Source: Camellia lanceoleosa
Lineage: Eukaryota; Streptophyta; Magnoliopsida; Ericales; Theaceae
DNA length: 64,000 nt
Assembly (NCBI GenBank): GCA_025200525.1
Contig: CM045761.1
Location: 75,235,551-75,299,550, forward strand
Direction: 5' to 3'
Position 1 is the stretch's first letter; every line of letters starts with the position of its first letter. The notes under the pieces were generated by a model. It was not told the DNA's origin. It saw nothing but the letters and a program-made list of their open reading frames with translations, and made no database searches. A program made the translations under genes and the position numbers. Positions 1 to 64,000 of this stretch are shown in pieces.

Positions 1-1201
1 AGGTTGGGTTTCCCACATGTGTGCCCTTCGGAAGTTTTCCTTTCTTATCGGCCTTCTCGGCCACCGCTGCTGCCTCTGTTTCCTTTCCTGCTGGTTTCTT
101 CCTAGTTTTTTTTTCCTTGTCTGGCTCATCACTCAGCCATCTGGTATTATCGATCGATCCATTCAAGTCAAACCACCCGATCTGTACATCTCCTTGATCA
201 TGCTCATCGAAGAACTGCAAGTTGTCTAGATCTTCTTCAAGATCTGCCAGGTCATCCAACCCTTGGCTCGAGCCATCCTCCCTAACCACATTAATCTCTA
301 CTGAGGTTGGTAACACCACTTCGATCCAGGTTTGAGTGTTTGGCATGATATAGCAACTTTGATCATATGCCCTTTCAAATAGGTCCCTGAGACACCCCGA
401 CGACAAACTAGTACCTCCCTCCAAGGCCAAAACCTCCTTTACTGCAGGTATTGTCACCACATTGTGAGGTTCAGGTTGTGCTTTAGATGTGCCTATCATG
501 CACAAATTTGTGCTCTTAGGACTGAACAACATCGATTTTAGTAGGTGAGAGGGGGTAATATATACGCTGGGGTCATAAGAGGTGACCAGTGTATGGATAA
601 GGTTAAGGTTTCACAGCAGAGGGACTTGGTTATGGGCTGGGAGCGGATTTCTGGTTACATTTGGTTTCTGGGGTGGAGTGATGACCTTGTTGTCAATGAG
701 ATCTTGAATCTCATGACACAAGCGGAAGCACTAGTTGATATTATGACCGTGCTGCTGGTGAAAAGCATAGTATTTGTAGGGTTATGATTGGGTGGAAGAG
801 GGTCAGGAAGTGGGTGAGGTTCTAAGGGTTTTAGGTTCCCTTTCTTGATCAGCACCTACATAGCTTTGGATAGGGTCCTGTATAGTAGGTGATAAATTAT
901 ACCCGGAGGTCGAGTAGGGTTGGATGGTGTTTGTGGGCCTTGGTTGGTGAAGGGATCGACAGTTTTTTGTTGTGGTGACAACACTTACATCCGATGGCCT
1001 CACAACTATACTACCACTGGAACCATTGGAACTGCGAACAAACGGCCTCTTAGCTGGCTCCTTATCATCGGTAATAATCCCCTACTTCATGGCATCCTCG
1101 ATTTGAACCCCCATCTCATGAAGTTCTTTGAAGGTAAATAGGGGGAGCACAATCATCTTCTGCAGTAACTTGCCATGCAGATTTCAAACAACCATTCTGA
1201 C
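1..1201 (-). pseudogene. Element A: C-terminal gag / gag-pol linker of an Ogre-like retrotransposon
   Basis: On the minus strand this stretch translates in broken frames into the same protein as 29662-30669 of element B: a Pro-rich segment, a zinc-knuckle region near 710-780 and an acidic linker running off the window's left edge. The knuckle keeps the late part of the CxxH-x4-H-x4-C pattern, but its first Cys reads Tyr and a stop lies just before the last Cys, so nucleic-acid binding by this copy is doubtful. The acidic segment (DLADLEEDLDNLQFF, about 205-250) matches DLTAVEEDLANLQFY in B. Assignment is by homology to B inside the window. Pol of element A lies outside to the left. Confidence 0.75.
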
Positions 1202-1936
1202 CTAGTCTTTCTTTGAAGGTCGAACAGTCATCCTGGATGCTTTAGCCCTCCATCTTGTCACAAACTTAGAGAAACCTTCCTTTGGCTCTTGACGCGTCAC
1301 CTTAAGATCACGAGTTGTGACCTTGATTTGCGTGTTGTAAGAGTACTGAGTGATGAAGGACTTAGCTAACTCCTCCCAGTTCTGTTTTATTGAATCTTCC
1401 AACTTGGCATACCAGATGGCCGCTATACCCGACATGGTGCGACCGAAGAGAGATAACTTATGTAGTCTAGTTAAGTCCATCAGCCGTAAGATATCTGAAA
1501 ACAGTTTTAGGTGAACCATCGGGTCCTCGAAACCATTAAAGTGGTCAATGTGTGACATTTTGAACTGCTTTGGTAATGTAACCGTAGATTTGGTGTGTCC
1601 ATCCTCTATGTTTGGAATGGAGTTGACCCCTTGCACCTTTTTGAACAGCTTCTCCAATTTATTGTGCAGTTGGATCAGCCTCAAATTCGAACGGTGCCTC
1701 GGTTTGATAAACCGGGGCTTTGGAAGCCCATGCCGGGATGGGCTTATTGGGACTAGGAAAATCGGATTACCTTGGGTTTGTGGATCACTCTGGGTTTGTG
1801 GATCTTGAGTAGTGGTAGTATTAGTAGTGGCACTAGGCACAAGGATAACTGTGGTGGGTATATGTGATGCAGAGGCTGCTGCTAGTTGCAGTTGTTGTTG
1901 CTGTAGCCTAGTTATAACCTCGGCCTGACGAGCCAC
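1202..1936 (-). pseudogene. gag: Element A: gag (retrotransposon capsid) open segment
   Basis: A 244-residue open stretch from a Ty3/Gypsy gag. After a Gln-rich coiled start comes the capsid fold: a VTLPKQFKM..IDHFNGFEDPMVHLKLF segment, then IAAIWYAKLEDSIKQNWEELAKSFITQYSYN, then REPKEGFSKFVTRWRAKAS, which are diagnostic of retrotransposon gag. It aligns throughout with the gag of B (30700-31182) but differs at many residues, so A and B are different subfamilies. Gag would form the particle that packages the element RNA. The open frame ends at 1202 and continuing homology lies in other frames, so it is only a surviving piece of a dead polyprotein. Confidence 0.9.
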
Positions 1937-2280
1937 GTCATGTTGTAAGGTCTCAATTGTTTGTTATAGATAGAGTATTAATTCCTCCATATTTGCCGGG
2001 AGATACTATGCCATTGGAATAGGGGACCGTTTTTTAGCTGAACTAGAAGTAGATGACTGTTCTTGAACTGGATTGGACACAGGTGAGCTGAGGGGTGACT
2101 TCTGTAAGAACTGGATGCGTGAATTCTGTCTAATCCTCCTTCACCTTGTAACTGGTGATAGTGAAACAAACATGGGTTGTCCTCAGACAAGATCTCCAAC
2201 CTTGCACAGTCTTCCAGCTCAGGTCCAGAGTACTTGGGGGATATCAGAACCTTCCGAAGCTATGGTTTTAAACTACTTGG
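1937..2280 (-). pseudogene. Element A: degenerate N-terminal gag segment
   Basis: Translation in the gag-compatible frame gives a string homologous to the N-terminal segment of B (31387-31803): the LWT..GRL, GQPMF.SLSPVTR and MEELILYL blocks are recognisable, but at least five stops interrupt them. The open frame at 1978-2199 is in another frame and is not the conserved one. No start codon can be assigned. Confidence 0.6.
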
Positions 2281-2942
2281 AAAATAAATAAAGCAAAAGA
2301 GCAGTAATTAGAAACCACACAGCACCTCAGCTAAGATGTTATTAACAAAGACATGATCAAAGCTATAGGACTGCACTTCACACTAAATCCTGCCCCAAAA
2401 CAAATACCAACTGTGCAGCTGATATGCACATTCTTGTACAGTTTCACTACAAAGCACATACCAGTTAAAAGAGAGCCAAAACACCCCTATGAGGGGGGTA
2501 GGGTTACTGTGTCCTACTTTTGTTATGAACTAGGGTTTCACTATTTCATTCAAGCGGTTTCACACAATCCTGCACACAGGCGAGCATCCTACCCTAATTT
2601 GGAACAGTCACTATGGCTTTACTATATGCAGCTAGGCCACATGGTCAAAGAGGGGTACTTCAGCAAGACTACCTAATATACCTCTCACACCTAACATCAA
2701 GAAATGAAAGGAGGATCAAGCGGTACATCAGTAGTCCAGATCCAAGGGTTGTGTTTCTACCATGGCAGAGCCCACGACTGATCAGCCTTTTGGCAAGCTT
2801 TTTAGGCAAGCCTCTGGTAAACCGTCCAAAAATAGTAGATAGAAAACACAGTGATTTAAAGTAACAATGCAAATGCAAATGGAAAGAACATATCTATGTA
2901 GATAAAATTTTACATCATGAATTTCAAGTGAAGTTCTCACAT
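2281..2942 (-). other. Element A 5' leader (untranslated) region
   Basis: A 660-bp stretch between the degenerate gag start and the primer-binding site. It corresponds in position and partly in sequence to 31804-32485 of element B (both contain the CTAGGGTTTCA and GCCTCTGGTAAACCGT-like blocks). No conserved protein is seen on either strand; open frames here are fortuitous. Confidence 0.6.
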
Positions 2943-2961
2943 GTCCCCAGCAGAGTCGCCA
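2943..2961 (-). promoter_or_regulatory. Primer-binding site, tRNA-Arg type (element A)
   Basis: The minus strand reads TGGCGACTCTGCTGGGGAC, complementary to the 3' end of plant tRNA-Arg (ending in GAGTCGCCA). It lies 5 bp inside the LTR boundary at 2967. A tRNA-Arg primer is a known trait of Ogre elements. It fixes the orientation: first-strand synthesis starts here and the 5' LTR lies to the right. Confidence 0.85.
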
Positions 2962-3292
2962 GAAACTGTAGCTTGCTTTTCGTGCTTCTTTTGGATACGA
3001 TAGCCATACAGTTCAGACTCCAGGGGTTCTGAATCTGATTTCACAAGTGCAATATGAAATAGATAAACACAAATGAGTCCAAATTTGACAATTCTTTTGA
3101 AAAATCAATTTTGAATCAAAATGCCAAAAATGGGCAGCTTTTCCAGATTATAGAGTTGCCACCTAAATATTTTTGAAAAATTTAGGAAACTAGAGACTCG
3201 TGCCAAAGGCCACGTATCCATCATCACCAAAGTGACATGCTTGGGAACTTAGGTATGAAAGGGGAAGGTCATGAATTGAGCACCCCACTCGC

Positions 3293-3307
3293 CCAATCAA
3301 AGATCGG
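3293..3307 (-). other. Predicted RNA hairpin in LTR A
   Basis: On the element strand, CCGATC and GATTGG flank a 3-nt TTT loop, giving six pairs including one G-U. It occupies the same LTR position as the UUCG-loop hairpins of B and the nested LTR. Confidence 0.5.
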
Positions 3308-4396
3308 TCTCTACTACTCACGATGTGATTCTTATTTACATTTTATGCTCTTGTTCCGATTATTAGGCTAACTTACTATGTGTTGCATGCAAGTATAGAC
3401 TAATTTGCAAAATTTGGAACACTTTCATTTCATGTTTGTTTTGAAAAGTGTTTTGAATATGTACCACTTGAAAAGTGATCTCATATGTACATTAATCAAA
3501 TTGTCCAAATTTGAGCAAAAAAGCCTCCACCCATAGGCATTCAAACAAGTATATCACTTAAGTACTTAGCCTCATGGAAAACATGCTTGACATGGCAACA
3601 ATCACACACATGCAATATGCTAAAGCAATAAATGCTCACCTAGTACTCCGAGGCAAGCCAAAAGAAAAGAGTCAGAAAAATACATGCTCTAACGATGTAA
3701 ATGACTAACGCAACACATACAAAATGCAACTAATAGGCTCGGCTACTAGTATGACATGTGAATCAACTTGATAGCATGCCGTTTAAGCACATATTCAAAT
3801 AAGAAATGATAAATGACAATGTAAGTTAGAATGATGAACCGAGCCTTTATGCATGCAAGACAAATGGATACTTTGTACATGGAAAATGTTAAAAGAAACA
3901 TGATGCTCTAAACTATCCATTTTAAGCAAGTAAATAAAAGGGAGAAAGAAATGGCGATTGGAAGACATACACACATTATTACATATTTACCCTTTGCACA
4001 AGAGGGTCCGAATGAATGTCCTAGCTAATTAACGAATTAACTAACTATTACAAACCAAATGAAATAAATTAACTACACTAGCTAATTATTACAAATTTAT
4101 AAAAAAAAATTAACTAGCTATTATAACAAAAATTCACTAGTTATTACAACTAACTCATTAATTACAACGCAATTTTGCTAGCTATTAGAATTAGCTAATT
4201 AAGTACAATATGAAACTAAGTTAATTAACTATTATGGGCCCTAAGAAACGAGGGATGACTCATGTATGCATGCAGATTTCCACCCGAAAATGTCCTCTGT
4301 TTGGTTGCCAAAATACTTCTATTTTGCAGTCAGAAAAATTGCACTGTTTTGCCTCAGCCTTTGCTCTGTTCTACAGCAAAAAAAATGACACTACTT

Positions 4397-4462
4397 GGCT
4401 ACAAAAGGTGGCAAGCCAGCTAGAAGAAGTGGTCGGCCGTACAGTAATGTGGCCGGTCGACC
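4397..4462. repeat. GGCC-word array a, LTR A
   Basis: GGCC or one-mismatch words at 4397, 4414/4418, 4435 and 4451/4455, roughly every 17-21 bp. GGTCGGCC and GGCCGGTCGACC also form a local inverted repeat. This is the weakest of the Ogre-type arrays. Confidence 0.5.
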
Positions 4463-5858
4463 ACTAATGTTTGGTATTGCCCTGCTGCAACAGATACAAA
4501 ATAGAGCACAAACAGAGTATTTTTAGGGGTTGTTTGTCTACCCTGCCTTTTCTTATCATCAAACAGGTCAAAGGAGGGGTTGGCTTGATTAGCAAGCCAT
4601 CAATCGACGCAAAGTCATTGCGTGATGACTTATGAACCAAAGGATACAATCTCAATAAATGATAATGAAAAGACTCATAAACCCCCTCCCTCTCATGATC
4701 TTGATCAAGGGAAGTGGTTGACATTGACTCTTGAACCGTTTTCATCACTAACAAGTATGAAACAACTCAAGATTCAATGGGTTCAATTAACGTCCGATTG
4801 AACCCCCAAACCATTTTATTATCTTGTTACCTATTTTAGTCCAATTTTGTTTGCCTTTTTTAATTACCTTTCCATTCATTAAGCATTTTAGTCCAACAAT
4901 GAAGATTAAGTCCATTAATGGAGAGAAGTGTCAAACAAAGGGTTGTTTTAGGCATGAAAGAGATGTCAAGCCTTTGGTAATGAACCTCCGAAAAGATTAA
5001 ACTATTAAGCACAAGGATCTCTATCTCAAACTTAAACAATAATCAGTTGAAATGACTCTCAAAGCAATGAAAAAAACCAAGAAAAGAAGGAGAGTGCAGA
5101 GGTGATTAGAGATGAATACAAGTATGCAAATCACTAAATAAATGCTATTAACTCAAATAGGTTGGTGTCTAATGCCTGAAACACCAAACCTATGAGGACT
5201 ATTATATTACAAGCATACTATACAAAGCATAAATGAAACTAACACATAAAAAATAGTCCTAAATTAGGCTGAAACAGTGCTGGAATTAAGGTAAAAAAAA
5301 AAAACTAAAAAAAGTTAGCTAACATAATGGAAGAATTAAGCTAGCAAATAAGCCAAACGAGGGGCAGCTAACCCCTTCATTTTTGGGACTTCAAAACAAC
5401 ATTTCTAGCCTCTGAAATCCTCTGAAATCCAGTGGTAAAAAGCTCAAAAAAAAGTTGATAAAAAGATGGGAAACACAAGGGCAATAGCTTGGAATACAAG
5501 GTACAGAGAAAGGCGGTCCACCCGTCTACCTTGGGTAGATTTTAACCACAAGTTTCAGCCCATAAAAAATAGTTGAAATTTTTCCAAAAACAGCAAGTAA
5601 AGATGGTAAATAAATAAGGAAAATAAGCTAAGAATTATACCTCTTGAAGAGGAGTAACACCTTGAGTTATAAACCGCCAATTTCTCACCTTCAAGAGCTA
5701 ATGTTCAAGCTCAATAACCTCAACAATGAACCCTTAAAATTTGGTTTAGAAGGTCTAGGTAAGGTGTGTATAGGTTACAAGGTAGAGAGGGTTATTTTTT
5801 TCTAAGAATTTTTCTTCCTCAAAATTTTTCTAACCTCATTTTATGAGAGGGGGTCAAG

Positions 5859-5867
5859 TATATATAG
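5859..5867 (-). promoter_or_regulatory. Predicted TATA box, LTR A
   Basis: The minus strand reads CTATATATA about 360 bp from the LTR start (6223), a usual position for the U3/R boundary. Prediction from sequence only. Confidence 0.45.
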
Positions 5868-5983
5868 AAAATTATGTTGGGCTCTTAGAAATATCTGTAT
5901 AGAAACAGCCGGTGCAAGACATGCACCTGTGGAGACAATTGGTACAACTGGCAAAAATATATGTTTTTACTGACACAAGTAGC

Positions 5984-6025
5984 CGGCTAGCCACTAAGGA
6001 GATGGCCATACACTCATTTGTGGCC
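5984..6025. repeat. GGCC-word array b, LTR A (decayed)
   Basis: Words GGCT at 5985, GGCC at 6004 and GGCC at 6022, upstream of the predicted TATA box, in the same relative position as the arrays in the other Ogre-type LTRs. Confidence 0.45.
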
Positions 6026-6223
6026 TACAAGCCCCTGGGTGGTTAGGCTTGAAAAAAAACTGTTTTGGTCCAAAAGTGGTGCAAGGTTTGTAGGTGTTTG
6101 AGGCTCAAAACTGAGGCTTTTTGCGCAGGAAATTTAGTGTTTGACAAGCATGAAAATTCATTATTGGGTGATCAATCAGTGGCGCCCAAGTCTTAAGGTG
6201 TGGTAAAAAATGGGGTGTCTACA

Positions 6224-8109
6224 TAGCGCGTACGTAATATTCGCTCTGACAGTGGCCATTTCGAGATCTGAGTCCCCTGGCTCCATGATATCGGTAACCT
6301 GGGTGTATTCCGGATGGTCGGGCATTTACGATGCCACGTACTCGTCGTCGTCTAGGATATGAAGCATGATGGTGCCATTTTCACTGTTTGCGGTGTATGA
6401 AGTTATGTAACGCCATCAACGCACATAAAAAGGGCACTTGATCGGAAAAATTTTACTTCGGCATATTTTGCAAAGCCTCCCACCTTGACTTCCAAACATC
6501 GAATGTCCACTCAATACAACTACGCAAGGATGAATGTGCCTTGTTGAATCGTTCGATGTCATTCTGTGGTATTCGGTTCCAATGGGCATTTTGGTGATAT
6601 CTATAGCCCTTGAACAGGGCTAGATATCCTATCGTCAAGCTGTAGCCGCTGTCGACCAAGCAGTATTTTCCTGCACATGGTAAAAAATATAACTTATTAA
6701 TATGAGGCTAATATTTTCATGAAATCATATAAAAATAGTGTTGTTATCTAGTTTTGGTCTTCATATTTGAAAATTTTACTCTTACTAAAAAATAAAATAA
6801 AATAATAGTAACATTTGAACTTTTGTGCAGTACTACAATATTGTTCGAATAATTTTCAAAATCGACATAATCTGTTTTTTATTGTAACAAAATACAGTTT
6901 GTTAACCTTTCTTAACTGTTTATAGATTTGCCAAAAAACATTGTCAAATATTACAACTGTAGAAAATGGTCGACACCTACATTGCTTTTCGTAGATGGGA
7001 ACCATTTTGTATGAATTTTCATATTACATGTTACGTATGGTTATAACAATTATTACATAATTTTCCTAATAAAGTTAAGACAAATTATACTTTGCAAATT
7101 ACAAATGTATATATATATATTTTGATGGTGGCGCTATGCATTTTTTTTTGGCAAGTTATTCACAAATAATCTGCACAAAATAAACACAGTGGTCCATGTA
7201 AACAAGTCGGACAAGAGAGAATTTGTTACTGGGTGTGGGGTGTGGGAATCGATGTTTAGGCTCGATTCTGACATAATATAACACCCTACTGTCGTGTATG
7301 CTCCCGTCCCAACCGGCAGACACGAACATGAAACACAAATCAAAGTCACAAATGCCAATAATATTTTGCATTGGCACACATTTCCGGCCATAGTACAAAC
7401 TGGTGTATTCTTGGGAGACATGGGCCATCACGTGCGTGCCGTCCAATGCACCAATACAGTCCTATGCAACACAAGCATTTTAGAAAATGTAAATTAAAAA
7501 ATCAAGTTTGTAATTAAAACATTAGGCAATGAAATTGATACACGCCGTCACCTTGAATAGTCGGTACTCTCGCTTTGACTATAAATGTGGATGGCCCCCT
7601 TGTTGGATTTGCTCTGGCATAAGACTCCTACTATGAATCGATGTAAATGGTATCATTGCTCGCAAAACCTCATGGAAATGCCGTGCCAATGTCTCCTTTG
7701 AGTGTTGGAACTGTTCTTGCAAATTTCTCCCTGAAATTCCCTACCACACAAAAATGAAAATCGCAACCTTCTCTTCGAGGGGAACTTCATGTTCCCGCTG
7801 CAACACTATCAACCCAAAATCGTGAAATGCGTCACACAACTTCAAGAAGACTGGTCAGGTTATACTAACAGCATCTTCAAACCAGCTCGGGTGGCCGTTA
7901 AACATCTCGTACATCTATAACCGTCCCGACAGTATTTGATGTATTTCTTGGGAATTTGTAATAATGGTTGTAATAATACGTTGCTGCACTGTTGCACGCT
8001 TCTAGCAAGTTGTGATCAATTTGTAACACCATTTCTCTCATGATTTCATCGATTGCTTCCTATAACCTTGCCTTTTCGTAGATGTTACTAGGACCGGCTT
8101 GATTCGCCA
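6224..8109 (-). pseudogene. PIF/Harbinger transposase, decayed but with DDE residues
   Basis: Read right to left. The N-terminus MANQAGPSNIYEK starts at 8109. An HTH-type segment with GRNLQEQFQHSKETLARHFHEVLRAM lies near 7655-7740 on the minus strand. The DDE nuclease core follows at 7156-7446: DGTH (first Asp), GRKC..QNIIGICDFDLCFMFVSAGWDGS.HDSRVL. At 6453-6659 come VDSGY (second Asp), PQNDIERFNKAHSSLR and IEWTF (Glu), then an LHNFI block near 6400. All three catalytic residues are readable, but stops, frame changes and at least one intron-like gap break the frame. Harbinger transposases cut and paste DNA with a Myb-like partner. Element A cuts it off at 6224, within a few residues of its expected C-terminus. 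Confidence 0.85.
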
Positions 8110-8679
8110 TGTTACCTATACGAAGCACACGAAAATGGAGAAACATAATAATTTATTACGTATGTGAAAGTATTAATTTTACAAAATAATCACAATTTGT
8201 TGTGTTATGTATTTCGTTTTAGCATTTTTGTGTGTCATTAACCTTGTTTTAAACCTTAATTTTTTAAAAGTCTATGAAGTGTAAAAGTGTGAACAACTAC
8301 GTAAAAAAAAATAAAAATAAATAAATAAATAAAAAATCCCTGGAAGTCATTAGTGAAATATGAAAAGTGTATGAAATATGAAATGTCCTTTCAACAAAAA
8401 TGTCAGCGGTGAACTGTAAAAAATTCCTTGCAATAAAAATGTCATTGTTAAATTATGAAAAGTGCATGCAATGGTTCGAAAAAAATAAATTAGCGGGAGT
8501 AGATAGATAAACCAAACCGAAATGCATTAACCAAACAGAAGTAGATAAGTAAACGTCGCATTATTTACAGAGGCGTAAAAAAAAACAAATTAAAAACAAT
8601 TCCATCACAGTCAGCAATGTATGAAAGTGTTTGTTTAAATTGAAACGTCAGTAGTATGAAGTCAAACATGTCCTCAAAA

Positions 8680-9362
8680 CTAGCCCCCCATTCCTGATCC
8701 ATGAGATGGCGCAAATGCGTCACCAAAATTTTGGGACTTCTTGATGCCCAGCCAACTAATGACTGTCTCGTCCATCGGAAGGTGCAACAATATGGCTTGA
8801 TTTGCCGGGTTGTCCATGAGCAAAATAGCAAAAGGTTTTTGCGAGTCTTCCGGGTCAACACTGTGCAGGGAGTACAACCGTGCAAGACGCTTGCCAATTA
8901 CCTCCTGTGTAGAAATGCTGTAATTATGATGCACTCGGACCTCACGTTGTTGTGATTTCACTGAGGATGCAAGGCTCTCCATACTACTGGCCAACAATGA
9001 AGCTCCTTCGTTGTGCCCTTTTTTTTGTTGCTTATTTTTGGTGGCACTCGTAGAGTGCTACCAACTTAATTGCCGACGACCCAGCATGTGTTGTCGCTGG
9101 AGTCTGTTCCACGTGCATGCAAAAGTCCTTCATTGTGTGCTCACTGTGCTATGCAGGCTAGAAAGGGGGTAGCCCGCTACTGTCCTTGCAATCTTCCTCA
9201 TCCATAGACACCGACACGTCATCCGTTCCGACCGGTTTGAAATCTACACCGGGTGTCCATGCATATTTTCCTGTTGTCGTGGTACCTTCATATAGCCTTC
9301 GCATAAGTTCCACATGCTCCAACGGTTTCATTTTGAACTTCAAAGCATTCTTGTCAATCTAA
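8680..9362 (-). pseudogene. C-terminal exon of PIF/Harbinger ORF1 (Myb/SANT-like partner)
   Basis: The exon starts after TTTTAG at 9363 and reads IDKNALKFKMKPLEHVELM, GKYAWTPGVDFKP, an acidic stretch, then after a damaged segment SLLASSMESLASSVKSQQREV, GKRLARLYSLHSVDPED and MDNPANQAILLHLPMDETVI. That order is typical of Myb/SANT-like ORF1 proteins, which bind transposon ends and recruit the transposase. It lies just upstream of the transposase on the same strand, the expected two-gene layout. Stops near 9150 and 9060 show decay. Its upstream exons appear to lie at about 12450-12618 and at 37243-37372, separated by insertions. Confidence 0.7.
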
Positions 9363-9542
9363 AACCAAATAAATAAATAAAAATTAGCTAGCAACTAGAA
9401 AATAAAGACAGCAAGCAAATGCCCTATAATGAAATTACTATGTAGGCTTAACAAGCACAAAATTACTTTCAAACAGTCTTCATACATCTGAACAAGCACT
9501 GCAATGCCTTGTGTGAACTGTGCAGGCTTGACAAGCACTTGC

Positions 9543-9547
9543 CCTGT
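9543..9547. repeat. Target-site duplication CCTGT (left)
   Basis: Flanks the solo LTR 9548-11838; identical to 11839-11843. Confidence 0.9.
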
Positions 9548-9869
9548 TGTAACAACCTCGACCTAAGATTAACCGTTAAATCATGATTAAGGATGCCTAA
9601 TATGTAATTAAGATGAAATCCTATGTTAATTGCATGTGCATAGCATTATTTGTGTTTATATATGTTTATCATAGAAATATCTATTTATGTTTCTGTTTTG
9701 TTATGCGAATTGACCTTATCAAAGATCCCACGAAATTGACTTGAGTTATGTGTTATTTGGAATTTTTAGAATTTTATGGTAGGTCTAAGTAAAACCCGAT
9801 TTGGAACGATTAAATTAGAATAATTAATGTCCATTTGATTAGCTTTAATTAATCACAACTAATCAAGCC

Positions 9870-9876
9870 TATATAA
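9870..9876 (+). promoter_or_regulatory. Predicted TATA box of solo LTR
   Basis: TATATAA within CCTATATAAGG, 322 bp from the LTR start. Prediction only. Confidence 0.5.
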
Positions 9877-10558
9877 GGCTCCTATATATGCCACCACTTA
9901 TCTATTTTCCTTATTCACACCTTTGAGCCTACACACACACAACAAGCGTGAGAAAGGGAGAGAAAGGAGAAGATTTGAGCTCAAACTAAGGGGATTTGCT
10001 AGGAAGAAAAAGAATTGGACTTAGAGACTCAAGAATTAAGCCTCTAGCTCTCACCTTGGAAAGTCTAGGTAAGAATTCATCCCTTTGAATGTATAATTTT
10101 GACGCTCAACCCATGAATTCATGAGAATGAAGTTGTGTAAGACAATGATTGAGCTAGAAAGGAAGGAGTTTAGATCATACCATGCATGCATGTGTATTTC
10201 ATGGAGTTTTGATATTGTTTCCAAGAGAATTCCCTCATGCATGTAATAATTCTAGATTGGTTTTAAGAATTCACCACATTTCCTATCAAATGACCTTAAT
10301 TGATCATGTTTTGGAAGGTTTGAATTCATATCAACGCATACATGTTGTGTTCTTTAAACTTTAAGCTTGAGTTTGCACAATTAACTTACTCTTGGGCCTT
10401 GATTTTGCAAAATGGTTCTGAATTCATGAATTCAAGATGTTTTCCAAGTTTACACAAGTTTCCTTCAGTTTTTAGCCCAAGAGAACATGATTTGCAGCAC
10501 TGAGTTGGGTTTTGAAGCTTAGAAGCAAATCTAGAAATTCCAGAATTCTACTTCTACG

Positions 10559-10874
10559 CTCGAGCGACAGAACCTGCGCTCGAGTGACCACTTTGTGATC
10601 TTGCACTTCTGCTCGAGCGACCAAAAGTTGGCTCAAGTGTGAAATGCATGTTCCCAAAAGTTCACACATTTTGCAGATTGCTCGAGCGACAAGAGTTGCG
10701 CTCGAGCAAAGACCTCAGTCTCACACTCGAGCCACCATCGAGCATGTGTCGAGTGAAAAAATCAAGCAACTAGTACTTTGAAGAGTTTACAAACAGCTCG
10801 AGCAAAGGAGGTTGCACTCAAGCGGCCACTCACATTTTTGACCCATCGCTCGAGTGAAGGAAGTTATGCTCGAG
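10559..10874. repeat. Array of CTCGAG palindromes, paired at 19-20 bp
   Basis: Nine exact CTCGAG words start at 10559, 10579, 10612, 10681, 10701, 10726, 10797, 10849 and 10869. Near-matches lie at 10631, 10737, 10748 and 10817. Most fall in pairs 19-20 bp apart (10559/10579, 10612/10631, 10681/10701, 10797/10817, 10849/10869). Flanks often extend the palindrome to GCTCGAGC. The array lies about 700 bp downstream of the predicted TATA box, so it would be in the transcript. Confidence 0.85.
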
Positions 10875-11838
10875 TGAGGCCCCTGTTTTCAACATAATTG
10901 ACTAAGTGTTTCAAAGTGCATTTTGGCATCCTCATCGCATCTTAGGCATTCCTAGGCCATGATTAAGACACAATAATGAGGATAAGACTTAGAAACACAC
11001 TAAGAACGAAACACAATGACTGTAATGAATCTTGAGCATGTGTTTCAATGTGTACATGTTATGTGTTGTTTGTAGGTCAAGCGCCGTAAGCTATCTGATC
11101 TGTCTGCTTCATCTATTTTGTAATTGGAGCCATCTATGAGTAATAACTTTGTAAAGCTATGTTCAATTATAAGTAATTTCTGAATGATATAAGATGATCT
11201 AGTTTCCGAAATATTACTTTATGCATGAATGAATGGTTGTCCAATATTTCTAAAATGTATTCGTGACATTTTTAGCTTTAGATGAGTATGATTCTGAATC
11301 TATTTATGTTATGGACTTTGATTTCTAAACATGATTATGAATTCCGTTTTCTATAACTGTTATGGACAACATTCATTAAACCCTTTACTATTCACTAGGC
11401 TTCTGCTCACTATTTATATTATATATGTAGGTGAGCAAGCGTGTGACCTGGCTTAAGCTGCTGCCTGGAGAGTTTTGTTTTGTCAGCTAGCCATCATGCC
11501 TCCCGGGGAGGTTCCCCTTTGTCAAGTCAAGTTTTGTGAATCATGTGAATGATGTTTTTGTTTTGTTTTTGTCTATTTGTACTTTGGGCTAAGTCCCTTA
11601 TGACACTATCTGTATCTGTATGGTGATACATGATGTATGGAAGTTTGAAACTATATATATAAGTCTTAAATCTTTTCTAGCTCATGTATGTCTGCACAGT
11701 GCTATGGACTATGTATGTTTCTCTATTTGCTTCTGCTAGCCCCTATATTTCATGATATTCATGTCAGAAGCCTTTGGTAATTCGAGGATTACTGGCCAGT
11801 TATCACGCTAAACCTAGGAGCGGGTTTGGGTCGCGACA

Positions 11839-11843
11839 CCTGT
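11839..11843. repeat. Target-site duplication CCTGT (right)
   Basis: Matches 9543-9547. Confidence 0.9.
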
Positions 11844-12449
11844 AATGCATTTACTTTGAAACAGTCTTCATACATGATGACAACACAAAATTTCATATGA
11901 CAACACATAATTTTAGATGAAGATAAGTCTTCATACATGATTTCAAATTTAGATGTGATAATGACATATTCAAATTTATAAAACAAGGTGTACACTTTTT
12001 GATATTCAATAACTGCATATAAACAAACATACCACCTACCCTTTGAAGAGAACAAATTTCCTATAAACTACCAGTGTTCCTTAATAGCTGGCATGGATAG
12101 AGTAAGCAGCAAAGGACCACAAGAGAGAGACTTGAAATAAATTATTTCACATCATACATACAATGAGCTGCATATGACGAAAAGGTATATAAAAGATTAT
12201 AATCCTAATCAAACTTCTGCTGGAGTTGTACAAGATAAGAACACAAACAGTATGATTTATTAAAAACTTCGTCAATAATACTATTGATAATGCTCAATAC
12301 TATTGACTTATTGGACAGCTAAAAAAACCAAACAAAAGCAATTATGTGTTGAAACTTCCTCAACTCCCAGAATGATTAAACCAACATAATTTCATAATAC
12401 AAATAGCAATGGTATGAAGAATTTGCTCTGCTATGATTATATTGAATGA
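11844..12449 (-). other. Intron-like / intergenic remnant of the Harbinger element
   Basis: AT-rich sequence continuing the region interrupted by the solo LTR. It repeats a phrase seen at 9468 (AACAGTCTTCATACAT, here near 11860 and 11927). No conserved coding is seen. It lies between two ORF1 exon fragments. Confidence 0.5.
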
Positions 12450-12618
12450 TTCAACCTCAACAGTATAGGTGTAGACATGGATTTGTACTACTAGCAAAAC
12501 ACCAAGGCATGGAAATGTTGTCTTCTCATATTTGGCCCGCCATTGGATGCTTGTATCAAACCGGTTTGTTCATTATAACTTATGCCAATTGGGTCGCGCC
12601 TTGTATCCATAAGGCGTG
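12450..12618 (-). pseudogene. Candidate middle exon of Harbinger ORF1
   Basis: The minus strand from 12616 reads RLMDTRRDPIGISYNEQTG, then LIQASN and, after a one-base frame change, WRAKYEKT. The pattern (G-[IL]-x-[YW]-N-x-x-T-G-x-I-x-A-S, then WW-x-x-K) is that of the segment just after the Myb/SANT helices in ORF1 proteins. It lies upstream of the C-terminal exon on the same strand and is cut at 12618 by element B. The match is short and recalled from family knowledge, so confidence is moderate. Confidence 0.45.
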
Positions 12619-12920
12619 TGTGGACGCGCCCCGAGGGCCTTATGCTACCACAGTTCGGACTCGAATCGTCACGGTTCTAAATCTGGACCAAAGAGTCCAA
12701 ATCCGGCAAATCATTTTGAGAAAACAGATTTTTTAGAAAGAAGTGCCAAACATGGACTACTTTGCCAGTTACAAAGTCGGCACCTAAATATTTTTTAATG
12801 GGGAAATTTAGGAAACCCTAACTCGGTGCCAAAGGCCACATGTCCGTCATCACCAAAGTTGCCTCGGCTCAGGAACTTGGATACGATTGGGAGAGGTCAG
12901 CTATGAGCACCCCCTCTCGC

Positions 12921-12936
12921 CCGATCCGAAGATCGG
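12921..12936 (-). other. Predicted UUCG-loop RNA hairpin, LTR B left
   Basis: On the element strand, CCGATC-TTCG-GATCGG: a perfect 6-bp stem closed by C-UUCG-G. Confidence 0.6.
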
Positions 12937-13951
12937 CCTCTACTAATCATAATATCCGATTTTGAAAATATTACGCGTTTTTATTCCAGTTATTAGCCTA
13001 GAATTACTATGTTATGCGTACAACAAAAAAGTATAGACCAAATCGCCTAAATTGGAACAAAACATTTTGTGTTTGTTTCGAAAATGGTTTGCTACTCGCA
13101 AGTAGGCTAAAATGTAGGTTTTGCCACCCTCGAGTGGGCTTTTTAGAAAATAGGGTTTTGCCACTATCTAGTGGGCTTTAAAACTCACAGTTTTAATGCA
13201 TTATTCCGATTTAGGTAATTCGACCTCCATCCACAGGCATTCAAGTAGTTATATCACATAAGTAGCTAGCCTCATGGTAATCATGCTATTATGACAACAT
13301 TTGCACGCATGCGGTATGCTAAAGCATAAAAGCTTACCTAGTACTCCAAGCCAAAACAGAAACTAGTTAGTAATCATATGCATGACCCTAGTTCATGTTA
13401 ATATGGCTAATGCAACACATGCAGGATGCAGCTAGAATAGGCTCGGCTACCCCTAAAGATGGCATGTGAAATGCTGCAACTAACAAGTACTCAACTTGGA
13501 ATTGAAATACTAGTGCAGTTAGCATGATGCGCCGAGCCCGGTGTATGTAAGACAAATGAATGGATGCAAACATGCTATCATGAGTATGCTAATTGAAACA
13601 TGCCCTAAACTAACCATCGAAAGCTAGTAAATAAAAGGGAAGAAAGACGTGGGGTTGGAAGACATGCACACACTCACACACACTTATTACACAATTACCC
13701 TCGCTCGGAGGGTCCGAATAAATATTACAAAACAAATAAATAATTAACTACTCTAGCTAATTTACTATAAAAAAAGGAAGATGGCCGCAACCCCGCCTCG
13801 GAATGATGAGATGATGCATGCTCGATCCGTCTTGCCCAAAAACTTGCTGCCATAGCACTGTTGCCTCTGTTTACACTGCCTTGCTCCTCTGAGGATCACA
13901 CAAATTTCCAGAACTGCTTTGAATTATTCCCTGAGTGTTTTGGAATGCCAC

Positions 13952-14058
13952 CGGCCACATTTCAACTCCACCAGCCATGGGAATGTTCTTGTCGGCCAAA
14001 TGTTGGACCACCAGCCAGCCCCAGATGGTCGGTCGGCACTGTAAGTGGTCGGCCGGCC
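13952..14058. repeat. CGGCCA-word array a, LTR B left
   Basis: CGGCCA or CAGCCA at 13952, 13972, 13993 and 14012, then CGGCA and CGGCCA further on, about 20 bp apart. Two words carry a G-to-A change compared with the right LTR. Confidence 0.75.
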
Positions 14059-14098
14059 ATTACTTCCTGCAGAATCCTACAGCTGACAGCAGCAGAAG

Positions 14099-14103
14099 GC
14101 AAG
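14099..14103. repeat. Target-site duplication GCAAG (left)
   Basis: Matches 17619-17623. The uninterrupted site, with one GCAAG, is in the right LTR at about 34008. Confidence 0.93.
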
Positions 14104-14404
14104 TGTAACAAGCCCGCGAGGGACCTCGCGCTACAGTTTTGACTCGATTTCGTGTCATGGTTCTAAATTTGAACCAAAGAGTCCAAATCCGGCAAATCAT
14201 TTTGAGAAACAGATTTTTAGAAAAGAAGTGCCAAACATGGACTGCTTTGCCAGATACAGAGTCGCCACCTAAATATTTTTTATGGGGGAATTTAGGAAAC
14301 CCTGACTCGGTGCCAAAGGCCACGTGTCTGTCATCACCAAAGTTGCCTCGGCTCGGGAACTTGGGTACGATTGAGGAAGGTCAGCTATGAGCACCCCCTC
14401 TCGC

Positions 14405-14420
14405 CCGATCCGAAGATCGG
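14405..14420 (-). other. Predicted UUCG-loop RNA hairpin, nested LTR
   Basis: Same perfect CCGATC-TTCG-GATCGG hairpin as in B. Confidence 0.6.
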
Positions 14421-15393
14421 CCTCTACTAACCGTGATATCCAATTTTGAAAACGTTATGTGTTCTTATTCCCATTATTAGCCTAGAGTTACTATGTTATT
14501 CGCACAGCAAACAAGTATAGACTAGATCGCCTAGCTTGGAAACAAGCATTGCATATCTGTTTGTTTTGGAAAACGCTTTGGGATTTGCTACTCGCGAGTA
14601 GGCTAAAATACGGATTTCAATGAGTTGTTCCAACTCAAACAATCCAACCTTCACCCACAGGCATTCAGGCAGTTTAACATATAAGTATCTAGCCACATGG
14701 TAAGCATGCTGTCATGGCAACACTCACACGCATGCAAGGATGTTAAAGCATAAAATACTTACAAAGTACTCCGTGCCAAAACAAGAACATGTTAGCAATC
14801 AAAGCATGATCCAAGGCCACGTTAAGTGCCTAATGCATCACATACAGAATGTCACTAGAATAGGCTCGGCTAATCTAAGGATGACATGTGAAATGCACAA
14901 GTAGCATGTATTCAAATTTATTTTGAAATATAATGCAATTAGCATGGTGCGCCGAGCCCGGTGCATGCAATACTGATGAATGGTGCACACATGCATAGCA
15001 TAAAGTATGCTAAATTAAATATGACCTAATACTAACCATCAAAGAAGGTAAGTAAAAAGGAGAAAGAGGTGGGGGTTGGAAGACATACACACGCTCACCC
15101 ACACTTATTACAAATTCGCCCTCGCTCGGAGGGACCGAAAGAATATACAAATCAAATAATGAATTAACTATCATAGCTAATTAATTATTACAGGCCAACT
15201 AAATTAATTAAGCAAATTAATTAATCTAATAAAGCAATAAACAGCAGCCTCGGGGAGAGGGCTCGATGCATGCGTGCTCGGTTCTGCCCGGAAATCCACT
15301 GTCATGCTCAAGATGCCTCTGTTTTCCCTGCTCTGCTCCTCTGATGACTGCCAAAGTCTCAGGGTTTGCTCTATGGATGCCAGGGAACACCAC

Positions 15394-15478
15394 TGGCCAT
15401 GTAGAATGGTCACCGGCCACAAGCTTGATCCATCGGCCAACAATGGTGGCCAGTTGGCACTAAATGTGGCCGGCCGGA
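15394..15478. repeat. GGCC-word array a, nested LTR
   Basis: Words start at 15394 (TGGCCA), 15414 (CGGCCA), 15434 (CGGCCA), 15455 (TGGCA) and 15475 (CGG of CGGCCGG): spacings 20, 20, 21, 20. Confidence 0.8.
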
Positions 15479-17135
15479 CAAAAGTTCTTGCAGAAACTGA
15501 TTTGACAGCAGCGGAGGACAATACTTGGCATGGCAATGCATTTCAAGCAATGTATGCACCAATCACACCCGATATCATGTTTATGACTCAAAGGGACATG
15601 AGCCTTGGTTCTCGGACCACCAATCGCGCATTTCCATGCATGATGGCCCAAGAAGCCAAGTATGCATTTTTAATATGGAATGCAATGCACGTAATCAGGC
15701 CAAGGGGGGACTTAACCTCTATCATAAGCAATTCAAGAGGCCAAGTATGCTAATGTAATGCAACCTAAGCATGTTAACTAGGCATGCAACATGGCAATGC
15801 AAAGAGGCATACAAAACATGCAAGGCATGAGACAATGCAACCAATAAGCATGCAAGGCTAATGTAGGCATCCAAGCATGCAAGCCAATATGTGACTTCAT
15901 TCAATCATGTAATTCCAAACATGTAACACACTCACCAATATGCTACAACATACAAGGAGCATATGCAACAAGCAAAGAGATGGACTTAAACATGATTTAG
16001 GTAGCCCTAACTAGGCCTAAAATAGTGGCAAAAAAAAAACTCAAGAAATGGGACCAAACACACATACACACATGCACATGTTAATAGGCCAATACTTAAG
16101 CACATAAAGGCAACTTTTAAGCACACTTAAAAGAGGCAAACATGGACAAACGGCATGCATTAAACTCTAAAAATCATGCAAGAACATGGTGCCAAACCAA
16201 GCAGACAAGATAGGCTAAACATGCAACAATGGCCCAAAACTTAAGGCTAACAAGCCAAAATGTAAAGGAGCTATACAATACATGGCAAGTATGACTCAAG
16301 CAATTTAAAACAGAGCTAAAGCATACAAAAACATGCATTAAAGCTTCATGAAGCTAGGCCTAAAACATGCTAGAACAAGGGCTTACAACCTAAGGCATGT
16401 TAAGACCTAAACATGGCATTACAAGGCATGTATGCTAAGCAAGCATGCTGTACCAAAACCAACTAAAAACAGAGGCATATTATGACATAGTAAGCCCAAA
16501 AATCAATTAAGGCATGGTCAACACACACTTAAACATGGTGCTCCCTCAAGAGGCAAAAATAGCCCTTTTCATTGACAACAAGGAGAGGGGGTGGCCCTGT
16601 CCTTCCTAGGACCTCAAGGCACCATCCTCACCTCTGAAATCCCTCAAGATTTCAATGGTGAGGAGGCCCAAACACTATGGTCCCGGAGCTCACACAAAAT
16701 GGCACAAAACAAGGGCCAAACAAGGCTTAAGAGCGGTCAAACAACCTCAAACCACAAAACACTCTTAACAAACTATTTAGAGGCCTCAAAAACAGAACTT
16801 TTATGTGTTATACACTAAGCCCAAAAATAGATGCAAGATAGGCAAATAATCTATGCAAGAATGGGGAAAAAAGGGACAAAAGCCTTACCCTTGAAGACTT
16901 TCTTCACAAATGAAGCTCCGGCAGCTTCTTGAGGTTGAAACCAGCTCCAAAACACTAAAAATAACCCTCAAGGGCCTCAGCTCCAAGAGATGGTGTGATG
17001 GTGTGTGTTTGTGAGCTAAAATGAGACAAAACACACACTATAGAGATAGGATACAAACCAAACCCTAACCCTAGAACTCAAACCCTAAAAATGGCTGTCT
17101 AAAAAATGTCCCCCAACAACAAGAGAGAAAACCTC

Positions 17136-17145
17136 TCTTTATAGA
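17136..17145 (-). promoter_or_regulatory. Predicted TATA box, nested LTR
   Basis: The minus strand reads CTCTATAAAG about 475 bp from the LTR start at 17618. Confidence 0.45.
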
Positions 17146-17276
17146 GCTTTTTTTTTCTTGTAAAACTTACAAGACAAGCCTCTAAAGAGAGAGATCCCTC
17201 CATACACGTGTATGGAGGGGAGTCAAATGCAAGCCAGCTGTGACAAAATATCTGCAAAAGCAGATGCACAGTAGTC

Positions 17277-17394
17277 GGCCGGCCAAAGATGCAGATGACC
17301 AAAAAAAGATAACTGGCCGGCCATATATAATGCCGGCCGGCCAAACATTTGGCCGGTGGCCACAAAACACAGCCGATGGCCTCAAGCCCTGGCC
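17277..17394. repeat. GGCC-word array b, nested LTR
   Basis: Words at 17277, 17297, 17315/17319, 17335/17339, 17358 and 17378, with a second track at 17351, 17371 and 17391; spacing is mostly 19-20 bp. It lies just upstream of the predicted TATA box. Confidence 0.8.
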
Positions 17395-17618
17395 GGTGAT
17401 GGGTGGGGATGGTCTACAAGCCCTACCTTGCCTCTCAAAGGCAAAACACAAGTGTTTGGTGCAAAACCTAACACAAAACGGTCGAGTCGAGAGATCCTGA
17501 GGCGAGGCGCGTTGCCAAGGCTTCCGGGAACTCAAGACGAACACAAACAAGGGTGATCACTGAGTGTTCAATCAGTGACGTCCAAGTCTTGAGAACGGTC
17601 AAAAATGGGGTGTCTACA

Positions 17619-17623
17619 GCAAG
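17619..17623. repeat. Target-site duplication GCAAG (right)
   Basis: Matches 14099-14103. Confidence 0.93.
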
Positions 17624-19596
17624 CAGTGTATGGCATAGAATTTTCAAGCAAATGTGGACATGACCACACTCTCTATCATGCAATAGACTCAAGGGAGCAT
17701 GGCCCTTGACCCGCGGGCCATCAATTATGCACGACAACCTAAGAAGCCAAGTGTGCCATTTAATGTAAAATGCATGCAACAATCAAATGAAAGCTAACAC
17801 CCTATCATGTTGAGATCAAAGGCATCGGCGACCGAGGATTGAGACGTGTTTCGTCACTTTGAGTACGAACACTTCTAAATCCTCATGCTTGGTTTGACAC
17901 CCCAAACCAAGCCATGCAATGCATCCATGCAATGTGGCTCAATTGTGCAACATAGGACTAAATTACAAGGCATGCCAAATGCAAGATAACCTAAGCATGC
18001 AAATGTAATGTATTAAGCATACGAGATGCAATGCAATGCAACCTAATATGTAATGCGAACATGGCATAATGTGAGCATGAAACTAAAGGCAACAAATCAA
18101 GTATGCAACCATACATAAGAGCGGACTTAGACTGAAATGGGAGGCCTCAGCCACACCCCAAAACATTGGCCAAAAATGCCAAAAGTGATGGACAACATGC
18201 ATAACAAACAAGCAAACCAAAGAGCCTAAAGCTAAGGCATGGAAGGCTATTCTCAAGAGCACTCAAAGGTGAGGTACATGGATATCAAACACTCATGTTA
18301 AACTCTAAAATGCATGCAAAAGATGACACCAAAACATGCTAGGGGATAGATACAAAATAGAGAGCATTCAAGGCCATCAAAGGGAGTATCCTACTACAAC
18401 CACCCCAACCACTCATGGCATGCACTTTTCAATACAAAGTAGAGTTTCAACATGCAAAATGAGCCCCCAAAACCCACTGATATGGCAGCCCCAAAGACTT
18501 AAACACTTAAGCATGCACAATGCTCATTTCAAGGCACAACAAAACAACTCTTCCAAGCATGAAAGTAGTGATGAATGCAAGCATACAAGCATGGTTTATG
18601 GACTGAAACATGATCCCTAATGATCCCAAATCATGAGAATAAGCTAGGCTAAGCATGCTAGAGACCCCCATGCTCAAGGCTAACAAGCCAAAATGCAAAG
18701 AGGCTATCCTAAACATGGAAAATATGGCTAAAACAGCACCCAACAATCCTTGAGCAAGGCAAAATAATGCTAAAACCTTCATGAAGTTAAGCTATAACAT
18801 GCAAGAATCATAGCCTAAATGCATGGCATACTTCTAGGCAAAATAGATGAATGCATGGCAAGTATACTATGCATGCAAGGGGCCAGAAATCTGACCAAAA
18901 ACAGAGGCAACATATGACCAAATAACATCCAACAACTTCTGAAATGGGGCCAAAGACAGCCAAGCATACATGCCACCTTTAAGAGCCAAAAACATGCAAA
19001 GATGAGAGACTAAGGGAGAGGGGTGTCCCTCCCCTATGCAAGACTTCAAAACTCCTTCTTCACCACTGAAAATCCACTAGATTTCAGTGGTGAGAAAGTC
19101 AACACACAAAAGTAACCAAAGCTTAACAAAGAGAGCACCAAAAAGGCCAAACAAGGCCTAAGAGAGGGAGGTCGACCCCCAACACCAAAACAACCTTAAT
19201 GAAGTATCTCAAGCATGCAAATACAAGACTTTTTTCAGTTATACACAAAGTCTAAAACAGTAAGCAAGATAGGCAAAAGTCTAGTGCAAGATTGGGGAAT
19301 CTAAAGTAAGAGTGTTACCCTTGAAGAACCTTTGAAGAAAAGAAAATGCAGCCCTCCTCCTCTAATCAAAATCAGTCCAAAACCTCAAGAACAAACCCTC
19401 AATGCCTCCCAAAATTGAAGTATGGTGCAGTAGTGTGTGTCTTAGTACAAAACTAAGAAGAAATCAACTTTTTGGCCCTTAAACACACACACAATGAAGA
19501 GAATGAGGGAGATATAGAGAGAGAAAGTGTATATTTCAGAATATATATGCTTTAGGTCTGATTTTGCTGAACCAAGACAAAAGAGGGGGGTGGTCT

Positions 19597-19605
19597 CTTA
19601 TATAG
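19597..19605 (-). promoter_or_regulatory. Predicted TATA box, LTR B left
   Basis: The minus strand reads CTATATAAG, about 615 bp from the LTR start. The same box is at 35986-35994. Confidence 0.5.
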
Positions 19606-19874
19606 ACAAAGGAAAGGCTCCAAGCTTCTTAGAGAAGCTATTGCAAAAAGGTCAAAAGGACCAAGCTTCCAATGGAAGCTATCCCAAAGGTGCAAGCTTC
19701 TTGAGGAAGCCAAGACAAGGGGTCAAAGCTTCCTCAAGAAGCTTTGAGCAAAGGGTGAAAAAAAAAAGGTCAAAGGTGCAAAACAGCCACATATATGCAT
19801 GGGGCAGGTCTTGTGCATTCCAGCTAGCACAGCTGGCATGCACCATGCCTGAAAAAAAATAAAAAGGTGGTACC

Positions 19875-20001
19875 GGCCAGAAAAGGAGGCCATCGGCCAA
19901 ACATATGGTCGGCCGACCACACCAAATGCCGACTGGCCAATGGTATATTTCACCAATGGCCGATAGCCTCAAAACATGGCCGGTGGCGTCAAGCCATGGC
20001 C
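19875..20001. repeat. GGCC-word array b, LTR B left
   Basis: Words at 19875, 19895, 19915 (GACC), 19935, 19958, 19978 and 19998: spacings 20, 20, 20, 23, 20, 20. Confidence 0.85.
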
Positions 20002-20220
20002 GGTGGGTGTCAGGGGTAGCTAACAAGCTACTCTCTACCCTTAGAAACACAAGTGTTTGGTGCAAAACCAAACACAGAACAGTCGAGTTGAGAGATCCTG
20101 AGGCAAGGTACATAGCCGAGACCTCCGGAAACTCAAAACGAAACACAAACATGGGTAATCACCAAGTGTTCCGGCGGTGACGTCCAAGTCTTGAGGATGG
20201 TCAAAAACGGGGTGTCTATA

Positions 20221-20236
20221 GTTGCCCCTTTTTGAC
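20221..20236 (-). promoter_or_regulatory. Polypurine tract of element B
   Basis: The minus strand reads AAAAAGGGGCAAC immediately before the 3' LTR, the primer for second-strand synthesis. Confidence 0.7.
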
Positions 20237-20719
20237 AGAACTCGAAAGTCATAACAATGATGGGAGTGATTGTCAAAGCCCAGAGATGACCCAGTTTTGA
20301 CAAGGCCGAAGACTTGGACAAAGCACACATGCTACAGATAAAGATATGCGCCCGAAGGCAGGGGCAAAATGAAACCGACAATGCAAGAAGCCGAGCATAA
20401 CTTATGATCATGCAAAGAAAGCTGTGACGAAACATAACAATGCAATAGTTTTAAGCTAGCATACACCAAACTACACTACAATGCAGTGAGAGTGTATGAG
20501 AATCATGTAATTCTCGCTACGTTTCACGCGGAGAATACAATACTGTGTTGGTTAAATGCAGTCGTGCGACTTCAAATGAACCATACATACAATATCGTGC
20601 CTGAAAAAGAAAGAAAACTTAACAGGTACAATATTGTTAGCAACATGCACATTAATACAATTGAAAGTGCGTGACAACGCAAAGCAAGCGGGAAGCATAA
20701 CAATGCTGTGAAGGCACAA

Positions 20720-21106
20720 ACACATGTAAGTAAAGAACACGGGACAACGTGCGCAATGTGTGAAGGTGTAGACACATGTAAGTAAAGTATACGCGACAAC
20801 GTATACAATGTGTATAAAAGGAAACTTGAACATATGTAAGTAAAGCATGTGGTCAATGCGTGCAATGTGTATAGAAAGGAACTTGAACACATCTAAGTAA
20901 AGCATGCGGTCAACGCGTGCAATGTGTATAGAAAGGAACTTGAACACATGTAAGTAAAACATGCGGTCGACACGTGCAATGTGTATAGAAACTTGAACAC
21001 ATGTAAGTAAAGCAACGCACGTACGCAAGCAATGTGTATAGAAAGAAACTTGAACACATGTAAGTAAAGCATGCGGTCAACACGTGCAATGTGTATAGAA
21101 ACTTGA
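20720..21106 (-). repeat. Minisatellite of about 57 bp, seven units, in the element B 3' region
   Basis: Seven units beginning ACACATGTAAGTAAAG and ending in AACTTGA or a variant, 52-58 bp each. Open frames on the minus strand across it (20552-21146) encode only the repeat. Two units and a broken third recur at 37107-37243. Confidence 0.9.
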
Positions 21107-21690
21107 AGCATGGTAAAGACAAGGTACTCATGATGTTGAAATTCAAAACACTACAACACAGTATAATTGAAGCGACTTGTGGAGTTCACAAGATACAAAA
21201 GGATACGGGAAGGGGCGTTACTCGCACGTACGGAGCATCGCTCAAAGAAGACACGTCCTGAGGTCAACTCGAAAGCCTACTAATGTTTTGAAAAAGTGCA
21301 CTTCCTTGCACCGTCTTGAGTAATGAAGGTGCCACACCAAACAATTAACCCGAACAGGGGCGCGGGAGGTGCATCGACTGCAAAGGGAGGTTACCGGTAT
21401 CAACCCCGATACTCTGCTGCCCTGCTCTCCTTTTGCTTTACTTTCCTTTTTACTAGTAGTTTAAGCACATTGCACTGCCTTAGGCAGGTTATTATTTTTT
21501 TTTCAAAATAGTGTACATTTTGCAAAATACATGATGGAAATGAAACAACTATTTTGTTCAAAAGGTGTTACACTTGCATGTTCTATGCATGGCATCGCAT
21601 GGCATCACATAACAATGTGAATGAAATTAAAAATAAATTCGTTTGAAAATGGGGCACTCGCATCGTAATAATTAGGTAGTGAACTGACTT
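21107..21690. other. Element B 3' non-coding region
   Basis: Between the minisatellite and the short repeats. No conserved frame was recognised on either strand. Confidence 0.5.
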
Positions 21691-21826
21691 ACAACTCGAT
21701 AAGCAAAACAGAGAGACTCGATAAAACCAACCAAGTGTGAGTACAACTCGATAAGCAAATCAAAGACTTAAAGAGAGTGAAATACAACTCGATAAGCAAA
21801 TGTACAACAACTCGATAAGCAAAAGG
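21691..21826. repeat. Dispersed 17-mer ACAACTCGATAAGCAAA, four copies
   Basis: Exact copies start at 21691, 21743, 21784 and 21807, with partial copies around 21715. Irregular spacing; 3' region of element B. Confidence 0.85.
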
Positions 21827-21929
21827 GTGTGACCCCGCAAGAATCAATCACCGGAGGGCATCGGTAGAGGTTCCAACCACAATCCCTTAGCATGTTCAAC
21901 TCATAAACAGCTCATGGAACAAGAAGGAA

Positions 21930-22017
21930 GGCCACCAGCCAGAGGTAAAGGCCATCGGCCATGAGAAATGGCCATCGGCCAAAAGTGATAGTCGGTCGGC
22001 ACTACATTTGGCCGGCC
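21930..22017. repeat. GGCC-word array inside element B
   Basis: Two interleaved tracks: GGCC at 21930, 21950, 21970 and 22010, and AGCC/GGCC at 21937, 21957, 21977 and 21998, each about 20 bp apart. It is the same array type as in the LTRs, here next to the antisense ORF. Confidence 0.8.
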
Positions 22018-22132
22018 GTCCATAAATTGCCAGAACCAGCATAATGCTGACATCTGTCCTCCACTCAACCATATCTTCTACAAAAGGCTTCAGCTTCGTG
22101 GTTCTTCTCAATTCAACACGAATTTGTTCCCA

Positions 22133-23391
22133 ATGGAAGAGTTTCTTGCCCAAAATCTCACAATTTGGATTAACAACTTGGATGGCTCGGAAAAGCTGAA
22201 TTTCCGGGGCTTCGGCATAAACGCACTATTCACTCTGAGTCGTACTCCGCTGCACCTTCCGTTTCTCCATGCCACAGCGAAATTTTGGAATCCGGTAACA
22301 CATGTCTTTTGTTTTGGCAGGCAAGAGGTATGTCCTACCTTTGAAGATTTCCAAGCTCTAATGGAATCTGAACGCCACGAGGAGATCTTACCCCAGCTTA
22401 ATTTTGGCCATGCCCAAACCTTAGGGTGAATGTGTGGACTCACTATGTATGACGCTCGGTCTCCGATTTGTGACGGAATGCTGGATATTCCGAGTTTGAT
22501 TTGTCGTTTTTCTGATGCCGGTGACCGCGGTGACCATCATTGGCAAGGCTTCCGGCGACACGCCCTCTGTTTGTGCATGCTATCTCATTTTTTGTTTGCC
22601 TCAGGCTCCGGAGGATCTAGCGTTCGATTGATCGAGGTTGCCCAAGGCTTGAAGGAGGGCAAGAGTTGCATTGCCATGACTCTGGCTAAGACATTGATGG
22701 GCTTGGACTCCTTTTATCGCCGAGAGAAAATCAGATTTGCGGGGAGTCCACTACTACTGCAGGTAATGTTTCCCACCCAATCTCACATATATATTGCTCA
22801 CGTCACTCAACCCTCGAGCTCGGCTTTTCTCACAAAACCCTTTTCTCACTTTTTCTCTCATCATACATCTCTCTATTCTTTATTCTCTCATTTTTCATCC
22901 CTTCCCAGTTGTGGTTGATGGACAAGTTGCAGGTTGTGGACTCTTGCCCAGCATACTCAGCTCGCGGTTATTTCTTTAGGCAACGTCTGGTCGATGCCCT
23001 TGATGCGGTTGATGGTTTGACTGGATGTGTAGCTTGTCCGCAGACCGCATTGCTTGGCGGTGCCCTTGGTTTAACCTACCGGCAATGGGCTCTGACATGT
23101 CCCGGCCCAGGATTGATTGATTGGCTTTACTCCTGTGTTTCTATTTCCGTTCGGTTAACGCCCGATTAAGCCATGATCGGACTTGCCTGCGAGAGGATAG
23201 AATATCGGCCGCCTTTACATTCGCGCGGCTTGTTCGGCGAGCGCGGCGTGGGGACAAGAGAGCTCCTGGCCCCCGCTTCCCCTTTTAGTTGCACTTTGTC
23301 TGATAAGTGCACAGATTGGCTCAATGAAGAGGCACAGATCGGGCCTAACAGCATCGAGGCCGACCGACTCGGGAGGGCGAGGAATATCTGA
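22133..23391 (+). pseudogene. Antisense ORF of element B: plant-mobile-domain / DUF7745-like protein with intron
   Basis: Runs opposite to B's pol. Exon 1 (22133-22762) contains FWNPVTHVFCFGRQEVCPTF, then W-x-x-F-x-x-HAL and SPLLLQ. A clean intron, GT at 22763 and AG at 22908, joins in phase to LWLMDKLQVV in exon 2 (22909-23391). The W-x-P...F...PT-x-E/D-x-x-x-L pattern followed by an L-x-x-WL-x-x-K/H-L block resembles the plant mobile domain (aminotransferase-like) and DUF7745 families common in plant transposon-derived proteins. Stops at 22427 and 23167 break it. The frame is open upstream of the first ATG, so the true start is uncertain. Antisense extra ORFs downstream of pol are known in the Tat lineage. 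The family assignment is from memory. Confidence 0.55.
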
Positions 23392-24054
23392 CTTATCTAT
23401 GCCCCAGATTTATTGCTTTATTAGTACTTCCAAGTTTGATTTATTAATGTAATAAAAAGCAACTTCAATTTGTATAGCGGGAGAACTCTGTATTGAAATC
23501 AATGAAGGTGAAGGTTGTGGTACTGAAAATTTCCCGTTTTGGTCTAGAAATGGTTTTAGTTGTGAAAAGATTTATTTGAACAAAGTCAACTTCTATTAAA
23601 ACTTTTCAAAACTATTTTCGGTATGGATCAAAACTGGACACGCCTGAGATCTGTCACTGGGATGCACAACCCCGGATTCCAGTAACTAGAAAGTTGCCCC
23701 TAGTTTAAGTAGCACTGTACAGGAGATTACAACTGAAGCTCTTGAATACTGAATAGATAAAGATGACCGAGCTAATCAAATAGACAAAGTTGATCGGGGA
23801 AAAGTTTATGGCTGGACTTCAGGATGAAGTTGCCTACGTATCCCAAAGATGGGAATCAAGCCTTACGTAGTTCGGCTTGGGTTCACTCGAGTATTTTCAC
23901 TTTCCTTTTGCGCTCTAACTTTTGCCAAGGCCGCTCTTCGCGGGTTTTCAACCTTGCGAGCTCAGCTTTTATATTGTCAAAAAATATATATATATTTATA
24001 ATGCTCTAACTTCTGCCTAGGTCACCCTTTCGGGTTTTCGACCTAGCGAGCCTC
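23392..24054. other. Spacer between antisense ORF and pol of element B
   Basis: No recognisable gene. It contains a TATATATATATTTATA tract at 23985-24000. Confidence 0.5.
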
Positions 24055-24990
24055 TCAGGGGTAATATTTCTTCAACTTGTCCATGTTGATTGGTTGTGAG
24101 AACTCTAGGCCATCTAGGTCCATCAGAACGACAGCTTCACCCGACCAAATAGACTTAATGATGTAGGGACCAGTCCAATTGGGTCTGAACTTGCCCCTTG
24201 GGTCGTGGATGGGAGCTCGATTGTCCTTGAGTACCAAATTTCCTTCCTTTAGATTCCTGGACTTAACCTTCTTGTTGAAAGCCTGGGCAATTCTGCGCTG
24301 ATAACCTTGAACATGGTACAGTGCTTTCAATCTCCTCTCGTCAAAGAGCATAAGTTCCTCAAATCTGCTCTGCTGCCAATCTGCTTCGCCTATCTGGTAA
24401 TCAGCCAACACTCGCAAAGACGGAACCTCAATTTTGATAGGTAGAACAGCCTCCATCTCATAAACCAAGGAATACGGAGTCGCCCCAGTAGAAGTTCTGA
24501 TTGAAGTTCGGTAGCCCCACAGAGCAAACGGCAACTTATCTGGCCAGTCCCGGTAGGTTTCCACCATCTTCCGCAATATGTGCTTGATGTTCTTGTTGGC
24601 TGCCTCAACTGCTCCATTGGTTTGCGGCCGGTATGTAGATGACTTATGAAAAGCCACATTGTATTTCTCCAACAAGTCAATCACTTCTTTCTTGAAATGG
24701 GAACTATTATCTGAAATTATCTCATTTGGGACTCCGTAACGACAGGTGATGTTGTTTCTAATGAACTTCGCGACATGTGAAGCCTTCAACATTGCATAAG
24801 ATTGGGCCTCGACCCACTTTGTAAAGTAATCTATCGCGACCAGGATGAATTCATGCCCATTCAACCCCTTCGGAGTAACAACCCTGATCACATCGATTCC
24901 CCAAACTGAAAATGGCCATGGCGAAGTCATGTTGTACAGCTTCGACGGCGGGATGTTCATGCGGTTTGCATGGATCTGACATTTGTGGCA
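24055..24990 (-). pseudogene. Element B integrase, catalytic core and C-terminus
   Basis: Inserts the element cDNA into the genome. The 301-residue open segment carries the core triad: VAIDYFTKWVEA (Asp), IISDNSSHF (Asp) and GAVEAANKN (Glu). The C-terminal domain follows with GNLVLK, GKFRPNWTGPYII and DLDG..PINMDKLKKYY. The N-terminal zinc finger is in the next segment upstream, separated by a TGA stop at an Arg position (R-stop-CHKC). It ends naturally at 24058, so the polyprotein C-terminus is preserved. Confidence 0.93.
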
Positions 24991-25752
24991 TCACCGAACA
25001 AAGCCGATACAATCCTCCTCCATGGTAGACCAGTAGTAACCCTGTCTGAGGATCTTCTGAGCCAACATTACCCCGTTCATATGTGCACCACATTCTTCTC
25101 CATGGATGGCCTCCATCAGGCGCTTTGATTCTTCAGCTTCTACACACAGCTTATGCATTCCCAGATGACCTCTCTTATACAGCTTACCCCCGCAGATGAT
25201 GAACTGAATAGCCATTCTTCTGATTGCCCTTTTATCCTTGGCATTTGCCCTTGGTGGATACGTCTCTTTCTCCAGGAAGTTCCAAATGTCGTAATACCAG
25301 GGGTTGTCGTCCTGAGCCTCATCTATAGCAGCAATTGATTCATACGCTGGCACAAACTTCTGGTCAATGATGACTGGACGCATCCGGAATCCAAATAGGA
25401 TGTCTATCATAGAAGATAGAGTTGCTAGTGAATCTACGAACCTGTTGTTCTCTCTTACTAGATGAGCAAAGTTTAGTTTCTCAAACCGAGGAATTAACAA
25501 ATCCAAGGCCTGGTGGTACATTATCATCTTTTCTTCCTTGACTTTCCAATCTCCTTTTGCTTGAGATACAACAAGGTTCGAGTCCCCGATGACGTCTAGC
25601 CGTTTTGCCCCTAGTTCTAGGGCTGCTTCTAGACCGGCAATGCATGACTCATATTCTGCTTCGTTATTCGAGACTTTGAACTGGAGTTTGAATGCTAAAG
25701 GGATACGGGAATTGTCAGGTGCTATCAACAACACTCCTATCCCATACCTGTA
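24991..25752 (-). pseudogene. Element B second (archaeal-type) RNase H and integrase zinc finger
   Basis: The N-terminal part has NNEAEYESCIAGLEAAL (Glu), VIGDSNLVV (Asp) and NRFVDSLATL (Asp), which with DGASN at the end of the preceding segment make the RNase H carboxylate set. It is distinct from the Gypsy RNase H upstream, so B has the dual RNase H arrangement known for Tat elements. The C-terminal part is the integrase HHCC finger (CGAHMNG...QGYYWSTMEEDC). A stop separates DGASN from YRYGIGVLL, explicable as a Gln codon turned to TAA. Confidence 0.9.
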
Positions 25753-26364
25753 TTAGTTCGACGCTCCGTCAAAGTACATCGTCCAAGTTTCATCTTCGAT
25801 GTGCAAAATGGCCTCATCTGGAAATAAGTACTCAACTGTTTCACCCCCTTCCACTGGATGATCGGCTAAGAATTCTGCTACTGCTCTTCCCTTGACTAAC
25901 TTGCATGTCACATATTTCAGATCGAATTCAGAAAGCAACAACAACCAACGAGCTAGCCTACTCGTAAGTGCCAGTTTCTCGAAAAGATATTTGATGGGAT
26001 CCAGTCGTGAAACCAACATTATGGAGTGAGCTAACAGGTAGTGCCGCAGCTTCCTAGTAGCCCATACCAAGGCTAAGCAAGCCTTCTCCAACGGTGTGTA
26101 ACGAGTTTCATACTCTAACATTTTCTTGCTCAGATAGTAGATGGCCCTTTCCACCTTGTCTTCTGATTCTTGTGTGAGCATGCAGCCCATTGTAGTTTCA
26201 GTCACTGAAAGGTACAATATCAACGGTCTCCCCGGCTCTGGCAGTGACAACACAGGCGGGTTCTGTAAGTATTCCTTGATCTGTTCAAAAGCAGCTTGGC
26301 ATCGGCCGTCCCATTGGAATTTCTTTCCTTCCTTCAGGAGACCAAAAAGTGGTTCACAAGTCAA
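25753..26364 (-). pseudogene. Element B Gypsy-type RNase H
   Basis: Degrades RNA in the RNA-DNA hybrid. It includes the connection ending of reverse transcriptase (CEPLFGLLKEGKKFQW), then the RNase H region with ILYLSVTETTMGCMLTQE, the AIYYLSKKMLEYETRYTPLEKACLALVWATRKLRHY signature, and FLADHP. The usual first catalytic Asp is replaced in LYLSVTETTMG, suggesting weakened activity, as described for the Gypsy RNase H of dual-RNase-H elements. It ends with DGASN of the second RNase H. Confidence 0.9.
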
Positions 26365-26505
26365 GGTTAATTTTGAGATAATCGTCTTATGAATTGCACT
26401 TTACCCAAAAAGCCTCACACCTCCTTTTCAGTCATTGGTGGTGGCATTTCTAAGATGGCCTTGATTTTGGAAGGGTCGACTTCGATGCCCTTTGTGTGTC
26501 GAAAC
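26365..26505 (-). pseudogene. Element B reverse transcriptase thumb, frame-broken
   Basis: In a shifted frame this reads TKGIEVDPSKIKAILEMPPP then MTEKEV-stop-GFLG, the standard segment after the YVDD palm. One base-level frame change sits near 26506 and one stop (Arg CGA to TGA) near 26410. Confidence 0.8.
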
Positions 26506-26991
26506 CTAGCATTTTCCTCTTTGTAACACGAATGTACACTTACGAGGATTTAACATGGCGAATTCTCTGATCCTTTGAAAGAACTTTTGCAAGGCGGTGT
26601 AGTGGCCCTCTCTTTCTTTGGACTTGACAATCATGTCGTCCACGTACACCTCAATGTCTTTGTGGATCATGTCATGCAATATCGTGGTCGCAACCCGTTG
26701 ATATGTAGCTCCAGCGTTCTTCAACCCAAATGGCATCACTCTGTAGCAGTAGGTCCCCCACGGGGTGGTGAATACAGTATTCTCCTGGTCTTCAGGTACC
26801 ATCACTATCTGATTGTAGCTTGAGAAGCCATCCATAAACGAAAGCAAAGCATGCCCCGCTGTGAAATCCACGAGCTCATCAATATGCGGCAAGGGAAAGT
26901 CGTCCTTCGGACTAGCTCTATTCAAATCCCTGAAATCCATGCACACCCGGATCCTGCCATCTTTCTTTGGCACTAGAACAATGTTTGCCAA
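26506..26991 (-). pseudogene. Element B reverse transcriptase core
   Basis: Copies element RNA into DNA. Conserved blocks in order: VPKKDGRIRVCMDFRDLN, PLPHIDELVD, LSFMDGFSSYNQI, KTVFTTPWG-like NTVFTTPWGTYCYRVMPFGL, KNAGATYQR and the active-site YVDDMIVKS. Continuous with the upstream segment except for a TAG at 26992 where relatives have Trp (YPT-stop-LANIV). Confidence 0.95.
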
Positions 26992-28677
26992 CTAAGTCGG
27001 GTATTTGAATACCAGCAGGAAGCCTGCGTCGATTTGTTTGGTGACCTCTTCCTTAATGTTGATGGCCCAGTCAGGGCAGATCCTTCTGAGTTTCTGTTTG
27101 ACAGGCCAGACCTCGGGGTCAAGAGGGATCCGGTGCTGTACAATCTCAGGATCGATTCCAGGCATGTCTTCGTAGGACCACGCGAAAACATCTTTGAAAT
27201 CTTTTAATAAAGCGACTAAGCGCTCGCGTTCCTCCGAAGACAACGTGGACCCGACCTGGACCAGCCGCGGGTCTTTCTCAATACCAATATTCACAGTAGT
27301 GATTTCATCAACTAAAGGTTTAACAAATCTTTCCTGCTCTTGATCAATTAATCGTTGCAAAACTGGAGGAATTTCTTCCTCGTCGTCTTTGTCAAAATTT
27401 TGAAAGTCCTTATTCAAGCAATAAATCAAAGGCACAGAAAAGTACTCAAAAACCACATCTACATCATTCTCATTAAATACTTCCAAACCGTCGGATTCTT
27501 CTGTTACAACAGACTCAAAAGGGAAAGAAAAAGACGACCTGGACAGGACTGTGGCATCTGGGTTATCACCCCCAAGAATACCGGACTCAGACTTCATCGA
27601 GCTGGAACCTGATTCCGACACACAAGACTCGGTGGAATCAGATTCCGGCTCACTACCTGAGCCAGTGCTGTTTGACAAAAATCCCTCTTCGTACTGCCAA
27701 ACGAGAGTGGGTGCGATGGATGCATCCAAAATAGTTAATGGTAGGCCCGCAGCCGTTTCATTTCTGATCATGGACACCAAGAAGTTATTCCCCAAGCACT
27801 TCTGTGCGATCGGAGGATCTGAAAGTAGACATGCCAGTGCTACCCCCATTTCAATCTCGACGTCCTCAGACTCCATTTCCTTGCTCTGCTCAACCTCAAC
27901 TGTCGGGTCTGTCTGCTCTTTGGCAACATCATCCCCAGATAACTGTAGGTCAAAGAAAATCTCGAACCTCGGCACACGCCTGCTCTTGGCATTCAGCCAC
28001 GGCTCTGGAAAGCCACAGAATGGAAAGTCCTCCCCCTCCCGGATGAAGCGTCCGTTTAAGGTACCCTGAATGGGTCGGTGCATTAACTCAAAAGGCTTCC
28101 CCGCCTGTTTCGCTCTGGCTCTCCCAGCCATCTCTTTTCCTTTCCTTACCCAATCCTCCTTGGTGGGCAAATAACCCAAGCCAAAGGTGTGTGGATTGTA
28201 TGGCACCTCGGCCAATGTTGTAACACCCTTCCGGCCGCTCTTTCCCAATCCCATCCCGGGGATGTGTTGGAGCTTGTTCATGAGGTATACTACCTGAGCA
28301 CTGACATATATCCCCTTGTTAGCAGCCATGATGTTCTGTACAACCCGAGCCTCAGCCAGGGTAAAACCTGATATGAACACATCCTCCATACCGTGCTCAA
28401 TTTCTAGAACAGGCGTAGATACCTCCGGTGGTGGATGAATTGATGAATTTCCAAAAACAATGGCTACTCCCTTCCCATGGGGGTATTTCACCATTTGATG
28501 CAAGGTGGATGACACTGCCTTTACCTGATGCAGCCACGGCCGCCCCAAAAGTAGGTTGAAAGTTGCAGGAACCTCTAAGACATGGAAATCTATCTCATGC
28601 TGTCCCGGCCCAACCTTGGTTTGAATTTTTACCGTCCCCATGACTTCTCTGCTCGTGTTGTCATATGCCCGAATCAC
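26992..28677 (-). pseudogene. Element B protease C-terminus, G-patch-like motif, acidic linker, RT N-terminus
   Basis: This is the longest open frame in the window (561 residues). Residues about 1-60 finish the aspartic protease (RAYDNTSREVMG, FNLLLGRPWLH). Residues about 145-185 hold GMGLGKSGRKGV...FGLGYLPT, a G-patch-like glycine motif seen after the protease in several plant Gypsy polyproteins. A long Ser/Glu/Asp-rich linker follows. The last 120 residues begin reverse transcriptase (VFAWSYEDMPGIDPEIVQH, VKQKLRR). Function: processing and RNA contacts, then polymerase entry. Only the terminal TAG interrupts the frame. Confidence 0.9.
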
Positions 28678-29151
28678 CTAGGCTGTCGGTATAAAGTCCA
28701 CGGTCTTTAAACCGATTGCATACACAGTTCTTGCTGGGCACACATTGATGGCGGATCCGATATCAACAAGAACCACTGGTATCCATTTATTTCTACACTC
28801 CACGGAGATGTAGAGTGGCTTGTTACGGTTCGCCCCCTCAGGTGGCAATTCCTTGTCGGAAAAAGTCAGCATCGGGGTAGCTTCTCCCCAGAAAGACTAA
28901 TCCCACTAGCTGCTCTGGCGTGGTTTCTATCGAGAGCTTGGCCTTATCCATGGCCGATAAGACAGCCTACCGGTGCACTCGCGATGCCATAAGCAGTCCC
29001 CAGATGGAGATGTCTGCTTGTATCATTTTTAGCTGTCTGAGTACAGCCTCCTCCTTAAGTTGCTTCTCCTTCTATTTCTTAGCCTCCCTATCCTTCCAAG
29101 ATGCCTCTGGCTGATCCAGGTGCGGGGGCTTGAAATACCACCCACTTCTTG
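28678..29151 (-). pseudogene. Element B protease active-site region and upstream linker
   Basis: The 64-residue open part holds the aspartic protease site as VLVDIGSAINVCP, where related Ogre proteins usually have D-N-G or D-T-G; Ile at the second position may impair it. Upstream, in the same frame with two stops, are ADISIWGLLMAS and KLSIETTPEQLVGLV, the conserved pre-protease segment of Ogre-type proteins. It ends at a stop beside the RAYDNTSR segment. Confidence 0.82.
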
Positions 29152-29643
29152 TCATATGATCGACTTCCCCAATGTACCATGTATTGTCTGGTTGGTTGCT
29201 CCCCCAATCCTCGTCCATGTGGGCAAAAGACATAAATCATCGTCCTCCCACCATATTCCATCGGCAGCCGACAGACACATGTCCGGCTCTGGTATGACCG
29301 TTCTCGTACTCGCAGTACTCTCTGTCCATATGCTCGCAGCATTCTCTGTTTCTGTGCACATAGCAGTTTCAGTCCCTACATGGGCCTTAGCTTTCCTGAT
29401 TCTCTCAGAATCTTCAAATCTTTTCTGTTCCGACTGTGTCAATACAGCTAGCTGTTCAATAATTCTTGTATTCAAAATGCTCCAATCCTGAGCGAAATTC
29501 TTGACACCAGCGCTCTTCGGCGATGTACTCTGTTCTTCGACCTTTCTGGCCATCACTGACATTTTTACCCCTGTCGAGCCTTGTCCTGGTTGGAACTCTT
29601 TCACGATATCTGGTTGATCATCCAACCACCCAGTAGCCTCCAT
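29152..29643 (-). pseudogene. Element B linker between gag and protease
   Basis: A 163-residue open stretch, Ser/Thr/Glu-rich, with no catalytic motif. An MTRSG block characteristic of the region before the protease appears in another frame near 29150. In Ogre elements an intron lies in the gag-protease/RT part. I see no clear splice pair here that would prove it. Confidence 0.6.
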
Positions 29644-29661
29644 CGATTCCCCATAATCGAA

Positions 29662-30669
29662 CTAGTTGACTACTGCGTCCCCTGGATCTTGGTCACTGTA
29701 AAACTGGAGATTGGCAAGGTCCTCTTCCACAGCCGTCAAATCATCTGTCCTCCATCCCAAACCATCCCCTTGAATCACACACAGCTTTGCCTCTGTTGGT
29801 AATTCCACCTCTGGCCCATCCTGGCCTACTGACGAAATGTTGTCACTCGGACTATATACCTTCTTAACAAAACTCCCAGATTCCTCAGACTCTGGCTCAA
29901 CAACCTCCTTCTCCTCTGAAATCTCCCCTTTTCTGTCTTCGACAGTCACCACCAGTGGCTTAGGTTGGGTTATGGAGATGTCCATCATGCACAAGTCGAT
30001 GCAATCAGGAAGGAGCACCTCCGGCTTAGGCAAGTGGGAAGGAGTGATATAGATGCTAGGATCGTAAGACACGACCCCAGTCTGGATGAAGTTGATTCTT
30101 TTGGGAGGTGGAGCGTGGTTGTGTGTGGGAAGAGGGTTTGTCGTAACATTGGGTTTCTCGTGAGGCATAATCACCCCGTTATTGATGAGATCTTGAACCT
30201 CATGACGTAATCGGAAGCACAGGTCGGTGTCATGACCGTGCTGTTGGTGAAATGCACAATATTTGGCTGGGTTGTGGGTAGGGGGAAGTATTTCCGGTAA
30301 TGGCCGTGGTTCTAAGGGCTTCAAGTGCCCTTTTCTGATTAAAACCCCCAGAGCTTTGGACATGGGCATATACAGTGGAGCGAAGGTTCTTGTGTTTTTG
30401 GGTGGGTATTTGACTGTTTGTGTATGGCTTCCGGACGCACCGGAGAATGGCGTAGCTGCCATGGTTCTCGGAGGAAGGTTGGTGGTGACCATGCTCACTT
30501 CGGAGGCTTTTGTAGTTGTAGCGCCGCTCGGGCCTGCATTGTTGTTGCGATTGAGAGTTCTTCGAGGTTGCTCCCGGTCATTATCAATTAAGCCTTGCTT
30601 CAAGGCATCCTCAATCTGTACTCCCATTTCATGCAGATCAGAAAAGGTAGGGAAGGGGAGTACGATCAT
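29662..30669 (-). pseudogene. Element B gag C-terminal region with zinc knuckle
   Basis: A 335-residue open frame. A Pro/Thr-rich middle precedes YCAFHQQHGHDTDLC (about residues 135-150), a C-x2-H-x4-H-x4-C knuckle typical of Ogre/Tat gag for RNA binding. The C-terminal part is acidic (EISEEKEVVEPESEESG). Continuous in homology with gag at 30670-31182. Element A has the same protein at 1-1200 with the knuckle damaged. Confidence 0.88.
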
Positions 30670-31182
30670 TTTCTACATCAACTTCGGCTGAAGATTGTGC
30701 ACAATCATCCGAATCTGATCTTTGTCTGTGGGCCTTAGGGTCATCATCGAAGCCTTGGCCCTCCATCTGGTCACGAATTCTAAGAAGCTCTCCTTGGCCT
30801 CCTGTCTCGTCGTCTCAAGATCACGGGTCGTAATCTCGATTTATGTATTATATGAGTATTGCGCAACGAAGGCCTCAGCCATCTCGTCCCAGTTTCTCTT
30901 GACATCATCTTCTAATTTGGCATACCATATGGCCGCCACACCCGGCAGGGTCCGGCCAAATAGAGACAGCTTCTGCAGTCTGAGGCCCATTGGCCTTAAG
31001 ATATCTGAAAACAATCTCAGGTGCACCATGGGATCCCTAGATCCATCAAATCGGTCGATGTGTGGCATCTTGAATCTGTCCGGCAGCGTCACAGCTGCGT
31101 CGGTATATCCGTCTTCAATGTCAGGGATGGTCTTGACTCCTTGGGATCTCTTGAACAGCTTTTCGAGTTTGCTCAACTTCAA
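30670..31182 (-). pseudogene. gag: Element B gag (capsid) core
   Basis: Segments FKMPHIDRFDGSRDPMVHL, IWYAKLEDDVKRNWDEMAEAF and, after a TAA at 30841 where element A has Gln, ARQEAKESFLEFVTRWRAKA-type sequence identify retrotransposon gag. This is the particle-forming domain. One stop separates its two halves and another near 30673 separates it from the zinc-knuckle region. Confidence 0.92.
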
Positions 31183-31386
31183 TGCTGTGGGATCTGTCTC
31201 GAACTCAAAAAGGGAGTCCGGTAGGTTGGTGGGTGTTTTGGATAACTGGAGTGGGATTTGGGGTAGAACCAGGGGTGGAGGTAGTCCTGTGGGAATGTCC
31301 GTATCATTCTGAACATTAGCTGTTTCCCCGAGGGTTGGAACTCCTAGTGGGAGAGGAGCTTGCTGCGAAGCAGATGCTCCGGTTTG
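31183..31386 (-). pseudogene. Element B gag interdomain segment
   Basis: Pro/Gln-rich linker between the gag N-terminal segment and capsid, out of frame in part. It is equivalent to the Gln/Thr-rich part of element A gag. Confidence 0.55.
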
Positions 31387-31803
31387 CTATTGTAGCCTCA
31401 CGATTAACTCTACTTGTTCAGTCATAACCGTGGCCTGTTGCTTGGCGAACTCCGCCTGTCGGACAGCGTCTTGCTGCATTGTTTTCATACTCTCTTGGAG
31501 CTGGCGCACCATCTCTTCTAAGCTGGCCATACTACTCGACTCTGACAGAATTACCGGTATATATTCCCTCTCTGCGGGAGAAACAGAACCTTGATCCCTA
31601 CTGTACTCAGGTGGGGTAGATAAGGCTCTCTGAACTGACTGCTGAACTGATGCCCTCTGCCTAACTACCCTCTGTCTAGTAACCGGGGGTAGAGAGTGGT
31701 ACACTGGTTGTCCGTCTACGAGATCCTTAGATTGATGGAGTCGACGACCTCTAGTCCAGAGTGCTTGGGGAATATCTACTGGATCAGAAGCAATCGTGCT
31801 CAA
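31387..31803 (-). pseudogene. Element B gag N-terminal segment
   Basis: A 138-residue open stretch with RGRRL...GQPVYHSLPPVTR and a coiled-coil-like C-terminus rich in Gln and Met (MVRQLQESMKTMQQD). The element A counterpart is 1937-2280. It begins at TTG rather than ATG, so the true start is not determined. Confidence 0.75.
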
Positions 31804-32485
31804 CTACCCTAGCAAAAAGATAAAATAAAGCAATAATAAGGAAATAAAACAACCAGATAGACGGACAGCATAACAGCGTAAAATAAACACACAACACACA
31901 TTTGGGTATCACAACACCCTGTTGATAAGCTGAGTATACTGTTCTCAAACACTGATCATTATCCCTGAATCACTGTCCCCAAGTCTAAATCTGATACCCG
32001 CAGATAACTGATTCCCAAAAACCACTGATGCCTGTAGGCCTGGTGCCCAAACTTGCAAACTGATATACGCCTTCCCCTGTAGAGACGCACTCGAAAGCAC
32101 ATAGTAGATATGTTGGGGTAGGGTTTTCCTGTCCTATTCTGTCAGGAACTAGGGTTTCAGTATGCACATAGTGGTTTCAAACAACCTAACATCAGGTAAG
32201 CAACCTGTCCTAGCTTGGAATGGTCACTATGGATTCCGAATATGCACTAGGTCGAATGGTCAAAAGGGTGCCCCAGTAAAATCAGGGTTTGTGTTCCCAT
32301 ACTATCAGAGCCCATAACCGGTCAGCCTTATGGTTATGCCTTGACAAGACAAGCCTCCGGCAAACCGTTCAAGAATGGCAGATGGCGAACACGGTGTCCT
32401 AGGCGCACTAATGCACATGCAATGCAAAGAAACATATAAGTGTAGTGAAAACAAAATATCATGAGTTCGAGTCAAGTTCTCTAAT
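31804..32485 (-). other. Element B 5' leader
   Basis: Non-coding by inspection. Corresponds to 2281-2942 in element A. No separate Ogre ORF1 upstream of gag is recognisable in this short leader. Confidence 0.55.
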
Positions 32486-32504
32486 GTCCCCAGCAGAGTT
32501 GCCA
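32486..32504 (-). promoter_or_regulatory. Primer-binding site, tRNA-Arg type (element B)
   Basis: The minus strand reads TGGCAACTCTGCTGGGGAC, one base different from the site in element A (CAA for CGA, a CpG transition), 5 bp from the LTR. Confidence 0.85.
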
Positions 32505-32791
32505 GAAACTGTGGATGCGCCCTGAGGGCCTTATGCTACCACAGTTTGGACTCAAATCGTCACGGTTCCAAATTCGGCAAATCGTTTTGAGAAAACAAAT
32601 TTTTTAGAAAGAAGTGCCAAACATGGACTACTTTTCCAGATACAGAGTCGCCACCTAAATATTTTTTAATGGGGGAATTTAGGAAACCCTGACTCGGTGC
32701 CAAAGGCCACATGTCCGTCATCACCAAAGTTGCCTCGGCTCGGGAACTTGGGTACGATTGGGAAAGGTCAGCTATGAGCACCCCCTCTCGC

Positions 32792-32807
32792 CCGATCCGA
32801 AGATCGG
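32792..32807 (-). other. Predicted UUCG-loop RNA hairpin, LTR B right
   Basis: CCGATC-TTCG-GATCGG on the element strand, about 280 bp from the LTR 3' end. Confidence 0.6.
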
Positions 32808-33860
32808 CCTCTACTAATCATGATATCTGATTTTGAAAACATTACGCATTCTTCTTCCGGTTATTAGCCCAGAATTACTATGTTATGCGCACATCAAACA
32901 GGTATAGACCAAATGGCCTAAATTGGAACAAAACATTTCGTGTTTGTTTTGAAAATGGTTTGCTACTCGCAAGTAGGCTAAAATGTAGGTTTTGCCACCC
33001 TCGAGTGGGCTTTTTAGAAAAGAGGGTTTTGCCACTATCTAGTGGGCTTTAAAACTCACAGATTTAATGCATTATTCCGATTTAGGTAATTCGACCTCCA
33101 TCCATAGGCATTCAAGCAGTTATATCATATAAGCAGCTAGCCTCATGGTAATCATGCTATTATGACAACATTCGCGCGCATGCGGTATGCTAAAGCATAA
33201 AAGCTTACCTAGTACTCCAAGCCAAAACAAAAACTAGTTAGTAATCATATGTATGACCCTAGTTCATGTTAAGATGGCTAATGCAACACATGCAGGATGC
33301 AGCTAGAATAGGCTCGGCTACCCCTAAAGATGGCATGTGAAATGCTGCAACTAACAAGTACTCAACTTGGAATTGAAATACTAGTGTAGTTAGCATGATG
33401 CGCCGAGCCCGATGTGTGTAAGACAAATGAATGGATGCAAACATGCTATCATGAGTATGCTAATTGAAACATGCCCTAAACCAACCATCGAAAGCTAGTA
33501 AATAAAAGGGAAGAAAGACGTGGGGTTGGAAGATATGCACACACTCACACACACTTATTACAGAATTGTCCTCGCTCGGAGGGTCCGAATAAATATTACA
33601 AAACAAATAAATAATTAACTACTCTAGCTAATTAAATATTACAAAACTTCTAATTAATTAACAAATTTACTATAAAAAAAAAAAGGAAGATGGCCGCAGC
33701 CCCGCCTCGGAATGATGAGATGATGCATGCTCGATCCGTCTCACCCGGAAACTCGCTGCCATAGCACTGTTGCCTCTGTTTACACTGCCTTGTTCCTCTG
33801 AGGATCACACAAATTTCCAGAACTGCTTTGAATTATTCCCTGAGTGTTTTGGAATGCCAC

Positions 33861-33968
33861 CGGCCACATTTCAACTCCACCGGCCATGGGAATGTTCTTG
33901 TCGGCCAAATGTTGGACCACCGGCCAGCCACAGATGGTCGGTCGGCACTGTAAGTGGCCGGCCGGCCA
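33861..33968. repeat. CGGCCA-word array a, LTR B right
   Basis: CGGCCA at 33861, 33881, 33902 and 33921, CGGCA at 33943, CGGCCA at 33963: spacings 20, 21, 19, 22, 20. Confidence 0.85.
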
Positions 33969-35985
33969 TTACTTCCTGCAGAATCCTGCAGTTGACAGCA
34001 ACAGAAGGCAAGCAGTGTATGGCATGGAATTTTCAAGCAAATGTGGGCATGACCACACTCCCTATCATGCAATAAACTCAAGGGAGCATGGCCCTCGACC
34101 CTCGCGCCATCAATTATGCACGACGGCCTAAGAAGCCAAGTGTGCCATTTAATGTAAAATGCATGCAACAATCAAATGAAAGCTAACACCCTATCATGTT
34201 GAGATCAAAGGCATCGGCGATCGAGGATTGAGACGTGTTTCGTCACTTTGAGTACGAACACTTCTAAATCCTCATGTTTGGTTTGACACCCCAAACCAAG
34301 CCATGCAATGCATGCATGCAATGTGGCTCAATTGTGCAACATGGGACTAAATTACAAGGCATGCCAAATGCAAGATAACCTAAGCATGCAAATGTAATGT
34401 ATTAGGCATGCGAGATGCAATGCAATGCAACCTAATATGTAATGCGAACATGGCATAATGCAAGCATGAAACTAAAGGCAACAAATCAAGCATGCAACCA
34501 TACACAAGAGTGGACTTAGACTAAAATGGGAGGCCTCAGCCACACCCCAAAACAGTGGCCAAAAATGCCAAAAGTGATGGACAACATGCATAACAAACAA
34601 GCAAACCAAAGAGCCTAAAGCTAAGGCATGGAAGGCTATTCTCAAGAGCACTCAAAGGTAAGATACATTAAAATCAAACACTCATGTTAAACTCTAAAAT
34701 GCATGCAAAAGATGACACCAAAACATGTTAGGGAATAGATACAAAATAGAGAGCATTCAAGGCCATCAAAGGGAGTATCCTACTACAACCACCCCAACCA
34801 CTCATGGCATGCACTTTTCAATACAAAGTAGAGTTTCAACATGCAAAATGAGCCCCCAAAACCCACTGATATGGCAGCCCCAAAGACTTAAACACTTAAG
34901 CATGCACAATGCTCATTTCAAGGCACAACAAAACAACTCTTCAAAGCATGAAAGTAGTAATGAATGCAAGCATACAAGCATGGTTTATGGACTGAAACAT
35001 GATCCCTAATGATCCCAAATCATGAGAATAAGCTAGGCTAAGCATGCTAGAGACCCACGTGCTCAAGGCTCACAAGCGAAAATGCAAAGAGGCTATCCTA
35101 AGCATGGAAAATATGGATAAAACAGCACCCAACAGTCCTTGAGCGTGGCAAAATAATGCTAAAACCTTCATGAAGTTAAGCTATAACATGCAAGAATCAT
35201 AGCCTAAATGCATGGGATACTTCTAGGCAAAATGGTGGAATACAAGGCAAGTATACTATACATGCAAGAGGCCACAAATCCGACCAAAAACAGAGGCAAC
35301 ATATGACCAAATAACATCCAAAAACTTCTGAAATGGGGCCAAAGACAACCAAGCATACATGCTACCTTTAAGAGCCAAAAACATGCAAAGATGAGAGACT
35401 AAGGGAGAGGGGTGTCCCTCCCCTATGCAAGACTTCAAAACTCCTTCTTCACCACTAAAAATCCACTGGATTTCAGTGGTGAGAAGGTCAACACACAAAA
35501 GTAACCAAAGCTTAACAAAGAGAGCACCAAAAGGGCCAAACAAGGCCTAAGAGAGGGAGGTCGACCCCCAACACCAAAACAACCTTAATGAAGTATCTCA
35601 AGCATGAAAATACAAGACTTTTTTCAGTTATACACAAAGTCTAAAACAATAAGCAAGATAGGAAAAAGTCTAGTGCAAGATTGGAGAATCTAAAGTAAGA
35701 GTGTTACCCTTGAAGAACCTTTGAAGAAAAGCAAATGCAGCCCTCCTCCTCTGATCAAAATCAGTTCAAAACCTCAAGAACAAACCCTCAATGCCTCCCA
35801 AAATCGAAGTATGGCGCAGTAGTGTGTGTCTTAGTGCAAAACTAAGAAAAAATCAACCTTTTGGCCCTTAAACACACACACAATGAAGAGAGAGAGGGAG
35901 ATATAGAGAGAGAAAGTGCATATATCAGAATATATATGCTTTAGGTCTGATTTTGCTGAACCAAGACAAAGGAGGGTGGTGGTCT

Positions 35986-35994
35986 CTTATATAG
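35986..35994 (-). promoter_or_regulatory. Predicted TATA box, LTR B right
   Basis: CTATATAAG on the minus strand, about 615 bp into the LTR. Confidence 0.5.
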
Positions 35995-36263
35995 ACAAAG
36001 GAAAGGCTCCAAGCTTCTTAGAGAAGCTATTGCAAAAAGGTCAAAAGGACCAAGCTTCCAATGGAAGCTATCCCAAAGGTGCAAGCTTCTTGAGGAAGCC
36101 AAGACAAGGGGTCAAAGCTTCCTCAAGACACTTTGAGCAAAGGGTGCAAAAAAAAAAGGTCAAAGGTGCAAAACAGCCACATATATGCACGGGGGCAGGT
36201 CTTGTGCATTCCAGCTGGCACAGTTGGCATGCACCATGCCTGAAAAAAATAAAAAGGTGGTAC

Positions 36264-36391
36264 CGGCTAGAAAATGAGGCCATCGACCAAACATATGGTC
36301 GGTCGGCCACACCAAATGCCGACCGGCCAATGGTATATTTCACCAATGGCCGGTAACCTCAAAACACGGCCGGTGGCCTCAAGCCATGGCC
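36264..36391. repeat. GGCC-word array b, LTR B right
   Basis: GGCC or near-words at 36265, 36285, 36305, 36325, 36348, 36368 and 36388: spacings 20, 20, 20, 23, 20, 20. It lies upstream of the predicted TATA box. Confidence 0.85.
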
Positions 36392-36610
36392 GGTGGGTGT
36401 CAGAGGTAGCTAACAAGCTACTCTCTACTCTTAGAAACACAAGTGTTTGCTACAAAACCAAACACAGAACAGTCGAGTTGAGAGATCCTGAGGCAAGGCA
36501 CGTAGCCGAGACCTCCGGGAACTCAAAACGAAACACGAACATGGGTAATCACCAAGTGTTCCAGCGATGACGTCCAAGTCTTGAGGACGGTCAAAAATAG
36601 GGTGTCTACA

Positions 36611-37243
36611 GTTGCCCCTCTTTGACAGAACTCGAAAGTCATAACAATGACGGGAGTGATTATCAAAGCCCAGAGACGACCCAGTTTTGATAAGGCCGAA
36701 GACTTGGACAAAGCAAACATGCTACAGATAAAGATATGCGCCCGAAGACAGGGGCAAATTGCAACCAACAATTCAAGAAGCCGAGCATAACTTATGATCG
36801 TGCAAAGAAAACTGTAACAAAACATAACAATGCAACAGTTTTAAGCTAGCATACACCAAACTACACTACAATGCAGTGAGAGTGTAAGAGAACCATGTAA
36901 TTCTCGCTACGTTTCACGCGGAGAATACAATACCTGTGCGGTTCATCTGGTCATGCCAGCTTCAAATGAACCATACATACAATATCGTGCCTGAAAAAGA
37001 AAGAACTTAACAGGTACAATATTGTTAGCAACATGCACATTAATGCAATTGAAAGTGCGTGACAACGCAAAGTAAGCGGGAAGCATAACAATGCTGTGAA
37101 GGCACAAACACATGTAAGTAAAGAACACGGGACAACGTGTGCAATGTGTGAAGATGTAGACACATGTAAGTAAAGTATATGCGACAACGTATACAATGTG
37201 TATAAAAGGAAACTTGAACATATATAAAAGGAAACTTGAACAA
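36611..37243 (-). mobile_element. Truncated 3' end of a second tandem Ogre-like copy
   Basis: Contains the polypurine tract (AAAGAGGGGCAAC on the minus strand at 36611-36623) and non-coding 3' sequence matching 20221-20840, including two minisatellite units and a broken third. Homology stops at about 37243 inside a short repeat of AAAAGGAAACTTGAACA, where coding sequence of another transposon begins. Everything further 5' in this copy, and its other LTR, is missing. Confidence 0.88.
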
Positions 37244-37372
37244 AAGCCGGACTGTGTCGGAGTCCCAAATTGCCTTTTGCACATATGTGGACTGTGGCTC
37301 TGGTTGAGTCTGAGGCTGAGGCTGAGGCTGATGCTGGTTATTACCCCACTTACACAAATTTTTTGAAGGCAT
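37243..37372 (-). pseudogene. N-terminal exon fragment of Harbinger ORF1 (Myb/SANT-like)
   Basis: Starts MPSKNLCKWGNNQHQ, has a Pro-Gln repeat, then STYVQKAIWDSDTVRLL, the opening of a Myb/SANT-like domain (KAxWD...TVRLxxEIC in relatives). The frame then runs into Ogre sequence at the junction. Same strand as the other ORF1 pieces (12450-12618, 8680-9362). The rest of the Myb helices, roughly 70-80 residues, is not found at either side, suggesting it was deleted. Confidence 0.55.
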
Positions 37373-37639
37373 AGACTACATTCGGGACTGATCCATGTCA
37401 TTACTACAATGCAGCAATAATTGTGGTATTCATGTAAAAAATCATGTCGAACATAAAATGCACATTCATAACATGGTAACATGATGGGCAGGCATATAAC
37501 ATAAGACCGAACAATAGAATATTGCGTAACCGTAGAACATAGTACAATAGACATTGTAGTCAGTTCGGAAAAAAAAAAAAAAAAACATACCTCCTAAACA
37601 CTACTACATACGTACAACCTACCAACCAAAGCAAATCAA
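37373..37639. other. Intergenic spacer
   Basis: AT-rich, with an A-run at 37568-37585. No coding sequence recognised. Confidence 0.5.
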
Positions 37640-38096
37640 CTATGAAACAACAACATTACAACAACTACACCCAAGATGAACATCACAATTTGAAGGACAT
37701 GCAAAGAGTGTTGCAGGTTGCGGATGTCAGCCTTTAATTGGAAGACCATGTCCATAAGTAAGTTTTGTGTGTCAGGCACTGGTGTTTGGCCATATTTGTC
37801 ACACTAGCCAATCCAAGAATGACATGGCTGAATAGACACATGTATTAGTATAGGTCAAAACTATGTAAAAGCGATTTTATGTGAATACTCACCACTACAT
37901 GAGGGCATTGGTAATAGGCACGACCCGGATTTCTGGAAGATCTTGAAATCTTCACAACACACGGGCCAAAGCCAAAGCCACAACCACAGAAGGGTGTTGT
38001 ACGTGCATACATGGCAAAGGACATAAACGAAGCCATGTTTTGGGAATAACCATAGATGAAAGCAATGAAATGGACATGGCTTACAAGTTCTCTCAT
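37640..38096 (-). pseudogene. zf-GRF protein with C-terminal membrane anchor, decayed
   Basis: Exon 1 reads MYARTTPFCGCGFGFGPCVV then SRNPGRAYYQCPH, the first half of a GRF zinc finger (C-x-C-G...NPGR-x-[FY]-x-x-CP). After an intron-like gap (donor GTGAGT near 37893, acceptor TTCAG near 37833), a second exon gives CHSWIG-stop-CDKYG, the second half of the finger with TAG in place of a Trp codon. A leucine-rich segment and a hydrophobic tail IVMFILGVVVVMLLF ending at 37640 follow. GRF fingers bind single-stranded nucleic acid; many plant zf-GRF proteins have a coiled coil and a C-terminal membrane segment like this. Upstream of Harbinger ORF1 on the same strand. Confidence 0.7.
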
Positions 38097-38129
38097 ATAT
38101 TATTTTTTCCTTGTGTGGACGTAATGTAT

Positions 38130-38134
38130 GTGTG
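38130..38134. repeat. Target-site duplication GTGTG (left)
   Basis: Flanks solo LTR C; matches 42586-42590. The left site is in a TG-rich context, so the exact edge could shift. Confidence 0.8.
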
Positions 38135-38490
38135 TGTGGACTCGACTTTCTTCGCACGCACCCCTTTCGAAGAGGCACGAATTGGTCATCCTACAGTTCG
38201 GACTCCTGTCACGGTTCTGAATCTAATCTCACAAAGTGCAATATAAGACTGATTAACACTAAAGAGTCCAATCTGGCAAATCGTTTTGGAAAATCAGATT
38301 TTAGATCAAATAATGCCAAACTGGACTACTTTGCCAGATTATAGAGTCACCACCTAAATATTTTGTTTTGGAAAAATTTAGGAAATCCTGACTCGTGCCA
38401 AAGGCCACGTGCAGGTTATCACCAAAGTTGCCTCGGCTCGGGAACTTGGGTACGAGAGGGGAAGGTCCTGAAATGAGCACTCCCGCTCGC

Positions 38491-38505
38491 CCAATCAAAG
38501 ATCGG
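38491..38505 (-). other. Predicted RNA hairpin, LTR C
   Basis: CCGATC-TTT-GATTGG on the element strand: six pairs with one G-U. Identical to LTR A. Confidence 0.5.
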
Positions 38506-39634
38506 CCTCTACTAAGCATGATATATTGTTTTATAAACACATGTATTCTTATTCCGATTATTAGCTAATATTACTATGTGATGCGCACAACATACAAGTA
38601 TAGACTAAGATCACAAGAATTGGAACAAAACAACTCGTGTTTATTTTTCAAAAATGGTTTGAAAATGCCACCCTCAAGTGGGCTTAAAACATGATTTGCC
38701 ACTCCACAAAGTGGGCTTAAAACTCACATTTGATGAATTGTCCTAATTCAAGAAACAAAGCCTTCATCCACAGGCATTTATGTAGTTATAACAATTAAGC
38801 AAATAGCCTCATGACAAACATGCTAAACATGGCAACACTCACACTCATGCAAGGATGCTAAAGCGTAAAAACTTATAGTGTACTCCAAGCCAAAACAAAA
38901 AAACTAGTTAGAAACAATGCATGATCCTAACTATGTTTAAGATGCCTAATGCAACACATGCAATAATGCAATTAAATAGGAACGGCTATCTAAGATGGCA
39001 TATGAATGCAACAATTTTGATACACATATTCAAATAAGTGTATTGAAATACAATGCAGTTTGAATGATGCGCCAAGCCCGGTGCATGCAAGACAAATGAA
39101 TGAATGCAAACATGCAAGCATAAGGTATGCTAATTGAAATGTGCCCCTAAACTAACCATCAAAAGCGGATAAATAAAAGGGAGAAAGATGTGGGGTTGGA
39201 AGACATGCACACACACACGCACACTTATTACAACATTGCGCCCTCGTGAAGCAGGGTCCAAATAAATAAGCTAACTAGCTACGCTAAGCTAAGCTAAGCT
39301 AACTATTACAAAACAACAAATTAACTATGCTAGCTAATTAATTATTCCAACACAATTGAACAACTAGCTATGCTAAGCTAATTAAAATATTACAAGACAG
39401 ATTAAACTAATTAATTACAACACATGTATTAATCAGCTACCACTAGCTAATAAAGCAATAAAGTGGCCTCGCAGGCGAGGGAGACATGCATGCTCGGTTG
39501 GCGTCATCTCGAAAATCCATCGCCTTACCGTTGGTTGTCTCTGTTTGCACTTGCTTCTGTTTTCTGAACATTTTACCAACTTCAGACTGCCTTTGCTCCA
39601 ACACATGAACACATTGGACAACCTTCGCACTGGT

Positions 39635-39697
39635 GGCCGGTCAGCTACCTCACCTGGCCGGTCGGCTATTGCAAGTGGCCGGTCAGCCACCCATTTT
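39635..39697. repeat. 21-bp array a, LTR C
   Basis: Three adjacent 21-bp units beginning GTGGCCGGTCAGC or a close variant. GGCC at 39635, 39656 and 39677; AGCT/GGCT/AGCC at 39643, 39664 and 39685. Both tracks have exact 21-bp steps. Confidence 0.88.
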
Positions 39698-41520
39698 TCC
39701 AGGCTTCTGTTTTTGCTGCGACAGAGGACAACAGAGGCAAAGCAATGTATTTGCAAGGGAATGTATGTACTGCCACCCTCTTTATCATTTCTGAAGCTCA
39801 AAGGAGTATGGCACTTGGCTCTCAAGCCATCAAACAAGCATCTCAATGCATGATGGCCCAAAAACCAAGCTTATACAATGTTAATGAATGCGCACATAAG
39901 ACTCAAATGGCCACCACCCTATCATGCATGATCAAGGGTGACGACGACCAAGAAATGCGACACGTTTCATCACTTTGAGTATGAAACGCCCCACATTTCT
40001 TGTGTTTGAATTAACGTCCAATCCAAACACATGCAATGCAACACAAATGCTTATTTTGTCATGTTTTACTTGATTCAATTTTGTTTACTCATTTTAGCAT
40101 TACCAAGCCATCCTTTAATTAATTTGGTCAGAAGTGATTGTCCTCTAATGGGAGAGGGGTGTACCAAAGGATGGTTTAAAACATGAGAGAGATCATGCCT
40201 TTTACTAGGAGGAACCCTCAAAAGAGTGTTAAAGCCATTTGAGCACAAACTCTAACTCATGCTTAAACACAACCTTAAGCCCAACAAACCCTCAAAACAA
40301 AAGGAAAAATGAAGAAATGAGGGAGGCTATAGAATTTCAGTGCTGAAATGGAATGACAAATAATGCGAAAACATGCAATCAACATATGCACAACATGTTA
40401 AGGGACTTAAGCATTAAAGCTAGTGAAGAGCATTACACTAGATCTAGAGGCATGCATTATCAAACTCAAATGGCCAAACCAGCTATGGACAGAGCTTAAA
40501 CATGCCAAAATAATGATCTAAACATGCTAAGATAGAAGCTCAAAAGATTAGGAGAACATGCGCACATGTTAGCCCATAAGCAAGGCACAATACACAACCC
40601 TCAAAAGCAGTGAAGAAGTGAAGTATGTGAGAGTATGAAAAAGGTATATGCACTAAAATTACATACTAAAGGATGCTATATCATGCAATCATCACAAATA
40701 AGGCATGCTAAAGAGCCTAAAACACAAAGCTAGTAAAAGCCAACTACACTACAGCTATACAAAGCAAAGCATATATGACCAAGACCACCCAAAACAAAGC
40801 TAAATCATAGAAAATTAGTAGCAAAAATGTGCTGGAGTTAAGCTAACACAAGCTAGAATGATAAACTAACTCATTAGGGATTCATGGCTAGTAAGCATGA
40901 TTGCACTACAAGTACAAAAAAGCAAGCAAGAATTGACCCAACCAGCCAAAAATAGAGTTAAAGTAGGACAAAAAAAAGCCTAAAACATGCTTGAACTAAG
41001 CTTCAAAAAGGTAGAAATAGAAGCTCATTTATTAGGCCATCAACACATGCAAACAAAACACAAGGAGGGGAGGCCACCACCTCCTATTTTGGACCTCAAA
41101 ACCAACTTTTTGCCACTGAAATTCCCCTAGAATTCAATGGTTAAAGGGCCAAAAAAAGAGTTGTTTGAAAGGCTTTAAAAGATGACACAATACTTTGCAA
41201 ACAAGCTACAAAAGAGGGTGAACCACCCCTAACTCCAAAACAAGCTTCAAACCACTATTTTAACCATAAAAATAGAGTTTTTTAGAAGTTAAAACCTGCC
41301 TAAAACTAGCATGCAAAGGTGACCAAATAAGCAACTAGAACAAAGCTTTAAAGAGGTTAAGGCTTTACCCTTGAAGCACAGCAACAAACAACACAATTTT
41401 TGAGCCAAAATCATCTTTAGGAGCTCAAAACAAGCCTTAAGGAAGCTCAGCTCCAAGATGGAGATGATTCATCAAGGGTCTCTTTGCAAATATGTGGAGA
41501 AAGCTCACTTTCAAGCACAA

Positions 41521-41532
41521 AATATATATATA
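41521..41532 (-). promoter_or_regulatory. Predicted TATA region, LTR C
   Basis: Alternating TATATATATA on the minus strand, upstream distance about 1,060 bp from the LTR start. Confidence 0.35.
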
Positions 41533-41724
41533 GAAAGAGTTCTAGAGAAATGGAGAGAAAATTTTTGCTCCAAAAATTGCTAACCTCCTAAAACAAGAGA
41601 TATGGTCTGAATATATAGCAAAAACAAGAGCTTTGGTTGAAATATCTAATTTAGAGACAGCTAGAGCATTTGGAAGACAGCTGGAGTAAAATATTTGCAA
41701 ATTCTGAGCATTCTGGACATGGGT

Positions 41725-41790
41725 GGCCGACCAGCTACTTTTGTGGATGACAAGAAACCCTTCTGGCTGACATATGGCCAACACATGGCC
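41725..41790. repeat. GGCC-word array b, LTR C
   Basis: GGCC at 41725, GGAT at 41745, GGCT at 41765 and GGCC at 41787; upstream of the predicted TATA region. Confidence 0.6.
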
Positions 41791-42585
41791 GACAAGCTTC
41801 ACTGGTGGGCAAAAATTGATTTCTGGCCCCAACTTCAATTAGGCATATCTCCTTTTTTTGGACTCCTTTGCAAGTCATTCTTATGTCTAAATTGAAGCCC
41901 TGGAAGTAATCTTTCCAATGGTGGAAGCCTCACATCAAAATTCCAAGTGTGCTAAGAGATATTCCTCTTTTAATGAAGACTGCTCAGTTTCAGTCCAACC
42001 GGATTGATGCCTAACTTCAACCAGCCATATCTCCCTCATTGGCTCAGATTTAGGAGATTCTTGAGTGAAAAATGAAGCCCCAGAAGTCCACTTTCCAACG
42101 GTGGTGGCATCATATCTAAAATCCAAGTGTACAAATGGATAGGCTCAATTTAGCGAGGGCTGCTCGACTCTCTCTTAACGGTTTATGCCCATTTTCTTCC
42201 CCAACTTGGTTTCTTCCCTCTCCTCTAATTTTCTTCAAACCCAAACCTCTAAACAAGATGTTTTAAAGATTTTTTAAAAGAGTTCAACTCTCCTTCATTT
42301 ATTCCACTTTGTCCTTTTTCGGTTTACCGAAAAGCACAACATTTAACAAAATGCGAGTCTCGGAACATCGTAGAAACTTTTTTTCAAAAATGTTTTGAAA
42401 GAGAGGGTTTTAAGGTCTAAAATCGTTGGTCAAAATAGTTTTAGTCCAAAAATGGGGTGTAAGGTTGGGATTTGACTCTCTCCTTGCCGAAGAAATCGAA
42501 CCTTTGCATAGCATAGCCTGCACCATCGAATGATCCAATCAGTGGCACCCAAGTCTTAAGGACGGTCAAAAATGGGGTGTCTACA

Positions 42586-42590
42586 GTGTG
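42586..42590. repeat. Target-site duplication GTGTG (right)
   Basis: Matches 38130-38134. Confidence 0.8.
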
Positions 42591-44831
42591 CAATAACTTG
42601 GAAAACCATGCATGAATGCATCCCTTTATACCTACCTTCTTGTTGCATCACATTTCATTAACCTGACAAATGCATTATCAGATGTTTGGTTATTTTTATG
42701 TCCAATTTGCATGCATTTCAGAAGAAAATGACAATGGTTTTCCTCATTTGTGAGATGCTATATGAATTAATGATTATGTAATGTAATCCACTGCATTGAA
42801 TACAGTGCATCAAACAATTGGGACAAAACTGGGGGTTGGACCAATGATTTTGTAGGCACATAGTAGCATCCCATTCCTCAACACCAAGAAGAAGTAAGAC
42901 CGTATCACTATATTGAAAAAGCATTAAAGTTTAGCGATGATAGCAAGACCGTATTCTATAAATAGTATTTTACCTTGACCATGTTTTCTATTCTACATTG
43001 GCTAAAAATACATTGGTAATGTTTTCTATTTCCAGTTTTCAACAACCACTATCAAAAGCAATTCTTTATTTTATTCTTCATTGTATTTATAATTTTAGGG
43101 AATTGTTTTAATTTTTGTTTTTATTTTATAAAGACAAAGTTAAATTGTTACTTTATTGTTACTTAATTTATTTATAAAGTGTGTGTGGGAGATTAATTTC
43201 ACAGGTAATAAAATGTTATTGTTTTTAGTGGCCAATAGTTTTGATTTCTTAAATTCCTATAGTTTTCTATTACTACCAAAAAAAAAAAAAAAAAACAACA
43301 CAAAAACAAAAACAAAAACAAAAAAAGCATCCTTAATGAATCATGTAAATATTTTGAGATACAAGAATGTTAAAATATAATCTAATAATTCTTAAAGATA
43401 AATGATGACAAGTGTTTTTGGGTATTATTTTGGGTGAAAAGTGTTTTGAAAAAAATGAAAACATTAAATAAATAGTAATAATAATAATAATTTAATAAAA
43501 ATTCTGTCAAATTTTGAACTTTCTTTTGTCTTTTTTTTTTTTTTTTCCTTTTTCTCTTTTACAAGTGTCTGGATACAGTTGTTCACAAATTTCATTGTCG
43601 ATTTCTAGACAAATGTCTCATGTTGTTATTTAATTGGTGAGGCAGTTGTGAGCTTTTAAAGTTTGTACTTCAAAGTGTAGCTAATTTCATACTTCATAGA
43701 ATGTCAATTGTTTTAATAGCTGAGGAGTGAATGTTGGTATTTTTCCATAATAATACAAGCAAAATATATAAAATAAATTAAATAGAAATGACCCCAAAAA
43801 ATTTTATTAAAGGATGAAATACAGAATAAACGACACAACTGAACATAGAAATATATTAGATACATTACTAAAAGAACAAATTATTAACATGGATAACTAA
43901 AGATTAGAACTCATCGAGGTAAACTAAATTTTGAAAAATTAAAAACAAATAATAAGAAGAAAAAAAAAAAAAAAACCTCAAACCGAAGCCTATGTGATAT
44001 CACAGTTTCTTTAAAACAGATTCACTGCCTCTCGATAGGTGCTAGAGGTATGCTGGCGTCTGCCTCCCAGGATATGATAGTTGAACCAAGCTAATGCAAA
44101 ATAGCTTTGGCGAACTTGACAATGGCTGCATTCTCTCTAACAAGAACCAAAGAAGAGGCTAACAAAAGAAGATAGGAAAAATTTTCTTTAGTGTAAAAAA
44201 TCATCTCCAACTTTTTATTTCAAAACACCATCTCATTTTCCATCACAAAACCTCTTTAAAAAACAGCCTACTAAGTTGGAGCAGAAAGGCCTCTATTTAT
44301 ACTAGCAGGGGACAACCTTATCCATGAAGGCTAACATCAATGGGGTCATCAAATGTCATCAACTCTAGCCATTAGGGCAAGAGTTACAAAGGTTCAAAAT
44401 GCCAAAACCATTATATAAATCATAATATGTATATAATGTATAAGTTTTGAGAATCAAACTAGATGGGTTGCAAAATGGATATAGGTGTTGGGTCATAACC
44501 CGATCTAAGCCCAATCTCAAACACATTCACAAACTGAGCCCAACATACCTTAGCCCAAAGCTAAAGACTTGGTTTAAGTCCAAGTCTAAGACCAAACCCA
44601 ACAAATGCACAAGTAAAAGTCTAGGTCTAGTCCAAACCAAGACTAAGTCCAAATTTAAACCCAAATTTATTGATGCCCACTTTATGAGATAATTTTCATT
44701 CACAACTCAATGATTTCGGCTCATTATTTTTGTATTGCATTCTTCTCACTTAAGAGAATACAAAACCACTTAGATCCACCTCAACAAACGATTGGGTCCC
44801 ACTTTCATTTTGAACTAAAGTTGTCAAAAAA
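42591..44831. other. AT-rich older sequence without recognised genes
   Basis: Contains A-runs with a (CAAAAA)n tract at 43275-43326, a TAA microsatellite near 43475 and a T-run near 43530. The minus strand has GTATAAATAGAGGCC at about 44288-44302, a good TATA-box match that may belong to an old LTR whose edges I could not fix. The small open frames, such as a Lys/Ser-rich one at 44447-44692, are low-complexity and match no family I know. Confidence 0.5.
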
Positions 44832-44836
44832 CCATT
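44832..44836. repeat. Target-site duplication CCATT (left)
   Basis: Flanks element D; matches 58328-58332. Confidence 0.93.
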
Positions 44837-45289
44837 TGTGGGGGCCGAATATTGGAACACATAAAGGAGCCGAATAGTCGGATCGAGGGAGTCAAAATTT
44901 GTATATCGCATTCGGCCCCGTCTTATACATGTAAATCTAGAAGTATCCTATTCGGCCGAATAGTCAGTTGAGTAAAGGGCCAAATGAAGAGCGATGCGTA
45001 GCAAGAGGACCCGAGCAAATAGCTATACGGCGAATTGAAGGAGGGCCCAATTCTGAAGCCCAAGAAAGAAAAATATATAAGTAGAAGAACATCATTGAGG
45101 GAGAGGTATGTGAGAATTACTGCGCTTAACTTAAGACACACGCAATTTAGAGAGCATACACTGACTTATCTGTCGGAGTGCTAATTCTGGCACCCCCAAC
45201 CGGAGTGTTCATTTTTTTTCAAGTTAACAGCAGAGGATCACGAGCGTCCCCTGGGATCCAAAGAGTATTTCCAAACCACCTTCACCACA
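44837..45289 (+). mobile_element. 5' LTR of Tat-type element D (453 bp)
   Basis: TGTGGGGGCCGAATATTGG to TTCACCACA. Both LTRs are 453 bp with no indel. A hand alignment gives about 42 differences, of which 36 are transitions. A TATA box is predicted at 45074-45080 (TATATAA). Confidence 0.95.
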
Positions 45290-45290
45290 A

Positions 45291-45308
45291 TTGTTGTCGT
45301 CTGTGGGA
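45291..45308 (+). promoter_or_regulatory. Degenerate primer-binding site of element D
   Basis: TTGTTGTCGTCTGTGGGA one base after the LTR resembles the common Tat site TGGCGCCGTCTGTGGGA (tRNA-Asp type), with the first part altered by transitions. Assignment is tentative. Confidence 0.5.
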
Positions 45309-45324
45309 ATACTCAACCACATCC

Positions 45325-46589
45325 ATGGCGGGCGCAACGGAAGATCCTCCGATAATCGCTGATGAAACTACACCGCGAGATGATCTCACTCCACAAACAT
45401 GCTGGGACCAGAGACTATCGCCGCAAGACGCGCCTTGAACTTCGACTCACCCTCAACTTTAGTGCATGAGACAATGCAAGCGATCATGGAACAAGCAAAG
45501 AAAAACGAACAGAGGTTGGAGAACATGATCGTTGAGAATGAACGTCTTCGTCAGGATTTGGCCTTGGAAATGGCGAAGTCCAAACAAGCTGTACGGAACA
45601 ATCCGGAACGACCTCTGAGGGCAGGTGGTCGACGACGTTGAGCCCGACAACAAGACACCGACAGCGACTCCAACTCATTATCCCCGGAGCCCAAGAAGGA
45701 TGGACGACCTGAAACTACCAGTTCCTCTGAAGAGAGTCCACGTATAAGGTATAAGCGAAGGCGAAATGGTTCAGACAAAGAGGACCAGCACGATCCCTTT
45801 GTGCGACAGATCGCAAAGGCAGTACTACCCAAGAAGTTCAAAGCTCCGTCGTTCACCTTGTATGACGGGAAATCGGATCCCACGGATCATATCTGTCACT
45901 ATAAGCAAGACATGACGTTGCATGCAGACGACGAAGCTCTCATGTGCAGAATATTTCCGAGCAGTTTAGGACCGTTGGCAGTCAAATGGTATTATAAGTT
46001 GGAGCCGACGTCGATTAAGAGTTTCCATCAATTACAAAAATCCTTCAGGGCAAGATTCATCACCAACGAGGTCCCGCCAAAACAAGCCGACTCTCTCTAG
46101 ACATTGCAGATCCAGCCAGGAGAAACACTAAGAACGTATTCGGCGCGCTATTGGGAGTGCTTTAATCTTGTTGATGACGCTTGCAACGACTCCATGGCCG
46201 TTACTGCCTTTAAAATGGGTTTGCATCCTGACAGTGCTCTCCGCAGCTCCTTGACTAGAAGACCTCCTAAAACAGTCTGGGTGTTGATGAAGAAAGTTAA
46301 GGAATACTGCCAAGTGGAAGATGACGCCTTGCGGGTTAAAGTCGGAAATGTGGCCAACAAGACGGCCCCCTCTGAAATTGCTCAGCCGTTAAATTCTGTA
46401 CCACCTCAGAGCCCTGAACCACGGCATAGGGTTAAACGAGACAAGAGACGGGATTCCTATCGATCAAGCAACCAATGCCTCCACCGAGCAAATGAACAAC
46501 TGCAAGTCGATGGCAGGCGCACAAGGTGCGCAGACAAGAAATACACGGAGTTATCAGAGCCCTTCAGCGCGGTTATGTCCAAAGTCTAA
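45325..46589 (+). pseudogene. gag: Element D gag
   Basis: Starts MAGATEDPP at 45325, shifts frame near 45400 and continues through an acidic/basic segment to the capsid: AVLPKKFKAPSFTLYDGKSD, DEALMCRIFPSSLGPLAVKWYYKL, then after a TAG the segment QIQPGETLRTYSARYWECFN and FKMGLHPDSALRSSL. This is the Retrotrans_gag pattern of Tat elements. A Lys/Arg-rich tail follows; no intact CCHC knuckle was recognised. Stops at 45639 and 46098 and the frameshift make it inactive. Confidence 0.9.
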
Positions 46590-47480
46590 CACCTTCCGTT
46601 CTTCAAATGGCCGCCCAAAATGGTGGGACCTCCCGAAACGAAAAGATGGGATAAGTGGTGCGAGTATCACAAGGATCACAGCCATGATACTAAGAGTTGT
46701 TATGCATTGAAGGATCACCTGGAGGAATTGGTACAAGATGGTCGGCTACAACAATACGGCCGAAAAGGCAACTTAACCAAAGCAATAGCCTTATGACAGG
46801 ATTCACCTCCACTTGGCGTGATCCACATGATTTACAGCCTGCTAATGTCATCCACGGTGCATACGATTCAGTCAAATCCCGACCCTCAAAATCAACTCAC
46901 TCCAGTTAAACAGTCTCATGAAGCTGTGAGCATTGCTTTCGATGATTCAGATTTGGCTGGAGTGACACTTTCCCACATCAATCCCTTGGCAATCGAGTTA
47001 TTCGTAAATCGATTCACCGTTGAGCGTGTACTTATTGATCCGGGGAGCACATCAGAAGTTATGTATTACAAGACATTCACCAAACTCGGCTTCTCCGAAT
47101 CGGATCTTTCTCTAGCTCCTTATCCATTATTCGGCTTCAACGCGAATCCAGAATACCCGTTGGGGAAAATCACACTACCCATTCGAGCGGGCTCCTGAAC
47201 AGTGGATGTGGAATTCTTGGTCGTCAAGCTGCCATTACCGTATAATCTCATCATGGGGCGAACTTGGTTGCATACTATGCAGGCCGTGCCAAGCACCTAT
47301 CATTAGCTGCTACGCTCCCCGACAGAACGCGGCATTGAGCAAATCCGTGGCTCCCAGAAATCGGCACAAGCATGTTATCTCCTTGCTGGAAAGACACCAA
47401 AAGAGTTGCAAGTGAATTCTATTGAGGTGCCGGATTGAGAGAGCCTCGACGATGTTGGGTGGCTCCTAAGTGAAAAGTCC
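46590..47480 (+). pseudogene. Element D protease region
   Basis: The open part 46818-47198 contains VERVLIDPGSTSEVMYYKTF, the aspartic protease site in the D-P-G-S-[ST] form usual for Tat elements, then LAPYPLFGFN...PLGKITLPI. A TGA stops it at 47198, and the rest of the fold (FLVVKLPLPYN, MGRTWLH in another frame) runs on to about 47280. It would cut gag-pol. Broken by stops and frame changes. Confidence 0.85.
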
Positions 47481-48307
47481 ATGGACGCCCTAGATCGAGT
47501 TGAGATTGACGGAAACCCAGACGGGCTCTTCATGGTCGGTGCCTCCCTGAATCAAGCTGACAGGCAGCAGCTAATTTCCTTCCTGCTCGGCAACCTTGAT
47601 GTATTTGTGTGGACTCCATATGAGATGCCGGGTGTAGATCCGTCTGTTTTTCAGCACCGTTTAAATGTTAACCCTAAATTGAAGCCGATTATTTAGAAAA
47701 GTCGGCGGTCAGCTGCAGAGCACACTGCCACCGTTGTTAAAGAGGTTGACCGGTTGCTTGACGCCGGAGCTATCAGGGAAGTGACCTACTCCACATGGCT
47801 CTCGAATACTGTGTTTGTGAAGAAAAAAATGGGACTTGGCGTGTCTGCGTTGATTTCACCGACCTAAACAAAGCTTGCCCCAAGGATTGTTTTCCCCTAC
47901 CCAGAATTGACCAACTTGTAGATGCTACGGCACGTCACCAGCGTATGAGCTTCCTTGATGCCTACAGAGGCTACCATCAAATCGCCATGCATCTGGAGGA
48001 CCAAGACAAAACTGCATTCCTCACTCCAAGAGGAACCTATTGCTATAAGGTTATGCCTTTTGGGCTAAAGAATGCAGGGGTAACTTACCAAAGGCTAGTC
48101 ACCACCATGTTCAAGGAACAACTCGGCCATACTATGGAAGTTTACATTGACGATATGGTGGTCAAGTCCAAAGAAGAGCAAACTCATCTAGCCGATTTGG
48201 AAGAGACATTCGGCATTCTACGCAAATACAGAATGAAGCTGAACACTTCCAAATGTGCCTTTGGGATCAGCTCTGGCAAATTCTTGGGTTACATAGTCAA
48301 CCATTGA
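47481..48307 (+). pseudogene. Element D reverse transcriptase
   Basis: NLDVFVWTPYEMPGVDPSVF opens the domain. A TAG at 47694 (Gln position) and a shift in the A-run at about 47820-47830 separate it from WRVCVDFTDLNKACPKD, FPLPRIDQLVD, FLDAYRGYHQI, KVMPFGLKNAG and the catalytic YIDDMVVKS, ending FLGYIVNH with a TGA at an expected Arg. The polymerase motifs themselves are intact within the second segment. Confidence 0.94.
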
Positions 48308-48967
48308 GGAATCGAAGCCAATCCGAGGCAAATCACCGCAATCCTGGAACTTGGCTCCCCTCGATCGGTCAAAGAGGTTTAGAAGTTAATAGGGATGGCT
48401 GCCGCACTCAACAGGTTGATAAGTCGTTCCACGGACCACTGCCGACAATTCTTTCAGACACTACGATAGGGTAAAGCTTTTGAATGGACCTCCGAGTGCG
48501 AAGCCGCTTTTAACAGTCTGAAGGCTTATCTCCGATCTGTTCCACTTTTGATGACACCATTGGCAGGCGACCCGCTCATTTTATATCTGGCTGTCTCCGA
48601 CCGGGCTGTCAGCACTGTATTGTTGAAGGAAGAGCTTGGAGAGCAGCGACTAGTGTATTATGTGAGCAAGGCATTGGTTGACGCCGAAACCTGTTACCTT
48701 CCATTGGAAAAACTCATCCTAGCCCTAGTCATGGCGGCAAGAAAATTGATGCATTACTTCCAGGGACATAGCATCGAGGTACTAACAAATTACCCTCTCC
48801 GATCAGTACTGCATAGTGCAGAAGCATTAGGGCGCATTTCGAAATGGGCCCTCAAATTCAGCCAGTACGATATTCAATTTATACCTAGAACCTCAATTAA
48901 GGGGCAAGTGCTTGCTAATTTTGTAGCCAAATTCACGGGGGGTGTTACCGACTTCAAGACCGACTAA
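48308..48967 (+). pseudogene. Element D RT connection and Gypsy-type RNase H
   Basis: After two stops in the connection (KLIGMAAALNRLISRS), the open part 48548-48967 reads LILYLAVSDRAVSTVLLKEE, LVYYVSKALVDAETCYLPLEK and ALVMAARKLMHYFQGH. It is the RNase H of the Gypsy type with LAVSDRAVS in place of the usual catalytic-Asp context, as in other dual-RNase-H Tat elements. Confidence 0.9.
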
Positions 48968-49408
48968 ACTCAACCCAAGCTGAATTAGAGAATTTATGTG
49001 GGGGACATTTGGCAGTTGTATTGTGATGGGTCATCCAATCAATGGGGCAGTGGAACCAGAGTAGTAATCATGGCTCCTGACGACGCAATAATTGAGCAGG
49101 CCGTCAAATTCATCTTCGAAGCATCAAATAACGAGGCCAAATACGAAGCCCTTCTAACCGGTTTGCGGAATGCACATCTTCTGGGTGCTCGGCGTTTGCT
49201 TGTATTTTGCGATTCAAAACTGGTGATCAATCAACTAAAGGGGGAGTACGCAGCCAAAAATGACCGTATGGCGGCTTACATGAAAACGACTAACTCCTTG
49301 CTGGCAAAATTTGACCATCATGAGTTGAATCAAATAACATGTGATCAGAACACACATGCAGATGCCCTGGCTTGCCTAGCCTCCGCCATTAACTTAGAGA
49401 TTAAATAG
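48968..49408 (+). pseudogene. Element D second (archaeal-type) RNase H
   Basis: The open part 48998-49408 has the four carboxylates in order: LYCDGSSN (Asp), ASNNEAKYEALLTGL (Glu), LVFCDSKLVINQL (Asp) and NTHADALACLAS (Asp). This domain, acquired between the Gypsy RNase H and integrase, is diagnostic of the Tat lineage and here retains its full active site. Confidence 0.93.
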
Positions 49409-50746
49409 ACCATCGAAGTAGGTTTCATCCCGGAGCCGAGCATTGGCCATTCGGAGGAAGTCCAGGTCAATGTCATAAAGTCAGGACCGAGTTGGATGGA
49501 CCCCATTGCTGCATTCCTGTCTTTCGAATAGCTCCCAGTAGACAAGAAAGAAGTGCACAAGTTGCGAAACAAAGCCCTGCAATACTAAAATACTTTATAA
49601 AAAATTCCTTGGCTAAATTCCTTTCTAAAAAAATTCCTTTCTGGTCCATATCTAGAATGCGTGCATTCGGACAAAGTCGAAGAGCTTTTGACTAAAATAC
49701 TTGAAGGCAGTTGTGGAGCACATTCTGACGGGCACTCTTTGGCTCATCGAGTTGTGACACAAGGGTATTACTGGTCGAAAATGAGAGCTGATGCCGAGTG
49801 TTACGTGAAAAAGTGCGAACAGTGCCAGAAGTTCTCTCCTCTGATTCACATGCCTACTAAAGAGTTAAGCTCCATAACCAGCCCTTGGCCGTTCGCTCAA
49901 TGGGGACTTGACATCGTCAGACCGCTGCCTCGTGCTCCGGGTAACAAGTGATTTCTGATTGTCGCGACTGATTATTTCACGAAATGGGTAGAAGCGGAGG
50001 CACTAACGCACATCCGAGATACCGACATAAAGCATTTTGTATGGAGAAATATCATAACGCAGTTTGGCATTCCCAGAGCACTTATATCAGACAACGGCAC
50101 CCAGTTTAATTGCGGAGTCTACCGGGAACTTTCCAGCAAGTATGGTATTCAACCCTACTTCTCCTCCCCGGCTTATCCACAGAGTAATGGCAAAGGTGAA
50201 GCTTCCAATAAAAGCATTTTAGACGGCATCAAAAAGAGGTTGGAGAAGGCAAAAGGCCGATAGGTTGAAGAACTACCGAGTGTATTATGGGCTCATCGCA
50301 CAACACCAAGACAGTCCACCGGGGAAACACCGTTCGCTTTATGCTTCAGAACACAGGCAATCATCCCCTTGGAGATCGGCCTCCCAACTTTGAAATCAAG
50401 AGTTTTTGACTTGGGCCGAAATGACATGATGCTGGCCTTGGACTTGGTTCTGATTGAAGAGCAGAGAGACCGCGTCCTTGCATCCAGGGCACGGTACCAG
50501 CAGCAGCTTGCTAAGTCATATAATCAACGTGTTCAACTGCGCTGCTATACACCAGGAGAGTTGGTCCTGAAGAAAGTGCTTCTAGCTGCCAAGAATCTAG
50601 CCGAAGAAAAATTGGGACCTAACTGGGACGACCCTTATCAGATCGACTCAGTTGCGGGAGTAGGGGCATATCGGCTCAAAGACATGTCTGGGAGAAGTCT
50701 GCCACGACCTTGGAATTCCATGCATTTACATAAATTCTATCATTGA
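49409..50746 (+). pseudogene. Element D integrase
   Basis: The zinc finger lies at 49661-49951 (HSDGHSLAHR...QGYYWSKM...CYVKKCEQCQ). After a TGA at 49949 the core reads IVATDYFTKWVEA (Asp), LISDNGTQFN (Asp) and GKGEASNKSI (Glu, with K where relatives usually have V). A TAG at 50260 (Trp position) precedes ELPSVLWAHRTTPR. The C-terminal part is open at 50369-50746 (YNQRV, LGPNWDDPYQI, MHLHKFYH). A short AT-rich stretch at 49590-49650 interrupts the N-terminal part. Confidence 0.92.
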
Positions 50747-50822
50747 CCCGACTTGTGGGGCTTGATACTTGTACATATTTCACTTTTGCAATGCAAAGTT
50801 TTCCATTTCCTCATCGCGCAAT

Positions 50823-51430
50823 TCAGTTCAAAAGTCTCCGGATTCGGAGCCCCATCGGTGCATGACACCTTTAGGCCGATTAAGCCTCTGGATTCGGAGC
50901 GCCCTTCGTGGATATCACGATTGGCCAATATTCAAGTCTCTAAATTCGAAGCCCCATTAGTGCAAGACACTTTTGGGCCGATTAAGCCTCCGGATTCGGA
51001 GCACCCTTCGTGGATATCATGATTGGCCAATATTTAAGTCTCTGAATTCGGAGCCCCATCAGTGCAAGACACTTTCGGGCCGATTAAGCATCCGGATTCA
51101 GAGCGCCCTTCGTGGATATCACGATTGGCCAAGACAAAGAGCCTCCGAATTCGGAGCCCTATCCATGCAGGTCATGTTTGGGCCGAATAAGACTCTGGAT
51201 TCGGAGCGCTCTTCGTGGATATCACGATTGGCCAATATTTAAGTCTCCGAATTCGGAGCCCCATCCGTGCAGGTCACGTTCGGAGCCCCATCCGGATTTG
51301 GAGCGCCCTTCGTAGATATCACAATTGGCCAAGAAAAAGAGCCTCTGAATTCAGAGCCCCATCCGTGCGGGTCACGTTTAGGCCAAATAAGACTCCGGAT
51401 TCGGAGAGCCCCTCGAAAATTAAAGCATGC
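50823..51430 (+). repeat. Minisatellite of element D (A'B' dimers, about 102 bp)
   Basis: About eleven units of roughly 50 bp. One type contains a variant of GGTGCATGACACCTTTAGGC, the other CTTCGTGGATATCACGATTG or a variant. They alternate strictly, giving a dimer of about 102 bp; one unit is truncated near 51280. It lies just after pol, in the position of the hypervariable 3' UTR repeats described for Tat and Ogre elements. Element E has the same repeat inverted. Confidence 0.92.
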
Positions 51431-51558
51431 AGATTCAAAGTGAAATGTTTCGTTAAGATTGAGTCGGCAAATTAAAGCATACACATTCAAATTAAGGCAT
51501 GCAAACTTTCAAGATGAAGTGCTTAATTACTTTGAGCTGGCACAAACCACATTTCATT

Positions 51559-51563
51559 GAACG
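51559..51563. repeat. Target-site duplication GAACG (left)
   Basis: Matches 53775-53779. Confidence 0.92.
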
Positions 51564-52199
51564 TGTCACGTCCCAAACCCGCCCCTAAAAGTTTGGGCAT
51601 GACCACTTCAGAAACGGACACTTAACTCGAGGTATATAAGATATGGGGCCTGAACGGAAGCACCTAATAACATAAAATCATGTCCATTGAGCTACCACTA
51701 ACATGCCAGGATCACAAACATCGCATCAAGTAGATAATATACAGAAAACATACACCTGAGCTACAGTTACATACATACACATACATAGACCCAGCCCCAT
51801 AATTGGGCGTATAACAAAAACATCGGGGATGAAGGGGTTATATACATTTCAACCTTATGCAAACAATTAAAGTACAAAGCCAAAAGCCTAGCAAAACCTC
51901 ACAAAAATGCACGGGCTTCATCTAAGTGCCTGGACACACTAAGGTTGACAAAAGAGAGACGAGCATCAAGGGTTAGGACTGACCTCTAGATTCATTACCT
52001 ACAGAAGCAGACAAAATACAGAGTGAGTCAGGCTCAGTGAATAATAGTACCTAAACAATTCAATGATCAACTTGAATTATAATGCATATCAATACGTATA
52101 TAAATGCAAAGGACATATGGTTAATCTGATTCTGCAACTATTTCCACAACAGCCTTGGGCCCAGTTTTTAAACAGAGTGGCTTTAAGCCCAGAGATATA

Positions 52200-52340
52200 T
52201 AGATCGGCCTTAGGCCTGACAGATTTTGCAGATTGGCCATAGGCCTAACAGATTCTACAGACTGGCCATAGGCCTAACAGATTCCACAGATTGGCCATAG
52301 GCCTAACAGATTCCACAGATTGGGCATAGGCCCAGATATC
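52200..52340. repeat. Short tandem repeat of about 30 bp within the solo LTR
   Basis: Five units of GGCCATAGGCCTAACAGATT plus CCACAGATT or variants (the first reads CGGCCTTAGGCCTGACAGATT in pieces). Confidence 0.8.
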
Positions 52341-52717
52341 ATCAGAGCAGATTAGTTTCCGAGTCATAAAGAGTTTCAGAGTCATATAAAAGTACACACA
52401 TTCCTTCAATCGTTCATGTAAGTTAATATAGTTGATTTGAGATTAACAGAATGCTAATGGTAGTTATTAGAGATAAGTAAAGCGTACTGCTACAGTACTA
52501 CTACTCACAGTGTTGTGGCGGAGCGCTAGTTCCTCCCGGAGTGTGTCCTACACACGTACAAGGTCACAAATTAATTCTTTTCCTTGTTAAATCATTTTCT
52601 GACTCGCTTTGCTTCGAATGAATTTACAAGTATCAAAAGGCACCAAATACAGATTTCACAAATATTAGAGGGTCAAGCACGTAAAATGGAGCAGACGGAT
52701 TTTTCTAGCATGGGCCG

Positions 52718-52857
52718 CACGTGCGGCTATGAGCCCCGCACGTGGAGCAAAGGTTCCTGCACGTGTGGCTGGAAAGCCCCGCACGTGCCTTTTTAGCAGT
52801 AGCCAAAGACCCAAATTCCTTCATTTCCCGCACGTGCGGCCATGACCCCCGCATGTG
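52718..52857. repeat. Array of CACGTG palindromes at 21-bp steps
   Basis: CACGTG starts at 52718, 52739, 52760, 52782 and 52831, and CATGTG at 52852: spacings 21, 21, 22, 49, 21. Flanks extend some to CCGCACGTGCGG. CACGTG is also the plant G-box core. It lies about 600-750 bp downstream of the predicted TATA tract. Confidence 0.87.
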
Positions 52858-53448
52858 CGGCGATCCTCCCTGTTTGCACAGTCCGAAATTCAACCAAAAA
52901 TCCAATTTGGTGGGTGTTTGCAAGGCTCAAAATAAGTCCATTATTTACTTGAACATATGCCAAAAATCATATAAATAGGGATTACAACATATAACAAACA
53001 CATAACAATCTAACTATGAATTAGATCTTTAATCTTAAACTCACAAACACAACTCAATTCCATAATATTTCTATTTTCACACACACACACCACACACACA
53101 CACACACATAACCATTTGGTCATAAAGATGAGTTCAAGCTTGATAATTGAAGAAATAAGGTGAAATTTCTCACTTGATAATTCAATACAATTCCAAATCA
53201 ATTCAACATAAGAGACAACAACCCAATTGATCACTTAACACAAATATAGAGGAATTCCTACTCAATTCAAAGAGAGGGGTCAATTAGAAAGGATTAGACA
53301 TACCTTGAGTTAAATTCCCTACAAACCCTCTTAATTTTTCCCAATTCCTTCCTGGAAAAACTTTCCTCTTCCTCACAAACTCTTTTCTTCCTCTCTCTCA
53401 GGAGATATTCTTGTAATGGTTCTAAGTCAAAAGTCCAAAGAACATAGA

Positions 53449-53466
53449 TATATATATATATATATA
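53449..53466 (-). promoter_or_regulatory. Predicted TATA tract of the solo LTR
   Basis: (TA)n followed on the minus strand by TATCTATG, about 320 bp from the LTR start, matching the layout of the solo LTR at 9548. Confidence 0.4.
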
Positions 53467-53774
53467 AGTGAATAAGACGAAAATCAATCAATTTAATCAT
53501 CCCAAATCAAATTTTTATAAAAAAATGCTTATTAAGACTTACAACTTATGCTGATCTCAAATGTAAAATCAATTTCAGATTATTAAGCCTCTAAGGCTCT
53601 CAATTTCTGATCCAAACATTATAATTGTGACAGATTTTTCTTCTATTAAATAGATAGAAATCCATAACCATAAGTTTCACCTAGTTAAATTTAATTTCAC
53701 AACAAGCATATAAATGCACAGAAGAGGGGATTGAAAGTATACCAGAAAACATGTACGAGGTTCAGGTTATTACA

Positions 53775-53779
53775 GAACG
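53775..53779. repeat. Target-site duplication GAACG (right)
   Basis: Matches 51559-51563. Confidence 0.92.
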
Positions 53780-53889
53780 CCTAAAACACGCAAACGTTTA
53801 AAGTAGAGTATTTTGTTAAATTAACCAATATAACCAATAAATACATTCAGTTCAGTATGTTGGAGCGTTTACAATACGTTCAGTTCTAT

Positions 53890-54840
53890 TCGGCGTCACC
53901 CTCGTCGTGGCTCTTCTCAATTTCAAAAGCGCCATAAGGAAAATGATGGCCTTGGTATAATGGCGACGCCGATTCAACTCTTGCTTCTTAGAGAGCCTCT
54001 GCAGCTTGAAGAGCCTTAATCCACCTGTGCCTAAAGCCTTGGCTCTCGCATCGGCAGACCTCCTCTGCGAGTTTCTCTTTGGTCTTGTCTATCCCGAGTT
54101 TCCGGCCGTCGTGGAAGCCTTTTTTGTAACCCATGGTCCTCGCATTTTCTACAGCAAACATGCTTGCTGTATCTCGATCGGCAATCGCATGACTTATCAG
54201 CCATTGGGTCACTCTCTCCTCCACGACCGGGTTAGATTGACCTGCCGCACATGGCTCGGTGGTTTGAGCCTTCCTAAGCTTACGATCGGCCTTCTCCACG
54301 CGAGCCTCCAAATTTCGAATTCGTTCGTCCTTCTTCTCTATTTCTCGCCACACAGTGCGCAGGTACATGCCAATTTCATAGGCGGTATACAGCCCTTTCA
54401 CCGCCCCATGGATGCCCTTTCGAAACACTTCAAAATCCTGTCGACCAACCATTGACTGCTGGACTTCCGGTGGAAAAATCTGTTGGGGCGAACTCTACTA
54501 CTACACCTGGGCCGTTAACAATAGAATCCCCCTCCGTCATCGGTTTATTCTCCACAAAAATCGCAAAACTCAACGGTCGCGGCGTCGCATCGGACTCATT
54601 TCTCGGTTACGGTCGAGGGGAGCTGCCCCATTACTGTTTTTCCCTTCGAGGTGACCTACTTCGACGACTTGGGGGCTGACATTTTTCCTATTCCCTGGAC
54701 ATCCTACTTTCCATGCGTACGGGCTCGCTTCTGCGATTCATTTCAGTGTCAAGCACAACCAATGTCCACCCTTTTCCTCTGTTGTTGAAGAACAATCTAC
54801 TTGACATCCGCGTTTATCTGACCTTCCACAATAAATTGGT
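53890..54840 (-). pseudogene. Element D antisense ORF 2, coiled-coil protein
   Basis: Opposite strand to pol. It begins near 54815 with MSSRLFFNNRGKGWTL, crosses stops, and the clean part 53988-54452 reads MVGRQDFEVFRKGIHGAVKG, a charged coiled coil (EIEKKDERIRNLEARVEKAD), GYKKGFHDGRKLGIDKTKEK and CRCESQGFRHRWIKALQAAE. Element E has a homologue on its own antisense strand (60920-61824). Extra antisense ORFs are a known Tat-lineage trait. Its role is unknown to me. Confidence 0.7.
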
Positions 54841-55379
54841 TTCAATTGAGTTTGAGCACAATAAGTGGAATTATGGGCGCGAAGAACCCACCCCATTTAT
54901 TCTTAACACATGCAACGCCCCCGAGACGGTTTCATTAAATTAGTCGGCTAGGCATAGTGCCAATCGATCTGTGCCGCAGCCACTCCATGAACTCATGGTA
55001 TTTGGCCTTTGGAGTTCATACATTGGCTGGGGCAAGGGTAGATTTATTAATCTGATCGGCTATTCGACGATGGTAAATTACTAAATTACCTAATTATCTA
55101 ATCGGCAAGTGTACACGAATGTTTTATCCAAAGAAGCAAAAAGCAATACTATGCATCAATAGCAAAATTAAGCACAAATAATAGCAAAGTAGAAAGGAAA
55201 TTTTCATTAGTAAATTGGGCACAGACTGTAGCCATTTTACATGTGAAAACTACTAGATAAAAAGCTATAAGTTTGCAGGGAAATGCTTAGCAAAAAATTT
55301 AAAAACTGTAGCCATACATAAAAACTACTAAACGAAAAGCTATAACAATACATTCAAAATCCTTAAACAAAAATAACTA
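54841..55379. other. Spacer between the two antisense ORFs of element D
   Basis: AT-rich, no conserved frame seen; contains a repeated AAACTACTA-AACGAAAAGCTATAA phrase (55240-55345). Confidence 0.5.
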
Positions 55380-56500
55380 CTGTGGCCCTTATCAATCCTC
55401 AGAGTCAGACTCCAGTGGCTCAACATCCACTTGCTCATATGGAATCGGCATAGCCAATGTCACATTAGCAGCAGCAAGGGCTTTGAGCCAGCCATGTTTG
55501 AATCCTCGATTCTTGAATTTGGGCACTTCTTCCACATAATTTGCAAAGGGCAGTGCTTTGCCCAGCCTCGTACGCCTTAGAAGCCTCAGAGTCGGCTACT
55601 TCCTTCGCCGCCTTCGATTCTTTCAAGTCCACCTCAAGTTTGGCGATTGCCTCTTGGGCTAACTTGAGCGCAACTTCGCTCGTGTTCGCCTTCTCCTCAG
55701 CGGCCAATCTAAGCTGGTCTGCATTTCTTGCCTTTTCCATCTCGGTCTCAGCCCTTACACTTTCCATCTTCACCCTCGCCACTTCGAACTCGGCCCGGCT
55801 CCTTTAGCCCTCAATTTCAGATTGTAAACGGCCAATTCGTTCAATGGCGTCATGTTGGCAACGGCCTATCTCGGCTATCCTTCTGACCTTCTGCAAAACA
55901 GGAGATTAAAACCAAAATCTATGCATAAAAGGGAAAGGCAAGATCAAGATATTTACCAGAAGAGCCGATTGAGCAGCTAACGCTATTGCCAAAAGATTCG
56001 GCTCCGAGCGGAAAGCCGCCTTGTCAGACGACAATGAGACCGACGAAGCCTTGCTTAGCGCCACAACTGGATCTTTCATAGCCAACGCATCAGAGGAGAT
56101 CGGCATGTTTTTTTTATCTTTGGTTGAACCACAAAAGGCACAACCGTATCCGACTCCTCTAAACACGGCCGTTTGTCAGCAGGGTTTTCTTCAGAACTGG
56201 CCTTGACCTCGGCAGGACGTTTCTTCACTCTTTGTTCAGCCTCCTGATTCGGCGGCACAACCAGCTCCGACTCGGCATTTCAGGTTTAAGTCATCTCCTC
56301 TTCGATAACAGGCAGGGGGGGCTCAACATCGGCGACGGGTGGCATTTCGGATCGAATGGCCTCTGCTCAAATGGTCTCTGCTCTCTGCCGCGCGGCCATT
56401 CGTTCGGCATTTTTCTTTTTGGCGAGTTCTGTGAGTGACAACCCGGCCATGTCTTTAGGGTACGCGCCGGCAAGGTCTTCTAATCCAATAAAGACGTCGT
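55380..56500 (-). pseudogene. Element D antisense ORF 1, C-terminal coiled-coil half
   Basis: The open segment 55465-55782 is a heptad-rich coiled coil (MESVRAETEMEKARNADQLR, LAAEEKANTSEVALKLAQ, KLEVDLKESKAAKE). It ends near 55395 in an acidic tail (EQVDVEPLESDSED). Upstream parts (55906-56473) are Pro/Glu-rich and broken by stops. It continues the protein that starts with the domain at 57051-57503. E carries a homologue of the coiled coil at 59385-59627. Confidence 0.65.
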
Positions 56501-57503
56501 CGTAAATGTCCCCTCAGCCCGAGGTGGACGGAGGGTTGGCTGAATTGAGGCCGGCTTCCTCAAAGGCTACCCTTAAAGCCTCGTCTACTTCGGCCTCGGA
56601 CTGGCCTGATTCTTCAGCGACCTCAATGACTTCCGCACGCTCTGAGTCGGATTCGTCGAAACCAATTTGGTGCAAGTTTTTGAAGTTGGTTAAAATAAGA
56701 GCAGTAAGAAATTCTTCACACCTCGGAATCGGAATGTTTTCTGCTGCCAAGAACGTCGTGTACGTCAGCTTGTATCGAAGAAGAATGTGGGCCGCCCTCC
56801 CTTGTTTCTGAAGGCTTGGACGGCCGAAGTATTTTAGCGTGACTTTGATCTCCGTAAGAACGGCGTTGTTAGTCAAAGTCAAGACTTTCTTTAAATCGTT
56901 TCCTGCACAAACCAAACCATGAGACCGAAAAGATAAAGTCTTGTCTATAAAACAAAAATAAGTCCAAAGGGCTATATGGCCACCTGGTTTGCCCCTCCAT
57001 CTAGGGATAGGATCTAAGCGGTCCTTACGTTGGCTAAATTCCCAGTTTCCTTAGACAACAACCATGACATCATCGACTCGCTTGCCAAAGCTGGAAAGCA
57101 TGGTCAGTAATTGATGGTCGGTGTCCTTGGCCTTGAGGAAATAGCGCCCATGCCGGCCAGAAGACTTGGCCAAGGCATAACAATGCGGAATAGCAGGTAT
57201 GCCGAGGTTAATCCTAAGGCGATGGTTTAACTCTATAATCCCCATTATGATTCTAAAAAAGTTGACATTAAGTTGGGAAGGGATTAGACCCCAATGGCGA
57301 AGAACAGCCGTAAGGAATGGGTGAAGGGGGAAACAGACTCCACCCTCTGCGATTGATGGGAGAGGGAAGACGATTGTGCTTTCATCAGCCCTCTCCACAT
57401 TGAGGGTGCCGTCTGACAGACGGACGTCATCAGGTATGGAAAAATGGCATCGAAAGCTAGAAATTCGATCCGCGGAGAGGAGGTCTTTCAAATGTTTTGC
57501 CAT
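56501..57503 (-). pseudogene. Element D antisense ORF 1, N-terminal 'putative gypsy type transposon' domain
   Basis: Starts MAKHLKDLLSADRISSFRCH at 57503. The core GGVCFPLHPFLTAVLRHWG then LIPSQLNVNFFRIIMGIIEL, a GRHGRYFLK block and DDVMVVV match the family known as putative gypsy type transposon (Transposase_28). After a likely intron (56916-57050) the next open part reads DLKKVLTLTNNAVLTEIKVT and RCEEFLTALILTN, then an acidic stretch. Despite the family name it is not a DDE transposase; it is found in antisense ORFs of Tat elements. Function unknown. Confidence 0.72.
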
Positions 57504-57860
57504 TCTCTTCAGCCTATAGGAGTATGCTAAACCAAAAACAAACTAGGAAAAAGGATTCAAAACAGAGAGGGAGAGAACGTAGAAGAGACAAAGAAGACAG
57601 TGAAGGGTAAAAGGAAGTTGCAGAGGTAAGTCGGAAGGTAGTCCAATGACTTCAAGCACCTAAAAATGTGTATGTATTTGAAAAGACGTCGAAATTTTAA
57701 ATCACAATAAATAGAAGTGTACAAAGGGGTGGGAAGTTGAAATGACAACTAAAAGGCATGTGCTCTGACATTCGCTTTGAAATGAGGCTAGCCGCCGAAT
57801 TTCGGCTCTAGCTTTTCGAGTTCGAAACCAAACACAGTAGCTAACTGTCATTAATGGAGT
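57504..57860. other. Element D 3' untranslated region
   Basis: Between the antisense ORF start and the polypurine tract. It would hold the promoter of the antisense ORF. No gene seen. Confidence 0.5.
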
Positions 57861-57874
57861 GTTTGGGGGGACAT
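57861..57874 (+). promoter_or_regulatory. Polypurine tract of element D
   Basis: GTTTGGGGGGACAT directly before the 3' LTR. Confidence 0.7.
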
Positions 57875-58327
57875 TGTGGGGGCCGAATATTGGGACACGT
57901 AAAGACGTCGAATAGTCGGACCGAGGGAGTCGAAATTCGTATATCACATTTGGTCCCGTCTTATACATGTAAATCTAGAAGTATCCTATTCGGCCAAATA
58001 GCCAGTTGAGTAAAGGGCCGAATGGAGAGCGATGCGCAGCAAGAGGAGCCTAGCAAATAGCTATACGGCAAATTGCAGGAGGGCCCAGTCTCGAAGCCCA
58101 AGAAAGAAAAAGATATAAGTAGAAGAACATCATCGAGAGAGAGGTATGTGAGAATTAGTGCACTTAACTTAAGACACACGCGATTTAAAGAGCATACACT
58201 GACTTATCCGTCGGAGTGCTAATTCCGGCACCCCCGATTGGAGTGTTCATTCTTTTTCAGGTTAACAGCAGAGGATCACAAGCGTCCCCCGAGATCCAAA
58301 GAGTATTTCCAAACCACTTTCACCACA
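57875..58327 (+). mobile_element. 3' LTR of element D (453 bp)
   Basis: Pairs with 44837-45289. The predicted TATA is altered here (GATATAA). Followed by the duplication CCATT. Confidence 0.95.
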
Positions 58328-58332
58328 CCATT
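58328..58332. repeat. Target-site duplication CCATT (right)
   Basis: Matches 44832-44836. Confidence 0.93.
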
Positions 58333-58739
58333 ATTTTTCAACATAGAACAATTCTATGTTTGAATTATAAATTTAAGTTAATTTAAAAAAAAAAAAAAAA
58401 AAAGTGATGAAAATAAAGTCACAATGTAACTTATGTTTCATTTCATATTTATGTGTTAACTTTATTTTTATTTTTTTTGAAACAAAGACAAAATGAAGGG
58501 GAAAGAGGAGACAAATAAAGTAACAATTTATAAAAGTAACAATACGCCAATCCAAACAAACAGGGGGAAAAAGGAGAGAAATAAAAACAGAGGAGAGAAA
58601 ATTCATCACGGAAACAAACAAACAGGGGGAAAAAGGACAGAAATGAAAACAGAGACAATACCAACTTTGCCAAATTGTTGGCAAACCTAGAAAATTGCAA
58701 ACACAACTTCATATGCCAATCCAAAGTATGTAAGGGAAA
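58333..58739. other. AT-rich older sequence between elements D and E
   Basis: Continues the sequence left of 44832. Contains an A-run and a two-copy repeat with a 62-bp period: CAGGGGGAAAAAGGA at 58561 and 58623. The small open frame at 58493-58690 merely reads through that repeat. Confidence 0.55.
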
Positions 58740-59257
58740 TGTGGGGAAGTGGATTGGAAATACTCTTCAGATCCTGAAAGACGCCAATGATCCTCAGCTA
58801 GTCACCTGAAAAGATACGAACACTCCGGTCGGGGGTGCCGGAATTAGCACTCCGATGGACAAGTCAGTTCCTCTACTCAAGAAAGCTAGTTTACTAAGTT
58901 TTTAGAAGTGATTCTTACATACATTTTCTAGTCCATTGCCATTATATTTATACTCGTTTTTTCTGATCCTCGGGACCAGGGCCTATTTTTTTTTAATCAT
59001 TATCTTTCCCAATATTCGGCTCTAGGGATCCTCCCCTATTCGGCCTATTTGTCATATTTGGCCCTTTGTCCTTGCGGGGCATCTGCCGGATAGCGTCAAG
59101 CATCTGAAACATTCCTCCTTTCTCTTCACCAATTATTCGGCTACCACGATTGCCCTCCGAACTCCCTATTAATGGCAGTTCATCGGCGTGTTCGGTCCAG
59201 AATTTGAGAAGTTCAGCGCCAGGCAGCTTCGCGTGTCCCAATATGTCAGGAGGCGCA
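58740..59257 (-). mobile_element. 3' LTR of Tat-type element E (518 bp), minus orientation
   Basis: Reverse complement resembles the LTR of D at both ends: TGCGCCTCCTGACATATTGG then GACACGCG at its start, and the GTGCTAATTCCGGCACCCCC...GGTTTGGAAATACTC-like stretch near its end. Inner parts differ, so D and E are related but different families. The right edge is set by the match to D; the partner LTR lies beyond the window, so no target duplication can be checked. Confidence 0.78.
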
Positions 59258-59384
59258 CGCCTTTTTGCTCATCATTACGCTTTCCCGCTCTATTCATGTG
59301 TGTCTCAACATTTATTGCGATTTGAAACTTTGGTCCTTTCGAATTCACATTTCGTCGATTTTCTGAGACTTTTGGATCGCCGAC

Positions 59385-59900
59385 TTGGGTCGCCGCCTGC
59401 GTGATGCTCTCGGGAGGATTGACCATTTGCAAACAGAGGTGCAGGGTCAGAAAAGTAGAGCCGAGTTCGAAATTATGAGCGCGAAAATGGAGAGTGCACG
59501 AGCCGAAGCGGAGAAAGAGAGAGTTCGCATCGCCGAACAGCTTCGTGTTGATGCTGAGGATAGGGCAAATGCGAGCGAGGAATCGCTCCAACTTTCCAAG
59601 AAAGCGCTTCAAGCGAAGCTCGCTTAGAGGAGCTTAAGGCGCCCGCGAGAAAGCCGTGTCGAGGCCTTTGAGGCAGGAGAGGCGCCTCGACGGAATATGT
59701 TGAAGAAGTGTCCAAATTTGAGAATCGCGGTTCAAACATGGGTAGCTCAAAGCCCTTCTCGCTACCGAGGTGACATTGATTTGCCAATTCCTTATGAGCA
59801 GTGGATGTTGAGCCACTTGAATGATACCGACGAAAGTGATCCGGGAGCCGTTCGAAAGCGGCGTCTTTTTGTTTTTGTTTTTCTTCTTTTGGATAGTGCT
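59385..59900 (+). pseudogene. Element E antisense ORF 1 remnant (coiled-coil end)
   Basis: MGRRLRDALGRIDHLQTEVQ, then AEFEIMSAKMESARAEAEKE and AEQLRVDAEDRANASEESLQ, homologous to the coiled coil of D at 55465-55782. It continues in broken frames to PYEQ and VDVEPLE. The N-terminal gypsy-type domain is missing, presumably deleted between 59257 and 59385. Confidence 0.68.
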
Positions 59901-60880
59901 TTGTTGGTTTAAGGTAGTTTTCATGTATAAATTGCTTAGCACCTGCGCGCAATTTATTAATGAAAATTTCCTTGTAATATTTGCTACCACCACACACTTT
60001 GTATGAAAGAGTTCTGTGGTTTAATTTTCATGAAAGAATTCTGTGTTTGTCAATGCATTTAGTAAAATGGAATTGCATATAATAAGGGGAAACCCTGATT
60101 TATGAATCTAAGGGGAAACCCTGATTTATGAATCGCCTTGCCCTGTGGGGTTCATGAAAGGAATTCTAGTGAATCAATTTGTGAGTACTGGGGTACTTGG
60201 TCGAATAGATTGATAACTGCTCTTGCTACCAACTCGTGGGCGAATGATTTTCTTGTGGCAGAATGATTTTATCCGAACTCTTCTAAACAAACCGTACATT
60301 CAATATCGTGTCTCCAAACTTTAGTTTGTTCCTTATTTATTTATTGTCGCTAACCACTGAAGGTAGGGAAGAAGAGATTGGTCAATATTTGGGTTCCTGC
60401 AGACTCAATACATATCCCATCAAAATCACCATTTGCAATTTCACTGCCTACTGATCTTGGACCCTTAGATTTATGAATCTGCCCTTGCCCTAGAGGGTTC
60501 ATGATAAGAACTCGCTCGAGGAATCGGTTCGGGGTAATGGGTAAGGCGCTTAGGCGGAACATATCCCATCAAAATCACCATTTGCAATGTCACTGCCTAA
60601 GCCGGTTGGGGTACTTGAGCCGAATGGATTGATGAATCTGCTTTTGCCCTAATCAACTCGTTAGCCGGCTGGGGTACTACGCACTTGGGCCAAAAATATC
60701 CCATCAAAATCATCATTTGCAATTTCACTGCCTACTGATCTTGAGCCGAAAGCTTGTCCTGCCGTCAACTTATTCGGCGTCAGGCGATTGGGTTTCGCGA
60801 TTAATGAACTTGCCTCGATCGTGCTGCCTCTGCGAGTGTTAAATGATCAAAGGTACAGCTTTTAAGAGTCTGGTAGGTAT
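59901..60880. repeat. Element E spacer with short duplications
   Basis: No gene seen. AAGGGGAAACCCTGATTTAT is duplicated at 60084 and 60110 (26-bp step). A block starting ATATCCCATCAAAATCA recurs at 60412, 60561 and 60697 (about 149 and 136 bp apart), followed each time by CATTTGCAAT and TCACTGCCTA. Confidence 0.8.
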
Positions 60881-60916
60881 CTGATTCAAACTCCTGAGAG
60901 AAGATCTATTGTACGA

Positions 60917-61824
60917 ATGTCGAACAAACTCTTCTTTAACAGCAAAGGGGAAGCCAAGACATTGGCTGAGCTTGGCGGTGATATGAATCGAAGTGAACAT
61001 CGTGGTGCGCTCTTGCGTGCTGGGGGTAAAAGTTCTACGGGTCCAGAGGCGCCAATCTCCTCGACGTCAGAGTAGGTCCCCAGACGGATAGGCGATCCCG
61101 GGGTAGATCGCCACACGCCCAAGTCAAAAAGGAGATCGACGCAATTGCGCCCGTTAAGTTTTGCAAGATTTGTGAAGAATAGGCCCATGACGGAAGCGGA
61201 TTGATTGCTCGAGATCCAGACGTGGCGGTCGAGTTTGCTCGACAAATATTTCTCCGAAGTTCGTGATCAATGGCTGGTCGTCAGACTACAAGTGTTTCGC
61301 GAGGGCATTCATGGGGGCGGTGAAAGGGCTCTATCGGCTTATGAAGTCGGCATGCGATTCTTGCCGCCCGTAGAAATGGAGAAAAGGAAGAGCGTATCTG
61401 CGGTTTGGAGGCTCGCGTGGAGGCGTTTGAACGTGAGTTAAGAGAGATCAAGCGGCTCAGTACAACCGGCGGTGTGAATCCAATCGTGGAAGAGAGGGTT
61501 ACCAGTCGGCTTATAAGCGCTGCCCTTGCCGATCGTGAGACAGCGAGCATGTTTGCATTGGAGTCCACGAAGGGGAGGTCTTATGAAAAAGGTTTTCACG
61601 AAGGGCGCTTGGTTGGAATCCAAAAGACCAAAGAGAAGCTTGCCGATGAAGTTTGCCGGTGTGAAAATCGTGGGTTTAGGCATGGTTGGATCAAAGCATC
61701 TCAAGCCGCCGAATCTCTTCGCTTGTCAAGCATCGATTCGGCGTCACCTCTCTACCACAGTAAGGACTTTTCGTTTTCTGCTTTCGAGATTGAGAAGAGT
61801 GAGGATGAGGGCGACGCCGTATGA
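60917..61824 (+). pseudogene. Element E antisense ORF 2, coiled-coil protein
   Basis: Begins MSNKLFFNSKGEAKTLAELG, equivalent to MSSRLFFNNRGKGWTL in D, passes stops and a frame change near 61390, then reads MEARVEAFERELREIKRLST, NPIVEERVTSRLISAALADR, SYEKGFHEGRLVGIQKTKEK and CRCENRGFRHGWIKASQAAE and an acidic end. About 140 residues are open at 61405-61824, the best-kept antisense frame in the window. Function unknown. Confidence 0.75.
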
Positions 61825-63059
61825 CTTTAATTATTTGTAAGGTTCGAACGCTGGTCGCGTTCGCAGTTATGTAATTTCTTGGTTCTTTGAATAAAAAACG
61901 CTTTATTGAAAATATCAAATTGTCTCCCGCATTCGGCGTGTCCGTGTTTAATTTTATTGCATAAAAGTTTGGATAGACGTAAATACATCAATCGGACTCA
62001 GCATCTGTTAAATCGATGCGCCGATTCGTTGGCGTGATCGGCCTGCATGTAATGAAATTTGAAGAAGCCGTGAGCCAGGGATCGGAGGGGTTACGACATT
62101 TTTGCATTTTTAGACGATTGGGCTAGATAATTTTTTCCCTTGCGTAGTCTGTGCGCGTTTTAGCCAACCGTTGGGTTAACTAGGTCATGGAGAATGTTGA
62201 CCGACGCCTGTTTCGTGGGGTTCAGGGATTCGGGCCTCGAGATCGCGGCCATTACTGAGAATAAAAGCGGCAGGCGCCTCATGCGATCAAACATATTTGG
62301 CTCACCAGCATTTATTGTGTGGGATGATCAAGAGTTCTCACCATCAGATGGTGATGACAATTGCAGGAGCTCAAATTCCGGCCGAACTTGGCGCCCAGAT
62401 GGTTTGCGGCGGAGGATTCTCCGGTGTGGGAGGTGGACCGCTGAAAGGAGAAATTGGAAACACGTCAGCCTCCAAGTCGTTGAAGCAGATCGCCCCGAAA
62501 GGAGACACAACGACCGCTGCCCCTAACCTCCCTTGTCTTGGATCTTGGCCTTGACATTGTCGATGGTGTCAGAGGCCCGGCGACATTCAAACGCGGATTG
62601 CGTCTATGTAACAACTTTTTAATCAAATAAATTGATTTCTCTTAGAAGAGATAGATATTGTATTCTCTTAGAAGAGATAGATATTGTAATGTTCAAACGC
62701 GGATTGCGTCTATGTAACAACCTTTTGATCAAATAAAAAGTGTTATTTCATATAGTTGAGTCTTACTCTCAAAATCTTTTGTTTAGCTGTGCCGGATGAA
62801 TGTTCCTGATCCCAATTTTTAATGGTTAAGCACGTCATTTCGTATGATTTAATGGTTTGCTATTAGTTTGTTGACAGAACTTTTGTGTAACTTAAATATT
62901 TTTCCTGTATTCAGGGATCGGCCCTTGCCTTAGGCGGGATGCGAGTTTAACCGGAAAGGGTCGTATTCGTGGGCCGGCTAAGGCACTCCCTGTCCGGCAA
63001 ACCATAGTGCTCATTCCGGCTTAATTAGTTGATTAAAACAGGGTCCGGATCGGATCCTG
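61825..63059. other. Element E spacer between antisense ORF and minisatellite
   Basis: No recognised protein. Contains a 106-bp-spaced direct repeat of TTCAAACGCGGATTGCGTCT (62586 and 62692) enclosing two copies of TCTTAGAAGAGATAGATATT. The open frame at 62194-62526 matches nothing I know. Confidence 0.6.
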
Positions 63060-64000
63060 AGTTGCCATACAGACAAGGGGGCTCCGAATCCGGAGGCTTA
63101 TTCGGCCCTAAGGTGTCGTGCACCAAAGGGCGCTCCGAATCCGGAGACTTATTTTGGCCAATCGTGACATCCACGAAGGGCGCTCCGAATCCGGAGGCTT
63201 ATTCGGCCCTAAGGTGTCGTGCACCAAAGGGTGCTCCGAATTCGGAGACTTATTTTGGCCAATCGTGACATCCACGAAGGGCGCTCTAAATCCGGAGGCT
63301 TATTCGGCCCTAAGGTGTCGTGCACCAAAGGGCGCTCCGAATCCGGAGACTTATTTGGCCCTAAGGTGTCGTGCACCAAAGGTCGCTCTGAATCCGGAGA
63401 CTTATTTTGGCCAATCGTGACGTCCACAAAGGGCGCTCCGAATCCGGAGGCTTATTCGGCCCTAAGGTGTCGTGCACCAAAGGGGGCGCTTCGAATCCGG
63501 AGACTTATTCGGCCCTAAGGTGTCGTGCACCAAAGGACGCTCCGAATCCGGAGACTTATTTGGCCCTAAGGTGTCGTGCACCAAAGGTCGCTCCGAATCC
63601 GGAGACTTGTTTTGGCCAATCGTGACATCCACGAAGGGCGCTCCGAATCCGGAGGCTTATCCGGCCCTAAGGTGTCGTGCAGCAAAGGGCGCTCCGAATC
63701 CGGAGACTTATTCAGCCCTAAGGTGTCGTGCACCAAAGTGCGCTCCGAATCCGGAGACTTATTTTGGCCGATCGTGACATCCACGAAGGGCGCTCCGAAT
63801 CCGGAGGCTTATTCGGCCCTAAGGTGTCGTGTACCAAAGGGCGCTCCGAATCCGGAGACTTATTTTGGCCAATCGTGACATCCACGAAGGGCGCTCCGAA
63901 TCCGGAGGCTTATTCGGCCCTAAGGTGTCGTGCACTAAAGGGCGCTCCGAATCCGGAGGCTTATTCGGCCCTAAGGTGTCGTGCACCAAAGGGCGCTCTG
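63060..64000 (-). repeat. Minisatellite of element E, 18 units, two unit types
   Basis: Units of 51 bp (type A, TTCGGCCCTAAGGTGTCG) and 50 bp (type B, TTTTGGCCAATCGTGACA) share the head GGCGCTCCGAATCCGGAG. By eye the order is A B A B A A B A A A B A A B A B A A, then the window ends inside the next unit. It is the inverted counterpart of 50823-51430. Long open frames on both strands are by-products of the repeat. Confidence 0.93.

Follow-up and report, generated by a model that had tools for sequence, protein, structure and literature searches.

Dyad words at a 20-21 bp step recur in LTRs and upstream of an antisense gene in Tat-type retrotransposons of Camellia lanceoleosa

Introduction

Repeated cis elements in U3 are known from Tnt1, a Ty1/copia retrotransposon in which the BII-box forms enhancer repeats. 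The arrays described here share this repetition and this location, but they have another sequence and lie outside Ty1/copia. VANDAL elements, a further point of comparison, are DNA transposons.

Sireviruses, which are Ty1/copia elements, carry palindromic repeated motifs (RM boxes) upstream of the TATA box of their LTRs and upstream of env, and the available part of the source calls these motifs Sirevirus-specific (PMC2829016). Among systems whose binder is known and encoded by the element itself, the VANDAL elements of Arabidopsis come closest (accessible text of PMC5735166). There, short target motifs of VANC proteins are multiplied as tandem repeats in noncoding regions, with a fast turnover of units, and binding by VANC21 to its motif YAGTATTAY was shown. 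Antisense genes are also known from Tat elements; that of Grande has its own promoter and encodes a nuclear protein (PMC7264820, PMC11963269, available parts). On the host side, plant-mobile-domain proteins act in silencing and in the expression of genes with a promoter motif, with DNA contact not demonstrated in the available parts of PMC7156037 and PMC9899485.

Here, we analyze arrays of GC-rich words in a stretch of 64,000 nucleotides from Camellia lanceoleosa (hereafter the window). The initial annotation of the window had reported such words every 20 bp upstream of the TATA box in LTRs and knew of no earlier description. This was wrong for the kind of array, since Sirevirus LTRs have palindromic repeated boxes in the same place, as far as PMC2829016 is available. 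The version in Tat elements (Ty3/gypsy), accompanied by an antisense gene, is new. No description of an array shared by LTR and antisense gene was found among the listed titles and abstract openings of the literature on Ogre repeats, U3 and enhancers, on Ogre in Camellia, on antisense accessory genes and on Tnt1 boxes, and no mention of a shared promoter module was found in the available parts of PMC7264820 and PMC11963269.

Results

Four LTR types occur in the window: those of an element termed B, a solo LTR nested in element B, solo LTR C, and LTR A. Element B lies on the minus strand. By self-comparison, its right (5') LTR covers 32505..36608 (about 4.1 kb, with TGTAGACACC at the start and an approximate 3' edge), and its left (3') LTR is split into one part at 20226-17619 and another from 14103 to about 12619, with the nested solo LTR (14104-17618) between them. 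On the right copy, the matches flanking this insertion have about 5 bp in common, as expected of a 5-bp target duplication. The pieces of RT, RNase H, a second RNase H (RVT_3) and INT at 24055..26991 (minus strand) follow the Tat-type order; Pfam recognized RVT_1, RT_RNaseH and RVT_3, and the INT piece weakly (rve_3, E 0.063). With a second RNase H before INT, and a long region between pol and the 3' LTR that contains an antisense ORF, element B is a Ty3/gypsy retrotransposon of the Tat kind. These Tat features are what was tested, and “Ogre” is a label of the initial annotation.

The sequence upstream of the right LTR (36609-37227) matches the 3' internal end beside the left LTR (20227-20839) with 95.5% identity over the joint match, and for this reason element B seems to belong to an LTR-internal-LTR-internal array, either tandem or recombined. 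Further repeats in the window are a tandem repeat with a 57-bp unit at 20772-21101, in the 3' internal region, where it overlaps a probably spurious open frame, and related 51/102-bp tandem repeats in opposite orientation, 12 kb apart (50831-51415 and 63075-63998). A 29-bp tandem repeat at 52201-52332 has GGCC spaced by 7 and 22 bp, but its word is a different one and it is apparently unrelated to the arrays.

The array that had first been noticed lies in U3 of the right LTR of element B (36264..36396, minus strand). We compared sequence identity at fixed lags with dinucleotide shuffles (95% null maxima 2.9-3.3). Lag-20 identity was above chance in four of five U3 arrays, all on the minus strand: that of the right LTR (z 7.5), that of the left LTR (19874..20007; z 6.6), that of the nested solo LTR (17272..17402; z 6.6) and, more weakly, that of solo LTR C (41720..41800; z 3.6, null maximum 3.3, with additional hits of the word matrix introduced below). 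The 20-bp step is therefore real, and it holds for the arrays that had been proposed for the nested solo LTR and, more weakly, for solo LTR C. The seven words listed for the right LTR, between 36265 and 36388, comprise five exact GGCC and two with one mismatch (GGCT at 36265, GACC at 36285), with steps of 20, 20, 20, 23, 20 and 20 bp. Exact GGCC at 36278 and 36375 had escaped that list. The word matrix also gave a cluster of hits in this array.

The left LTR had been said to repeat this array exactly; in fact, it differs at 10 of 133 aligned bases, compared with 159 of 3815 in the rest of the LTR. For LTR A, the term “decayed” array (5985..6032, minus strand) was generous. Lag-20 identity there is not significant against dinucleotide shuffles (z -0.7) and there is no matrix cluster, but lag 19 reaches z 3.5, which leaves a weak, possible remnant. 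A strong inverted repeat about its centre is a further property of the right U3 array of element B (36264-36396).

A TATA-like box follows the U3 array at 103-271 bp in all four LTR types: 271 bp in element B (TATATAAG in the right LTR, 35986..35993, minus strand, LTR position 616), 129 bp in the nested solo LTR, 103 bp in solo LTR C and 119 bp in LTR A, where the array itself is not significant. The nested solo LTR has one further TATA-like box within its U3 array. The reported position between LTR start and TATA box thus holds for the U3 arrays, but arrays are found elsewhere too.

In all four LTR types a further (second) array is found 1.4-2.0 kb past the TATA-like box, and the internal region holds a third array; both had been missed in the initial annotation. 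In the right LTR of element B the second array (33855..33972) lies about 2.0 kb downstream of the box and shows GGCC steps of 20, 21 and 19 bp, as well as a matrix cluster. Its counterpart in the left LTR (13945..14063) also forms a matrix cluster. By lag identity alone, the second array of element B is not significant (lag-20 z 1.6 right, 1.9 left), and the step is visible only in the words. The step is clearer in the nested solo LTR (15388..15484; lag-20 z 4.1) and in solo LTR C (39632..39692; 21-bp step, lag-21 z 5.9), and borderline in LTR A (4404..4466; matrix cluster with steps 21 and 20, lag-20 z 3.1). The internal array (21925..22026, plus strand) has a lag-20 z of 7.0.

Training of the matrix (PWM) used units from the internal array and from the second LTR arrays and kept the U3 arrays out. 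The matrix found 20 same-strand clusters of at least three hits in the window, compared with a mean of 0.8 and at most 4 in 60 shuffled windows; as it was trained on units of the window, detection favors relatives, and a few units in the clusters are one or two bases out of register. Nineteen of these clusters coincide with U3, second LTR or internal arrays and one with the 29-bp repeat.

After the second array, all four LTR types share a block (32576-33595 in the right LTR, and equivalents). In three of the four types this block holds TGTAATAAGTGTG, perhaps as a polyadenylation region. A transcription start site directly after the second LTR array is possible.

The word underlying the arrays is a 14-bp dyad, TGGCC-N4-GGCCA, repeated every 20-21 bp. 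In 16 arrays of different types, the exact dyad occurs 10 times, against 0.05 in shuffles; this excess is inflated, since it was a matrix of such words that had located the majority of these arrays. In the same arrays, the half-site recurs in direct orientation 15 times at period 20 and 11 times at period 21, where shuffles gave 0.06 and 0.02. For 70 words drawn from 15 arrays, the mean is 0.93 bits at the ten half-site positions and 0.54 at the four centre positions, with three half-site positions below 0.6; these means were taken by hand, and the choice of arrays and units helps both this contrast and the dyad excess. Independently of the matrix, TGGCC recurs at a spacing of 20 bp 15 times (against 0) upstream of the first group of antisense genes described below, and at 21 bp 28 times (against 0.06) upstream of the second group. 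The layout is that of a predicted dimer site repeated every two helical turns. The dyad would thus suit a dimeric binder, in line with the putative multimeric DNA-binding protein proposed earlier.

An accessory gene on the plus strand, antisense to gag-pol, has its ATG 107 bp after the end of the internal array. In element B the first part of this gene (22133..22918, with the ATG at 22133) is interrupted, as the open pieces 21992-22429 and 22430-22918 are separated by one in-frame stop; longer open copies exist. The first piece of the protein gave a weak Pfam match to DUF7745, with scores for the pieces (18.2-19.6 bits) below the curated cut-off of 26. Camellia homologues have names such as “Aminotransferase-like plant mobile”; several carry a precomputed PF24924, and two also PF10536. 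The protein may accordingly be a relative of DUF7745/plant-mobile-domain proteins, a weak assignment. We had also considered TRP28 (PF04195), the antisense domain expected from the available part of PMC11963269, but Pfam gave only the weak DUF7745 match.

The left continuation of element A contains another interrupted copy of the gene (51-59% amino acid identity over pieces), and here, too, an array of five words, with steps of 26, 20, 21 and 21 bp, ends 101 bp before the gene start. Genome-wide, we examined two groups of 40 gene copies in the 3.0-Gb genome, each chosen along a ranking: the first from 135 scored matches (31559 first-look candidates), the second from 150 scored of 15990 candidates, with a distant homologue as query. 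An upstream array of at least three words was present in 37 of the 40 copies of the first group (all except L048, L049 and L055) and in none of 400 shuffles. In the second group, 18 of the 40 copies had at least three words and 37 at least two (shuffles 0/400 and 8/400, respectively). Copies within a group share ancestry, and these counts are therefore not independent events. The feature is real and widespread in the genome.

The distance from array end to ATG is similar in both groups, with a median of 111 bp in the first (37 of 40 copies measurable, range 105-145) and 112 bp in the second (35 of 40, range 62-158). Between array and ATG, a TATA-like box was found in 33 of these 35 second-group copies, about 59 bp after the array (18 TATAAA, 13 TTTAAA, 2 TATCTT). 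The first group has no clear TATA box: TATAAA occurs in 1 of 37 copies and a poor TATCTT in 19 of 37. The pattern list for both groups was drawn up after viewing the sequences and is without a shuffle control.

Since gene and arrays travel together (at least three words in 37 of 40 copies of the first group, at least two in 37 of 40 of the second, and element A), the antisense protein could itself be the binder of the arrays, at the LTR as well as at the gene's own promoter, and could thereby activate or unsilence the element, as VANC proteins do. In the VANC pattern, too, noncoding regions of the element hold tandem repeats of short motifs (PMC5735166, available text), and among related elements the antisense proteins are either located in the nucleus or have a predicted ability to bind DNA (PMC7264820, PMC11963269, in the parts available). 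A host factor that drives the gene could equally use the arrays, though. In addition, Pfam recognized no DNA-binding domain in the antisense protein beside the DUF7745 match below cut-off, and an AlphaFold model of a homologue (P0008, 21 sequences) was unusable, with a pLDDT of 41.8. We therefore regard such a self-encoded loop as unlikely.

Two members of the second group, L113 and L114, were examined over 7 kb, a stretch with the LTRs outside it. RT, RNase H, the second RNase H and INT are encoded on the strand opposite to the gene, which is thus antisense here as well (69 and 73% amino acid identity). Compared with element B, their internal regions show 82-84% identity; the alignment halts just before the array stretch and restarts about 100 bp beyond it, and a four-word array is present in the stretch that fails to align. 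This pattern points to an array that was rebuilt, not just inherited, in these two copies.

Conservation was assessed across two sets of copies. Among 20 loci, 15 have an alignable second LTR array, and 14 of these 15 reach three words at threshold (L025 does not); this count omits L001-L008, because they overlap with other sequence. The second LTR array was compared among 16 copies that had been fetched with a query not including this array. Pairwise identity was 0.81 in word columns compared with 0.65 in the rest; the downstream flank had 0.78, the upstream flank gave no value, and a few units are off the common register by one or two bases. The contrast between words and spacers was largest at the true phase among shifts from -10 to +10. 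In the 40 copies of the antisense gene promoter, identity was 0.76 in words and 0.63 in spacers, with 0.75 in the upstream flank and 0.84 in the stretch from array to ATG. Here, the phase peak was shallow, at shift -1/0, and a value of 0.76 was obtained at shifts 0, +2 and +4. Hence, the step is kept while the intervening bases change, as had been proposed, and words are kept relative to spacers, but not relative to all neighbors. Copies L009-L028 had been picked by U3 similarity, and the conservation of their U3, being biased, was not used.

A single recent tandem duplication, in which spacers would align as well as words, is ruled out, as spacers diverge more than words in both the 16-copy and the 40-copy set.

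A broader neutral scenario would be a minisatellite in which the repeats arose by slippage and spread when reverse transcription copied them from one site to another, so that spacing and words reflect drift and ancestry. Gains and losses of whole units fit this scenario (a 20-bp unit is missing in one copy, and about one unit is extra in others), as do the two-and-a-half-unit tandem match in the U3 array of element B and the absence of better conservation in words than in nearby flanks. So does the sharing of spacer letters beyond the words between internal and second LTR arrays (spacer shuffling, p 0.005 and 0.01), which makes copying between sites likely. It accounts less well for the similar median distance to the start codon in both gene groups, for the persistence of arrays where the DNA no longer aligns, and for the greater variation of spacers than of words, across copies and also within arrays (0.35 vs 0.60, a contrast partly circular because units were picked by half-site score). 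On balance, we consider the neutral scenario quite unlikely.

In the same spacer-shuffling comparison, which comprised 56 orientation tests with a p floor of 1 in 201, the nested U3 array matched the internal array in reverse complement, spacers included (p 0.005). Together, the shared spacer letters and this reverse-complement match suggest that the module was probably copied between sites.

The arrays also have a common pattern of strands and steps. The signature −−−+− with steps 20, 20, 23 and 18 occurs in the internal array (L029, plus strand), in the second array of the nested solo LTR (plus strand of the window) and in U3 of a C-like LTR (L032, LTR sense). Many copies of the U3 array of element B show −−−+−+ with steps 20, 20, 33, 18 and 22, which resembles this signature plus 10 bp. 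These common signatures suggest that the module may point at the unit it precedes, a polarity that we regard as a lead. The tally of alignment scores is less clear than the signatures, and polarity is mixed: the orientation was favored in 7 of 8 pairs of U3 and internal arrays, 19 of 32 pairs of U3 and second LTR arrays (11 against), 8 of 16 pairs of second LTR and internal arrays (8 against) and 3 of 6 pairs among U3 arrays. In U3 of family B (L009-L028), the central step is 33 bp compared with 23 in several modules; the 10 bp correspond to about one helical turn, so the phase is kept.

Finally, words with dyad symmetry might act as inverted repeats, through folding of the transcript, small RNAs or methylation, as reported for Sirevirus palindromes; small RNAs accumulate on the palindrome clusters of maize Sireviruses, as told in the available part of PMC10760457. 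On either strand, the right U3 array of element B folds far better than its shuffles do (z -6.4 and -5.8), and internal arrays have a mean z of -2.9, with 29 of 40 below -2. But U3 of solo LTR C is unremarkable (z -0.9 and 0.1), as is the second array of element B in the LTR sense (z -1.0; other strand -3.6), and any dyad array folds, so that folding may be a by-product. Given this unevenness across arrays, an RNA hairpin was set back from main function to alternative. The ratio of observed to expected CpG, 0.70 in the arrays and 0.67 in the window, leaves a simple CpG-island reading unsupported and weakens the idea of a methylation signal put forward in the initial annotation. Taken together, a role as RNA or silencing signal appears quite unlikely.

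Discussion

The arrays probably represent a shared cis-regulatory module of Tat/Ogre-like elements that would be bound by a dimeric factor and would co-regulate sense and antisense transcription. Each module would offer mostly 2-7 dyad-symmetric binding sites, TGGCC-N4-GGCCA, at 20-21 bp, which would place dimers on one face of the helix. It is located upstream of the LTR promoter, presumably acting on the sense transcript, and also ahead of the antisense gene, where the typical distance to the start codon is about 110 bp. A sequence-specific dimeric DNA-binding factor may bind the sites cooperatively and, once bound, could drive or tune transcription in both directions. Some observations speak against this model. 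In the antisense gene promoter, words (0.76) are no better conserved than the upstream flank (0.75) and are surpassed by the interval from array to ATG (0.84), and the second LTR array sits downstream of the TATA-like box. Moreover, the second array of element B, unseen by lag identity, and the first gene group, without a clear TATA box, make the shared-module model slightly weaker and the neutral minisatellite slightly stronger.

Compared with Sirevirus RM boxes, as described in the available part of PMC2829016, the likeness is considerable. Both are short, GC-rich, palindromic boxes in many copies, found before the LTR TATA box and before an extra gene (env in Sireviruses), and the binder is named in neither case. 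In contrast to RM boxes, the arrays in Camellia lanceoleosa belong to Ty3/gypsy elements with a Tat-type pol, not to Ty1/copia; they have a regular step of 20-21 bp; the extra gene is antisense; and the half-sites TGGCC/GGCCA with an N4 centre replace the CGG-CCG core. By analogy, the arrays would work like RM boxes, but they are no member of that group.

With VANC target repeats, the arrays share the multiplication of a short motif in noncoding regions of the element and the turnover of units, but VANC21 is a proven self-encoded binder and the binder here is putative (PMC5735166, available text). The antisense gene resembles those described for Tat elements in lying downstream of pol, and that of Grande in having a predicted upstream promoter of its own; it differs from them in encoding a possible, weakly supported relative of DUF7745/plant-mobile-domain proteins (compared with the available parts of PMC7264820 and PMC11963269). 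Were this protein the element's own regulator, binding phased dyads at its own promoter and at the LTR promoter, the outcome would be a feedback or anti-silencing circuit with a logic like that of VANC or of deltaretrovirus antisense regulators. We hold this to be unlikely; if true, it would place such a circuit inside a Ty3/gypsy retrotransposon.

The function of Tat antisense accessory genes is an open question in the available parts of PMC7264820 and PMC11963269. With a countable motif common to the two promoters, the question can be addressed directly by asking whether a single protein binds a single short probe. Returning to the shared module, it would show that palindromic promoter arrays have arisen in two unrelated superfamilies of plant LTR elements. 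It also yields predicted positions for host factors or small RNAs in a seemingly very abundant family (31559 first-look candidates, 135 scored).
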